The notes beneath the pieces are model-generated. The model searched no databases. It worked only from the letters and a program-made list of their open reading frames with translations, and had not been told where the DNA came from. The position numbers and the translations under genes are program-made. Positions 1 to 64,000 of a DNA stretch of 64,000 bases are shown piece by piece (the first letter of the stretch is position 1; each line of letters begins with the position of its first letter). The stretch is from Gautieria morchelliformis (lineage: Eukaryota; Basidiomycota; Agaricomycetes; Gomphales; Gomphaceae): assembly GCA_015179125.1 (NCBI GenBank), contig WHVA01000125.1:62001-126000 (forward strand), written 5' to 3'.

Positions 1-409
1 ACACTAAGTAATATAAAGGAAAGCTACCTATTTAATGTTCTACATGGTTTTTCAGTTAAATACTACGAAAGTACACTATTAAACTCACCTCCTCAGTGAT
101 AGTCAACACTGAGGAGGGGAGGCTGTGCATGGGCTTGTTTCACTCGCATTACAAAGTTCCAGCACTTAAGCGCCCATAAAACGTAGCGCATTGGTGAACA
201 GCCGCAGCTCAAAAGGGAAACTTGTCCACAAGCACCCACAAAGGGTCGGTTGGACAGAACATGAAAAGGAGTAGGAATACAGCCTCGAAAAAAATCAAAG
301 AAAATTGTGAAAGGCATAGAATGAAAGTCAGCATAGTTTCAGGTCAAAATTGAGAGAAAGAACAACAGAAATGTTAGGTTTGAAGTCTGGTGCACATATG
401 CACCCAACA
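1..409 (-). repeat. 3' LTR of CopA (truncated by window start)
   Basis: The segment matches 5949-6392. Its inner edge ends CACCCAACA at 409, which on the element strand is the LTR start TGTTGGGTG. A hairpin lies near 91-118 with arms CCTCCTCAGTG and CACTGAGGAGG. Confidence 0.92.
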
Positions 410-421
410 CACCCCCTCAAA
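410..421 (-). other. Polypurine tract of CopA
   Basis: On the element strand this reads TTTGAGGGGGTG directly upstream of the 3' LTR, the usual place of plus-strand primer synthesis. Seen directly; function from the general LTR element scheme. Confidence 0.75.
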
Positions 422-551
422 CCTAATATATACTGAGTTTTTCGTTGAGCATTTTGACCCGTGGGTTTGGTAATCCTCTTGTGAGGATATCTGCCAGCAT
501 TTGATCTGTTGGCAAATATTTGATTGTAACTTCTTTGTTTTCGATTGTATC

Positions 552-2482
552 TCAAATGAAATACAAATGAATGTCGAAATGCTTCGTCCTAGCATGTTGT
601 TGATTGCCATAGGCAATCATAATGGCAGATTGATTGTCTGAAAAGATTTTGACTGGTGAATTCAGTGGTTGGAATATTTCAGAGATGAGATGGCGCATCC
701 ATAGAGCCTCTTTGCTTGCATGAGTTAAGGCAATGAATTCGGCTTCAGTTGATGAGAGGGCTACGATGGATTGCTTCTGGCAACTCCATGATACAGTCCC
801 TCCATCAATCTGAAAGACATAAGCCGAATAAGAATGCCTATGCTCTTGCGAAGCCCAATCAGCATCTGCATAACCAACCAGTCCTTCTCGATTCTTTCCA
901 AGTGTTAACTTGCAGTCTTTTGTAGTCTTCAAATATTTAAAGACTCGTTTGACTGCAGTCCAATGTGTGCCACCTGGATTTTCGAGGAATTGAGATAGTA
1001 GTGACACCGCAAATGTAATGTCTGGTCGAGTGGCTACTGCTGCCCACATGAGTGATCCGATTGCTTGCCTATATGGCATCTTTGCCATGGCATTCTTTCC
1101 TTTCTCAGTTTGAGGGCATTGGTCTTTTGATAGCTTTAGATTTGGGTCCAGAGGTGTACGACATGGTTTGGTGTCTTCTAGATTGAAGCGCTCGAGGATT
1201 TTCTCAATGTATACAGGTTGAGAAATCGATATCATCTTGTTTTCCCAGTCTCTCTCAATTTTGAGATTGAGTAACCAGTGTATCTCGCCCAGATCTTTCA
1301 TACTAAAGATCTGTTTCAGATTATCCTTTACTCCATCGAGAGTTGATTGGTTTTCAGCAGTGATGGTCAGGTCATCAACTGCTGTCGCAATGATTGCATG
1401 GCCTCTGGCATCTCATCTATAAAACACCGCTGCATCAGAAGCTGATTTCGTGAATCCTAGCTTCATAAATTCGCTGCTTAGACATTTAAACCATTCCCTT
1501 CCAGATTGCTTTAGCCCGTATAGGGCTTTCTTGAGCAGGAGCACCTCGTCTGTATTCTCACTCTTATATCCAATGGCTGCTTCATATAGATTGGTTCGGG
1601 CAGTGTCGCATTGAGATAAGCATAATATACGTCCATTTGATGTATAGGCCAATCGTTTCTGGCTGCAATTGCATATATGACCCGTAAGGAGCTAAGTCGT
1701 GCGACAGGAGAGTAGGTTTCGTCATAATCGACTCCAAAGCTTTGTGTGAAGCCTTGGGCAGCCATCCGTGATTTAGGTGTGATGGGATTTCCTTGAGGAT
1801 CACGTTTCCAGAGGAAAACCATCGGTTACCTACAATATTGGCATCTGATAGTGGTTTGACTACTTCCCATACATTCTTGTCGATTAGAGCATTATACTCT
1901 TTATCCATCGACTCCTTCCATATTGGGTCATTTAATGGTTCATCTGCATTCGCTGGTTCAACCAGATTTCGATTATATACCGCTGCAATATAGTCCTCAT
2001 CAGTGGTAGATGTCGCGCTGACAGCATAATCATTAGTATTGATGCTGCTGCCTTCAGAGGTTGAATCTTGTTCGAGAACATCTTGAATATCCCCATAATG
2101 ATCCTCATAAGCTAGCGTAGTTACATACTCGCTGGCTCGTTTACTAGATTGAGATCTAGTAAATGGGACCACGTGAGGTTGGCTGCACTTGTTGGAGGCG
2201 AACCCTTTCGCTTCTCCTGGGTAATTGAGCTTCTGGGACTCTCTCAATAACCCTTTGATCAGGTTGCAGCTCTTCAAGCTTTTCCTCTGGAGTGACTTCT
2301 ATAATTCTTTCGACTTCGCCTTCTTGAGTCAAAATAGGCGCTGTCTTAAGCGCTGGCATCACTGATGGTAGCGGTTTGGCCTGCTGAATAGTTCTGGGCA
2401 TAGATAGGGCATGTTCTTCAGTGGAAATGATTGGGACTACCTCAGGTTTAGTCCCTTCGATGAATAGAACATTTCTCTCCAC
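552..2482 (-). pseudogene. CopA reverse transcriptase and RNase H, broken
   Basis: The C-terminal part (552-1301) is a copia RT/RNase H tail: motifs TRPDITFA, GYADADWA and SSTEAEFIAL and the last catalytic region SDNQSAI are visible. Upstream, pieces at 1413-1822 carry the RT fingers and palm (RMAAQGFTQSFGVDYDETYSPVA, shown here only as a family signature spanning 1700-1790) and 1582-2482 the linker and RT start. The frames change at least three times. A stop codon lies at about 1420 and the normally YVDD catalytic box reads AVDD near 1375, so the aromatic residue is lost. The enzyme would be inactive. It is placed after integrase, as in copia and unlike gypsy. Confidence 0.9.
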
Positions 2483-2563
2483 CGAGACCTTGTGTGAATC
2501 TGGCCAATAAATGCAATGGCCATTGCTCTGTCCTGAGAAGCCTAGCCATCTGGCTTTCTTGGC

Positions 2564-3295
2564 TCAAGGTAACAGTTTGTCTCCCTGTTTTATCTTCACA
2601 TACACCTCTTCTCCCCAGGTATGAATATCCCAGAGATCAGGTTTCACCCGATGAATCATTTCATAGGGAGTTTTGTCTGGTAGAGCTCTTGTATGTGTCC
2701 GATTCTTTATATAATTGGCATGTTGAATCGCATATCCCCAAAGATTCTTGGGTAAACTCGATTCAAATATCATGGCACGAGTTCTCTCAATGAGAGTACG
2801 ATTTAAACGTTCTGCAACGCCATTGGATTCTGGGATGTCGTGGACCGTTAAATGATGTTTCGTGCCTTGTATCGCCAAATGTTGTTCAAACTCTGAGCTT
2901 GTATATTCACCCCCTCAATCAGAGAGGAGTGCTTTAATGTGCACATTTCTCTGATGAAGCATCATAGCTTCATAGAGCTTGTACTTCGAGAAGGTTTCTC
3001 CCTTGGTTGCCATCAAGTGGACTACTGATTCTCTTGAGTAGTCATCAATAAAAGAGACATAATATGCCTTTTTATTGATTGTGAGGTGTCTTGAGGGTCC
3101 CCAGACATCTGAATAAATCCGGTCACCAAATTTTGATGCTCGGTCTCTGGGTTCCTTTGGAAGAGACTTGCGTGTCATCTTTGATTGGATACATGCATCA
3201 CAAGTTATCTTGTCACCTATAGAGCTCTTGTCAATGCCTAGAGCCATGTTATGATCGAGCAAATATTTCAGAGTCTTGTGAGATATATGCCCCAT
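2564..3295 (-). pseudogene. CopA integrase, broken
   Basis: The upstream piece (2915-3295) begins with the GAG-pre-integrase zinc-binding region (H..H..CDAC) and continues into the rve core, with the first catalytic Asp in SDVWGP and the second near the end of the piece (LLSD). A stop follows and the piece at 2564-2878 resumes with the third acidic residue in NGVAERLNRT. The D,D,E triad is therefore present but split between two frames. It would catalyse strand transfer of the cDNA if intact. Confidence 0.88.
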
Positions 3296-3307
3296 CTTTT
3301 TGTGAAT

Positions 3308-4416
3308 TTACATGGCTGAAAAGCACTGATAGGCTTCATTTTCAGGTCGTTGGAGATCTAGTCTGTATAGTCCATTCAATTTCGGTGCTTTCAGCAGCAG
3401 CTTCCCAGTAGAATTCGATATATGACATTCTTGGTTGGCAATCTTCATCTGGTAGCCTGCATCATCGCACGGGCTGATAGAGACAAGGGTGAAGGCGATT
3501 TTGGGTGCATATAACGTGTCCTTCAATGTTATTTCAACTGTCTCATCACTAGCCTTACTGGATAATATGAGCAAGCCTTGACCAAAGGCATCAAAAGTAC
3601 CTTTGTCTGCTGCTCGAATTGTCCTTGGCTGTGAAAAAGGGCAGTAGTTCCTCAGCAAACTCTTGTGAGGCGTCATGTGAGAACTGGCACCCGTATCCAG
3701 GATCACAATAGCTTCAGATGAGCCTTTGCCTAATGCCAAACACTCAAAGTTGGCAAATGGAATAGGACTCTCATCCTTCTCTTCAGAGGAGGTTTCTTCA
3801 GCTACATTCGCTTTTGCCTTCCCTTTCTTCTTCTTCGACTTGGACTTCTTCTTCTGCCTTGGCCCCTGGCCTTCTTTTCCACCTCCTTTAGCCCAATAAT
3901 TCTCAATAGAGTGTCCGGGCTTTTTACAGTTTGCGCAAGTTATCTGCACCTTCTTGGCCTTGGTAGATGTGCCCACAAATACTTGTTCCTCCTGAGAAAT
4001 AGACAAAGTCTTTCGCCTATCGTATTGGGCCTTCAGTACCCTGATAATATCATCAGGAACTAATGGCTTCCCGCATTCTTCAAGAGAAGTAGTAAGGGCA
4101 TTCATCACCGACTCGTAGGAGGGTGGTAATGAGGCAAGTATGATGTCCATGAACTTGGATTCTGATATCTTGGCTCCCATATCATTGAGACGAGCATATA
4201 AATCTTGGGCCTTATCCAAGTGTTCTCTCAAGTCTCCATCTTCAGCACATTTAATGTTTCGAAGCTGTCTTTGGAGATTCGTGAGGACCATCTTGGGCTT
4301 CTTGGTCATTTCAACAACCAATGTATCCCAGACTTCTTTCGCTGTCTTCTTCTTCTGAAGCATCAGAGCCAATGACTCTGACACAGAGAGCATAACCTGA
4401 GTCTTCACCTGGCCTT
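3308..4416 (-). pseudogene. CopA Gag C-terminal part and aspartic protease
   Basis: The frame of about 370 residues holds a UBN2-type copia Gag region (LTNLQRQLRNIKC about residues 50-60; LPPSYESVMNAL about 105-115), a zinc knuckle near residue 165 (CANCKKPGHSIENY, where the last Cys of CX2CX4HX4C has become Tyr), a lysine-rich linker and a retroviral-type protease with DTGASSHMT near residue 245. The N-terminus is cut by LTR-S1 at 4416 and continues at 5694. The damaged knuckle and the split reading frame argue that it is not functional. Confidence 0.88.
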
Positions 4417-5693
4417 TGTCATGATGCATTTATTCCTCATGACTCAGGTGCTCTGTCTTGACATTTCTCACCCCATCTCCGTGTTCGTTCCGATCGCTAT
4501 TGTCATGTTCGGCAACCTATATTCGCTGATTCGCGCCCGCTACCACCGCCACGCCGTTAAAATGCACGACCAACGGTTTTGGACCGACTTGACAAGTCAT
4601 CACTGGGTCTACTACCTCCGCTGTTCGACCCTCCTCTGATGGTGTTCCGATAAGTTGGATTTCCATGACCAGTGTATGTCCTACACCTTGGTATCCCCAT
4701 TTTCCCTTTCGCTACTCCTCCTCGGTATTCGCTCGGCTTCGCCCTCTACCTCGACCTTCCCTCCACTAGGCCACCTCTGTTCGCCCTTCCTTGCATTTCG
4801 CCGAATGGCTAGTCGCTGCTCGCATCATTCGCCAGCAGGCACACCATCAAATACGATCGATGCCATTCACCCGGCATGATGGTTCATCATTAACCCCATC
4901 GTCTTCTTAATCCAACCCCATTGGGCGTTTGTATGGTCAAGATGTGTTCGCAGGGCATCTCTTCCATAGGTCGTGTGGAATCGACCCAGTAGACCAAGAG
5001 TCCGTGCAGGGTAGCATGTATGCGGGTCCCAAGACATGGTTTTGTCCATAAGTGCCTTCACCACCTTTACTCTCCGTCGTTTCATGTTCCCCCTCTCCTC
5101 GCATTCTATTGTATGTTTATTTCATCTATGCTGTATCATGACTGCGCGCCCCTATCCAACCCTGACTTGTGACGGCTTCTTTCCTATTCGCTGATACCGT
5201 ACGAGCATTCGATATAAGTAGTTTACATTCGCATGTATATTCCCCAGTTCAATTATCATACGTCGTCCATCTTGTGCAAACTCGACCTCGCTGTGATCAT
5301 CGCCTTGAGCCTCTCCTTGAAGATTCCTATCTTCGACCAGCCAAGGACTTAGGCACCACTGGTAAGTTCTCATACTTCATCTCCGTTGCCCTAGCCTTCG
5401 AACTACCTTCTGTGCTGTTGGCGAAGGGCTCCTAAGGAGTACCTTCACCAGTGAAGGGACTGTTGAAACTTAGACAGCCCTTCTGCAATATCTTGCACGT
5501 TGTGTCGTCAAGTGTTGCGAGCTGTTCCACTACGACTGTAGACAGGGCGAGCCCCATTCGGGCAACCCCTTTGTTTCGTGAACATTTATCGGTTCACTTA
5601 TTCGCCGAATGGCATATCTCTTCGCACAAGTTATTCGGGCATTCGCTGTGTTCACTAATACACGATATTAACGCCTAAAAACCAATCTTGACA
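4417..5693 (+). repeat. Solo LTR, family LTR-S, copy 1
   Basis: This 1277-bp segment starts TGTCATGA and ends CTTGACA and is flanked by the 5-bp target duplication GCCTT at 4412-4416 and 5694-5698. It interrupts CopA gag. Four more copies occur in the window, all in the same orientation. A TATA-like CGATATAAG lies near 5209. No internal coding region is attached, so it is the product of LTR-LTR recombination. Confidence 0.93.
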
Positions 5694-5698
5694 GCCTT

Positions 5699-5832
5699 CT
5701 CTAGCAAGGTATTTTTCGAGCCTTTCCTCAGCCTTCCTCGAAATAGCTTTGGAGGGTTGCATGCCATAATGGCCAATTACTTCCATCTGTGGCAAGCTTC
5801 TCCACTCATAGCACCTTTGTAGATTGTTCTCC
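5699..5832 (-). pseudogene. CopA Gag N-terminal remnant
   Basis: On the minus strand this translates to a short copia Gag start (EKLATDGSNWPLWHATL, the usual 'L.G.NW..W' signature) and joins the rest of gag across LTR-S1. Stop codons precede and follow the motif. The segment lies directly after the primer-binding site, as expected for the 5' end of the internal region. Confidence 0.7.
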
Positions 5833-5846
5833 GGGGCCCATAACCA
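5833..5846 (-). other. Primer-binding site of CopA (half initiator tRNA-Met)
   Basis: On the element strand TGGTTATGGGCCCC follows the 5' LTR immediately. It is complementary to a GGGCCCATAACC-type anticodon arm, which is that of initiator tRNA-Met. Priming by a half-molecule of tRNA-iMet cut in the anticodon loop is known for Drosophila copia. Assignment is by inspection. Confidence 0.7.
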
Positions 5847-6392
5847 TGTAGTAACTCAGTTTGGGCAAGTAGGAAGTTATATGCCAGATATGAACGATGG
5901 GACTTGCAGGAGATTAGTAAAATATTTAATGTTCTCCTCAGTGCTAGTCAACACTAAGTAATATAAAGGAAAGCTACCCATTTAATGTTCTACATGGTTT
6001 TTCAGTTAAATACTACGAAAGTACACTATTAAACTCACCTCCTCAGTGATAGTCAACACTGAGGAGGGGAGGCTGCGTATGGGCTTGTTTCACTCGCATA
6101 TACGAAGTTCCGGCACTTAAGCGCCCTTGAGGCAATGGTGTGCCATGCTAAGCGCCCATAAAACGTAGCGCGTTGGTGAACAGCCACAGCTCAAAAGGGA
6201 AACTTGTCCACAAGCACCCACAAAGGGTCGGTTGGACAGAACATGAAAAGGAGTAGGAATACAGCCTCGAAAAAAAATCAAAGAAAATTGTGAAAGGCAT
6301 AGAATGAATGTCAGCATAGTTTCAGGTCAAAATTGAGAGAAAGAACAACAGAAATGTTAGGTTTGAAGTCTGGTGCACATATGCACCCAACA
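5847..6392 (-). repeat. 5' LTR of CopA
   Basis: It is 546 bp and on the element strand begins TGTTGGGTG and ends CTACA. It repeats the 3' LTR at 1-409. Two copies of a CCTCAGTG...CACTGAGG hairpin motif occur, one complete near 6038-6068 and one decayed near 5934-5955. Confidence 0.92.
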
Positions 6393-6610
6393 GACAGCTG
6401 GTTTGTGCAAGGACGACTCCAATTCCTCATGAAATGGAAGGGTATGGGTATGAGGAGAATTCCTGGGTCCCGGAGCAAGATGTTTCCGCTCTGGACAAAA
6501 TCCGCAAGTTCTATAGGACACATCCTGGTGCCCCTTGCTGAATCTGTTCGCTGGCCTTTCAATCCCTTGTGTCCCGTGCTTCGAGGACGCAGCACGCTAG
6601 AGGGGGGTGA
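6393..6610 (+). pseudogene. GypA-family Pol 3' end (chromodomain relic) and polypurine tract
   Basis: The plus strand codes a decayed chromodomain tail (KWKGYGYEENSWVPEQDV, with frame changes) followed by a stop near 6540 and by the purine run GAGGGGGGTGA before the LTR. The rest of this element lies left of the window, displaced by CopA. The same region occurs on the minus strand at 42581-42890. Confidence 0.8.
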
Positions 6611-7082
6611 TGTCAGGGGACACCCTGTTTTCCATTTCCAGTTCCGACACCATTTCTGACTCTGCTTCCAGTTCTGATTCCATCTCTGACTCCACTTTTG
6701 GAAATGATTCCGCTTTTGGGAGAACTTCCACCAGTTCTGTTTGCTTTGCCAATTCCACTCCAATTTCCAACTTCTGCTCTTGGAACAGTGTTGGAAGTCA
6801 AGCAACTTGTGTAACAGGTGGCATCAAGGGTCGATCAAGGGTCAGGGAGGTCAGGGGGATGCAGGGTCGATGGTGAGTGCCAAGTGTTGTCCCTGGCTGC
6901 GGAGCGTAGTATAATACAGGCTCACTGACACTGGGGGTCCTTAGACTTTTCTCTTCGGATTTCCCCTTCTCAGGTGAGAATCCCCTCTCTTGTATACTCT
7001 GTTCATGTATACATACTTTGGATTTCCCCTTGTCAGTTGTGTGGTAGTGTGATCTCCACAGCCAGCTAGGGTTGCCCTTACA
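6611..7082 (+). repeat. 3' LTR of a GypA-family element
   Basis: It is 472 bp, starts TGTCAGGGGACACC and ends GCCCTTACA. It matches, in opposite orientation, the LTRs at 42075-42565, 58960-59448 and 60091-60267. The U3 part is rich in TTCCA/TTCCG-like repeats. Confidence 0.9.
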
Positions 7083-8400
7083 CAAATTACCTATTATCAT
7101 TCAGCCAGAGGAGCTGAAAGCTGTTGAGGAATGGCAGTATGATGAAGAATTACTGTTCCTCGATTGGACTGACTCTGTTGGAATATTGCAACCAGTGGAT
7201 GAGGAGGAGGAGAAGAAGAAAAGAAAAACAGAAGGAGTGGAACAAAGGATAGGGGAGGAAGAGAGGGAGGAAGAAGAAGAAGAGATTGAAGAAGAAATTG
7301 CTTCAAAGGATTTTTCAAGAGGACCATGGATGGATCCATCAAATGTGGAGTATGGAAGAGGGAGGAGACATGGAGGAATGATGAAGGAGATGATAGCCAT
7401 GGCACATGGGAGGAAGGAATTGGAGGAAGTGGAAGCAGCATTCTTATCACAGAGGATGAACCAAGCAGCTATAAGGAAGCTATGAGCTCAGAGAATGCAC
7501 CACAGTGGCAGGAGTCATGCAAAGTGGAATATGACACACTCACAGGTTATTATACCTGGACTCTGGCTGAATGCCCTCCAAATATGAATGTTATAGGATG
7601 CCGCTGGGTTTTCCAAATCAAACAAGATAATCTAGGCGACGTGGACAAGTTCAAGTCAAGGCTTGTTGCATAAGGCTATTCACAGGTCCCAGGCATCGAC
7701 TACCAAGCATACTCCCCTACCATCACATTAACATCAATTCGACTCATTCTTGCATTAGCTTGCAAATACACTCTCAAACTACAACAAGTGGATGTAAAAG
7801 GGGTATATCTCAATGGAAAACTGGAGGACACTGTGTATATGCGCCAACCTGAAGGTTTTATCAAGCCAGGAGAAGAGAATCTAGTCTGCAAATTGACAAG
7901 GGGATCTATGGATTAAAGCAATCAGGAAAAGTGTGGCATCAGACTTTGAGGAATGAATTGGAGAAGATGGGGTTCAGAGCAGGAGGGGCAAATCAAACAG
8001 TGTTTTTCAGGTTTGGAGACAATGGAGAAGTGGCAACAGTAGGATGGTATATGGATGATGAGTTGATGGCTTCAAATTCCAAGGCAACAATGGAGAGGAT
8101 GATTAAAGATATGAGGGGGAGTTTTGACATTCAAGACCTAGGTGATCCAAGCTAGCTTCTAGGAATTCAAATCACCAAAAATCAAGAATTGGGCACCATC
8201 CATATTTCCCAACCATCATTTATCAACTCTATTTCAAAACGATTTAACATCACAGCGGGTTGTGCAGTAAACTCACCTATGGACCCAAACATTGAACTCA
8301 GAGCCTCTACCAATCCAAATGCCATTATTGACACCTTTTATTCATCACTCATTGGAAGCTTCAACTATTGCCCTGTGGCAACTTGACCAGATATAGCCTA
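7083..8400 (+). pseudogene. CopB: decayed copia reverse transcriptase fragment
   Basis: A Glu/Lys-rich linker (about 7195-7300) leads into a copia RT: PSSYKEAMSS near 7460, GCRWVFQIKQD near 7600, then a stop near 7670, VDVKGVYLNGKLED near 7800, GLKQSGK near 7910, and the catalytic box WYMDDE near 8050 (YVDD in active copies). It continues to SLIGSFNYCPVAT near 8390 and ends. Several stops and one frameshift interrupt it. No LTR, gag or integrase was found, so it is a fragment. The GypA-family LTR is joined to its left end. Confidence 0.85.
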
Positions 8401-8841
8401 TGCAGTCATTATGTTTCAGCACATACAAACATCTTTTTCAAATATAATATACAAATTGCTCAAAATGATGGACTATGAATTCAGTTATGGTTGATATTTT
8501 AAAAGATATCTAATATATCCTAGAAGAATGTACATTATTGTCAATCTGAACATCCTCCCTAACTAGTCTGGCTGTGTGTGTGGTCAGATAAACAAACTAG
8601 AGATATTCGACTTGAGTTGGCACTTAAAATGGTGAAAATTTCCAAGTTGGAGTCAAATCAAGCACTAAGTCGAGTCAAGTCAACCTCTTGACTCAGCTCT
8701 GACACCAACTCAGCTACACCTCAAGTGCAACTACAAGTCAAGTGGTGGCAACACTACTGACATCATGCACTCACATGGGGCTGCAAGTGGACTGAGGTGA
8801 GTCAGCTTGTTATAACCCGGCAAGTCACCTGCAGGTTTAAC
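8401..8841. other. Non-coding stretch with AAGTCAA/TTGACT clusters
   Basis: No open frame of note. From about 8595 the sequence repeats short motifs of the type CAAGTCAA and TTGACT, and these resume after the MITE at 9340. This may be the body of an old non-autonomous DNA transposon into which the MITE inserted. The last 8 bases (8834-8841) are the left target duplication of the MITE. Confidence 0.4.
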
Positions 8842-9331
8842 TAGTGTTCTGCAAAGCCCAGCTTGGCTCAAAAGCCACGGCTTCGGCTCGGCTCACGCCG
8901 GCTCAGGCTCACCAAATTCAGAGCTGGGCTTTGAGATCCGGCTCCGGCTCGGCTCGGCCTGGGCCAGGGCTCATGAGTGGGCATGGGTGCAACGCCAAAC
9001 TAAAAATTCTACGTACTTTTAAGTAACTAGTTGTATTCTACATACTCAAATATTCCTTTGAAAGGTGTCTAGACCCCCTGAGGGACCTCCGGACCTTCCT
9101 TAATTCATTCCAGCCCATGCGAAGATGACATGAGTCCGCATTTGGGGTGCACTTGTTACCTGATTCGCACATAGCCGGTGAGCACTTGAGTAAGCGCTCA
9201 AGCCATAGCTTGACGGCTCGGCTCGGGCTCTCCAAAACTCAGGCCGAGCCCTAGCTCCCGGCCTCAAAGACGGCTTTTGGCGGCTTGGCTCCGGCTTAGC
9301 TGTGGCCCAAGCTGAGCTTTGCAGAACACTA
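8842..9331. mobile_element. hAT-type MITE with 8-bp target duplication
   Basis: The 490-bp element begins TAGTGTTCTGCAAAGC and ends with its inverse GCTTTGCAGAACACTA; the inverted match runs about 27 bp with one mismatch and weakly further inward. It is flanked by GGTTTAAC at 8834-8841 and 9332-9339. The 8-bp duplication and TAGTG-type ends fit the hAT superfamily. The interior is GGCTCGGCTC-rich and has no transposase, so it would depend on an element elsewhere. Confidence 0.88.
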
Positions 9332-9339
9332 GGTTTAAC

Positions 9340-9611
9340 CTGTGGATCCAAGTCAAGCTGGACAAAAACTCAGGTCAAGTCCAGGTCCCACTTTTGGAAG
9401 CTGGCCAACCTGCAATTCCAAGTCCAGAGCACCTACAGGTTGACTTGTGGACAGCCCTGATGGCCTTTAGCCTTCACGGTGGAAGAGGTGGCTCAAGTGC
9501 ATCCTGGGCAACATGGCCGCCTTTGCTGCAGAACAGGCAAAGGTTGTCCATATGATGGTGCGGCAAGTGCCGACAAGCACTGGCGCTGATTGCCTGATTG
9601 CAGATGGAAAA
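9340..9611. other. Non-coding, possible hAT terminus at 9436-9459
   Basis: The AAGTCAA-rich sequence continues to GGTTGACTTGTGGACAGCCCTG at about 9438-9459, which read on the minus strand is CAGGGCTGTCCACAAGTC, a plausible hAT-type end. A matching left end was not found. No coding signal is visible. Confidence 0.35.
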
Positions 9612-9685
9612 ATGAATAATGTCTCCTGGGAATGCAATTCTGTCTCTGCCAAACAGCCTGGTGTCACGGCGCGTTTGGGGCCTTT

Positions 9686-10676
9686 TGTCAGGACCTGTCT
9701 ATTTCTCTGTTCCCCCTCGGCACTCCCTAGCATCTTTGCCAGAGTTCGCCTCACCCTCTGGCCACTCCTCCTCTACGTCCACTCTATTCGCTGTTTGCCT
9801 CATTCTCCGAACCGCTATTCGCTGCTCGCACATTTCGCCAGCAGGCACACCATCAAATACAATCAATACCATTTACCCAGCGTGATGGTTCATCACTAAC
9901 CCCGTCATCTTCTTAATCCAACCCCTTTGGGTGTTCATATGGCCAAAGTGTGTTCGCGGGACGTCCCTTCCATAGGTCGTGTGGGATCAACCCAGTAGAT
10001 GAAGAGTCCGTGCAGGGTAGCATGTATGTGGGTCCCAAGACATGGTTTTGTACATAAGTGCCTTCGCCACCTTTACTCTCCGTCGTTTCATGTTCGCACT
10101 CTTCCCTCACTCTATTGTATGTTTATTCCTTATTCCATCTACTTAGTATCATGACTGCGCACCCCTATCCAACTCTGACTCACAACGGCCTCTTTCCTAT
10201 TCGCTGATACCTTACGAGCATTCAATATAAGTAGTTTCCATTCGCATGTATATTCTCCAGTTCAATTATCATACGTCATCCATCTTGTGCAAACTTGACC
10301 TCACTGTGATCATCGTGTTGAGCCTTCTCCTGGAGATTCCTATCTTCAACCAGAGGAGGACTTAGGCATCACTGGTGAGTTCTCATACTTCATCTTCGTT
10401 ACCTTAGCCTTCGAACTATTTTCTGTGCTGACGGCGAAGGGATTGTCGCTACTTAGACAACCCTTCCTTGACACCTTGTACGTTACATCGTCAAGTGCCA
10501 CGGGCTATTTCACTACGACTGTAGATAGGGCGAGCTCCGCTCGGGCAGCCCTCTTATCTTGTGAACATTTATTGGTTCACCTATTCGCCGAACGGCATAC
10601 TTATTCACACAAGTTATTCGGGCATTCGCTGTGTTCACTAATACATGATATTAATGCCTAAAAACCAATCTTGACA
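9686..10676 (+). repeat. Solo LTR, family LTR-S, copy 2
   Basis: It is 991 bp, starts TGTCAGGAC and ends CTTGACA, and is flanked by CCTTT at 9681-9685 and 10677-10681. It lacks part of the U3 present in copy 1. Confidence 0.92.
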
Positions 10677-12817
10677 CCTTTGTCTCATCCACAATGCATT
10701 CCTGTCTCAACTTTATGTAGCTTGCCATGTACTCTACCAAAAAATACGAGTGCGGGCTCGTTTTGTTGCCCGGATCGAGCACACCACAGCAAAATTATCG
10801 GCCTCTTGATCGGCGCACAGTGGCACTAAACATGGCCCAATTTCGACGGCGCCTTTTCTCATGTATGGGGTGTCCGTGCATGGTTATGTAATTTACATAA
10901 CCACCGACCGTCCCACCGTTTCTATTTTGTTGCGCCTAACGCACTTGTCTTTGTGGACAATGTGGGACAAAGTCACTGTGGTGTTCTTGCTTTGATTTCT
11001 CTCGGCTATATAATGGTCTGTCGTTATTATGAGCTCTCTACCCATCCAATCGCCATGCCATCTGGAAAACGACATCCTGGTCGTCCCCCTAAGAAGTTCC
11101 GTACACATGGACAGAAAGCCTGAAATGATAACCTGTAATTATTAGAAATCTGCAGACTGTACTGGCCACAGTGGCTCTTCATTAATGTGCACTCAGTCTA
11201 CACTAATAACCCTCAGGCCTCAGGGATGGATTCTGTTCAAGGCGGCAAGAAGCAGAACTACGGTGGTACTAAGACTAGACAACACAAAGATTACCTATAA
11301 CTGATTAAAAATTGAAGATATGTCGCAAAGGATAATTTTCCCCGAATGTCCTCGTAGAGAGCTTTCTATTGATCTGCGGTTCATATTTTTTGGTGGTGCT
11401 GGGGAGTAGTGGCTTAATGTTGAGACGGCTGGGTTATATTCGAGGACAGGCGGCTGTTTGGCGGAGACAGAATTGCATTCCCAGGAGACATTATTATGCC
11501 TTGCCTTGCAGATCTCTTGCTACGGTATACTGACAGCTGTAGCCTGTGCAGTACAGCGCGCACAGGCGGGTGGCACGGCAGCGTAGTCGCACCTCGAGCG
11601 CTGCGGCCACGAGCTTTACGGTAAATACCAGTGACAAAGCCCTCACTAGAGATCAAGCAGCATGCATGACAGACATTGACAGTTGATGCAAATCACTCAC
11701 TTCCTCTAATATATACGTTGAGCTTCTGATGATGCCACCAACCAAACGATGAGGTAACGCATGTTAACGTACCATTTTATGCAAAGATTAGAAACGTCGC
11801 AACAAACCGTCAGTAGGCCTCACCACAGCCACAGCATGTCCAAGTCTGGGATAGGTAACTGTCACGAAAAGGAATGTCCATACTACATGTATCAGCGAAT
11901 GTCTTGCACATCGCGTAATGATTCTGGAGCCACATCTTAAGGAATGGCAAGGATTTCCGCATCGAGATCCCGGTTCGACTCAGCCTAACTCGGAGTGGAG
12001 CGGGTCTGTTTTGCACCGAAATGAATGCAAGGAAACCAAATTTGCAGTATGTCCTACGCACAATCGATAATCATTTCCGCCTCATGAGCAGGACAGCAAT
12101 CGAAGAGCACCTACGCGCTGCAGACCAAGTAGCACGAGGAGCGGGTCTTGGCCAAGGGCATACGCCAGTGGTGTGCGAAAGACATTGGAAAGTTTGTGTG
12201 ACGCTCACAAAGCGACTCTCCGATGTTTATTACGTCCTCCATGATCATTCTCGCATTCGAACCTGAGTTCGTATCAAGCAGGCCAAGCCACGTCGCGAGA
12301 ATGTTTAGCGAAATATCACCGTGCAGTCAGTCCTATTCGAGATGCGAAGAAAAACATACACGGCAAAGAGCAGTGGAAACAAGCAGAAAGCGGAGAGGCC
12401 CACCAGCAGAGAGAGGGTCATGATGCTACCCATATTGACTTGTCAAAATATACGACGATAGCTAACAAACGTGACCACCACAAGGACTGAAAAAGAAAGT
12501 GGTGATTGTCACATTCAAGTTCTTACTACAGAACCTGTCAACTCCCTTCGTGATCGTTTCATGCGGTACGACGCTGCTTTTGCACATGAACCCACCATTT
12601 GTAACGAACATAGTGTATAAAGACTGTGCCTCCCTTCACACAGTGATGAAAACATGTCCAACCTGAACGTTGAACATGCATAAACAACGTGCGCCCTAAT
12701 GGAGTCGGGGACGGGCGCTGTTATTGCTAACGCCGACCCCATGGGCGCGTCGGAGCCTGAATCGCCGTACTCCAGGGTTTTCGCCCTCTCTAGACCTGAC
12801 CTTGCTCACTTACAGTA
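10677..12817. other. Intergenic region upstream of the kinase gene
   Basis: No convincing gene. Notable points are a palindrome (10882-10902), a TATATAA at 11007-11013 followed by a 22-codon frame at 11055-11123 whose product has an AT-hook-like core (GRPPKK), and a second short frame at 11226-11300. They could be 5' remnants of a lost gene. The stretch 11700-12790 holds only short open frames on both strands that I do not recognise. The last few hundred bases should hold the kinase promoter. Confidence 0.4.
10882..10902. promoter_or_regulatory. Near-perfect palindrome 105 bp upstream of a TATA box
   Basis: Two 10-bp arms, GGTTATGTAA and TTACATAACC, are separated by a single T. Such symmetry suits a dimeric DNA-binding protein. 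It lies about 105 bp before the TATATAA at 11007. No target gene remains recognisable. Confidence 0.35.
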
Positions 12818-15248
12818 ATGGAGCCTCAACAACAGCAGGTAACAGATATTAAAGACACCCCTGTCCGCATAAACACTGTCCAGCCCGCCGCCGCCGAATC
12901 CGCTGTGAAGCTCGACCCTGCCAGACTTTCGGTGATTCAAGACCTGGGCATATCCATCCCGCTGATCAGTGTTCATGACTTCCTGAAGTTCTTAGCTCCT
13001 CCCCAGCCCGATTTTAACGTCAATTTGACAATGGAATCGCTGAAGCAAGATCCCAATGTCATGCTTCCATCAGGTCGATGGAGTGCATTCGACAAAGACC
13101 CTGCAGCCTATCAACGCGGGAAGTACGAGGATAACATTTTCCGCGCGATGACAGGCATATTCAACAAAGTAGTGGAAGCTATTCTCGCGACTTCACGCCT
13201 GCCAAACACCATTGCAATTGAATTCTTGCACAAGCCGAACACGCCACCGCCGTCGAGTTCCGTACCGAACGCAACTAGACCTGACGGCTACCTGGCCTTG
13301 AAAGACAGGCCCGTGAATGAGGTTGTACCCTGGGCTGACATCGTGCTATCGTGCGAGTACAAGCGGACAGAGAAAGAACGGGACTTATACGACGTAGGTA
13401 TTTAATGAGGACTATGAGATGTGCTAACTCTCATATTAGGATGTGCGCAAATGCATATGGAGTATGCACCATATCATGCGGGATGATCCCTGCCGTCGAG
13501 CCACGTTTGGCATGACGATTGAAAACGTCAATACGAGACTCTGGTTCTGCTGCCGCTCTGCGGTCATTGTTAGCGAACCATTCAATTTTATTTCGGTGTG
13601 TATTGTTATTTTATATTACTAGGCAAACTGACAGGAAAATTTAGGAACCCAAACTGCTTGTCAAGCTCTTCGCGGCCTTTGCATTTGCTGATAAAAAGTC
13701 TCTTGGCTACGATCCGACCATGGAGCGTGCTCCGGGAATGCCGACGCACTTCAACATTACAGTTCATACTAATCATGGAGAACGAAGGTTCCGAACAAAG
13801 AAGCTCATATCTTTGTCCGGCGCTGCACCACTACGAGGCCGAGGCACTCGCGTTTTCGAAGCTATTGAAATAGACGATGAGGGCTGCGAGAAAGGCTCAA
13901 ATGTCGTCCTGAAAGACCTTTGGGTCGACAAAGATCGCGCAAGGGAGGGTTTCATTCTTGCTGAATTGTACAAGGAGGCCAACGATGAGGATAAAGCCCT
14001 CGTGCGGAAACATTTCCTCTCCACCATTTGCCATGGAGACGTTAGGTTGAGTCCGGAAGTTGTGGACGATACCGAAGACAGTATCATGCGCGGCTGGAAG
14101 ACTACGGGCGCCACCTTTTCTCTGCAGTATTTGTTGATGGATTCGATGAGCATATCTTCCACTAGGCCAGAAAGCCTTCGTGCAATTAATATTCTTGATT
14201 ATCGTAATCCTACGATATATGCACACAAGGCTCACTATCGCATCGTTTTCAAAGAGCAGGGTACCACCATAGATCGCATCCCCTGGTTTCATAATGTTCT
14301 AAAGACTCTCGAGGACACTGTTGATGGTACGTCCTTTTCTGATCATGTACATCTTAAATTCTGATTTCGTGGTGATCCAGCTTTAAGACTGCTTCGACGA
14401 TTGGGATGGGTGCACCGTGATGTGAGCATAGGTAACATATTAAGCTATGATGGAGGAACCAAGCTGGTTGATCTGGAGTATGCAAAGAAGGTACAAGGTA
14501 ACCTGACACGTCACGACCATCGGACGGTAAGTGAATTGTCTGATAACTGTTTGCCCCAAAGTAACTATGACCCCAACAGGGTACATTGCACTTTATTCCA
14601 ATCGAAGCAGCTACGCACAAATACATATTCCATCCCACCAAGCCCAACCGTGGCCGTGTCGGCTTCACTGACGCCTACGCGGCATCCCAATCTCAGGGTG
14701 CTCAACCGCGATTACCATGGACTTACAACCACCTCCATGATGTTGAATCATTGTGGTGGGTGGCGGTCTGGATGGTCTGTAATAACTGTTTCGGCGAGTC
14801 TAGTGTGCCTCCTTCTGCTCCTCAAGAGCCTGGTGTCTCTTCCTCTGCTTCTCAAGAGCTACCCGATCCTATACCCGAATCTATTCGGGCGGATCTCTTC
14901 CCTCTCTCCTTGCAGGGTCTGCGTCGCCGGGATTACTTTATGGATGACTTCGGGGACCTCACGGCGCTTATACCGACACAGTATCAAACACCTTTCTCCG
15001 CATTGAATCTTTGCCGACAACGTCTTATAGAGCACTATCAGGACGTCGAGTCAGATTTTCCTGGTTCTATCAATCTGGATCGCTCCGGTGACGATATATA
15101 TACATACTTCCGGGACGCGTTGGCATTCTTGAAGAGGTGTACTCCCAATCATGCTCTGATTCCCATTCGGCGGCTACCTGCGTTGAATTCAGAGCGGGAA
15201 GGGGTACTGGATCGCCCGTCAAAGAGAAGAAGGATGAGTGAAAATTGA
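12818..15248 (+). CDS. FunK1-type fungal protein kinase
   Basis: Five exons give an open frame of 742 residues: 12818-13393, 13440-13595, 13645-14326, 14381-14526 and 14580-15248. All four introns are GT..AG, 46-54 nt, and keep phase. The protein follows the FunK1 family plan: an N-terminal region with the typical W..DIVLSCEYK stretch (near residue 180), a loop LSGAAPLRGRGTRVFEA, a probable ATP-binding Lys 334 in VVLKDLW, the catalytic loop HRDVSIGNIL (483-492, Asp 485 and Asn 490) and DLE (502-504) in place of DFG, a known FunK1 variant. A helix with ESLWWVAVWM follows. It should phosphorylate protein targets; the substrate is unknown. The start ATG is the first in frame after stops. This is the only gene here that looks like an intact conserved host gene, surrounded by mobile elements. 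Confidence 0.93.
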
Positions 15249-15514
15249 CATGTGTTGTTGTCGAAGACGTACTTGGCTCTTTATCTACTTGATGATCATG
15301 TTCTGGAAGCGACACACTCGGAAATGGGATGATCGCGCGCAGAAATTCAGCGTCTGTGGTCCAACTGGGTAACTCGGTTTTAGCCGGTGGAACAGTTTAT
15401 GCGCAGCGGTCACTCAGGTTGTATACTGTGCGTTCAAATGCTTGAAGAGTATTCATGCGTTTAAGCCCTTTCTTGCTGCAATTTGGCGAGTTCCGTCGAA
15501 CTTGGACTGAAGTA

Positions 15515-15656
15515 CCTCAATCGACCTCGCCATAATTTTTGTTAGGTTAGCATTAACAAACTGTCTATATTTACATGTATATCCCCTCAATTGACCTCGC
15601 CGTAATTTTCGTTAGGTTGGTATTAACAGACTGTCCATATATTTACATGTTTATCC
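15515..15656. repeat. Tandem duplication, 70-bp period, two units
   Basis: The unit beginning CCTCAATCGACCTCGCC at 15515 recurs from 15585 as CCTCAATTGACCTCGCC with about nine substitutions and small indels. It lies about 270 bp after the kinase stop codon. Confidence 0.85.
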
Positions 15657-16578
15657 ATCTACCTGCCCTGTCCACATACAGCAAATAGATCCCCCTAATG
15701 CATCTCTGAAGAGATACATTCAGGTCTGGCAGAGCACCTTTCCAGGTGTGCATGTATATTGAGTCATCTCACCCACTGTTTAGGCTCAACCAGGTACTCT
15801 CTCAGGAGGTGCATATACATTTCCCTCAGATCGGAGTACTTCTCAAAAATTTCCTTTGCAAAAGGCAAGGCATTGGCATTTCTATATGTAGCATATCTAA
15901 TCACGCGTTGCGTCACATCGTTGGTTGCTCTTCTCGCCTTTAATTACAACCACCACCACCGTTACCTCGCACGCTATACCATGCCTCGCTCTGATCGCCC
16001 GCATCTCACCCATCGTGTCAACCCATACCTGGCCACAAGGCCGAAAAGGTGCGTTGTGCCGCATAACAAGTGTTCGCCGTCTCATGTATCGCGCAGGGAG
16101 GATGTTTTGCCCGCTGCACCCATTAATATTCTCCTTAACTTACAGTCCATCCCACTAACCGCCCTCCCCACAGCAACCGCCCGTCTCCTCTTCGCGTACT
16201 ATATTTAGCCTCTTCGAGGAAAAGATGTCATGCTGTTGTACTGGGCAGCTCATTGCGGTGATGACCTCGTCGTTCACCCTTATTCCCTGTAGCTTATATA
16301 TTAATATGTATATGAATATATGCATTACTATTTTATTATGTATGTATAGCCTAATTAGAGGCAAATGAATCCACTCAACGTCGCACTCAACGTCCAACTA
16401 CTGGGTGACTATGTATCTCGCAAGAATTCAAGCAGCCGGGGTCAACACACCTTGCCAGACTCAGGAAAGGTCAGATGGCCGCATGCTCAGATACAATAAT
16501 AGAGAGGTCTTGTTCTCAGACCCAGGAATGCTGCACTATTTAGGTGTCACGGTTGGTAGACATAGATTACTTGATTTT

Positions 16579-16602
16579 CAATGAGGAGAGGTCTCCTCAT
16601 TG
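16579..16602. other. Perfect hairpin, 10-bp arms
   Basis: CAATGAGGAG and CTCCTCATTG are separated by AGGT. There is no adjacent gene on either strand that would explain it. Confidence 0.4.
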
Positions 16603-17419
16603 CTAAAACACGCTCTTTTCTTATCTAAATACATGCCGTCGTGGCCCAAATATCCGGGGCCTAAACACGGTGATTGTTGATATTGAAGCCGCTGGCTGTT
16701 GTTGACTCTCGATAGGCCTACAGCTGCCTCTCTCTGGAAGGGATTGTCTTTTAAAGGTGATGGATGCTATGGCCCTCTCATCTCTGGCAGGTGAGTTATA
16801 CAAATCTCCACTATTGCAGTTTTTTTTTTCCTTTCAAATTATGTGATCTTATATCATTGGGACTAATTTTCTACTTTCTGAGGCATGCAGGATGACCACC
16901 CACCCCCTGTCTCAACACTCAGCGCGTACCCTGCCTGCCCGTCACTGGTGGAGCACACACACTTGCACAGCCACAGACAAATGGCAGGGACAGGACAGCT
17001 AGTAGTAGCTGCAGTGCATTTGCTGCACTTGCTCGCAAAACTTCAATCTTCAACGGATGTCACTCAGGCAGCATGTGGTGGGGATTGCTAGACGAGGAGA
17101 GGGAGGTGTTAATGGAAGTGGTTTGGCTGGCTAAGCTTATCTTCGCATCCACATGAGTTGATGAGCTGCGTGTGGAATGTGTTGAATTTCTCCCTGTCGC
17201 ACGCTAGTTCACCAGGAATTTCCTTTCCATCGTAGCTTGCTTCATGTTGGGTTCCTTCAAGTGGTGATAGCTATGTACATTTGGTCATAATGTCATTTGT
17301 TTCCTTTAAAACTACAGAGCCTCGAGACAGCTCGCATTGCCCGTCTTGTCTTGTGCGTCCTCAGGCTGTCGATCCGTGCATGCGTCGCGCATGAGCAGAC
17401 ATGGGCAATTTAATAACCC

Positions 17420-18098
17420 TGTGAGCTCTGATGCTGAGGTATGATAAGGATGAAAACCGAAGAAGGGATTCCGTCATTGTCGCATTTCTAATAACTCTCC
17501 GTGACAACCATAGAGATCGTGTGAGAAGGGTATATAGCCATTCTCATTCTGATGAGCAAAAGGCGGTCAGTGACACAAGGAGCCACCATTGATGATATAC
17601 ACTACCTAGCTCACCTTCTTCGTCGATCCCCACATATGTGAATCGATCTTTTGGCCATCGCAAAGCACAGATGTGCAATTGCTCAAAACACCTTCTTTTC
17701 ATTTCGAAGCCAATGATGGTGATATTCTCTGGGTAGCTTCCTGTGACTTCATGGAACCGGGCAATCGAGAAGAGAAGGTTTTGGTAGGAGTCCAGAGCAT
17801 GCTCTTCACTGGTCGCATGTTTGAATGTCAGGAACCCAGTGTGAAAGACGTTGGACTTGATGGCAAGACAAGGGTACAACTCTCCTTCCGAAGTTGTGGA
17901 TATTCCATGAGTATGACCGCTTCCGAGAGCCCGTAAGTAGCAAACACACCTTAACAGTGCAAGGTAACAGGAAGCGACTATTTATCGCAAATCTCCCCCG
18001 TTCAAATGCATCATCTGCAATCTTTGTCAGGTGATGATACCAAGCACTACTTCCGGCCACTGTCTTGCAATTGAATATCTCACCTCACCACAGCCCTG
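17420..18098 (-). pseudogene. DUF218 (YdcF/SanA-like) protein, C-terminal relic
   Basis: The frame at 17544-17879 carries the DUF218 core: SEEHALDSYQNLLFSIARF, then EVTGSYPENITIIGFEMKR and LRWPKDRFTYVGIDEE. After a likely intron near 17540-17600 the family's C-terminal part continues at about 17450-17520 (ENGYIPFSHDLYGCHGELL, a stop, then RNPFFGFHPYHTSASELTG). The in-frame stop, a phase problem at the intron and the missing N-terminal half make it a pseudogene. DUF218 proteins are conserved in fungi with little-known function. The gene is cut at 18098 by LTR-S3 and by gypsy sequence beyond it. Confidence 0.8.
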
Positions 18099-18187
18099 TG
18101 TCATGACCGGTTTATTTCTCCTACCACGCTACCTCCATGTTCCCCCTCATCACTCCCTAGCATCTTCGTCAGAGTTCACTGCACCTA

Positions 18188-19015
18188 AGATAGAAGTCGT
18201 TTAAATGCGGCACCTTTACGTAAGCTCAGGACCATCCAACGGTGAGCTCAATAACTCTCGAAGGCAGAAACTTTTTGCCAAAATGCTTCCTACATTCTCT
18301 TTGGGTTATGCATAGCTACAACTTCTAGGAGAGACTTGGGAAATATCTACATTACTGGAGGAGAAATATGATGTTCAAAGTGTGACACAACAAAAATTCC
18401 AAATTATTTTTTTTTGATGTCCTAGAGTGATTCCATGCAATTTCGATATTTGGACCGCAGAATTTGGCGGTCACGTGATGGATCACGTGATACATTTGTC
18501 AGCTTCGGAGGTCGAAGAAAAAACAACGCACCACCACTCCTAGGCCTCCGCTTCTCAAAATAGTTATATTTGAACAATCTGAGCCACAAGATGGGACGAA
18601 AATCTAAAAATAAAGCTTCTCGAGTCCACAATCTCAAATCCGCGCGTCAAAGGTCACCAAAGACTGCAGTCAGGGTTGCAGAGGATTCAGAGGATTCAGA
18701 TGATGAGTACACACTTTACATTAAGGAGCACACTTCACTTGCAGCTGAAGGAGGTGATGCTGCTTCTGGACAGCTTTCAGTGCTTAGAGATTATATTATT
18801 GCATGGCATTCCACAGCTATCATATTTCACTTCCAAAAATTATATCCTAGTTTGGCAAGGCACTATAAAAAGAGAGTCTATTTAGTCTGGTTCACCAAAA
18901 TGTTGTCTCAACTAAGGTTTTTTTTTTTTTTTTTCACAAAATCGAAGATTTGGCGCATCACGTGACATAGACGCCTATATTACATAAAGGTGCCGCATTT
19001 AAACGACTTCTATCT
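18188..19015. mobile_element. Tc1/mariner-like TIR element with TA target duplication
   Basis: Inverted ends AGATAGAAGTCGTTTAAATG are identical for 31 bp and continue with one mismatch. TA flanks both ends (18186-18187 and 19016-19017), and alignment with LTR-S2 shows a single TA at the empty site. TA duplication points to the Tc1/mariner (IS630) superfamily. It contains one short frame (18591-18965) but no complete transposase, so it is non-autonomous. Two CACGTGA motifs lie near 18474-18492 and one near 18957. Confidence 0.85.
18591..18965 (+). pseudogene. N-terminal transposon-encoded protein fragment
   Basis: The ATG at 18591 starts a 124-codon frame with a basic N-terminus (MGRKSKNKASRV) and an acidic patch (EDSEDSDDEYT), a start common to several basidiomycete transposon proteins. 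Beyond residue about 60 the sequence loses character, and a poly-T tract near 18920-18934 translates as a Phe run. It is probably the 5' part of a deleted transposase gene. No catalytic motif is present. Confidence 0.45.
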
Positions 19016-19966
19016 TACCAACCACTCCTCCTCTACGTCCACCCTACTCGCTGTTTGCTCCATCCTCCGAACTGCTATTCGCTGCTCGCGCATTTCGCCA
19101 GCAGGCACGCCATCAAAAATGATTGATACCATTCACCTGGCATGATGGTTCATCATTAGCCCCATCATCTTCTTAATCCAACCCCATTGGGTGTTCGTAT
19201 GGCCAAAGTGCGTTCGCAGGGTGTTCCTTCCATAGGTCGTGTGGGATCAACCCAGTAAACGAAGAGTCCGTGCAGGGTAGCGTGTATGTGGGTCCCAAGA
19301 CATGGTTTTGTCCATAAGTGCCTTCGCCCCCTTTTTACTCTCTGCCGTTTCATGTTCACATTCTTCCCTCACTCTATTGTATGTTTATTCCATCTACCTA
19401 GTATCATGACTGCGCACCCCTATCCAACCCTGACCTGTGACGGCCTTTTTCCTATTCGCTGATGCCCTATGAGCAGTCGATATAAGTAGTTTACATTCAC
19501 ATGTATATTCTCCAGTTCAATTATCATACGTCGTCCATCTTGTGCAAACTTGACCTCGCTGTGATCATCGTCTTGAGCCTCTCCTTGAAGATTTCTATCT
19601 TCGACCAGCCAAGGACTTAGGCATCACTGGTGAGTTCTCATACTTCATCTTCGTTACCTTAGCCTCCAAACTACTTTCTGTGCTGTTGGCGAAGGGCTCT
19701 GAAGGAGCACCTTCGCCAGCGAAGGGACCGTCGAAACTTAGACAGCCCTTCTGCAATATCTTGCACATTACGTCGTCAAGTGCTGCGAGCTATTTTGCTA
19801 CGACTGTAGATAGGGCGAGCCCCGTTCGGGCAACCCTCTTGTTCCATGAACATTCATCGGTTCACCTATTCGCCGAACGGCATAATCATTCGCACAAGTT
19901 ATTCGGGCATTCGCTGTGTTCATTAATACACGATATTAACGCCTGAAAACCAATCTTGACACCCTG

Positions 19967-22351
19967 GCCAGGGACATCAGTGGCACGACGAGAAATGTCC
20001 AGGACTTGCTGACATAGTTAGAGGATCCAATGGACGTGAAGAAGAAAAAGATATATAATTTATAGTAGTAGGATCTGGAGCAGAACATCGAAACTCAGGC
20101 TTTGGCTCATAAGACAACAATTGTGACTCGGTGAGTACGTGTCTCCACCAGGAGTTTCAAGTCGCACCCCAGGCAACAATGTGACTTACATAAGGTATAC
20201 TCAACCCTAAACGCTGCCCGGAGCGGTGCCACAGCTGCCAAGCCGAGGAGCAAGAAGAGTGGAAGGAATGGAGGCAGGCTGAACAGAAGGTAGAGGCATG
20301 CTACTCAGGCCCCCATCTGGCAATTGTCAACGAGAGCGAGGGCACCAACAAAGGAGCTGTGGTTGACCCCTTGGAAACTCCAGACCCTGAACAAGCCCGC
20401 CTTGCAAGTCTGTTGCAGGAGGGAGACCACTTTCTCTATATGGACCTACCCCCTGAGCCTGAACCCCAGGATATCTGAGTGGCAACCATGATGTCCCAAC
20501 ACCTTGCTGAGGCTTCCCAGAAGTATGCCAAGGCCGAGGCCCAGATCCTGGAGTACCTGTGGGGCTTCGAAGAGGTCTTCACCAATGAGTCCTTCAACAC
20601 CCTGCCAACTCAGAAGGTCTGGGACCATGCGATCAAGCTTGAGCCTGGGCCCAAGCCAACAAATTGCAAGATGTATCCGCTCTCTCCCTCGGAGCAAATC
20701 AGACTGGATGACTTCCTGCGGGAAACCCTCCATACCAGGAGGATCACCCCATCGAAGTCCCCAATGGCATCCCTGGTCTTCTTCATCAAGAAGAAGGACA
20801 GGTCCCTCTGGCTAGTACAGGATTACCGAGCCTTGAATGCAATCACAATCAAGAACCGGTACCTGATCCCACTCATCTCTGAGCTCATCAACCAACTCCG
20901 AGGGGTGAAGTACTTCACAAAACTGGATGTCCAATGGGGCTTCAATAATGTCCAGATTCAGGAAGGAGATGAGTGGAAGGCTGCCTTCCACATGAACCGA
21001 GGTCTGTTTGAACCTTGGGTTATGTTCTTCAGCCTTACAAACAGCCTGGTGGCCTTCCAGACAATGATGAACAATGTTTTCCAAGACATAATTATGGAAG
21101 GTGTCATCTGCGTGTACCTTGACGATATCCTCATATTTACAAAGACACTCTCAGAACATCGGGAAGTCATACAACGGGTCCTAGAGAGGCTTCGGGAATA
21201 CAAACTGTTCCTTAAACCTGAGAAATGCAAGTTTGAGAAAACCCGAATCAAATATCTTGGTCTCATTGACTCAGAGGGAGCAGTAGAGATGGACCTGGTG
21301 AAGGTGAAGGGTGTCTCAGAGTGGCCTACGCCTTGGAACTGGCACGAAGTACAGTCCTTTGTCAGCTTTGTAAACTTCTACTGTCAGCTCATCCAGGACT
21401 TCTCCCACCATGCTTGGCCCCTCTTCTACCTGACCAAGAAGGATGTCCCATGGATCTGGGCCAAAGCTGAGCAAGCCACCTTTGACAATCTGAAGCAGTT
21501 GAGCACCTCAGCTCTAATCCTCATATTCCCAGATGACATATGCCTTTTCTGAGTGGAAGCCAACTCGTCTGATGCGGCTACTGGAGCTGTACTGTCCCAG
21601 CAGTCTCAGCACAATAGAAATAGCACCCGATCATCTACTTCTCCAAAAGCCTGGGCCTTGTCAAACAGAATTACAATGTCCAGGATAAGGAGATGCTGGT
21701 GATCATCCAAGCCTTGGAAGAGTGGCAGCATTTCCTGGAAGGAACCCACAGCCAAGTTGAGACCTGGATGAACCACAAAAACCTGGAGTACTTCCACACA
21801 TCCAAAAAGCTGAACTGGAGGCAGGCTTTGTGGTCCCTCTACCTGTCTTGGTTTGACTTTGAGCTGCACCACCGACCGGGAAGGTCCATGGGCAAACCCA
21901 ATGCACTGTCTTGGCAAGCAGACCATGACTCTGGGAGAGGGGACAATGCCGACCTCATTCTACTCCATCCTGAGCTCTTTGTGATCTGAACGCTCAAGGG
22001 GGTCATGGCCATTGGCGAAGAAGCTAAGGTCCTCCAAGACATCCATAGGGGTTTCTGAGATGGGGAGAACAAGGAGTCGGTGGTGAAAGCAGTGGAGGAA
22101 CTCCAAAAGGGGCATGCTGGCTCGGTATGATTAGTGGTCAGAAAAGGACAGGCTGTTACAGTTCTGCGGTAAGATCTATGTCCCAAATGTACACGACCTC
22201 CGACACTGGATCATGTCCCAGCACCCTGACACCCGAGTCGCTGGGCACACTGGGAAGTGGAAGATGTTGGAGCTGGTGGCGCGGAACTATTGGTGGCTAC
22301 AGATGTCAAGGAATGTCAGCCAGTGCATGAAGTCCGGTGACCTCTGCCTGC
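19967..22351 (+). pseudogene. GypD: gypsy Pol fragment (RT, RNase H, integrase start)
   Basis: A long frame (20479-21552) encodes a gypsy RT: SMASLVFFIKKKDRS, YFTKLDVQWGFNNV and the catalytic CVYLDDILIF near residue 213, followed by the connection region SFVNFYCQLI. RNase H follows in another frame to about 21990 (KNLEYFHTSKKLNWRQA, HHRPGRSMGKPNAL). The integrase zinc-finger region runs to 22350 and is cut at its CDLC motif by LTR-S4. Upstream (19967-20478) is degraded Gag/protease-linker sequence. It is closely similar to GypA. Stops and frameshifts make it inactive. Confidence 0.87.
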
Positions 22352-22825
22352 TGTCATGACTCATTTATTCGTGTATCCAGTTACCCCCATTTTCCCTTCC
22401 ATCCTTTCATCTATATGTTTGCCCCATTTGCTCTTGGCCAACTTTGCCGAATGACCATTTGCTACTCACATCATTCGCCAGTAGTCATACCATCAAACAC
22501 GATTGACATCCTCTAACCAGCATGATGGTTCATCACTGGCCCCATCACCTCCCCAATTCAACCCCCTTTGGGTGTTCCTATGGCTGGGATGCATTCGTGG
22601 GGCATCCTACCTGTCGATTGTGTGAGATCGACCCAGCAGACCAAGAGTCCGTGCAGGGTAACATGTATGCAGGTCTGAAGGTGTGTTTTCTTACATAGGT
22701 ACGTTTGTCCTCTTTCCTCCCCGTCATTTCATGTTTGCACTCCTTATTTCTATTGTATATGTGTTTCATCCATTTGTATCCCAACTACGCACCCCTATCC
22801 AACCCTGACTCACGACAGCCTCTTT
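22352..22825 (+). repeat. LTR-S copy 4, left part
   Basis: It begins TGTCATGACTCATT at 22352 inside the GypD integrase. The LTR is interrupted at 22825 by GypB, whose target duplication TCTTT occupies 22821-22825, and continues at 30810. Confidence 0.88.
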
Positions 22826-23507
22826 TGTTACGTATCGAGATTTCCACTAAGTCGGAACTGGAAAGGACAGCGGCTTCAACTTATAGGTTGCGCCCCCAAT
22901 GAACTATCGTCCTAGGTATTTCGGAAATGAGCCGGAAGTCGGAAAGTACTGGACCAGAGGTTTGGTCGGAACTTGAGTCGGAACTGAGGCGGAAAGCGGA
23001 AGACGGAGAGACTGAGATCGAGCTAGACTCGCTGTGCTAAGAACAGGAGATGGAGCGAAGGAAATCAAGTATCGAAGGTGATTATCTGATTGCAGAATAA
23101 CAGACATACATGAGGGGGTTTTTATACAAAGCGCAGAGCAACAAGTAATGGTGTTGTACTAAGCAAATTCCGGAGGAAGCGGAAGTCGAGTACAATGTGT
23201 GGGAACTAACTAATTGGGAACAATGGGACTACAAGGGGGGTTCAGGGTAAGGTAGAACAATGGCAAAGAACAAGGGGTCGGGAAATCATATCTGACAACG
23301 AACTACAAGGGTGACCGGATATATGGTTTTGATGGATGGCGAGGTGGGTCCGGTGGGTCCGAGTAATAGAGTCGAAAGAACAAGGGAAATGTACAAGGGG
23401 CGGAATGTCGGAAATGTCGGAGGGGCGGAACGTGTGGCGGAACTATTGGAGAGGCGGAATGTATGGCGGAACTGAGGGTCGGAAATCGGAAATGAACGGT
23501 CGTAACA
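22826..23507 (-). repeat. 3' LTR of GypB
   Basis: 682 bp with ends TGTTACG and CGTAACA. It contains 17 CGGAA and one TTCCG on the plus strand. I find no difference from the 5' LTR at 30123-30804. Confidence 0.95.
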
Positions 23508-23521
23508 GTATCTCCCTTCTA
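23508..23521 (-). other. Polypurine tract of GypB
   Basis: On the element strand AGAAGGGAGATAC abuts the 3' LTR start. The antisense gene begins about 110 bp away, so this small region serves both as PPT and as promoter-proximal DNA of that gene. Confidence 0.65.
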
Positions 23522-23629
23522 AGGTCGAGCCCCGCGAGACCACAAGTCGGAATCACGTGACCTGTGAACAAACGCGTCGGAGTTTGAAATATAGGCGGGA
23601 AACAAGACGCGTCTTCTGTTTAGTCCATC
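23522..23629 (+). promoter_or_regulatory. Putative promoter of the antisense gene in GypB
   Basis: The interval between the PPT and the ATG at 23630 holds an E-box-like CACGTGAC (23554-23561), a CGGAA at 23549, and an AATATA near 23587 about 40 bp before the ATG. Upstream regulatory sequence would be the 3' LTR itself, so transcription may be bidirectional from this end. Inference from position only. Confidence 0.4.
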
Positions 23630-24862
23630 ATGAGCACTCCAGTCGACTTCTCCAAAATGACCAGTGCTGAGATGAAAGCACACTTTGCTGACATGCTCGC
23701 GCAAAAGGAGTTGGCCGAAAAACGCGAGGCCGAGGAAGCGGCGCGGAAGGAGAAAGAGCGTCTGGAGGAGGAGCGCAAAGAGAAAGAGCGCGAGGAACAG
23801 GAGCGTCTGGAACGGGAGCGGAAAGAGAAGGAGGAGCGTGACCGCAAACGTCGCGAGGAGGAATCGCGCGTCCGCGAAGAACAGCGGAAACGGGATGCGG
23901 CCCAAAAGGCTGCGGAAAACAAGGCCGTGGCGGAGAAAACGGAACAATCCCGGGTGAGTCGGAAAGGTTCTGAGCCTCATCCCGAGACTGACTGAAAAAA
24001 AACTTGGTAGAAAATAATCGTCGAATCCGATTCCGAACCGGAGTCGGAAGACACGGCGGAAAACACGCCGTCTCCTGAGGGGAAGGGAAAACAACAGGAA
24101 GTAGTTCCTGTTGTGAACCTTGTGGCGGATCGGAAAAGGAGGGCGGACGAATTTCAACAGGCCAGGAAGAACAAGATGGCCCGCATTGTCGACCTCCGGG
24201 AGTTGGGGCCGGAGAATCCCGCGACCCGGAAACGGAAGACAAGGGACGGGGAAGAAGAAAAGGCGCCCTGTGACACCTGCGAGGTAAAAGGACTAGAATG
24301 CGTCTGGTCAGAAAATCCGCGGGAAACCGCCTGTGAACGGTGCCGCGACAAGAAGAGGCGGTGCGTCGTGGACGGCTGTTCCGCGAGGGTGGAGCGGAAA
24401 AGGCGGAGAGTCGAGACCGAGGGGCCAGAAACCCCTAAGTCGAAACCAAGGTCGAGCGGGAAAAAGACGGCGGAAAGGGTTCCGGCGACCGGGAAGGCTG
24501 ACATGTCGCCTCTGCTCGACATTGCAGAGTGTCTGAGGGGTATCCGGAGATCCCAGCGCGGGATTCGGAATACGCTCGAGGAGATGTCCGCGGTTCAACA
24601 GCAACAGCTGTTGAGCTTCCAGAACCAGATGACGGTTTTGTCGACGGTTGTGGAGCAGATCAAGCGGGAGTTCCAGTGGCGGAACAATATGCTCCGGGAA
24701 CGAATGGAGTGGCGGATGCAGGAGGAGGATGGTGTGGAAGCGGGTCCGAGTCAGGTGGTGGATACGAGGGTGGAGACAGAGTTGGTGAGTGTGCCGATGG
24801 GGCATGCGGAAGAGGGTGCGGAAGCGGAGAAGGAAGAGGCGGAGACGATGAGGGAGGAGTAG
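23630..24862 (+). CDS. Antisense accessory gene of GypB: Zn(II)2Cys6-like protein
   Basis: Two exons, 23630-23953 and 24011-24862, joined across a 57-nt GTGAGT..TAG intron in phase 0, give 391 residues. Residues 15-105 are an E/K/R-rich probable coiled coil; a basic patch (DRKRRADEF, ARKNKMAR) follows at about 148-166; then six cysteines at 195, 198, 205, 216, 219 and 226 in the spacing CX2CX6CX10CX2CX6C, that of a GAL4-type binuclear zinc cluster, with KKRR before the last Cys. A second heptad-like region lies near 280-345 and the tail is acidic. The gene faces gag-pol and ends 123 bp from the pol stop. The product is likely a nuclear DNA-binding protein, possibly dimeric. Family membership is by motif only; capture from a host regulator is inferred. 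No GypA or GypC copy here has it. Confidence 0.85.
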
Positions 24863-24985
24863 GGGTCGAATAACTTGTAACATAGTTTCTTGAAGTGTCG
24901 GAAATCATAATGGAAAATTAGTCGGAAATGTGTGTGACTTAAGAACCGTAAGAAATGGGGGTATCGGAAGTGGGGTCGGAATTGA

Positions 24986-27900
24986 CTAGGGCGCGGAAAC
25001 GGGGCCAGGCTTATCAGGATATGACTTGTGAAAGTCAGAGACGAGGTCAGAGGCGTGGTCAAGTTCCGTGGCGGAAATCCACGAAGTCTCTTCGTCAGTG
25101 TTTTCATAGCCTGCCCACTTGACTAGGTACTGGAGTTGGCAGCGGTATCTTCTGTCGAGCTTGGAGTTGAGAATTTCCGAAATCTCATATTCCGGTTCTC
25201 CGTCAATGACGACTGGCGGAGGCGGAGGTTGTTCTCGATTCGGAATTGTATTCGGAACTGCGGGTTCAAGCATGGAGACATGGAATACCGGATGTACTGC
25301 GCGCATATTGTCAGGAAGTCTGAGGGTGAAAGAACGACTGCCGGCCTTAGCGATGATCTCGTAAGGACCGAGGTATTTCTCAGAGAGTTTCTTCGAGGGG
25401 CGAGTGGTGCGGAAGTTTTCCGCTTTGACAAAGACTTTGTCGCCAATCTCGAATGCCGGTTGCGGAAGGCGTTTCCGATCGGCGGAAGTTTGGTATCTCT
25501 TCTGGGCAGCGGTAATGTTCTCTCGGAGGTGCTGGTGAAGGTCGTCAAGTTCCACAACGAAATCTCGGGCTCTTGCAGAGGCGAGGTCGCGTTCGGGGTG
25601 GATGGCGAGATTCGGGTGGTAGCCCTTGTTGGCGTAAAAGGGTGAAATTCCGGTGGTGGCGGAAGGCGCATTGTTGTAGGCGAATTCCGCGAGTGGAAGA
25701 AGGTCGGACCAATTGCTATGTTGGTAGTTGCAATAGACGCGGAGATACTGCTCAAGGGTCTGATTAGTACGTTCCGTTTGTCCGTCTCCTTCGGGATGAT
25801 AACCGGAAGTGAAGTGGAGCTTCATGTCGAGAGCCTTTCCGAGGGTGCGGAAAAAGGATGACACGAATTCGGATCCACGGTCGGAAGTGACATGGGAAGG
25901 TATTCCGTGCTTGGAAAAGACGTGGAGCACAAAGAGCTGTGCGAGCAGGGCGGAAGTGATGGTGTCATAGGTCGGAATAAAGATGGACTGCTTTGTGAGG
26001 CGGTCAACGATCACTAGAATGGTATCATAGCCGGATGACTTAGGAAGTTTCTCAATGAAATCCATGGATATCGAATTCCACGGTTGTTCCGGGATCGGAA
26101 GTTGCTTCAGGAGGCCGTAGGGTTTGTGACGTTGAGGCTTGGCTCGCATACAGGTGGTGCATGACTTGCAGTAGTCTTGGACCATCGTGCGGAGGAGAGG
26201 CCAAGTATAGGTACGTCGGATTATGTCGAGGGTTTTGTTCTGGCCTTGGTGTCCTGAGAGCGGATGATCGTGGCTTTGCTGGAGCACGCGAAGTCGTAGA
26301 TCGTTGGTGTCCGGAACGTAAATCCGGGACTTGTACCGGAGAAATCCGTCGGAATCGAGGGACCATCCAGGACTGGTGGGGTCATCGAGGTGGGCTGCGG
26401 AGGTGGGGTCGGAACGGAGTGCGGATCGGATGTCGGAATGGAGAGACTCGGTGTCCATAATAATTGAGGCGCGGAGTAGCGGAAATTGCAATGCTGTGGC
26501 ACGCAGGGACGATGCCAGTTGCTCAGTAGAGAATACTGGGCGGAAATTGTGCGGATTAACGCTGGCATAGTCGCTACTTCCCTCTTTTGGGTAGACGTCC
26601 CAACGTCTGGTGAGCGCGTCGGGTTTTGCTCCGAGCTTTCCGGGGCGGAAGCGGATTACCATATTGAACTGTGAGAGATATTCAGACCAGCGGACTTGAC
26701 GGCGAGTCAAAATCTTAGTGGTTGCAAAATACTCAAGGTTCTTATGATCCGTTACAACGTCGATCGGATAAGTTGGACCTTCGAGGTAGTGTCTCCAGAT
26801 TTTGAAGGCTTCGAAAATCGCAAGTAGTTCCTTATCGTGGACGTCGTAGTTGAGTTCCGGGGCGGAAAAGGTGCGGGAATGAAAGGCGATCGGATGAATT
26901 TCTCCGTCGTCGGGTGAAATGATGGAAAGAATGGCGGCTAGCGCGTAGTCAGAAGCGTCGGTTTCGAGTACAAGTTGGGCATCAGGAATCCAGAAACCGA
27001 GTATGGGAGCCGTGGTGAAGGCCGATTTGAGAGCTTCAAATGCGGAACGGCATTCCGGAGTGAAATTCCATGGGGCACCCTTCCTGGTGAGACGCGTGAG
27101 CGGAACAGTAATGTCGGAAAAATTATAAATGAAACGCCGGTAAAAATTGGCGAAGCCAAGGAAAGACTGCACATCCTTAACACGTCGGGGTTCCGGCCAT
27201 TCTTGAATTGCCTTGACCTTGTCCTCTGCCATGGTAAGACCTGTTGGAGAGAGGATGTAGCCGAGGTATTCGACCGTGTCGCGATGCCATTCGCATTTCT
27301 CTGCTTTTGCATAGAGATGATGTTTGCGTAGACGGCGGAGTACTTCGCGGACATGTTCCCGATGTTTTTCCGGTGTGTCGGAATAGATGAGGATGTCGTC
27401 AATGTAGACTAGGACGCATACGTCGAGGAGGTCGGAAAATACGTCGTTCATGAATCGCTGAAAAGCGGCGGGAGCATTGGTTAGACCAAAAGGCATGACA
27501 GTCCACTCAAAAGCACCGTAGCGGGTGCGGAAGGTGGTTTTCCACTCGTCACCTTCCCGGATGCGGACAAGGTGATAAGCGTGCCGGAGGTCAATTTTGG
27601 TGTAGATCTTCGCCCTGCGGGGGGTGTCGAGTAAGTCGGAAATGCGCGGAAGCGGATATTTGTCCTTTTTAGTGAGGGCATTGAGTCCGCGGAAATCGAC
27701 GCAGAGGCGGAGAGATCCATCCTTCTTCTTGACGAAGAGGACCGGAGCGCCGTGCGGAGACAGCGAAGGGCGGATAAAGCCCATGTTGAGATGTTCATCG
27801 ACGAACTCTCGGAGAGTCAGGAGTTCACTTTGCGAAAGGGAGTAGATCGGTCCAAGGGGCGGAGATGCTCCTTCTTCCAATTCTATCTTCAAGTCGTAAG

Positions 27901-28693
27901 GTCGATGTTCAGCAGGTTTGTCGGCTTTGGCCTTATTGAACACGTCCGGGAAGTCACGATATTCTTCCGGAACTGAGCTCATGTCGACCGGGGCGGAAGT
28001 CGAGGCGGAACGAGCCTTGACTGAAGCCGAATCGGAGAGGTGAAGCTGGAAAACGGTCGTATCTTCTTGCCGTTGCAATACGCGGAAAGCGGTGGCGGAA
28101 ACGAGCGCAATTCGAGGAGCTTCGAGGGGCGGAGGTGCTAAAGCGGGACCGGAGTGCGGAACTGAATCCACGAGCGGAGTTGCAGAAGAGGCCTGAGCCA
28201 TCTTTGCGGACGACGTCGGAATAGACGGAAGTTGATCCGGGGTACGGAACTGTATTTGACCCAATGCCCAGTTAATCGACGGATTATATCGGGTGAGCCA
28301 ATTGTGTCCTAGTACAACGGAACAGCTAGCATCTAGCGGAGTAACGTAAAACGTAACTTCATGGTTGTCCCCAGTAGCGAAACGGATAGACAGATCCACA
28401 ACTTGGGAAATTCCCGTGTTGGAAGACCCGTCGAAAAGGCGGAGCGGAATAGTCGGAATATTGCGGGTCGGAAGTTTATGTTTCAAAACAAAGTCGGAAT
28501 CGAGGAAACAATGAGTCGAACCGGAGTCGACTAGTGCTGTAAACGGGGGTGCGGAAATGGTGTCGGAAGTGAGCGGAACAGAGAGAGAGTCGGAGGACGA
28601 AAGAGCGGATGCGTTGAGTTTAACCTCGTTTGTCGCACGAATGGGGTCAACACAGCCCTCAGCTCGTGCGGAGGCCGGAGGACTGCTGACTAT
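24986..28693 (-). CDS. GypB Pol polyprotein: protease, RT, RNase H, integrase, chromodomain
   Basis: The frame is open from the gag stop to 24986 without an ATG at its start, consistent with expression by frameshift. In order: protease with VDSGSTHCFLD near 28530; RT with FVKKKDGSLRLCVDFR and the active box YIDDILIY (about residue 361 counted from codon 28486); RNase H beginning DASDYALAAIL; integrase HHCC finger ending CKSCTTCMRAK; catalytic Asp in SMDFIEKLP, Asp in TSDRGSEFVS and Glu in GDGQTERTNQ; then a GPY/F-like segment (KYLGPYEII) and a C-terminal chromodomain (YLVKWAGYENTDEETSWI). All catalytic residues are present, so the enzymes should work. Chromodomains direct integration toward particular chromatin in related chromoviruses. 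Confidence 0.95.
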   Translation of the reverse strand: MVSSPPASARAEGCVDPIRATNEVKLNASALSSSDSLSVPLTSDTISAPPFTALVDSGSTHCFLDSDFVLKHKLPTRNIPTIPLRLFDGSSNTGISQVVDLSIRFATGDNHEVTFYVTPLDASCSVVLGHNWLTRYNPSINWALGQIQFRTPDQLPSIPTSSAKMAQASSATPLVDSVPHSGPALAPPPLEAPRIALVSATAFRVLQRQEDTTVFQLHLSDSASVKARSASTSAPVDMSSVPEEYRDFPDVFNKAKADKPAEHRPYDLKIELEEGASPPLGPIYSLSQSELLTLREFVDEHLNMGFIRPSLSPHGAPVLFVKKKDGSLRLCVDFRGLNALTKKDKYPLPRISDLLDTPRRAKIYTKIDLRHAYHLVRIREGDEWKTTFRTRYGAFEWTVMPFGLTNAPAAFQRFMNDVFSDLLDVCVLVYIDDILIYSDTPEKHREHVREVLRRLRKHHLYAKAEKCEWHRDTVEYLGYILSPTGLTMAEDKVKAIQEWPEPRRVKDVQSFLGFANFYRRFIYNFSDITVPLTRLTRKGAPWNFTPECRSAFEALKSAFTTAPILGFWIPDAQLVLETDASDYALAAILSIISPDDGEIHPIAFHSRTFSAPELNYDVHDKELLAIFEAFKIWRHYLEGPTYPIDVVTDHKNLEYFATTKILTRRQVRWSEYLSQFNMVIRFRPGKLGAKPDALTRRWDVYPKEGSSDYASVNPHNFRPVFSTEQLASSLRATALQFPLLRASIIMDTESLHSDIRSALRSDPTSAAHLDDPTSPGWSLDSDGFLRYKSRIYVPDTNDLRLRVLQQSHDHPLSGHQGQNKTLDIIRRTYTWPLLRTMVQDYCKSCTTCMRAKPQRHKPYGLLKQLPIPEQPWNSISMDFIEKLPKSSGYDTILVIVDRLTKQSIFIPTYDTITSALLAQLFVLHVFSKHGIPSHVTSDRGSEFVSSFFRTLGKALDMKLHFTSGYHPEGDGQTERTNQTLEQYLRVYCNYQHSNWSDLLPLAEFAYNNAPSATTGISPFYANKGYHPNLAIHPERDLASARARDFVVELDDLHQHLRENITAAQKRYQTSADRKRLPQPAFEIGDKVFVKAENFRTTRPSKKLSEKYLGPYEIIAKAGSRSFTLRLPDNMRAVHPVFHVSMLEPAVPNTIPNREQPPPPPVVIDGEPEYEISEILNSKLDRRYRCQLQYLVKWAGYENTDEETSWISATELDHASDLVSDFHKSYPDKPGPVSAP

Positions 28694-28699
28694 TTTTTT
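28690..28699 (-). other. -1 ribosomal frameshift site at the gag/pol junction
   Basis: On the element strand the heptamer A AAA AAA stands in the gag frame immediately before the TAG stop. Slipping back one base gives ATA GTC AGC and enters the pol frame, which is then open to the end. The heptamer fits the X XXY YYZ rule. I did not model a downstream pseudoknot. Confidence 0.8.
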
Positions 28700-30090
28700 G
28701 AATCCGCAGCGGGAACCGCTTCGGATTTCTCTTCCGTCTTTGCTGCGCGGCCCTTGGCCTTAGCAGCGGAGGCGGAAGCGCGAGTGCAGTCGCGAGCGAT
28801 GTGACCTCCTTTGCCACAGAAGAGGCAAAGGTTGTTGTCCATGCGACGCTGGCGTTCTACAGGGGTTAGTTTTCCGTCCTTCCCAAGTTTGTCGGAAAGA
28901 TCCGGGGTGCTCTTCCGGGCGTTGGTGTTAGAACCAGAGGCCTGGTTGTTCCGAGGGGTGTTGTTGTTGTTCCGGTTACCGGAGTTGGATCCGGAACTGT
29001 TGTTGCTGTTATTGTTTCCGGAGTTGGTGTTTCCGGAATTAGTCTTCTTCTTGTCTTTATCAGACTTCTTGTCGGAAGACTTGTCGTTCTTGCTCTGGGT
29101 GGAAGTTTCGCGAGCGATCTCGGAATGTCTTTCCCAGTAGCGTGAATCGATGGATTGAGCGAGGTTGCGGAGGTCGGTAAGGGTGGCGGGTTTTCCGACG
29201 CGGGCAATTTCATCCTTGATGCGGGATGGCAAGCCCATGTAAAACTGGCGTCGGAGTGCGGCTTCTCCCCATTGGACTCGAGGAGCGAGCTGCTGAAACG
29301 TGACGATATATTTAGCTATCTTATGAGTGTCTTTCATGCGAAGCTTATCGAGTTCGTTTTCCGCATCGGCTTCCATATCAAATGGTCCGAAGTTGCTGCG
29401 GAGTTCGGAAATGAAATTGGGGTAATCGTCGGCCCAGTCGACGAGAGCGAACGGATCCATGAGGGCGGGTTCGAAATAGTCGAGCGCCGTGCCTCGGAGA
29501 TAGGAAAGGGCATAATTGACCTTTCGTTCGTCGTCGGGAAAGGCGTCGGGACGATCACGGAAATTGAGTTGAAGCTGAACCAGAAATGGCTGGAGCTTCT
29601 TGGGGTCAGAACCGTCGAACTGATCTGGTTCGCGGACCTTAGTCTTGGGTCGTGGTGGTGCTTGGGCCGGGCGCTGGAGTTGTCCGGCTAGCATGGCGAT
29701 GGCTTGTGCAAGATCCGGAACTGGCGCGGGCGGAACTGGGTTGGCGGGATTCTGAGGTGGAATTGGAGGTGGAGGACCGCCGGGTGGGCCGCCATGAGGG
29801 CCGCCTGGAGGTGGTCCTGGTGGAGGTGGTGGAGCTGGGCGTCGGAATGACGCTGCTGTTTGTTCGCCGCTGCTACTCGTCGAATTCCCGTCGTAGTCGG
29901 GATTGTCGTCGGGATTAGCGTCGGGAACTTCTTCGAATCGTTGCGGAAAAGCATCGGAAAGCTCATCGTCGGCACGAGAGCTGCTGGAGGGTTCCGCGTG
30001 CCTTGGTGCTGCGGATCTAAGACTGCCAAAATAAGAGAGAGCTTCGACAGCTCCTGCTCGAGCTGAAGTAGCTGTGGTACGAGGAGGCAT
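28690..30090 (-). CDS. GypB Gag
   Basis: 466 residues from the ATG at 30090. A Ser/Asp-rich N-terminus and a long Pro/Gly-rich stretch (about 85-130) precede the Gag domain (about 150-335, with YALSYLRGTALDYFEP). A Lys/Asn/Ser low-complexity linker leads to one zinc knuckle CLFCGKGGHIARDC near residue 430. It would form the capsid and bind RNA. The frame ends TCA AAA AAA TAG, a frameshift site. The 5' leader from the LTR is only 32 nt. Confidence 0.95.
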   Translation of the reverse strand: MPPRTTATSARAGAVEALSYFGSLRSAAPRHAEPSSSSRADDELSDAFPQRFEEVPDANPDDNPDYDGNSTSSSGEQTAASFRRPAPPPPPGPPPGGPHGGPPGGPPPPIPPQNPANPVPPAPVPDLAQAIAMLAGQLQRPAQAPPRPKTKVREPDQFDGSDPKKLQPFLVQLQLNFRDRPDAFPDDERKVNYALSYLRGTALDYFEPALMDPFALVDWADDYPNFISELRSNFGPFDMEADAENELDKLRMKDTHKIAKYIVTFQQLAPRVQWGEAALRRQFYMGLPSRIKDEIARVGKPATLTDLRNLAQSIDSRYWERHSEIARETSTQSKNDKSSDKKSDKDKKKTNSGNTNSGNNNSNNSSGSNSGNRNNNNTPRNNQASGSNTNARKSTPDLSDKLGKDGKLTPVERQRRMDNNLCLFCGKGGHIARDCTRASASAAKAKGRAAKTEEKSEAVPAADSKK

Positions 30091-30109
30091 AGTGATAGTT
30101 ATCGGGTGG

Positions 30110-30120
30110 AATCAGATAAT
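30110..30120 (-). other. Self-primer binding site of GypB
   Basis: Two bases inside the 5' LTR, the element strand reads ATTATCTGATT. Its exact complement AATCAGATAAT lies in the LTR at 30378-30388, about 35 nt after the TATA box and hence at or near the 5' end of the transcript. This is the layout of Tf1/sushi-type self-priming, where the RNA's own 5' end primes reverse transcription. No tRNA match was evident. Confidence 0.72.
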
Positions 30121-30122
30121 AC

Positions 30123-30804
30123 TGTTACGTATCGAGATTTCCACTAAGTCGGAACTGGAAAGGACAGCGGCTTCAACTTATAGGTTGCGCCCCCAATGAA
30201 CTATCGTCCTAGGTATTTCGGAAATGAGCCGGAAGTCGGAAAGTACTGGACCAGAGGTTTGGTCGGAACTTGAGTCGGAACTGAGGCGGAAAGCGGAAGA
30301 CGGAGAGACTGAGATCGAGCTAGACTCGCTGTGCTAAGAACAGGAGATGGAGCGAAGGAAATCAAGTATCGAAGGTGATTATCTGATTGCAGAATAACAG
30401 ACATACATGAGGGGGTTTTTATACAAAGCGCAGAGCAACAAGTAATGGTGTTGTACTAAGCAAATTCCGGAGGAAGCGGAAGTCGAGTACAATGTGTGGG
30501 AACTAACTAATTGGGAACAATGGGACTACAAGGGGGGTTCAGGGTAAGGTAGAACAATGGCAAAGAACAAGGGGTCGGGAAATCATATCTGACAACGAAC
30601 TACAAGGGTGACCGGATATATGGTTTTGATGGATGGCGAGGTGGGTCCGGTGGGTCCGAGTAATAGAGTCGAAAGAACAAGGGAAATGTACAAGGGGCGG
30701 AATGTCGGAAATGTCGGAGGGGCGGAACGTGTGGCGGAACTATTGGAGAGGCGGAATGTATGGCGGAACTGAGGGTCGGAAATCGGAAATGAACGGTCGT
30801 AACA
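30123..30804 (-). repeat. 5' LTR of GypB
   Basis: 682 bp, ends TGTTACG and CGTAACA, followed by TSD TCTTT at 30805-30809. Contains the promoter and the self-primer sequence. Confidence 0.95.
30378..30423 (-). promoter_or_regulatory. GypB core promoter and transcript 5' end region
   Basis: On the element strand TATAAAAAC (30415-30423) is followed about 35 nt later by AATCAGATAAT (30378-30388). The spacing places the start of transcription just before that sequence, which matches the primer-binding site. Confidence 0.65.
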
Positions 30805-30809
30805 TCTTT

Positions 30810-31070
30810 CCTATTCGCTGATATCATATAAGCATTTGGTATAAGTAGTTTACATTCGCATGTATATTCTGCAGTTCAATTATCATACGTCTATCTTGTG
30901 CAACTTAACCTCACTGTGACTATCGGCTTGAGCCCTCTTCTATAGACTACTACCTTAGACCAGAGGAGGGCTTGAGCACCACTGGTAAGTTTCCATACTT
31001 CACCTTCACTACTTTAGTCTTCATACCATTGTCGGTGCTGTCGGCAAAGGGCTCCGAAGGAGCACTTCTG
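30810..31070 (+). repeat. LTR-S copy 4, right part, truncated
   Basis: The LTR resumes after GypB (CTATTCGCTGATATCATATAAG) and stops in the middle at about 31070 (GGAGCACTT), where a GypC LTR begins. The rest of this LTR is not found on the far side of the nest. Confidence 0.8.
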
Positions 31071-31071
31071 T

Positions 31072-31197
31072 AAAGATGTCTATCTTAAGCCTTGAGTCAC
31101 AAGAGCGCGGCAGAACTTGACCAAGGTGTGGTATTCTGATGCTACGTAGTGACAGTGTAAGGGTAAGATGTGAGGGGAACCGCTGACCGGTTCCCAT
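31072..31197 (-). repeat. GypC2 3' LTR, partial
   Basis: Matches the first part of the 215-bp LTRs at 43090 and 53662, with TGTAAAGATGTC at the edge, the GGGAACC..GGTTCCC hairpin and CATAAACTATACAG. It then jumps straight to the end of ORF3, so about 90 bp of LTR and the adjacent leader are deleted. Confidence 0.8.
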
Positions 31198-31311
31198 GCA
31201 TAAACTATACAGTGGGGATGTCATCGTATGGGGCCGGTGGAGCACGCGACTCCTCCGGAGGCACCTCCGCATCCGCGGGGGTGGTTGGGCGAGGTGGCTC
31301 TACCTCACCAC

Positions 31312-32354
31312 TTTTGGATTAAGATATTAATTAGTGCCTTTCAACGAATAAGATCTATTGCTCAGTGACTGGGACCACTGTGTTCGCCTCTCTTCTGTGT
31401 GCTGACTAAGCCTTTCGAGGTGCATCCAGCACTGATGAATGAGAGTCACGTGACCGTGTCGACAGAAGAACGGCGTCGATCCAAGGGATAGTCAAATCAA
31501 AAGCGTTCGCTTTTAAGGTAGTATAGATTAAACAGTGATAATAGACTCTCGACGAAGATTTGGAATAAACTATCAAGATTTGAGCTCTGTAGCTATCAAA
31601 CAAGACTACAGTAATTTCAGGAGGCAGAATAATCGATTCTGGATGATTTCATTCATACATTTGTACTAGCTATTTATACTATATTGATAGTAACTACTAG
31701 TGTTCAAGATATTGGATGGATGGGTTGAAAAACTACTTTGTAACTAAGGGGTGACTGATTTATAGTCATAAAGTCATGGGGTGATGGGGATGGTGTTAGG
31801 ATTGTCTGGGCTTTGGAATAGAGATCTGTACCTAGTATACAAAGCCCCTGTCCACATGATGTTAAGATAGTAATCAGTCAGACGTGTCATGGGATTCAAA
31901 TAGAAAATGGATCTGAGTCTACCCTGCCCAGCATATATGCTGGGCTTGGAGATGGGGCCGCTGATTGAGTATTGTATACTGCAGGTGACTTTCTCAGGTC
32001 ACTCCACAGCACCCTGTACTCCTGCGCAGTCTATTGTTCTCTGCGGCATTTGGTGCCCGCACCCCTTGGTGCCTATGGCCTGGCGCCTGTCGACGTCATG
32101 GCGATGCCATCACTCGATAGGTGCACCGTCTCTGATCGACCGCACGTGGTCGACGCTTGAACTCCTGTACATCACTCGATCTATGAGTAATATAGCATGT
32201 GATAAATTCGTGTGATCGTCGTCTGCGCCAACGTCTACCATAAATATAATTTCTGTTTCTTTTGATTGACTTTTTTTGTTTTTCTCTTTCTTTCTTTATT
32301 AGTTTCTTTTATATATAGATGATTTAAAATAGGATAGTTGCGTCTGTCACAACA
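31312..32354 (-). mobile_element. Tg-AA element, copy 3
   Basis: 1043 bp. On the element strand it begins TGTTGTGACAGACGC and ends TTAATCCAAAA. Target duplication ACCAC at 31307-31311 and 32355-32359. It splits the C-terminal part of GypC2 ORF3. A hairpin GCCCAGCATA/TATGCTGGGC lies at 31926-31945. See copies at 49662 and 56619. Confidence 0.88.
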
Positions 32355-32359
32355 ACCAC

Positions 32360-34149
32360 TGGCGGGGGTTTCCGCTTGGTTGACGAGGCCAACGTCCTCG
32401 TGGAGCATGGCCTCGACGGCCGGGTCCTCGGCCTGGGGAGGAGGCCGGAAGCGCACCAGCTCTTGATCGAGCTGAGCGTGGGTGAGCGGGCATGGAACCG
32501 TGGCCCTCATGTGGCTGGTCTCGAGGACCTTTTGTTGGCCCTCCCATGTGGCGGCACTGTACACCGCGCTGGTGAGGCTGCATTGAACGTAATGTTCAAT
32601 GCGTGCCACTTGTTCGCAAGTGACGCCGGCGTAGCAGGCCAGCCATCGCATGATCTCGGCGAGTGGGATGTTGGGGCCAGCTCGGCCTTCCACAGGATAT
32701 GGACCCGTGATGGATAGCTGCAGGCTGGTCCTCTGCAGTGTCAGGCATTCCCTGGCATCAATGAAGCTCGACCATTGGTCAGTTGAGCCGAACAAGTCGA
32801 GGAGTCTTGACTTGAGAGGTGATGCGACCCCTTTAACTCGGGGTGTGAGGGCCTTCAACCACATCCAGACGTCCATGTCGTCTAGGTTGAAGGATCCATC
32901 TGCATTGTCGTGGATGGCAGAAGGGATTCCTTCGGGGTTGTGTATCCAACCCCTCAGGATGGTGGCGATGTCATGCGGGGTACCACTCGCTATCACGAGA
33001 CAATCCCATTTGGGATTGTGGGCATGTTGCTCACGCTTGATGCGCTTGAACAAGCTGATCATCTCGTGTGTGCGGAAGGATTGCGGCGTGTCTTTTGCAT
33101 GCGCTAGAAGCTCAATGAAGCGTGGGTCGTTGAGCGGGCAGACGTCGTACCATTGAGTACGACGCTGCTGCGCCTTTCCTACTGGTCGTGGTAGGAGGCC
33201 CGTCTCCGAGTGGTATGATCACTCCCTCCCCTGGGTAAGGAGGGTGAGCTGTCTCTGCTGGTGGTGGCAGGACCACATGAGGCCTGATGTACTGGGCCTC
33301 GACCAACGCTACCTGCCATTGTAGGGCAGGGTCATTGATTGTGTGCGATGGTGACACCGCCAGGTATGCGCTGATCGCGCTTTCCCTCGCAATGGCTAGA
33401 CCATTGACAGTGTTGTGGGTGCCGCACAATTTCTTGTGCTTCTTTTTTGGCTGCTCAGCTAAACGCTGAGCCCTGTCCGGGTCGTACCTCTTCCAGATGG
33501 AGGAGTCAGACTCCCACCCGTCCAGGATGTCATACATCGCGTCGGACGGCGCGCTCCGCCCCTCAGTTGACGTCGGGGTGGGCACCGATATTCGGGAGGC
33601 CAGTCCCGAGGCTGCACGCGCTGGCAAAGGTGCCATCGCGCGGGGTGATGAGGGCCCAGCCACTGGGTCTGTGGCCGGGTCATGGCGCGGCCTTTTTGAG
33701 GCTGCATGTGCAAGCTTGAGCTGGAGCTGGAGCCCATTCAGCTGCTCATTGAGCTCTTTTACTTTGGCGCACTCGACTTCGAGCGCATCATCACGGTCTT
33801 CGACCGTGTGCTCCAAATCCTTGACCTCCTTTTTGAGGTCATGGACGTCCCGCAGGGGCTCCACCCACAGGTCATGTGCGATGCCCCTCGGGAGCCATCC
33901 CCAGGCCGCGTCGATGGCGTCGCCGATGTCCTCATCCTGCAGTTTCACCTTGCAGGTGCCTGTCGCGGCCTGTAAGTGCGCGGCATAAGCTGCGCAGATG
34001 TCACAATCGTCTGGGTGGACGATTGTCAAAGCGTCTTCCCATCCTACGATCATCCAGTTTTCCTGGTTGACTGGGGCTTGTAGGATGTCTGCGGCCCCTT
34101 GTCTTGGGGCCGTTGTGTGTGTCGCGGATGTTAACGGATCAACGTCCAT
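32360..34149 (-). pseudogene. ORF3 of GypC2 (unknown protein after the chromodomain)
   Basis: Two frames, 33112-34149 and 32360-33062, together correspond to the ORF3 of GypC1. The N-terminal part has the conserved start region APRQGAADILQAPVNQENW and a heptad-rich coiled coil (DLKKEVKDLEHTVEDRDDAL); the C-terminal part has GWIHNPEGIPSAI and DLDDMDVWMWLKAL-like segments and a QELVRFRPPPQ motif. A 17-bp deletion near 33210 relative to GypC1 shifts the frame, and Tg-AA copy 3 cuts the C-terminus, so this copy is dead. I recognise no known domain. Confidence 0.75.
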
Positions 34150-34404
34150 CCCATCTTTGGGGGCATCATCTTTGTGGGGGGATGATGGTGGTTGCTTCCA
34201 AGAAGCGATGCGCCTTCGGAAAGATCCGAGGTGAAAATTTAACTGCGCCGAGGCCGGCGCATCACGTGGTGTGCACGTGACAGATGCGTCTAGTGGTGCC
34301 TGGGGAGGTCACGTGGCTTGCCCACCCCCCGGAGCTCTAGATAGCTATCTAGGACTTCAAGATCCTTGCACGATGACATGGGTTCCCATGTCACGTTGCC
34401 TAGG

Positions 34405-35671
34405 TGTCATGACATGTTTATTTCCCATACTCAGATGCTCTGTTCTCCCATTCCCCACTCCACCTCCGTGTTCATTCTGATCGCCCTTGCCGTGTTCAGC
34501 AACCAATCTTCGCTGTTTGCGCCATTTACCGTAGCCATGCCGTCAAAGCACGATCGACGTCTTTGGACTGACTTGGCAGTCATCGCTGGGCCTATCACCT
34601 CCTCTGCTCAACCCTCTTTCGATGGTGTTCCTATGATCAGATTGTCATGACTTGTGTATTTCCGGCACCTTGTGATCCCCATTTCCCCTTTCGCCACTCC
34701 TCCCCCGTGTTTGCTCGGCTTCGCCCTCCACCTCGACCACTCCTCCCCTATGTCATCTCCGTTTGCCCTTCCTCGCATTCACCAAACAGCCATTCGCTGC
34801 TCACATCATTCGCCAGCAGGCACACCATCAAAACACAATTGACATCCCTACCCGGCATGATGGCTTGTCAGTAGCTCCATCAGCTTCTCGATCCAACCCC
34901 CTTTTGGTGTTCTATGAGCAGGGTGCGTTCGGGGGACGTCCTACCCATAGGTCATGTGGGATCAACCCAGTAAATGAAGAACCCGTGCAGGGCCGTGTAT
35001 ATGCGGGCCCCAAGACATGATTTCATACATAGGTGCCTTCGCCACCTTTACTCTCCGTCGTTTCATGTTCTCCCTCTTCTCTCACTCTATTGTATGTTTA
35101 TTTCATCTATGTTGTATCACGACTGCGCACCCCTATCCAACCCTGACTCATGACGGCCTCTTTCCTATTCGCTGATACCTTACGAGCATTCGATATAAGT
35201 AGTTTGCATTCGCATGTATATTCCCCAGTTCAATTATCATACGTCCATCTTGTGCAAACTTGACCTTGCTGTGGCTATCATCTTGAGCCTTCTCCTGTAG
35301 ATTTCTATCTTCGACCAGAAGAAGACTTAGGCATCACTGGTGAGTTCTCATACTTCATCTTTGTTACTTTAGCCTTCGAACTATTTTCTGTGCTGTCGGC
35401 GAAGGGCTCCGAAGGAGCACCTTCGCCGGCGAAAGGATTGCCGTACTTAGACACCCTTTCTGAGACACCTTGCACGTTACATCATCAAGTGTCACAGGCT
35501 ATTTCGCTATGACTGTAGATAGGGCGAGCTCCGTTTGGGCAGCCCTCTTATCTTGTGAACATTTATTGGTTCACCCTCTTCGCCGAACGGCATACTTATT
35601 CGCACAAGCTGTTCGGGCATTCGCTGTGTTCACTAACACATGATATTAACGCCTAAAAACCAATCTTGACA
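34405..35671 (+). repeat. Solo LTR, family LTR-S, copy 5
   Basis: 1267 bp, starts TGTCATGACA and ends CTTGACA, with CTAGG at 34400-34404 and 35672-35676. It lies between ORF3 and the chromodomain of GypC2. Confidence 0.92.
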
Positions 35672-35676
35672 CTAGG

Positions 35677-35899
35677 GTCCAGTGGACCTGGAACTCCGGG
35701 CCTGTCAATTTTATCCATTGATGTGTGATAATCCCATCGACGAGCCACTCCTCGTCGTCATTCGCTCCAAAGTCATAAAATGACTTGGCCTCATGATGAC
35801 GGAACAATTCGTCGTTGTTAGCCTCGTATCATCATATGAGGCTTGAGTGGAAGACCAGTGATATATGATGGCTTTTCAGCTCGTCGGGAACCTCAAGGG
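35677..35899 (-). pseudogene. GypC2 chromodomain remnant
   Basis: The minus strand corresponds to the GypC1 chromodomain region 46100-46330 (hydrophobic W..DEIIAH motif, WTLGDVTWEP) with substitutions. It is cut at 35899 by LTR-F. Confidence 0.7.
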
Positions 35900-36277
35900 T
35901 CACCTATAAGGGCAACCTGGGCAGACGCTCTACACTCAAGCGGCGAACTGGCAAAGGGGGATCCAAAGTGAGATAGAGAACTATATACAGGACATAGACA
36001 TACCTGGCGAAGGGGGATCCAAAGAGAAAACTCTAAGGAACCCCTTCGCCACCTAACTACGACTATAAGCAAACGCGGGCATGCTAGCCAGATCACCGAA
36101 TGCCCGAGTTACATAAGCAATCATGCCAGCGATAACAGGGCTGGACAGATAAGGAAGTAATGATGTCGGAAGGGGCCGGAACAGGAAGGGAAATAAATGG
36201 AACACAAGACAGAGGGATGCTAAAGGCTAGGAGAAGCTCAGGGGCCACCAACAACACGCTGCGATGATGCAGTGTGT

Positions 36278-36444
36278 GATAACGCACAGTGCGACCATGC
36301 ACAGTGCAGTGCGACCACACACAGTGCGACCATGCACAGTGCGACCATGCACAGTGCGACCATGCACAGTGCGATACTACCGACCACGCACGGTGTGACC
36401 ATGCACAGTGCGATCGTACACAGTGTGATCATGCACAGTGCGAT
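36278..36444. repeat. 15-bp minisatellite (CACAGTGCGACCATG-type)
   Basis: About eleven imperfect units of CACAGTGCGACCATG and variants run to 36444, and two more follow LTR-G1 at 36943-36966. The array belongs to LTR-F and is absent from the GypA LTRs. Confidence 0.9.
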
Positions 36445-36449
36445 CATAC

Positions 36450-36937
36450 TGTTAGCAACTAGGGGTTATGGCAGGGAAGGTTCGGTAGAGTTCTTAGAAA
36501 GCTAGAATCAAATGTACTCTCTCAGTGAATTTATTGTCACTGATGTATTAATACAATACCTAGAATCAAATGTACTACATGATTTTCAGTCAACATGTTA
36601 TGAAAATACAAAGAATACTACTCGCCTCTCTCAGTGAATTTATTGTCACTGAGAGAGGAGTACAATCCTGTCTCAGGATGCATATACGTGCACCCGGCCC
36701 TTTAGCGCCCAAGGGCTCGCGCGTCGAAGTCATTTCAAACTCCGCTGGGTGCAGCCGCCTGTGAAAATAGAAATAACAGAATGAAATGGAGAAATAAGGA
36801 TTGACTGGAAAATTTCGAAAATAATCAGAGAAGTGGATGCATGGTACAAGAACAGTATGAGAAAAGATTGAAACACCATACAATAAATTGAATATATTAT
36901 GCTTGATTTTGGTGCAGGAGCATAAATGCACCCAACA
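36450..36937 (-). repeat. Solo copia LTR, family LTR-G, copy 1
   Basis: 488 bp; on the element strand begins TGTTGGGTGCATTTATG and ends GCTAACA. CATAC at 36445-36449 and 36938-36942. The hairpin CTCTCAGTGA/TCACTGAGAG lies near 36630-36660. It interrupts the minisatellite of LTR-F. Confidence 0.9.
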
Positions 36938-36990
36938 CATACACAGTGCGATCATGCACAGTGCGTGATTGGTGTTCCCCTGACATCACC

Positions 36991-37779
36991 ATCGAGGCGT
37001 CATTATGCGCCTCGACGATGCGGTATGGTCCGATGTACCGGGGGACGAGTTTTCTGGCTCTTCCTTTTGGTAGAGTTAGGTTTTGGGTCGAGAGGTAGAT
37101 GTGGTCGTTGGCCGCATACCTGTCGCTCGCCGTACGTTTCTTGTTCGCATGAAACATTTGCGTCACTCGATGCTCAATGATTGCATCATGTGCCGCCATC
37201 AGGTTCCATCTGGCCTGATGCGTGAATCGGGCTACCCCCTTAAACGGGGTGTCCGCGGCTATGGGGAGATCTATCCACAGCATATAGCCGTGGTTCAGCT
37301 CAAAGGGCGTGAACCCTGTGGTGGCGCTGACATTGCTGTTGAGGCCGACCTCAACCATTGGGCATTTCAATGCCCAATCCTTGTGATTGTCCCTGATGAC
37401 TGCACGCAATATCTGTCCGATCGAGCGGTTTGCACGCTCGGTTGCTCCATCTGTTTGGGGATAGAAGGCAGTTGACATGAGGAGCTTAGTCCCCATGAGT
37501 CACTGTAGTTCATGCCAGAAGATCGATGTGAACTTCGAGTCTCTATCTGAGATGATAGAGTCTGGGACTCCATGGAGTCGAACAATTTCTTTCAGAAACA
37601 GCCAGGGTACTCCCTTGGCTGACATGCTCGTCATGGTTGGGACAAGGCGGATGTGTGATGTTAGTCGGTCGATGACTACCATCAGATAGTCACAGTCATT
37701 CGATTTGGGCAGGGGCCCCATGAAGTCGATGCCAATCGACTGCCATGGCCTATCCGGTATGGGTAGGCTGTGTAGTAAC
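36991..37779 (-). pseudogene. GypC2 integrase fragment
   Basis: Two frames carry the rve core: [20 protein letters not shown] with the second Asp in [11 protein letters not shown] (37500-37721), then the Glu in QTDGATERANRSIGQ and the GPY/F-like RYIGPYRIV (36991-37496). The N-terminal zinc finger is missing, replaced by segment H. Confidence 0.85.
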
Positions 37780-39097
37780 TGTTTTGGAACTCTTCAAGAC
37801 TTTGGTGTTATTGCTAACACTTCAATCTATCAGAACGTGTCGTTTATGAGCCTCAAAGAATATTAAACAATGCTGCAGCACAACTCCGGAAATAATTTAA
37901 TATTTGTACCTTGGTTGCAATCTGCGTAAAAACTAGTCCAAGTTAATATGGATGGAAGGCAATGCGTTTCTTAGCAGCACTGAACAATAAACTAAAAGAC
38001 TGTAGGTTCAAGGACACTATCAGGGTCCAAGCGTATTCCAAAATATAAAGGAATGTACTTAGCAGGCGAGTTTATAAATGGACTGCCCTGATAATCTACC
38101 AGCGCACAGCAATAAAACGAGAGGCAAAGAATAGAATCTAAAGTGGCTTTTACAAGTAACAGGAATTGACTTGTGAAAGATATTAACCAGGAAAATCAAC
38201 TGATCAACTCTCTCGGGTATTGGAGTGCGAATGGCAAGACTATCAATTGACAGACTCACTCTGTAGAATTACACCCGGAGGATTAGTCTAGGTGGCTAAG
38301 CAGAAAAGTATCTACTTAACAAGGAATTAGACACTAAAGTAAGTGAATAACCCTAGCTGGGGTTAGCAGCTTAGTAAGATGCAAGTCACACGAGTCACGT
38401 GTAGGATAGAAGCAGTAGATTGCTAGATTGGATGATTCTCCTAGGGGGTCAGAATGGCCTCCTTTTATATGGTAAATTACACAGGATTATGTAAAATGGG
38501 GAGCTTCTATCTATTAGGCGAGTGATGTCATAAGTAAATATTTGCGCAGCTAAAACACACCCTTGTAACTATAGTGGTGTGTTTGTGCAAGGAAATTAAG
38601 AATAGATAGCCAATCACCTTCCCTGATTTGCACTGCCCGGCATAGCCTTACACAGCCCTGCATAGCCTTGCATGGCCCTGCATAGCCCTGCACAGCCCTA
38701 TGATGTCAAGGGTCCTATTTCAGGGGTTGTGGCACTAAGCTTGGAGGCTCAGCATCCAATAAGATTGCTTGATTATGCACCCTAGTTTTGGCTCTGCATA
38801 TCATTGGGCAGTCTTGCACACAGCCTTACACAGCCATGGTTGCTATGAGGCAAGTCATGTGTCTGCTGGGTTTGAACTATATTTAAGTGTACAGGCTTGT
38901 GTAAGCTGCACCGGATATTCCCAATCTCACCAGCTGAGATTGAAAGAGCCAAAGTGTCGGAGTTGTGGGTGTTTGAGGACATGCGGCTCTGAATAAGCGC
39001 GTCCGAGGATCGCTCCGGTCGGAGTTTCAAATTGAGCGCCGATGACAAAGTTATGGACTCTCATGGGTTCATAGCCTTTGTCAAACACAATAAAGCA
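37780..39097 (-). repeat. Segment H: unidentified insertion, probably LTR sequence
   Basis: GypC2 homology stops at 37779 and resumes at 39098, but the pol region between (RT, RNase H, integrase finger) is missing, so H replaced it. H starts TGTTTTGGAAC. On the minus strand a TATA box CATATAAAAGGAGG lies near 38460, and the adjoining GC-rich part holds short repeats of CCCTGCATAGC (38632-38702). No long frame and no clear 5-bp duplication. It is probably an LTR inserted together with, or followed by, a deletion. Confidence 0.55.
38632..38702. repeat. Short tandem repeat CCCTGCATAGC-type
   Basis: Five to six 12-13-bp units such as CCCTGCATAGCC, CTTGCATGGCC and CCCTGCACAGC follow each other. 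They lie about 170 bp upstream (element strand) of the TATA box of segment H. Confidence 0.75.
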
Positions 39098-39185
39098 TCG
39101 CTTTCACCGTCAGGTGAGAGTGCCTCTCCCTACAATTGTAGGGTGAGCTCGAGGACGAGGCATTGTGCGACTCGTCCTCCTGGCT

Positions 39186-39585
39186 TCAATGAGCTGGGTT
39201 TGGCTTCGGCACCGGGGTGACCCTGCTCACCCTTGGCCCCTTGCCCTCGCTCGTCGACTCATTATCATCGAACGAGACTTTGCCTGTGGGGATTATTTCA
39301 TTCCCCTTACAGATCATCCCTGGGCTTGAGAAGTCCAGGGTGATGTCAAATCTCCTTAGGAACAGTGTCCCTAAGAGCACGTCGTAATATTTGATGTTCG
39401 CTACGTCGAAATATTTGTCATATATTTCAGGACCAAATTTAATGGTCATGTTCATTCCATAATTGATCGTGGAATGGCTGCCTATGCAGGCTAGCTGCAG
39501 CGCGATTGGCTGCTCCAGGGCGTATGTTTTCATCCCTGTAGCTCACGTGAATTCAGGGGATAGTAGTACCCCTTCGCTCCCGCTA
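39186..39585 (-). pseudogene. GypC2 protease region
   Basis: The frame encodes the C-terminal part of the retropepsin-like domain and flanking sequence (IALQLACIGSHSTINYG, YYDVLLGTLFLRRF). The active-site part DSGSEG lies upstream, near 39560-39585, and is cut by LTR-G2. Confidence 0.75.
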
Positions 39586-39590
39586 TCCAG

Positions 39591-40087
39591 TGTTGGGTGC
39601 ATTGATGCTCCTGCACCAAAATCAAGCATAATATATCCAATTTGTTGTGTGCTTTCTCAATTTCTTCTCATGTTGTTCTTGTATCATGCATCCATTTCTC
39701 TGGTTATTTTCGAAATTTTCCACTCACTCCCTATCTCTCCATTTCATCTTGTTATTCCTACTTTCACAAGCGGCTGCACCCAGCGGAGTCTGAAATGACT
39801 TCGACGCGCGAGCTCTTGGGCGCTAAAGGGCCGGGTAGTAGTACATGCACAGTGAAACAGTTTCCCCCTCTCTCAGTGACAACTAAATTCACTGAGAGAG
39901 GCAAGTAAATTAGTCTAGCATTCTTTCGATTTATTAACCTAGAAATCCTCTGTAGTGAATTGTTTTCTAGGTAGTGTATAATATATTTACAGTGACAACT
40001 AAATTCACTGAGAGAGTGAATTGTTTTCTAGTCTATTCTTTTGAGCAAGAAGTCCATTCCTACTGCCTATAATTCCTGTCCTCTACA
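39591..40087 (+). repeat. Solo copia LTR, family LTR-G, copy 2
   Basis: 497 bp, TGTTGGGTGCATTG to CCTCTACA, with TCCAG at 39586-39590 and 40088-40092. Nearly identical to copy 3 (63034-63530), with about five differences. Same terminal sequence as CopA. Hairpin CTCTCTCAGTGA/TCACTGAGAGAG near 39870-39902. Confidence 0.93.
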
Positions 40088-40092
40088 TCCAG

Positions 40093-40825
40093 CAGGCAGT
40101 GTGCTTTTACACCGTTTATTTCCCAGTACCCTGAGAGGGTACAGTTCTCACTGTGCGGGCGCGTCAGCCGCGTCCTATGTTTGCTTTGGTGGTGATACAC
40201 TGGCTTGGCCACCTTGTCTGGCGTAGCCGACGTACGTGCCGCCATGACTTTCGTGTCGGCATTGTCTTCTGGCACAATTCTGATTGTGCTGGACCTGTAG
40301 GTGGTGTCTTCCACCTCTTCGTCCCATTCGTAGTACTGGGACGGCTCGGGATCCCACTATTCAGCGGGCACGTCTCCGTTGTCCAGAGATTCATTGGGTT
40401 GGGGATCACCCTCCCCCTCTTCATCAATTTGTTGGAGAGAATTTTGCCTGAGGTCTGTCTCCGGATCCTCGGTCTCATCGTCGTGCCTCACGACCGCTGT
40501 CCTGATACCGGACCTAAGCTGGGGCACTCCACTTTCTTGTGGCCAGGTTGGCCACATTCAAAGCACGTAGTGCTGCTTTGGCTGCTGCTGGGCTGATCGT
40601 TAGGCCGTCCCAACGCTTTTGTTGGTGGGGCGGGTTGCGGGGATGACCCTGACGCTTGAGGCTGTTTAGCTTCAGGCAGGCATCCAGATTGCGCTGGGCG
40701 TGGGAGCAGTGGTCGCTGTGACGCTCCACTTCTTGAGAACAGGCTAGGCCTGGTCAGGCCCATCTGTGTTACCGGCTTGCTCCCTGTAAGCCGGGCAGCG
40801 CTTGCTGTTGCCGCTGCACTTTCTG
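40093..40825 (-). pseudogene. GypC2 Gag zinc-knuckle region
   Basis: The frame 40488-40763 contains the knuckle CFECGQPGHKKVEC. The remaining part to 40093 matches the linker before the protease in GypC1 but is broken into several frames. Confidence 0.8.
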
Positions 40826-40830
40826 CACGG

Positions 40831-41525
40831 TGTTACGTATCGAGATTTCTGCTAAGTCGGAACTGGAAAGGACAGCGGCTTCAACTTATAGGTTGCGCCC
40901 CCAATGAACTATCGTCCTAAGTATTTCAGAACTGAGTCGGAAGTCGGAAAGTACTGAGCCAAAGGTTTGGTCGGAACTTGAGTTGGAACTGAGGCGGAAG
41001 GTGGAAGACGGAAGGCGGAGAGACTAAGATCTTGCTAGACTCGCTGTGCTAAGAACAGGAGATGGAGCGAAGGAAATCAAGTATTGAAGGTGATTATCTG
41101 ATTGCAGAATAACAGACATACATGAGGGGGTTTTATACAAAGCGCAGAACAACAAGTAATGGTATGGTACTAAGCAAATTCCGGGGGAAGCGGAAGTCGA
41201 GTAGACAATACGTGGGAACTAACTAATACGGAACAATGGTTGACAAGGGGGGTGCAGGGTGGGGTAAGTACAATGGCGAAGAACAAGGCGGGTAAGTACA
41301 ATAGGCATCGGAAGAAACGGAACTACGGAAATGGTATCTTGCTGTGCTCAGGGTCGAGTACGGGGGCCGGTATCTGGAGGTGGCCAGGGGTACTGAAAGA
41401 ACAAGGGAGGAGGGTTGCGGATATTGCGGATGTCGCGGATGTCGGAATAGAGTCGGAGGTGGCATGGGGGTGGCGTGGAGGGTGTGCGGAGGTGGCGGAG
41501 ATGGTTGATCGGAACAGTTGTAAGA
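40831..41525 (-). repeat. Solo LTR of the GypB family
   Basis: 695 bp, starts TGTTACGTATCGAG; the other end reads TTGTAAGA where GypB has TCGTAACA. CACGG flanks it at 40826-40830 and 41526-41530. It shares the CGGAA-rich character but differs from the GypB LTRs at many positions, so it is an older insertion. Confidence 0.87.
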
Positions 41526-41530
41526 CACGG

Positions 41531-42074
41531 CGCATCCCCATATTGTATCGGGATGCCTCCTCTATAATTCAGGCTGTCTCAAAGAGTTGCTCTATCGAGC
41601 TGCTCTTGGCATTATAGCCCTTTTTGAGGACCTTGCTGCACAGCATCTCGCCCAGCACCGACATGAACCGTCTCCGGAACGTGTAGTTGTCTGGCGGCTG
41701 TATCATATGCACCGCGTGTTTCGTGAGCTCGTTCAGCATCTCCTGAATGGTCTTGGTGCCCTGCATGACCGCGTCAAATTTATTCAATGCGTGGTGGTAC
41801 GTCAGTGTGTGCAGGAACCTTTTTTGGAGGCCCTGCATCACTGTTTCCAGGGTCCAACTGCGGACCTGGCGATCGAAGCGTTCTACGTTTTGAAGGAACC
41901 ATTCCTGGGCTTTGCCGGTCAGGTGAGTGCCCACGTAGCCGACCTGCATGTCGATGCTGGTTGGCCCTAGGAGGCAGTTCATTTTCAGCCATATTAAGAT
42001 GGCTGCGATGAAGATTTCAAACTCTTCGAGGTCAGATCCCCCGGCGTATGGCTCAGGGTGAGCCAGCTTTATGC
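41531..42074 (-). pseudogene. GypC2 Gag core fragment
   Basis: The frame 41569-41982 encodes the Gag core (MQVGYVGTHLTGKAQEWF, LNKFDAVMQGTKTIQEML) and is nearly the same as GypC1 51640-52000. It ends where GypA is inserted. Confidence 0.85.
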
Positions 42075-42565
42075 TGTAAGGGCAACCCCTGGCTGGCTGT
42101 GGAGATCACACTACCACACAACTGACAAGGGGAAATCCGAAGTATGTATAAATGAACAGAGTATACAAGAGAGGGGATTCTCACCTGACAAGGGGAAATC
42201 CGAAGAGAAAAGTCTAAGGATCCCCAATGTCAGTGAGCCTGTATTATACTATGCTACGCAGCCAGGGACAACACTTGGCACCCGCCATCAACCCTGCATC
42301 CCCCTGACCTCCCTGACCCTTGATTGACCCTTGATGCCACCTACTATACGAGTTGCTTGACTTCTGATACTGTTCCAAGGGCGGAAGTCAGAAATTGGAG
42401 TGGAATTGGTAAAGCGAACAGAACTGGTGGAAGTTCTGCCAGAAGCGGAATCATTTCCGAAAGCGGAGTCGGAGATGGAATTGGAACCGGAACCGGAGTC
42501 GGAAATGGAGTCGGAACTGGGTGTGGAGTCGGAACTGGAAATGGACAACAGGGTGTCCCCTGACA
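42075..42565 (-). repeat. 3' LTR of GypA
   Basis: 491 bp, plus-strand ends TGTAAGGGC and CCCCTGACA. The U3 half is a run of GGAGTCGGAAATGGA-like repeats (42380-42550). Confidence 0.92.
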
Positions 42566-42580
42566 TCACCCCCCCTCTAG
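42566..42580 (-). other. Polypurine tract of GypA
   Basis: Element strand CTAGAGGGGGGGTGA directly precedes the 3' LTR, and the same tract is seen at 6597-6610. Confidence 0.75.
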
Positions 42581-43089
42581 CGTGCTGCGTCCTCGAAGCA
42601 CAGGACACGAGGGATTGAAAGGCCAGTGAGCAGATTCGGCGAGGGGCACCAGGGTGTGTCCCGTAGAACTTGTGGAGTTTGTCTGGAGCGGAAACATCTT
42701 GCTCCGGGACTCACGAATTCTCCTCATACCCATACCCTTCCCATTTCATGAGGAATTGGAGTCATCCTCGCACAAACCGGCTGTCCAGGATCCGTTCTAC
42801 CACATAGTGCTCTTCCCCATCTACAATTTCCTGTGGAGGTGGCAGACGAGCCTTCCAACCTGGAATTGGGTCCTCAAGCGTAGGGAGTAACTTCACCACG
42901 TTGAAGACGGGGTGGAGGCGGGACATGGACATCGGAAGTCGGAGGCAGTATGCATTCGGTCCAACCTCCGCATCACTGTGAAGGGCCCAAGGTAGCGGTG
43001 GGCAAGCTTCTGCGAAGGGCGTGTGGTGCGGATGTCACTTGCATCTAGATACACCTTGTCTCCAACTTGGTACTCCGGGGCAGGAACCC
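42581..43089 (-). pseudogene. GypA integrase C-terminus and chromodomain
   Basis: The frame from 43089 down reads VPAPEYQVGDKVYLDASD and RYLGPFTVMRRLDR (GPY/F motif). A chromodomain follows (VVERILDS near 42790) but is frameshifted before its conserved WVPE-like part. It joins in sequence to 53882 once GypC1 is removed. Confidence 0.82.
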
Positions 43090-43866
43090 TGTAAAGGATG
43101 TCGATCTTAGGACCTTGTATCACAAGGGCACTGCAGAACTTGACCAATGAGTGGTATTCTGAATGCTACGTAGTGACAGGTAAGAGTAAGATACAATGGG
43201 AACCGCTGGCCAGTTCCCACGCATAAACTATACAGACGGTCCCTAAGGGGCTCACTGGGATTATGTAATAACTATTGTACATGTAGATACTGTAAGAACT
43301 CGGCCTTTGGCCGGTTACTTACCGGTATAACTTTCTTCCGAGCCCGAGCCTTGTGATACTCGTGCCCGAGTACATATGATTGTTATCCTGCGCCCGAGCC
43401 TGAGCCAGAGCTCATATCTGACCTTGATCCCATGCCCGTATCCCCTTAGTTACTGATTCCGCTCCATCACGCATCATTCATATATTACCTCACCCTGACC
43501 TCGCTCCCCTGACCTCGCCCTGACCTCCACTAATATGTTCACCCCTGACTCCTACCCTCGCTCGTATATAAACCCCCCTGTATGCATTCCTACTCCTTAG
43601 TCTGAAAATCAACTATCGTATAACTTCGATCCCTAGTTAGATTCTAAGCCTTGCCTCTTAAGCCAAACCTCGCCTCTTATTCGTTTGCCTCCGAAGTTGG
43701 GACTCGTGCATAGGGTCGGCACAGCACATAAGCTGAAGCCTAGTCCCTCTCCGACTTCCCCATCCAAACCTCACCCCGTAACCTCGGACCTTACCTCGGG
43801 TTTCGCCCCCGACCTCGGTCAACCTTACGACGGATCGTATCGTAACAGATACATAGGTTATTTACA
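43090..43866 (-). repeat. 3' LTR of GypC1, containing a solo LTR
   Basis: Plus-strand ends TGTAAAGGATG and GGTTATTTACA. Without the insert 43291-43847 and its 5-bp duplication the length is 215 bp, equal to the 5' LTR. Confidence 0.9.
43291..43847 (+). repeat. Solo LTR (LTR-D) inside the GypC1 3' LTR
   Basis: 557 bp, starts TGTAAGAACTCGGCC and ends TATCGTAACA, with GATAC at 43286-43290 and 43848-43852. A TATA box CGTATATAAACC lies near 43563. GCCCGAGCC repeats occur near 43335-43410. No other copy in the window. Confidence 0.9.
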
Positions 43867-43878
43867 CCCTCCCCCTCT
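43867..43878 (-). other. Polypurine tract of GypC1
   Basis: Element strand AGAGGGGGAGGG abuts the 3' LTR, confirming the LTR boundary. Confidence 0.75.
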
Positions 43879-43899
43879 ATAGACAACTATAGGGGTCAA

Positions 43900-45881
43900 C
43901 TACGACTCATAGAGGTCATCCATAATGGAGTTCTCTAGAGTGGCCGATACGATGATGTTGTTGTCGTATGGGGCCGGTGGAGCACGTGACTCCTCTGGGG
44001 GCACCTCCGCATCATCGGTGGTGATTGGGTGAGGCTGGTGCGCCTCATCACTAGCGGCGGTATCCGCTTGGGTGATGAGGCCAGCGTCCTCGTGGAGCAT
44101 GGTCTCAACGGCCGGGTCCTCAGTCTGAGGAGGGGGCCGGAAGCGCGCCAGCTCTTGGTCGAGCTGAGCGTGAGTGAGGGGTCGCGGCACCGCGGCCCTC
44201 ACATGGCTGGTCTCGAGGACCTTTTGTTTGCCCTCACGGGCGGCAGCACTGAATGCCGCGCCGGTGATGCTGCGTTGAACGTAGTGTTCAATGCATGCCA
44301 CTCACTCGCGAGTGACCCTATGTAGCGGGCCAACCATCTCGCGATCTCGGCGAGGGGGATGTTGGGGCCAGCTCGGCCCTCCACAGGGAATGGGCCTGTG
44401 ATTGAGAGCCGCAGGGTGGTGCTCTGAGGCATCAGCACTTCCCTGGCATCGACGAGGCTCAACCATTGGTCTGTCGAGCCGAATAGGTCAAATAGCCTCG
44501 CCCTGAGAGGTGATGTGACCCCTTTGACCCGGGGCGCAAGGGCCTTCAACCACATCCAGACGTCCATGTCGTCTAGGTTGAAGGTGCCATCCGCGTTGTC
44601 ACGGATGGCTGATGGGATTCCTTCAGGGTTGTGTATCCAACCCTTTAGGATGGCCGCGATGTCGTGCAGGGTACCGCCCGCTATCACGAGACAATCCCTT
44701 TGGGGATTGCGAGCGCATTGTTCGCACTCGATGCGTTTAAATACGCCGATCATCTCGCGCGTATGCGCGAGCTGTGGCATTTCTTTTGCCGCTAGGAGTT
44801 CGACGAAGCGTGGGTCGTCGAGCAGGCAGATGTCGTACCATTGAGTACGATGCTGTTTGGCCTTCCCTACCGGCCGTGGTAGGAGGCCTGTCTCGGAGAT
44901 CGGTGGATCTCCGAGTGGGATGAGCGTCCCCTCTCCCGGGTAGGGAGGGTGAACTGTCCCCGCCGGTGGAGGCAGGGCCATGCCAGGCCCGATGTACTGG
45001 GCCTCGACCTGTGCTATCCGCCGTTGAAGGGCGGGGTCACTGATAGTGTGCTATGATGACGCCGCTAGGTAAGCGCTAATCGCGCTTTCCCTCGCAATGG
45101 CTAGCCCATTGACGGTGTTGGGGGTGCCGTGCAATTTCTTGCGCTTTTTCTTTGGCTGCTCTACCAGCCGCTGTGCCCTTTCTGGGTCATATGTCTTCCA
45201 GACGGACGAGTGTGACTCCCATCCTTCTGGGATGCCGTATGCAGAGTCGGAAGGCGCGCTATGCCCTTCCGTCGTTGTCGTTGTCGGGGTCGGCACCGAC
45301 AATCGGGACGCTAGCCCCGATGTTGCATGCGCCGACAAAGGCGCCATCGCACGAGGTGATGATGGCCCGGCCACTGGGTCTGTGGCCGGGTCATGTCGTG
45401 GCCTTTTTGAGGCAGCATGGGCGAACTTGAGCTGGAGCTGGGCTGTGCTCAGCTGCTCCTCGAGCTCTTTTAGTTTGGCACGCTCGGTTGCGAGCGCGTC
45501 GTCGCGGTCTTCGACCGCGCATTCCAACTCCTTGACCTCTTTTTTAAGGTCGTGGATGTCCCGGAGGGGCTCTTCTCGCACGTCAGGCGCGATGCCCCTT
45601 GGGAGCCATCCCCAGGCTGCATCGACGGCGTCGCCGATGTCTTCGTCCGGCAATTTGACCTTGCAGGTGCCTGTCACGGCCCTTAGGTGCGCGGCGTAGT
45701 CCATGCACGTTGCGCAATCGTCCAGGTGGACGATGGCGAGGGCGTCCTCCCATCCCACGATCATCCAGTGCTCCTGGTCTACTGGAGCATGGAGAATATC
45801 TGCGGCCCCCTGTCTCGGGGCCGTTGTTTGCATTGTGGACGTTGACGGATCAATGTCCATCCCATCTTTGGGGGGCATCAT
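43900..45881 (-). pseudogene. ORF3 of GypC1 (unknown protein after the chromodomain)
   Basis: Starts at the ATG at 45881, about 160 bp after the chromodomain, on the same strand as pol. The first frame (to 45051) has an acidic start, a WMIVGWEDALAIVH segment, Cys pair CATCMDYAAHL, a long coiled coil (about residues 95-150) and a basic KKKRKK patch near residue 245. A single TAG near 45045 separates it from the next frame (44981-44199), which has the conserved block GWIHNPEGIPSAI and MDVWMWLKALAPRVKGV. A frameshift near 44318 leads to the last part (43900-44301, LTHAQLDQELARFRPPPQ). Joined length would be about 640 residues. GypC2 carries the same protein with different lesions. No domain recognised. 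Confidence 0.75.
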
Positions 45882-46040
45882 CTTTGTGGGGATGATGGTG
45901 GTAGGCTTCCAAGAAGCGATGCGCCCTCGGAAAGATCCGAGGTGAAAATTTAACCACGCCGTGGCCGGCGCGTCATGTGGTCTGCATGTGACAGACGCGT
46001 CTAGCAGCGTCTGGGGAGGTTGCGTGGCTTGCTCACCCCC

Positions 46041-46400
46041 CTAAGCTCTAGATATATCTAGGGCTTCAAGGTCCTTGCAGGACGACATGGGTTCCCATGT
46101 CACATCGCCTAGGGTCCAACGGACCTGGAACTCCAGGTCCGTCGAGTTTATCCATCGATGTGCGATAATCTCATCAATGAGCCACTCCTCGTCATCATTC
46201 CCTCCGAAGTCATAAAATGACTTGGCCTCACGGCGAGGGAACAATTCGTCGTTGTTAGCCTCGTAGTGCCGTATGAAGCTTGAATGGAAGACCGGTGAAA
46301 TGCGGCGGCTTTTCAGCTCGTCAGGAAGATCAAGGGTCACCGTCGAGGCGTCGTTGTGAGCCTCAACGACGTGGTATGGTCCGATGTACCGTGGGACTAG
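46041..46400 (-). pseudogene. GypC1 chromodomain
   Basis: The frame shows an integrase tail (RARKLVPRYIGPYHVVEAH, GPY/F motif) and then EEWLIDEIIAHRWINSTDLE and VRWTLGDVTWEPMSS, a chromodomain with the aromatic W..W spacing. It ends at a stop at 46041. Confidence 0.82.
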
Positions 46401-47442
46401 TTTTCTGGCTCTTCCTTTTGGAAGAGTTAGGTTTTGTGTCGAAAGGTAGACGCGGTCGTTGGCCGTGTACCTGTCGCTCGCCGTACATTTCTTGTTTGCA
46501 TGAAATGTTTGCGTCACTCGATGCTCTATGATTGCATTGTGTGCCACCATCAGGTTCCATTTTGCCATGTGCGAACCGGGCTACCCCCTTGAACGGGGTG
46601 TCCACGGCTATGGGGAGGTCTATCCGCGGCATATAGCCGTGGTTCAGCTAAAAAGGTGCGAACCCTGTGGTCGCGCTGATGTTGCTGTTGAGGGCGACCT
46701 CAACCATTGGGCATTTCAATGCCCAATCCTTCTGATTGTCTCTGACGACCGCGCGCAATATCTGGCCGATTGAGCGGTTTGCCCGCTCGGTGGCTCCATC
46801 CATTTGGGGATGGAAGGCAGTTGACATGAGGAGCTTAGTCCCTATGAGTCGCTGTAGTTAACGCCAGAAGATCGATGTGAACTTCGAGTCTCTGTCCGAG
46901 ATGATGGAGTCGGGAACTCCGTGGAGTCGAACAACCTCCTTCAGAAACAGCCAGGCTACTCCCTTGGCTGACACGCTCGTCGTGGTTGGTACGAGGTGTA
47001 CGAGCGACGTTAGTCGGTTGATGACTACCATCAGGTAGTCACAGTCATTGGATTTGGGCAGGGGCCCCATGATGTCGATGCCAATTGACTGCCACGGCCT
47101 ATCCGGAATGGGTAGGCTGTGTAGTAGGCCTTTGGGCCGTTGTGGTCCGCTTTTCATCATCTGACACCTCGCGCACGATGTGCAGAATGCTTCTATGTCT
47201 GGGCTCATGCCCGGCCACCAATATGATCTTCAAACGTAGTTCGAAGTCTTCAAATGGCCGTAGTGGCCGACTATCAGATGTGCCCGATTGATGATGATTT
47301 CGATCAGCTTCCTTCCGCCTTGAAGAACAGAGCGGGGGACGGCAATGATGTCTCTTTTGAGCTGGTTCTTAGTCCAGATCAGCCTGTCCCAAATCCCAAA
47401 TCTCGGGTGCGCGTCCGGGTGCGCCATGATCTTTGTGAACAT
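46401..47442 (-). pseudogene. GypC1 integrase
   Basis: The HHCC finger (H..H.GHYGHLKT...CTSCARC) lies at 47150-47290, the core with Asp in GIDIMGPLPKS, Asp in [11 protein letters not shown] and Glu in MDGATERANRSIGQ at 46700-47100. Stops occur after SNYV (47230), after IFWR (46858) and near 46648. All three catalytic acids are still encoded. Confidence 0.87.
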
Positions 47443-47713
47443 GGCGTCCCTGTGGTACTCGTCTCATAGGACCTTAGACAGGTCTACGCCTTGCTCAACG
47501 ACCCAGCGCAGGGGCGCGCCGTCATTTCCTGCGGTGATGACTCTGATGTCATCGTTGTCGTCGTCGCGTCATGCGACGACGTTCGCGGGCTCTGGTGAGC
47601 CCTCATTTAATGCGGCGGATTCTGTTACTCTCGCCTCTGTCTTCTCAGCGAGGCGTTTAGAGCGTCTTGTCGCCACTGTTCGCAGCTTGATATACCGGTC
47701 GGTGGGCAATAAC

Positions 47714-48211
47714 TCACCGTCCAGGTCTAAACGCGCATCTGCATTCATGAAGATGTGGTCTGGGTGTGTCATCACTCGTGTCGTTCTCGTAGTAGCGCGA
47801 CAGGCAGTCCACTACCTTGTTCTCTACACCGTCAACATGAACGGTGTTGATATTGAACCGGGAGAGAAACTCCCACCATCTGACCTGGCGGTCAGATAGG
47901 CTCTTCTGGGTCTCGAAGTACTCGAGCCCTTTGTGGCCTGTGACGAGGGTGAACCTTCGCCCCAGCAGTTTGTCCTCCCATTTCATGAGAGCCTCGAGCA
48001 CCGCGATCGTCTCGTGCTCGTGAGTCCGGTAGTGTTGCTGAGCAACGCTGAACTTCTTTGACAAGAAGCCGGCAGGTCGACAGGTTTTCCAGTCAGGACC
48101 TTGGTCATAGACCGCACCGACGCCGGCTTTTGACCTGTCGGTGATCACCCAGATCGACTCTGGGCACCTTGCGTCTACTGGACGCAGGATCGGGGCCTTA
48201 CAGGCCAACAC
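47714..48211 (-). pseudogene. GypC1 RNase H
   Basis: Frame with the RNase H start ITDRSKAGVGAVYDQ (first acidic residue), LSKKFSVAQQHYRTHEHE (second) and the terminal DCLSRYY. A frameshift follows toward the integrase. Confidence 0.83.
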
Positions 48212-48238
48212 CTTAATGCTTTGCCAGTGGTGTCCATT

Positions 48239-49234
48239 CTAATGGACGGTTATTACATGCACAGCCGATAGTGGGGTGGTATATGCGCTAACATCTGGCA
48301 TGTAGTGTGCCAGATACTGTACCAGCCTGTGGAAACGCTGAACATCGTTGAACGTCCGTGGCCTGCGCCACTCGCGGATGCGTTGCATCTTGTCCTCGTT
48401 GGCATGTACCCCTCGGCCATCGATAATATGGCCAAGACACTCCATTCGGATGGAATAGAGGTCCACCATTTTCTTGCTCAGAAAAAGGTGATTCTTCCTC
48501 AGTCTGTCAAAATGGACGTAGAGGTGCTCTTCATGCTCTTGTATTGAGAGCGAGAATATGAAGATGTCGTCCATGTATACATGGACGAAGCGACCTATGC
48601 AGTCACGGAAAATGGCTGTCATCAGCCGTTGGAATGTTGATGGGGCATTACAGTCCCCCATCTGTATCACCTGGCTCCTGAAGGTGCCAAGGATCGTGGC
48701 AAAGGCAGTCTTTGCTACGTGATCCGGATGGATCCGGATCTGCTTGTATGATTCTGACATATCGAGTTTTGTTCGATATCGACAGCAAGCCATGTCGCTG
48801 CGAATGATATCTTGGTCCAGGAAGGGCGTGACGTCCTTCACCGTGTTTTCGTTCTGCTGGTGCAGATCGAAGATGGTTCTCAATGTACCGTTCTTCTTTG
48901 GCACACACAGCATGGGCACTGCCTGCTGCGCGACTGCCGGAATCCACCACTTTGCAGTGGTGTATCATTCTATCTTAGCTGACAGTCGATACCGCATGTG
49001 TTTGTTGGGATCTATGAGGTTGATCTCATGGTTGATCTCCCATAGTGGCAGGAGTTCCAATGGAATTCCACTGACTAAGTCAGTGATTCGTTCCATCCAT
49101 TCCTTGCGGAGGTGAGGAAGGTCATCATCCGTGAGGATGATGGTGGTGGTTGGCTTAGAAGACATTAGGCGCTGTTGGCGGTTATTAGGTCTCGCAGCGC
49201 GCGGGCCCGCTTTCCTCTTTCCCATCGCTTTCAC
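48239..49234 (-). pseudogene. GypC1 reverse transcriptase
   Basis: The main frame (48239-48919) has MPMLCVPKKNGTLRTIFDLH, RTKLDMSESYKQIRI and the catalytic box HVYMDDIFIF. The N-terminal part (48965-49234) includes HLRKEWMERITDL. A stop and frame change near 48960 separate them. Confidence 0.86.
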
Positions 49235-49312
49235 CGTTAGGTGAGAGTGCCTCTCCCTACGGCTGTAGGGTGAGTTCGAGGATGAGTCGTCCCACGACTC
49301 GTCCTCCTGGCT

Positions 49313-49661
49313 TCAATGAGCCAGGTTAGGCTTCGGTGCCTGGGTGATCCTGCTCACCCGTGGCCCTTTGTCCTCGTTCGTCGATCCGTCATCGTCGAAT
49401 GAGACCTTGCCCGTGGGGATCACTTCGTTCCCCTTGTGGATTGTCCCTGGGCTCGAGAAGTCCAGGGTTATGCCGAATTTCCTTAGGAACGGTGTCCCTA
49501 AGACTGCGTCGTAATATTCGACGTTCACTACGTCGAAATATTCGTTGTATGTCTCATGACCAAACTTGATGGTCGTGTTCGTTCCATAGTTGATCGTGGA
49601 ACGGCTGCCTATGCAGGCTAGCTGCAGCACGATTGGTGCTCCAGGGAGAATGTCTTCATCC
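49313..49661 (-). pseudogene. GypC1 protease, C-terminal part
   Basis: Carries VLQLACIGSRSTINYG and YYDAVLGTPFLRKFG, the flap and second conserved region of a retropepsin. It is separated from the active-site part by Tg-AA copy 1. Confidence 0.8.
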
Positions 49662-50733
49662 TGTTGTGACAAAAACGCAATTATTTCGCTTCGAATCATT
49701 TATATATAAAAGGAAACTAATAAAGAAAGAAAAGAACAACAAAAGAAAATTCAAAAGAAACAGAAATTATACTTATGACAGATGTCGGCGCAGACAACGA
49801 TCACACAAAATTTATGTCATGCTATGTTACTTACAAATCGGGTGATATACAGAAGTTCGAGCATCGACCACGTGCGGTCGATCAGGGACGGCGCGCCTAT
49901 CGGGTGATGGCATCAGCCATGACGTCGACAGGCACCAGGCCATAGGTACCGAGGGGTATGGGCACCAAACGCCGCAGAGAATAGCAGACTGGGCAGGGGT
50001 ACAGGGTGTTGTGGAGTGACCTGAGAAAGTCATCTGCAACACATATACTCAATCAGCTGCCACACAAGAGAGGCACAGAGACAGCGGCCCCATCTCCAAG
50101 CCCAGCATATATGCTGGGCAGGGTAAAACCAAATCCATTTTCTATTTGAATCCCATGACATGTCTGACTAATTACTATCCTAATAACATGTGGACAGGGG
50201 CTTTGTATACTAGGTACAGATCTCTATTCCAAAGCCCAGACAATCCTGACATTATCCCCATCACCCCATGACTTTATGACTATAAATTAGTCACCCCTTA
50301 GCTACAGAGTAGTTTTTCGACCCATCCATCCAATATCTTGAACACTAGTAGTTACTATCAATATAGTATAAATAGCTAGTACAAATGTATGAACGAAATT
50401 ATCCAGAATCGATTTTTCTGCCTCCTGAAATTGCTGTAGTCTTGTCTGATAGCTACAGAACTCAGATCTTAATAATTTACTCCAAATCTTCGTTGAGAGT
50501 CTATTATTACTGTTTACTCTATATTACCTTAAAAGCGAACGCTTTTGATTTGACTATCCCTTGGATCAACACCATTCTTCCATTGATGTGGTCACGTGAC
50601 CCTCATTCATCAGTGCTGGACACGCCTCAAAGGGCTTAGTCAGCACATAGAAGAGAGGCGAACACAGTGGTTTCAACCACTAAGCAATAGATTTCATTCG
50701 TTAAAAGGCACTAATTGATATTTTAATCTAAAA
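49662..50733 (+). mobile_element. Tg-AA element, copy 1
   Basis: 1072 bp, begins TGTTGTGACAAAAACGC and ends TTAATCTAAAA, with CATCC at 49657-49661 and 50734-50738. A TATA-like GTATAAATAG lies near 50366. A hairpin with arms GCCCAGCATA/TATGCTGGGC lies at 50100-50119. It behaves like a solo LTR (5-bp duplication, one end TG) but the other end is AAAA, not CA, in all three copies. Confidence 0.88.
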
Positions 50734-50738
50734 CATCC

Positions 50739-51537
50739 CTGTAGCTCGCGTGAATTCAGGGGATAGCAGTACCCCTTCGCTGCCACTATCTAGCGGGCAG
50801 TGGGCTTTTACACCGTTTATTTCCCAGTACCCCGATAGGGTACGGTTCTCACTGCGCGGGCACGTTGGCCGCATCCTGTGTTTGCTTTGGTGGTGATACA
50901 CCGGCTCGGCCACCTTGTCTGGCGTGACTGACATGTGTGCCGCCATGACCTTTGTGGCGGTTTCGTCCTCCAGGGCGAATCTGATCGCGCTGGACCTGTA
51001 GGTGGTGTCTTCCACCTCCTCGTCCCATTCATAGTATTGGGACGGCTCAGGGTCCCACTCTTCAGTGGGCGCGTCTCCGTTGTCCGGAGTGTCGTTGGGT
51101 TGGGGATCACCCTCCCCCTCTCCATCAATCTGTTGAAGAGAATTTTGACCGAGATCCATCTCCGGATCCTCGGCCTCATCGTCGTGCCTCGCGGCTGCTG
51201 TCCTCATACCGGACCTAACCCGGGGGCACTCCGCCTTCTTGTGGCCAGGTTGGCCGCATTCAAAGCACGTGGTGCTGCTTTGGCTGCCGCTGGGCTGAGC
51301 GTCAGGCCGGCCCAACCCTTTCGTTGGTGGGGCAGGTCGTGGGGATGACCCTGACACTTGAGGTTGTTTAGCTTCAGGCAGGCGTCCAGCTTGTGCTGGG
51401 CGTGGGGGCGGTAGCCGTTGTCCTGTTCCGCTTCTTGAGAACAGGCTGGGCCTGGTCAGGCCCGTTTGTGTCAACGGCTTGCTCCCTGTGAGCTGGGCAG
51501 TGCTTGCCGTTGCTCCTGCGCTTTCTGCGCGGCGCAT
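50739..51537 (-). pseudogene. GypC1 Gag zinc knuckle and protease active site
   Basis: One long frame with CFECGQPGHKKAEC near residue 95, an acidic linker and then the retropepsin active site LDSGSEGVLLSPEF near residue 255, where Tg-AA interrupts it. In this family gag and protease are in one frame here. Confidence 0.86.
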
Positions 51538-51599
51538 CCCATGTTGTATCGGGATGCCTCCTCGATCATCCGGGCCATCTCGAAGAGTTGCTCTATTGA

Positions 51600-53448
51600 G
51601 GTGCTCTCGGCATTATAGCCCTTTTTGAGGACTTCGTTGTGCAGCGTTTAGCACAGCGCTGACACGAACCGTCTCCGGAACGTCTAATCGTCTGGCAGCT
51701 GTATCATACGTGCCGCGTATTTCATGAGCTCATTCAGCATTTCCTGAACGGTTTTCATGCCCTGCATGACTGCCTCAAATTTATTTGATGCATGATGGTA
51801 CGTCAGTGTGTGCAGGAACCTTTTTTGAAGGCCTTGCATCACAGTTTCCAGCATCCAGCTGCGGACCTGGCGATCGAAGTGTTCTACGTTTCGAAGGAAC
51901 CACTCCTGGGCTTCACCGGTGAGGCGAGTGCCCACGTAGCCGACCTGCATGTCTATGCTGGTTGGCCCTAGGAGGCAATTCATTTTCAGCCATCGTAGGA
52001 TGGCTGCCACGAAGATTTCAAACTCTTTAAGGTCAGATCCCCCGGCATATGGCTCGGGGTGAGCCAATTTTACGCCGGCTTTCGCTAGCACAGACTTCTC
52101 TGGGTCTGTGTCCGCGGCATCTGCTAACGCCACGCATATCATCCATGTGATCCTGTCGTATGGCTCCATTGGTACGACATCAGCCTGGTCAGGGATTCCC
52201 TGGCCTTCCGTTGGGGCCATGGATCGCTCACGCGGTTGTGACGCCACGCGAGGCAGGCTGATATGCTCTGACGGGCCCCGGGCTCGGATCGGGCTCGGGA
52301 TCGGGAGCATTTTGTGCTCTCGGTTCCAGGGGTGTTTTGTGCCTGGTGTCCCCGGTCAGTCCCGCGTTGCGGATCCGCAGCCTGCTGTTGTAGGCTGTGC
52401 GTGCCTGCCGTGCATCCGGTACGGCTTGCGTGAGCTGCTCGTCGGGCAGCTGAGCGGTGTGGCTGTGGGCCACTGTCTCTTCAGCATTCTTCACTAGTAG
52501 CTCGAGTGCCCGTGTGTGGCGGCGCGCAGCTGCAGCTTCTTTACGCTGCCAGTGTGCGACTTTGAGCTCTAAGCTCTCGGTGTGCATTCAGAGTCAGGCT
52601 CTGAGGCAACCTGATCCCTAACGATCTGTTGGATCATTTTACGGCTGTCCGTTGGGGCAGCCGGTTGTTCCTGAGGTTCGTTCCCGAACCTTACGTCCTG
52701 TTCGACCGGGACGGCTGGCAGCGGCATTCGCTGCTTGTCCCACTCCTTTCGGCGCGGGTCTTCCACGTCGCGACTGTGTTCGTTGGCTGTGGACTGTCGC
52801 GAGCTCGGACGAGTTGCGTCGCGTTCCCCGCGTGGGCGGAGGGCTTGCTGGACATCCTCCAGCATGGCTCTGTCTTGCAGCCTGATCTCCTCCACCTGGT
52901 GGAGTTCCTTGCCGATTGCCATTAGGGCGGCGGTGGCGTTGTCAAGCTGCAATGCCAGCTGATCGTGCTTGTGGCACGTCAGCGTGCTTCGGTGCAGTGC
53001 AGCCTGCACCTGTTTGTTCAGGGCCTCTGCCATCTCGTGGTCGATGGTGTGAGCCCTCGAGCTCTTGCGACTGGAGCTCGAGTATTCCGAGTCCTGACCA
53101 TCGTCTGGGGCTCATCTTTTTTTGCTGTCGTCCCCCTTCAGGGACGATCGTCGTCGCTCTACTTCGTGAGCGTTGGTTTGAGTCGTCGCTTTGTGCCTGC
53201 CTCGACGTTGTTTCTCTACTGTCTGACGACGGCAAGACTTCTCTGCCCTTTCCTTTGTCTCTGGGCAGAGAGAAATGGGGGGGCGGCGCCGGCTCATTGC
53301 CCGGCGTTGTCTCTTCCTCGGCCACGCTCGACGAGATGTGGTCGGGGTTTTCCTCGTCCCCTACTGAGGGGACGAGGGCGGTGAGATCTACGATCTCTCC
53401 GTCTTCTATCGTCCTGGACTCTTGGTCCAGGGTAGCATCAGCCGTCAT
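51600..53448 (-). pseudogene. GypC1 Gag
   Basis: Four overlapping frames: 52942-53448 (acidic start EDGEIVDLTALVPS), 52569-53033 (heptad-rich LDNATAALMAIGKELHQVEE), 52228-52587 and 51684-52310 (Gag core YAGGSDLKEFEIFVAAIL and EAQEWFLRNVEHFDR). The frame changes and a stop near 51650 show it is inactive. Confidence 0.82.
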
Positions 53449-53661
53449 GTCGCTGGGCTGCGTCTGGGGTGTGGACCTCGAGCTCGCCGCTCATGTCCGT
53501 CTTCGACTGCATGGAATCATCATGCTTGCAGCCGACAGTAGAGGGTCTACTGGAGGGTCTCAACGATGTTTGGTCATCGATGCAGCGATCTTTTTCAAGA
53601 TTGCTTCGAATCCACTATCAGTTGGTCGCGTGGCGATCAACCGCAGGATAGTTCAAAAAGG

Positions 53662-53876
53662 TGTAAAGGATGTCAATCTTAGGACCTTGTATCACAAGGG
53701 CACTGCAGAACTTGACCAATGAGTGGTATTCTGAATTCTACGTAGTGACAGGTAAGAGTAAGATGCGATGGGAACCGCTGGCCGGTTCCCACGCATAAAC
53801 TATACAGTGGGTCCCTAAGGGGCCCACTGGGATTATGTAATAGCTATTGTACATGTAGATACATAGGTTATTTACA
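53662..53876 (-). repeat. 5' LTR of GypC1
   Basis: 215 bp, plus-strand ends TGTAAAGGATG and GGTTATTTACA, with a GGGAACCG..CGGTTCCC hairpin near 53770. Unusually short for a gypsy LTR in this window. Confidence 0.92.
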
Positions 53877-53881
53877 AACCC

Positions 53882-55085
53882 GGCGTTGGTTGTAGTACCT
53901 TGCCATGTCATCCTTGGCCTTTGCAAGGGCCGACTTGGCTTCCGAAAGGGTGGAGTCCATGCGGTCTTGGAACTCATTGACTGTCTCGAGTCGGGACTCT
54001 GCCTGGAGTGGCTCAAAGCCCATCCGCAGGTGTTGTCCGGAGTCCAGCATGAAGGGAGTCTGTTGTGTGGCGGAATGTACATGGTTGTTGTATTGGAATT
54101 CTGCCAGTGGAAGTAACTCATCCCAGTCATCCTGCCTCTCATTAACAAAGAGGCGGAGATATTGCTCCAATTCCTGATTGACTCGTTCCGTCTGTCCGTC
54201 ACCCTGTGGATGGTATGCTGTGGTGGTAGCCAGCTTTATGCTGAGCAGGCAGTAGAGGTCCCGAGTCAGTTCTGCGACAAACTGCGGACCTCGGTCAGAA
54301 ACAACTTGCTTCGGGAGCCCATGCAACTTCCAGACATGCACAAGGAGCAGGCGGGCCGCTCCGAGCGCTGTGATTGTCGTGTGCGTCGGAATGAAGTGGG
54401 ACACCTTGCTTACCGAGTCCACGACATTCATCATCGCGTCGTAGCCATGGGACTCTGGGAGTTCAATGATGAAGTCGACACTGATGGTGTCCCAGTGGGA
54501 TTCTAGAATCGGGAGTGGAACAAGTTCTCCGACGGGCACATGTCGTTGTGCTTTGGTTCAGAGACAAAGGTCACATGTCTTCACATACTGTCCAATGTAG
54601 CAGGACATCTGAGGCCACCAGTAGTTTCGAGCCACTAACTCCAGCATCATCCACCTGCCAGCATGCCCAGCAACCCATGTGTCATGGTGCTGGGACACAA
54701 TGCGGCGGCGGAGGTCCGCCCCACCTGGAACATAGACCTTGCCTCTGAAGTGGAGCAGCCCATCACGTTCCGACCATTCCGCTGCCTGTACAGACCGTGA
54801 GTGCCCTTTCTGAAGTTCCTCCACCGCCTTCACCACTGACTCCTCCTTCTCTCCATTCTGGTACTGCCTCCGGATGTCCCGGAGCATTTCCGCTTCCACC
54901 CCAACTGCAGTCACTCCTTCAAGGGCACAGATTGCAAAGAGACTTGGGCGGAGTAGTGTCATATCAGCGTTGTCTCCGCTTCCACTTCCATGATCCGCAT
55001 GGCGGGATAGGGCATTGGGATTGCCCATGGTGCGGCCGGGGCGGTGGTGGAGCATGAAGTCGAACAGGGACAGGTGTAGGGACCA
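53882..55085 (-). pseudogene. GypA integrase
   Basis: Zinc-finger part at 54558-54760 (H..H, ending KTCDLCL), a TGA stop near 54556, then the core: Asp in TISVDFIIELP, Asp in VVSDRGPQFVAEL, Glu in QGDGQTERVNQELEQ. The following frame continues to YYNQRRV, where GypC1 is inserted. Confidence 0.88.
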
Positions 55086-56618
55086 CCGTGCTTATCGTCG
55101 GTTCAACTTCTTAGATGTGCAGAAGTACTCGAGGTTCTTGTGGTCTGTCCAGATCTCGAATGCGCATAGAGCACCCTCGAGGAAGTGTCGCCACTCCTCC
55201 AGTGCTCGGATGATTGCCAGCATCTGCTTGTCGTGGATCTCATAGTTCCGCTCGACCGGACTAAGGCTTTTAGAGAAGAAGGCAATCAGATGCCACCCCC
55301 ACCATCTCCTGATGACTGTTGTGACAAGACCGCTCCGGTAGCTGTGTCGGAAGAATCCGCCTCGACTCGATAAGGGCGAGAGTCGTTGGGAAAGATCAGG
55401 ACCGGGGCAGAAGTGATCAGCTCCTTGAGTTTGTCAAAGGAGGCTTGTTCTGGCTCTCCTCACCACCATCCAACCTCTTTCTTGGTGAGGTCGAAGAGGG
55501 CACACGCATGGCAGGAGAAGTCCTTGATGAACCGCCAGTAGAAATTGACAAACCCAATGAAGGACTGGACCTCCTTCTTGTTCCGCGGCACAGGCCAATC
55601 CGATACACTGGAAACTTTGACCGGGGACATTTCCACCTTTCCTTCCGACACAATCACCCCAAGATACCCTATCCGTGTCCGCTCAAATTTGCACTTTTCC
55701 GGCTTGAGACACAGGTTGTACTCCCAGAGCCGTTCCAGCACTCTCCGCACGACCTCCTGATGTTCCGACATTGTTTTTGTGAAGATGAGGATGTCATCGA
55801 GGTAGATGCAGACAACCCCTTCTGCTATCACGTCACAGAAGATGTCATTCATCGTCATCGTCTGGAATGTAGCAGGACTGTTGGTGAGGCCAAAGAACAT
55901 GACCTGTGGCTCAAAGAGTCCTCGGTTGGTGCGGAATGTGGCCTTCCACTCATCTCCCTCCCAGTTCCGAACATTATTGAAGCCCCAGCGGACATCCAGC
56001 TTAGTGAAGTACCTTGCCCTGCGGAGTTGTGTGATCAGTTCGGAAATTAATGGAATGGGGTACCGGTTCTTGATCGTGATCGCATTCAAAGCCCGGTAAT
56101 CCTGCACAAGTCTGAGCGACCCATCCTTCTTCTTGATGAAGAACACCGGAGATGCCATGGGTGACTTGGAGGGGCAGATCCTCCCTGTATGGAGGTTTTC
56201 CGCAAGGAATGCATCAAGCTCTACCTGCTCCTTGGGTGACAGCAGGTAGACTTTGCAGTTGGTGGGCTTTGACCCAGGCTCCAACTCGATGGCATGGTCC
56301 CACAGCTTCCGTGAAGGCGCATCAAATGACTCCTTGGCAAAGACGTCCTTGAACTCCCGCAGGTACTCCGGAATTTCCGGCTCCACTTTATCATGCTTCC
56401 TGGAGGCTTCAGCAAGGCGTTGCGAAATATTTCTGGTAGTGCGGATGTGTTCCGCTTCCAGTGGAAGGTTTACATACAGCAAGCGCTCCCCCACCGCCAG
56501 AGTGTCTTCCGGGCCGAGTCGGATGACGTCGGAGTCGGAATCGGAATCAGAATTGGAAGTGGGACCCAGTTCAAATTCCGCTTCTGAGTCTTCTTCTGTA
56601 AGCAGTGGATGGGGGCCA
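55086..56618 (-). pseudogene. GypA reverse transcriptase and RNase H
   Basis: The frame 55460-56618 includes KLWDHAIELEPGSKPTNCKV, SPVFFIKKKDGSLRLVQDYR, YFTKLDVRWGFNNVR and the active box CIYLDDILIF, followed by SFIGFVNFYWRFI. RNase H continues in other frames at 55086-55420. The same protein family is encoded by GypD at 20479. Tg-AA copy 2 cuts the N-terminal side at 56618. Confidence 0.9.
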
Positions 56619-57682
56619 TGTTGTGATAAATGCAACTATCCCATTTCAAATCATTTATATATAAAAGAAACTAATAAAGAAAGAAAAACAAGAAAAAGAT
56701 CAAAAAGAAATAGAAATGACACTTATGATAGACGTCGGCGCAGACGACGATCACATGAATTTACGACATGCTATCTTACCCACAGATCGGGTAAGGTACA
56801 GAGGTTCGGGCATCGACCACGTGCGGTCGATCAGGGATAGCGCGCCTATCGAGTGATGGCATCGGCCATGACGTCGACAGGCGCCAGGCCATAGGCACCG
56901 AGGGGTGCGGGCACCAAACGCCGCAGAGAACAATAGACTGCGCAGGAACATAGGGTGCTGTGGAGCGACTTGAGAATGTCATCCGCAGTACACATACTCA
57001 ATTAGCTGCCCCACAGAAAGGGCACAGGGACAGCGGCCCCATCACCAAGCCTAGCATTTATGCTAGGCAGGGCAGATTCAACTCCATTTTTCTATTTGAA
57101 CTCCATGACACGTCTGACTGACTACTATCTTAACATCATGTGGACAGGGGCTTTGTATACTAGGTACAGATCTCTATTCCAAAGCCCAGACAATCCTAAC
57201 ACCATCCCCATCACCCCATGACTTTATGACTATAAATTAGTCACCCCTTTGTTACAAGTAGCTTTTCGACCCATCTGTCCAATATCTTGAACACTAGTAG
57301 TTACTATTAACATAGTATTAATAGCTAGTACAAATGTATGGACGAAATTATCCAGAATTGATTATTTTACCCCCTGAAACTACTGTAGTCTTGTTTGATA
57401 GCTACAGAGTCCAAACCTTGATAGTTTATTCCAAATCTTCGTTGAGGGTTCACTATCACTGCTTACTCTATACTACCTTAAAAGCAAATGCTTTTGATTT
57501 GGTTATCCCTTGGATTGACACCATTCTTCTTTCGACACAGTCACGTGACTCTCATTCATCAGTGTCGGACGCACCTCGAAAGGCTTAGTCAGCACACAGA
57601 AGAGAGGCGAACACAGTGGTTCCAGTCACTGAGCAATAGATTCTATTTGTTGAAAGGCACTAATTAACATCTTAATCCAAAA
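56619..57682 (+). mobile_element. Tg-AA element, copy 2
   Basis: 1064 bp, TGTTGTGATAAATGC to TTAATCCAAAA, with GGCCA at 56614-56618 and 57683-57687. Its hairpin at 57049-57068 has changed on both arms (GCCTAGCAT/ATGCTAGGC) and still pairs. Confidence 0.88.
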
Positions 57683-57687
57683 GGCCA

Positions 57688-58345
57688 GATCGACATGTCC
57701 GTATGAGCCATTCGGTCTTCCGCTGCTCCTGGCGCTCCTTCCACACTTCCGCCCAGCACATGTGACACTTGGCTGGGCATCGACTCATCAGCACCTTCCG
57801 AGTCTGCCAATTGATCTCCGGGTTGTGCTCCTGAAGCCAGGTAAACCCGAGGATGATGTCTTGCTTCCCCAGGCTGGTGACTGCAAAGGAAGTGCGTTCT
57901 GTGTGTCCATCGTAGTGGAGAATTGTGTCTACTATCTCGGTGATGGACCCTGCCTCATTGGGGATTCCATCCACATTGAACACTGGGATTGCACGTTGCA
58001 ATTTCCGTGTGGCCAGTCGGTTCCGTTCCACATAGTCCCAGTCTATAACCTGACCAGTGGCCCTGCAATCGACAAGGGCGGGCCCGGATTGACTTCCGCC
58101 GTATCTGTCATCTGGATCTCCACCTTAATGACTAGTGACTTGGGGCCCGGGGTGGCAGGAACAACATAGCGCTTCGGGAGGCGTCTCTCCCAAGGGCGGA
58201 TGCGGGATGGACGGGGTGTCGGATTTGGTTTTTGTGTGACCTTATCCGGTGGGTCTGTATGAAGTGAGGGGAGTGGGGGCTTTTCATTCTCTACTTCAAG
58301 ACAGGCAAACCGGTTATGTACAGGCAGCAGGGGCACACATCTCAC
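57688..58345 (-). pseudogene. GypA protease region
   Basis: Two frames (58043-58345 and 57688-58031). A retropepsin-like fold is suggested by RAIPVFNVDGIPNEAGSI and KQDIILGFTWLQEHNPEINW, the usual second half; the active-site segment lies near 58060 where the frame shifts. CRATG stands where D-S/T-G is expected. Confidence 0.75.
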
Positions 58346-58954
58346 CCGCTGCGAGTCACAAAATCCGATGCATCTTCCACTTCCAGTGCGCCATGTTCCA
58401 CATTTTCAGAAATTCCTTCCGCAGTGGGCACTCCGCTTATGTCCGCGAGTGCGAGGAACTCTGGAAGGAGCTCGAGTTTCTCCCCTGTGGTCATAAGCCG
58501 GATGTCAAAGGCTTGGGGGCACTCGCAGGCATAGTGGCCTGGTTGTTGGCATCGGAAGCAGGTGATGGTTCCGTGGCCTTTTCCGTGCATGCGGTCAACA
58601 TCCATCGGGGCAGGGCCACTCTTAGAAGGAGGGGGGTTATAGTTCCTAATAGGAGCAGGCGGAGAAACCATCGGAAATATTTTCCGTGTGGGAATGAATG
58701 CACTTCCGGGTTTTGGCACAGGTGGAGTAGGACGAGCGGAACTGCATGTCATGTTCCAGTTTGTCTCCATGAAGGCTTCATTTGCTTCCCTGTTTCGGGA
58801 CACCCTCTGCGCAGCTTGGTACCACCCTTCCGGGTCATCGAAATCTGGAGCTCCATCCCCAAGCAGCGCAACTTGGTTCTGGAGTGTCAGATCAAGCCCT
58901 CGTTGGAATTTGATGACAATCGTCTTGTCATCATCATACTCCGCAAGGTCGATG
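58342..58954 (-). pseudogene. GypA Gag C-terminus with zinc knuckle
   Basis: Frame 58342-58803 holds PAPMDVDRMHGKGHGTITCF and the knuckle CFRCQQPGHYACEC. Upstream sequence to 58954 continues the Gag core and is interrupted by a solo LTR of the same family. Confidence 0.84.
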
Positions 58955-58959
58955 AGCTC

Positions 58960-59448
58960 TGTAAGGGCAACCCTGGCTGGTTGTGGAGATCACACTACCA
59001 CACAACTGACAAGGGGAAATCCAAAGTATGTATAAATGAACAGAGTACACAAGAGAGGGATTCTCACCTGACACGGGGAAATCCAAAGAGAAAAGTCTAA
59101 GGACCCCCAATGTCAGCGAGCCCGTATTATACTACGCTGCGCAGCCAGGGACAACACTTGGCACCCGCCATCAACCCTGCATCCCCCTGACCTCCCTGAC
59201 CCTTGATCGACCCTTGATGCCACCTATTACACAAGTCGCTTGATTTCTGACACTGTTCCAAGAGTGGGAGTCGGAAATTGGAGTGGAACTGGCAAGGCAA
59301 CCAGAACTGGTGGAAGTTCTCCCAGAAGCGGAATCATTTCCGAAAGCGGAGGCGGAGATGGAATCGGAACAGGAAGCGGAGTCGGAAATGGAGTCGGAAC
59401 TGGGTGTAGTGTCAGAACTGGAAATGGAAAACAGGGTGTCCCCTGACA
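58960..59448 (-). repeat. Solo LTR of the GypA family, inside GypA gag
   Basis: 489 bp, plus-strand ends TGTAAGGGC and CCCCTGACA, with AGCTC at 58955-58959 and 59449-59453. A member of the family has jumped into a relative and recombined out. Confidence 0.92.
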
Positions 59449-59453
59449 AGCTC

Positions 59454-60090
59454 CTGGAAGCGATCGATGCAGTCATCAACTGGATCCTTGGCCTGGTACC
59501 AGCTGGTCCCCTCGAGCTTTGTAAGGGCTGTGAGCTGCAAAACGGGCTGCGCGGTCCGACTTGAAAAAGGACAATGCCCAGTGAATCCGAGCCTGGTCGT
59601 TCGGAAAGAGGTCTCCGACAATTGCGAAGTAGATGCTGTGTTGAAGAATGCGCGTCCCTTCTCCCGATCTCCGTCAAAGTCCGCCGGAGTTGCGGGTTTG
59701 ACCTTTGCCAACTTCGCAGACATCCTCTCTTCCGCTACTTCCACTTTTCCGAAATCCGGCTCATCCAGCATTGCATTTCCACCACTTTGTGGAATATCTA
59801 ACTTAGCCAAAATCGTTTGTAAGGCTGTTTTGATTGCGTCGGTCTTCATCTGGTTCCGCGTCAATTCCTCCTCCATATTCCAAAAACGATCATCCGGATC
59901 CATGTCAGAAGGAGAAATATGGGACGGGATTTCCGGGGTTGGGAGTTCGACATAAGAAGAGGGGCTGTCATATGCCGTGTGCGCAGAAGAGGTTGCGATC
60001 TCCGAGTCGCTGTCTCTGATTCCAAATGCACCTATGGCGAATGCAACATGCAGTACAACCGCCGGTCCTCTAGGGGAGAGACCTTTCTGC
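59454..60090 (-). pseudogene. GypA Gag N-terminal part
   Basis: Frame with MEEELTRNQMKTDAIKTALQ and KPATPADFDGDREKGRAFFN, typical of basidiomycete gypsy Gag, running into the solo LTR at 59454. Directly follows the 5' LTR. Confidence 0.82.
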
Positions 60091-60267
60091 TGTAAGGGCA
60101 AGCCTGGCTGGTTGTGGAGATCACACTACCACACAACTGACAAGGGAAAATCTGAAGTATGTATAAATGAACAGAGTATACAAGAGAGGGGATTCTCACC
60201 TGACAAGGGGAAATCCAAAGAGAAAAGTCTAAGGACCCCCAATGTCAGCGAGCCCATATTATACTAC
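60091..60267 (-). repeat. 5' LTR of GypA, truncated
   Basis: Homology to the other GypA LTRs runs from TGTAAGGGCAAGCCTGG at 60091 to ATTATACTAC at 60267 and then stops abruptly, leaving roughly 310 bp missing. No target duplication can be found on this side. Confidence 0.88.
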
Positions 60268-60537
60268 ACAGGCAGAAATTAGCTTGCGTGATATGCTTCC
60301 TTTCTACTCCCGACTGATATGTGAATGCAGACATCGCCTGTCCACCAACCTGCCGTTTTTCCCGGGAGTGAAAGCTGATGGCGTGGCAAATTTGCGGCAT
60401 CCGCTTGCGCGATTTTTGAGAGCTGGGTTGCCATTCGCCACCCATTGGTCTTCAACATTTGCATGCCCCCGAGGTCATCATTTGATCACATTGAGATATA
60501 TATATATTCCAGAACAATGACTAATCACTAAACCATT
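60268..60537. other. 3' flank of the downstream gene, after the breakpoint
   Basis: Unique sequence with no homology to the nest. A short AT-rich run (GATATATATATATTCC) lies near 60495. It is probably the 3' untranslated region and flank of the minus-strand gene ending at 60538. Confidence 0.4.
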
Positions 60538-62357
60538 CTAGGATTGAAATTCTCTGTACCCCCTGGGTGCGGCTGCCACACTGCCCGCTCGCTCATAGCT
60601 ATCTGTGTATGAAGATGAATAATACTCACTAGCCCCATACTCGTTCTCCCAGACACCCATAGCTGCAGAGCCTTCAGGTAACTGCGCGTCGGACCCGATG
60701 GGTGCAGGGGGTGGGCTGGGACAGCACGCCAGCAAAAGAGCATGCGCAGCAGATTGCTTCTTCCCAAATTGACCGTTGTCTTCATGTATGAGTTTCTCAA
60801 TATAGCTGTAACTGAGTTATTAGATAGCCATAGCGTGATCAAGCCACAAGCGTACACTTTATACCCCTCCATATTCTTCACGTACTTTTGGTTGACCGCC
60901 AGCACCTCGGCTTCTACTCCCCGCCAGAACTTCACATCCACTGTTTCACCTTGTTTTGAAGGTTTGGCCTTCTTCGCTTTGAGAGCAGGGTCCGCATCCA
61001 CGTCCAAATCTTCTTTGTCCGCGTCTTCATCAGCATCAGCAGTGCCTTCCAGGGCCTGAGTGGTGTTGCCTGTCGGGACGCCGCCCATGTGCTTGATAGT
61101 ATAAGTTCTCTGTTTCATATGTATGTGAGCTTCTTGTAGATCTGAGGCCAAATACATACCAGTATCACACATCGTGCGTGCACATTGAGTGGTATCTGTA
61201 AAGGGACTCCACTGATCCGCCACGGGGACAATAAATTATGCTCAAACTCATCCAGAGAGCAAGCCATGGCACCAGCGCTGATGCTGTGCACGAGCTTTGG
61301 CAAAATGCTATGAACATGAAAGGCCACGCATGACAAAGTGGCAACGCACCAGCCTATGAAGTTGCTCCCGCTGAGTGGTGCTCCTCTTGCGCATCTCAGT
61401 TTGGATGAGCTTCCTGAGGTTGACGTCCCTGAACAAGTACTCATATTTGAGCTCATGGCTTTTGGCCTCGAAGGCCACCTGCAACATGAAGTGTCAGCAT
61501 CGTCCAATTCCCTATGAGCCAACGTACCATGGCATCCTGCCACACGTTGACATAGTTAGTCCGGCCTTCCTTGGACAACGCATCTCGCACAAGAGACGTG
61601 ATCCATTCCTGGTAGAGAGAGGGGTTAGTTGATAGAACTGAAGTTAACCAATAGATACCTTGACATGGCCCTCTAGGACCGCCTTCGCCTTGATTTTGCT
61701 GTCCACTGCAGCGAGGAGCGTCTTGATGGCTTTCTGGTCCTCGACGAGGGTGTTCAGCAGTTGGCGCTGACTGAGGTCTTCAGCGAAGAGAACCAGTCGA
61801 AGTCTCAGATCTGCTGGTGACAGAGGCATTCCGCACTGATACCTATCAGTGCCGTGTGCAAATTGTGTCATACCACGCACCTTTTCAAAGGAGTGGAGCT
61901 CCATACGCAGCACCTTGGTGAGCTTGTGCTCATTGGCGATGGCATCAACTTCATTGGCAGTGACGGGTTTGGGTAGGCCGCCCGAGGCGCCTGGCTGCAC
62001 GGCTAATTGTCCTGGGGGGCGGCTTCCCATGGATGGCACATTGAAGGTGTTTTCATCCAGGGATTCTTCAAAACCGAATGCAATGGGATGAGGGCGCTTG
62101 CGAGTGTCAGCCCGTCCACTCACGGGGGCTTGGAGGTAGGTTGAGTCAGATGCGTCATCTGAGCTGGGGAAGCCTGGGACGAAGGGGCTGTCGCTCTGCA
62201 ATTGGTGAAGGAAAGACTCCCATGCTGGGGGAGTGTTTGCACAATTGCCAAACATGTCGGTCAGCTGCGCGTCCCGATTCAGGAGGCAGGAGAGGGAGGC
62301 CATTGGGGTCAGGAGGGGAGGCACGAACTGCAAGCAAGGAGGGAGATGAACGGCCAT
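60538..62357 (-). CDS. Hypothetical protein, seven exons, intact
   Basis: Exons (minus strand) 62357-61881, 61835-61659, 61608-61528, 61478-61350, 61294-61160, 61109-60865 and 60805-60538 join in phase into a 503-residue frame; the six introns are 45-59 nt with GT..AG ends. Seen features: a low-complexity N-terminus, a helical region with LTKVLRMELHSFEK and VEDQKAIKTLLAAVDSKIKA, a conserved-looking middle (EWITSLVRDALSKEGRTNYV), an acidic stretch (TADADEDADKEDLDVDAD) with a nearby basic KAKKAKPSK, a coiled coil (about 380-420), and a Tyr/Ser-rich tail ending REFQS. No known domain recognised. An upstream exon is possible because a CAG acceptor lies at about 62330. Spacing to the next gene on the same strand is about 200 bp. 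Confidence 0.72.
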
Positions 62358-62535
62358 TTGTAGGAAAAATTTTAAGGCGGTGCTGCGGTTGCATGCAGCG
62401 CCTCAGCGGGATGCATGGCCGGGGGTTGAGCGATGACTGACGGTATGCAGGCCTGATGACAATGGCGGCTGACATGGGAGATGTCAACATGGAGGGGGGG
62501 TGAGAGGGTGTCGGGTTATATGAGAGTGATGCGGA

Positions 62536-62580
62536 TTGGTGCAGGTTAGTGTGGGTTAGTGCGGGTTAGTGCGGGTTCGC
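62536..62580. repeat. Short tandem repeat GGTTAGTGCG-type
   Basis: Four to five 10-bp units (GGTTAGTGTG, GGTTAGTGCG) span the stop codon of the neighbouring gene. Confidence 0.7.
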
Positions 62581-64000
62581 TTGAGCTCGGCACGCCTGAG
62601 CAAGCAAAATGTCCATGTCCACGTGGGCGAGACTGCGGGAAAAAGTGCTGATCCATTGCTGGTCTCGCATCTTGGCGGTATTGAGGAGGATATCCTCTGG
62701 GGCTAAGTGACGGACAGCCTTGGTGCACATTCTAGACGCTTCCCGTTCCTGGTAGACAACTCGGTTGAGGTCAAGGGAACAGGCATGTGCAGCACAGTTG
62801 TGCTGCACATTGAGGGCGCAGAGCATTTCCTATGGCCCCGGGGAGTTGATCAGTACGCCCAAGGGAAAATGATGATGTGGAGTGACGCACCGTGGGGCAT
62901 ATGAGGGCATATTGGGAAGTGGGAACCAATTGGGGCATCTGGTACGGACGTACGAGAGGGCCGAGGATGTGATCACACACCAGGACCCAGTCTGCAAGGC
63001 CAAGGCCGTCATGGTCTGACCCCGAAATGGAGATGTTGGGTGCATTGATGCTCCTGCACCAAAATCAAGCATAATATATCCAATTTGTTGTGTGCTTTCT
63101 CAATTTCTTCTCATGTTGTTCTTGTATCATGCATCCATTTCTCTGGTTATTTTCGAAATTTTCCACTCACTCCCTATCTCCCCATTTCATCTTGTTATTC
63201 CTACTTTCACAAGCGGCTGCACCCAGCGGAGTCTGAAATGACTTCGACGCGCGAGCTCTTGGGCGCTAAAGGGCCGGGTAGTAGTACATGCGCAGTGAAA
63301 CAGTTTCCCCCTCTCTCAGTGACAACTAAATTCACTGAGAGAGGCAAGTAAATTAGTCTAGCATTCTTTCGATTTATTAACCTAGAAATCCTCTGTAGTG
63401 AATTGTTTTCTAGGTAGTGTATAATATATTTATAGTGACAACTAAATTCACTGAGAGAGTGAATTGTTTTCTAGTCTATTCTTTTGAGCAACAAGTCCAT
63501 ACCTACTGCCTATAATTCCTGTCCTCTACAGGAGAATGCTTCAATGACATGAGATATTGTGAGTGTGTGTGGTGGCTGAGGCTGCCGAATGGCATATCCA
63601 CTGATCAGTATGCGTGCGCCACTGATCAACTCACCGCACTGCCCAGGCGGACCTTGGGAGCTCGAGTTTGGCTGGGGAAGTGGAAATGTCGGCTCGACTG
63701 TGATTGCACCCATGGGCTTGGTGCACCCTGACCCTCACGGCTCATTGTCCCTGTGTGCAATAAGTGACAGGGAGTTCATTGTGGTTATAACACGTTACCT
63801 GGGGCAGGACTGGATTCCTCACGCAGGCCAAGGTACCGACACAGGACATTTGGCTGGCGGACCAGCGATGCATGACCGGGCCCGATGGTGCGCCACTCCG
63901 GAGGGGTGTCTGCATTTACGTCTAGATCAGTGTCAACCTTGTAAAACCCACCGCTCATCAGGTGGCAGATACGATGACAATGCGCAGCCCGCTGGGCTAT
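62566..64000 (-). pseudogene. Hypothetical multi-exon gene broken by a copia LTR (partial)
   Basis: Exons on the minus strand: beyond 64000 to 63799, 63733-63635, 63538-62891 (holding LTR-G3) and 62829-62566. With the LTR and one copy of its 5-bp duplication removed, the frame stays open through all exons; introns are 61-96 nt. Seen segments: GFYKVDTDLDVNADTPPEW and ASLVRQPNVLCRYLGLREE, then CDHILGPLVRPYQMPQLVP and YALICP, then CALNVQHNCAAHACSL and VYQEREASR. Regularly placed Cys/His could bind zinc. From memory it resembles repeated uncharacterised Agaricomycete proteins, which I cannot name. The 497-bp insertion in the third visible exon would abolish the product unless spliced out. Confidence 0.68.
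63034..63530 (+). repeat. Solo copia LTR, family LTR-G, copy 3
   Basis: 497 bp, TGTTGGGTGCATTG to CCTCTACA, with GGAGA at 63029-63033 and 63531-63535. It lies in a coding exon of the minus-strand gene. Differs from copy 2 at about five sites, so both are fairly young. Confidence 0.93.

Follow-up and report, generated by a model that had tools for sequence, protein, structure and literature searches.

A predicted spliced antisense gene for a Zn2Cys6-like protein in a fungal chromovirus: a candidate self-targeting regulator

Introduction

What might a retrotransposon gain from a spliced gene that faces the opposite way from gag and pol? The question is raised by a locus in a 64,000-nt stretch of Gautieria morchelliformis DNA (contig WHVA01000125.1; hereafter, the window), in which a two-exon frame for a protein with six regularly spaced cysteines lies antisense between the end of pol and the 3′ LTR of a gypsy-type element. 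A preliminary description of the locus had proposed that the element captured or evolved a GAL4-type regulator.

Genes in comparable positions are known. According to the sections of the papers cited here, antisense extra open reading frames between pol and the 3′ LTR are found in the plant elements Grande (gene23), RIRE2, and Retand (PMC7264820, PMC11963269), and a 2020 review gives the function of these frames as unknown (PMC7264820). A possibly comparable “add. ORF” of unknown function is marked in a figure legend of a further paper (PMC2864245). The HBZ gene of HTLV-1 is antisense and spliced, starts in the 3′ LTR, and encodes a product that affects transcription, as described in the cited part of PMC1459196. 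VANDAL elements of Arabidopsis are reported, in the portions cited, to be self-targeting via motif arrays (PMC5735166, PMC10398659); VANC21 motifs are concentrated in non-coding DNA, and few are found in other transposable elements (PMC5735166). Judged by title and the start of the abstract, the matches listed in a literature search, which covers few subscription papers, included no description of a fungal retrotransposon with a Zn2Cys6 gene in antisense.

Results

The host element

The gene's host is a 7979-bp Ty3/gypsy chromovirus in minus-strand orientation (window positions 22826–30804). Comparison of its 3′ LTR (22826–23507) and 5′ LTR (30123–30804) revealed no difference across 682 bp, the sequence TCTTT is present at both flanks as a target duplication, and the gag (28690–30111) and pol (24986–28759) frames are long and open, which bears out the earlier view of a structurally intact element. 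Pfam matches correspond to a capsid and a CCHC knuckle in gag, and to protease, reverse transcriptase, RNase H, integrase, and a C-terminal chromodomain in pol; together with the LTRs and the target duplication, these are the features of a Ty3/gypsy chromovirus. Among the 120 matches to pol listed from a protein database, 9 were from named Agaricomycetes, the named relatives including Leucocoprinus, Agaricus, Trametes, and Lentinula. A pol relative from a 7.8-kb ENA contig (P0003) is 91% identical.

The chromovirus is young, a recent insertion into an older LTR-type repeat. The older repeat occupies 19021–22825, 30805–31065, and other stretches, and is present in several copies in the window at 72–89% identity. 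Elsewhere in the window, a 460-bp segment (40831–41288) matches the chromovirus LTR at 90%; the stretch that contains it (40831–41527) interrupts another element, and is probably a solo LTR of the chromovirus family.

Between the 3′ LTR and the ATG of the antisense gene lies a leader (23508–23629). An alignment of 20 selected copies revealed a conserved stretch in it that contains CACGTG and CGG. The leader also contains, on its minus strand, what may be the polypurine tract of the chromovirus, and it is a candidate promoter region for the antisense gene.

Structure and splicing of the antisense gene

The gene occupies 23630–24862 on the plus strand, and would encode 391 amino acids. Exon 1 (23630–23953) specifies 108 amino acids, charged and coiled-coil-like by eye; it is followed by a 57-nt GT-AG intron (23954–24010; GTGAGT...TAG, with a branch-like CTGAC at 23988–23992) and by exon 2 (24011–24862), which specifies 283 amino acids plus a stop. 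Position, orientation, exon number, intron length, protein length, and cysteine spacing all agree with the preliminary description. A search of the entire window with the 391-aa protein matched a single place, the 23630–24862 locus; the window's remaining gypsy stretches therefore lack the gene, as had been claimed.

Elsewhere in the 122-Mb genome, relatives are numerous. Protein-level matches were found at no fewer than 106 places (106 scored of 1083 candidates) and DNA-level matches at no fewer than 40 (40 scored of 477), both numbers being lower bounds since only part of the candidates were scored. Seventy loci (L001–L070), minus eight repeats (L013–L018, L020, and L064), yielded 62 distinct copies, the window's included. 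In this larger set, L055 gave no splice solution, and other copies had short or broken frames. Intact copies numbered 41 in the analyses of branch site, cysteine spacing, and LTR motif, 39 in the analysis of codon positions, and 38 in the analysis of selection, from which L004 was left out for its shifted 3′ end. Intact copies are over-represented in these sets, since copies were ranked by match.

Splice sites were counted in the 31 DNA-aligned copies only, the window copy included, the scoring of the larger set having favoured GTGAGT donors. All 31 have a GTGAGT donor and a CAG or TAG acceptor. Their introns are 53–57 nt long, 11 of them with a length not divisible by three; nine of these 11 copies nevertheless have a spliced frame of 382–395 aa (L004, with its shifted 3′ end, is one of them). 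A spliced frame of 378–425 aa is present in 22 of the 31, while the defects include a missing in-frame ATG in four copies and premature stops in others. A branch-like CTNAY site was found in 39 of 41 intact copies. Exon lengths in multiples of three do not count as evidence, since in-frame exons were imposed by the analysis scripts. Comparison of copies thus indicates that the antisense gene has been kept open and spliceable.

The slot is kept as well: an LTR lies upstream of the gene in 38 of 38 intact copies, and a usable pol lies downstream in 33, the copies with both pol and LTR usable. The expectation that related elements, here within one genome, carry the gene in the same antisense position is therefore borne out.

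Selection on the antisense gene

Variability at codon positions 1, 2, and 3 was 0.09, 0.06, and 0.21, respectively, in 39 intact copies. Nei–Gojobori estimates from the 528 pairs of 33 copies gave a mean dS of 0.650, a dN of 0.111, and a median ratio of 0.171 for the antisense gene; the corresponding values for the 3′ end of pol were 0.144, 0.019, and 0.106. Along the protein (38 copies), dN/dS was lowest at residues 151–194 (0.071), a basic stretch in front of the cluster, followed by the cysteine cluster (residues 195–231; 0.086). It reached 0.18–0.19 in the coils, and the tail was loosest, at 0.43. These values point to a real gene under purifying selection, with a dN/dS of about 0.17 across the copies of this genome; neutral decay, which the preliminary description had named as grounds for abandoning its proposal, was not seen, and a neutral passenger was rejected on the basis of the dN/dS. 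An env-like sense frame opposite exon 2 was also considered and rejected, reverse-strand frames there being open in only 2, 1, and 0 of 39 copies.

The functional product could in principle be the antisense RNA, acting in RNA-level copy control or as a silencing trigger. Retroelement antisense transcripts can work as RNA, according to the cited part of PMC7264820, but the dN/dS of 0.17 and the codon-position pattern, as well as the fact that splicing alone keeps the frame where the intron length is not divisible by three, make this very unlikely.

A divergent cassette

The antisense gene is much more divergent than the element around it. Its dS exceeded that of pol in 494 of 528 pairs (means 0.65 versus 0.14), and was uncorrelated with distances in pol (rho 0.04) and in the LTR (0.04), whereas pol and LTR were correlated with each other (rho 0.63). 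The 5′ half of the gene was weakly correlated with the LTR (0.25) and pol (0.19), and the 3′ half with neither (0.04 and −0.03). A higher mutation rate was rejected as the source of the divergence, since gene dS does not track pol dS; it is also contradicted by the L001 group, in which gene dS is mostly lower than that of pol.

Between the two commonest types, L001 (10 copies) and L039 (eight copies), the mean distance is 0.275 in the gene, against pol and LTR values of 0.025 and 0.035, respectively. Inside the two types, pol distances were 0.027 and 0.018, and LTR distances 0.037 and 0.029. In four pairs drawn from the two types and compared in 60-bp steps, LTR and leader were 88–100% identical per step (with the exception of one step at an LTR end in L005), the segment bounded by the ATG and the pol stop was 62–91% identical, and pol was 92–100% identical. 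The L001 and L039 types thus appear as two old cassette types in a near-identical backbone, with limits near the ATG and the pol stop. As a divergent cassette, the antisense gene has a history that is for the most part independent of pol and the LTR, an effect that we attribute to recombination between element lineages. Some pairs of antisense genes have a dS near 0.9, with the frame retained.

The encoded protein

Cysteines at residues 195, 198, 205, 216, 219, and 226 of the predicted protein (24269–24364, plus strand) are spaced as CX2CX6CX10CX2CX6C, and this exact spacing is found in 38 of 41 intact copies. Zn(II)2Cys6 proteins (PF00172) have the spacing CX2CX6CX5-12CX2CX6-8C, within which the antisense protein falls. 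Pfam scores were modest: the window copy reached 16.8 bits (whole sequence) and 18.4 bits (domain) against Zn_clus, below the curated cut-off of 21, which was passed by one of five other copies tested (L028, 22.3 bits), so that five of six stay below it overall. The first half of the cluster matches profile positions 16–37 (17.3 bits, E 0.0051), and the second half weakly matches positions 1–13 (9.3 bits, E 1.7); the order of the halves is swapped. By sequence, therefore, it departs from the canonical Zn2Cys6 domain. A KK pair following the fifth cysteine is invariant in 16 selected exon-2 sequences; in GAL4, the matching lysine touches CGG. Structure prediction of the cluster domain gave a low-confidence model, with which Foldseek returned 18 weak matches, all of them Zn2Cys6-type entries.

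In the exon-2 model, residues 166–242 (24506–24736, plus strand) form a long C-terminal helix, with five ten-residue blocks at pLDDT >90. The helix is a probable dimerisation coil. The two coiled coils of the preliminary description have fared differently: the C-terminal one appears as this high-confidence helix, and the N-terminal one is seen by eye. Its GAL4-type regulator likewise stands as to cysteine spacing and C-terminal helix, but not as a canonical Zn2Cys6 protein, given the swapped halves and a score of the window copy under the Pfam cut-off.

Relatives outside the family were sought by several routes. A protein search with residues 180–391, requiring shared five-residue words and similar length, returned 868 candidates and no relative at E 0.001; with the same requirements, a search that used the exon-2 alignment as query and covered the best 7996 candidates yielded no relative at E 0.1. 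The database in question does contain pol relatives from named Agaricomycetes. One PDB sequence search was empty, and the other gave two unrelated matches at E >2. An IMG/VR scan and NCBIfam yielded nothing useful for the protein. A Pfam scan reporting matches at E up to 1 gave only Zn_clus, and no TRP28 domain (PF04195). In the genome, a PF00172 profile search found 17 host-type matches.

Since the searches with exon 2 found no relative, the capture of a host gene is possible. That such a gene was captured passively and has no role in the element is, however, extremely improbable, given the deep divergence with frame kept, and the occupation of the same slot in many copies.

The protein might also be selected for something other than DNA regulation, for instance as a charged coiled-coil nucleic-acid chaperone or particle protein active in RNA packaging or reverse transcription. 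Long charged coiled-coil-like stretches, the weak Pfam score, and the poor domain model would suit such a role. The GAL4-type spacing in nearly all intact copies, the concentration of constraint at the cluster and just before it, and the weak, exclusively Zn2Cys6-type fold matches speak against it, and we regard it as improbable.

Distribution of CGGAA

CGG is the half-site expected for Zn2Cys6 proteins. Over the whole chromovirus, there are 117 CGGAA sites on the plus strand and 32 on the minus strand, compared with 57 and 64 in the remaining 56 kb of the window. The 3′ LTR contains 17 copies on the plus strand (1.8 expected) and 1 on the minus strand, and LTR density is 25 per kb, versus about 1 per kb outside the element. 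The same holds for the family: plus-strand density was 20.6 per kb in the LTRs of 41 copies and 1.3 per kb in the flanks of 40.

The enrichment extends into coding DNA. In pol, TTCCG, the complement of CGGAA, was found 48 times, versus 15.4 ± 3.1 expected, a count reached by none of 2000 synonymous shuffles; codon usage was on this basis rejected as the source of the motif. In the same analysis, TTCCC, TTCCA, TTCGG, and GTCCG were not enriched. Among the 1024 pentamers, TTCCG took first place in gag and second place in pol, where only TCCGC, which overlaps it, ranked higher. CGGAA and TTCCG occupy all three codon phases and both strands of pol, with 12 bp as the commonest spacing between neighbours. 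Three further stretches with gypsy sequence in the window (C, D, and E) showed no CGGAA enrichment, nor did one host-like frame.

A second gypsy family, family B, has the motif as well. It was studied in one copy in two pieces (L071 and L072; G000:C460) and in a broken copy in the window (42067–43290 and 53662–60266), and is 41–45% identical to the chromovirus pol across two long matches. In its pol, excluding the LTR part into which the frame continues, CGGAA and TTCCG are the first and second most over-represented pentamers (40 versus 10.2 and 24 versus 7.9 expected, each reached by 0 of 1000 shuffles). The six-cysteine frame was not found in the family B copy read, in which gag adjoins one LTR, and the pol frame enters the other. 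A one-to-one pairing of the motif with the antisense gene was thus rejected.

Equal enrichment in a family whose copy lacks the gene, and an LTR strand bias that could suit an RNA signal, lend weight to the idea that CGGAA serves a host factor or acts at the RNA level, unrelated to the antisense protein. Set against this are the match of CGG to the expected half-site, the presence of the motif in all codon phases and on both pol strands, and its lack of enrichment in stretches C, D, and E and the host-like frame; family B, moreover, may use the antisense protein in trans. We consider the chances of such an unrelated role to be only slightly short of even.

Discussion

The reading that we favour, with a probability of ~0.6, is that the antisense gene encodes an accessory, self-targeting DNA-binding regulator of its element, with expression, binding, and effect inferred. 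The antisense transcript would start in the 3′ LTR or the adjacent conserved leader, and then be spliced. We propose that retrotransposition leaves the intron in place because it would not have a spliceable orientation in the sense genomic RNA. The product would be a nuclear protein, dimeric via its long C-terminal helix, which would bind CGG half-sites through the half-swapped Zn2Cys6-like domain. It could cover the LTRs and body of elements in its own family, and in this way control their transcription or counter host silencing. Recombination would swap the cassette between element lineages, with the DNA-binding part staying nearly constant.

A wider version of this regulator proposal is possible but doubtful. 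It posits a self-targeting chromatin or transcription system in which the half-swapped Zn2Cys6 protein binds CGGAA sites that selection has spread through LTRs and coding DNA, family B, itself without the gene, has accumulated these sites and borrows the protein, and the gene is an exchangeable, immunity-region-like cassette with long-lived types on a common backbone.

Compared with known systems, the gene differs in the kingdom of its host, the type of protein encoded, the evidence for its intron, and a motif within coding DNA. With the plant antisense frames (TRP28, PF04195, in Retand), as far as the cited sections describe them, it has in common the antisense orientation, the slot, the recurrence in copies, and a suspected nuclear or DNA-binding product. 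It differs in residing in a fungal chromovirus, and in having an intron that the comparison of copies supports, a Zn2Cys6-like cluster in place of TRP28, and dispersed CGGAA motifs. HBZ is a bZIP protein, while the fungal protein has a cysteine cluster; of the HBZ-like features, splicing is supported by copy comparison, and an antisense transcript from the 3′ LTR, its promoter, and an effect on transcription are here conjectural. As with Arabidopsis VANC, in the portions of the papers cited, a transposon-encoded protein coexists with a dense short motif in one orientation in its own element (117 versus 32 in the element, and 17 versus 1 in the LTR). Here, however, coding DNA too is full of the motif, which recurs in family B rather than being restricted to one family, and the binding and anti-silencing roles are putative. 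GAL4 and PPR1 (PF00172) resemble the protein in cysteine spacing, basic residues beside the cluster, and a nearby coil; it departs from them in its swapped halves, its scores below the Pfam cut-off in most tested copies, and its being encoded by a retrotransposon.

Three handles make the function testable: an intron whose comparison across copies points to coding, a domain of DNA-binding type that is rearranged but still recognisable, and a candidate target motif whose statistical footprint in coding sequence is strong. If protein and motif are indeed linked, the system would be a convergent retroelement counterpart of VANC, possibly exploited in trans by a second family, and the half-swapped zinc cluster would broaden the definition of the Zn2Cys6 domain.

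Upstream of the family B copy, on the plus strand of L072 (287–793), we observed a frame with ITCQACSNQKVSCSF and basic residues, which is possibly another cysteine-cluster protein.
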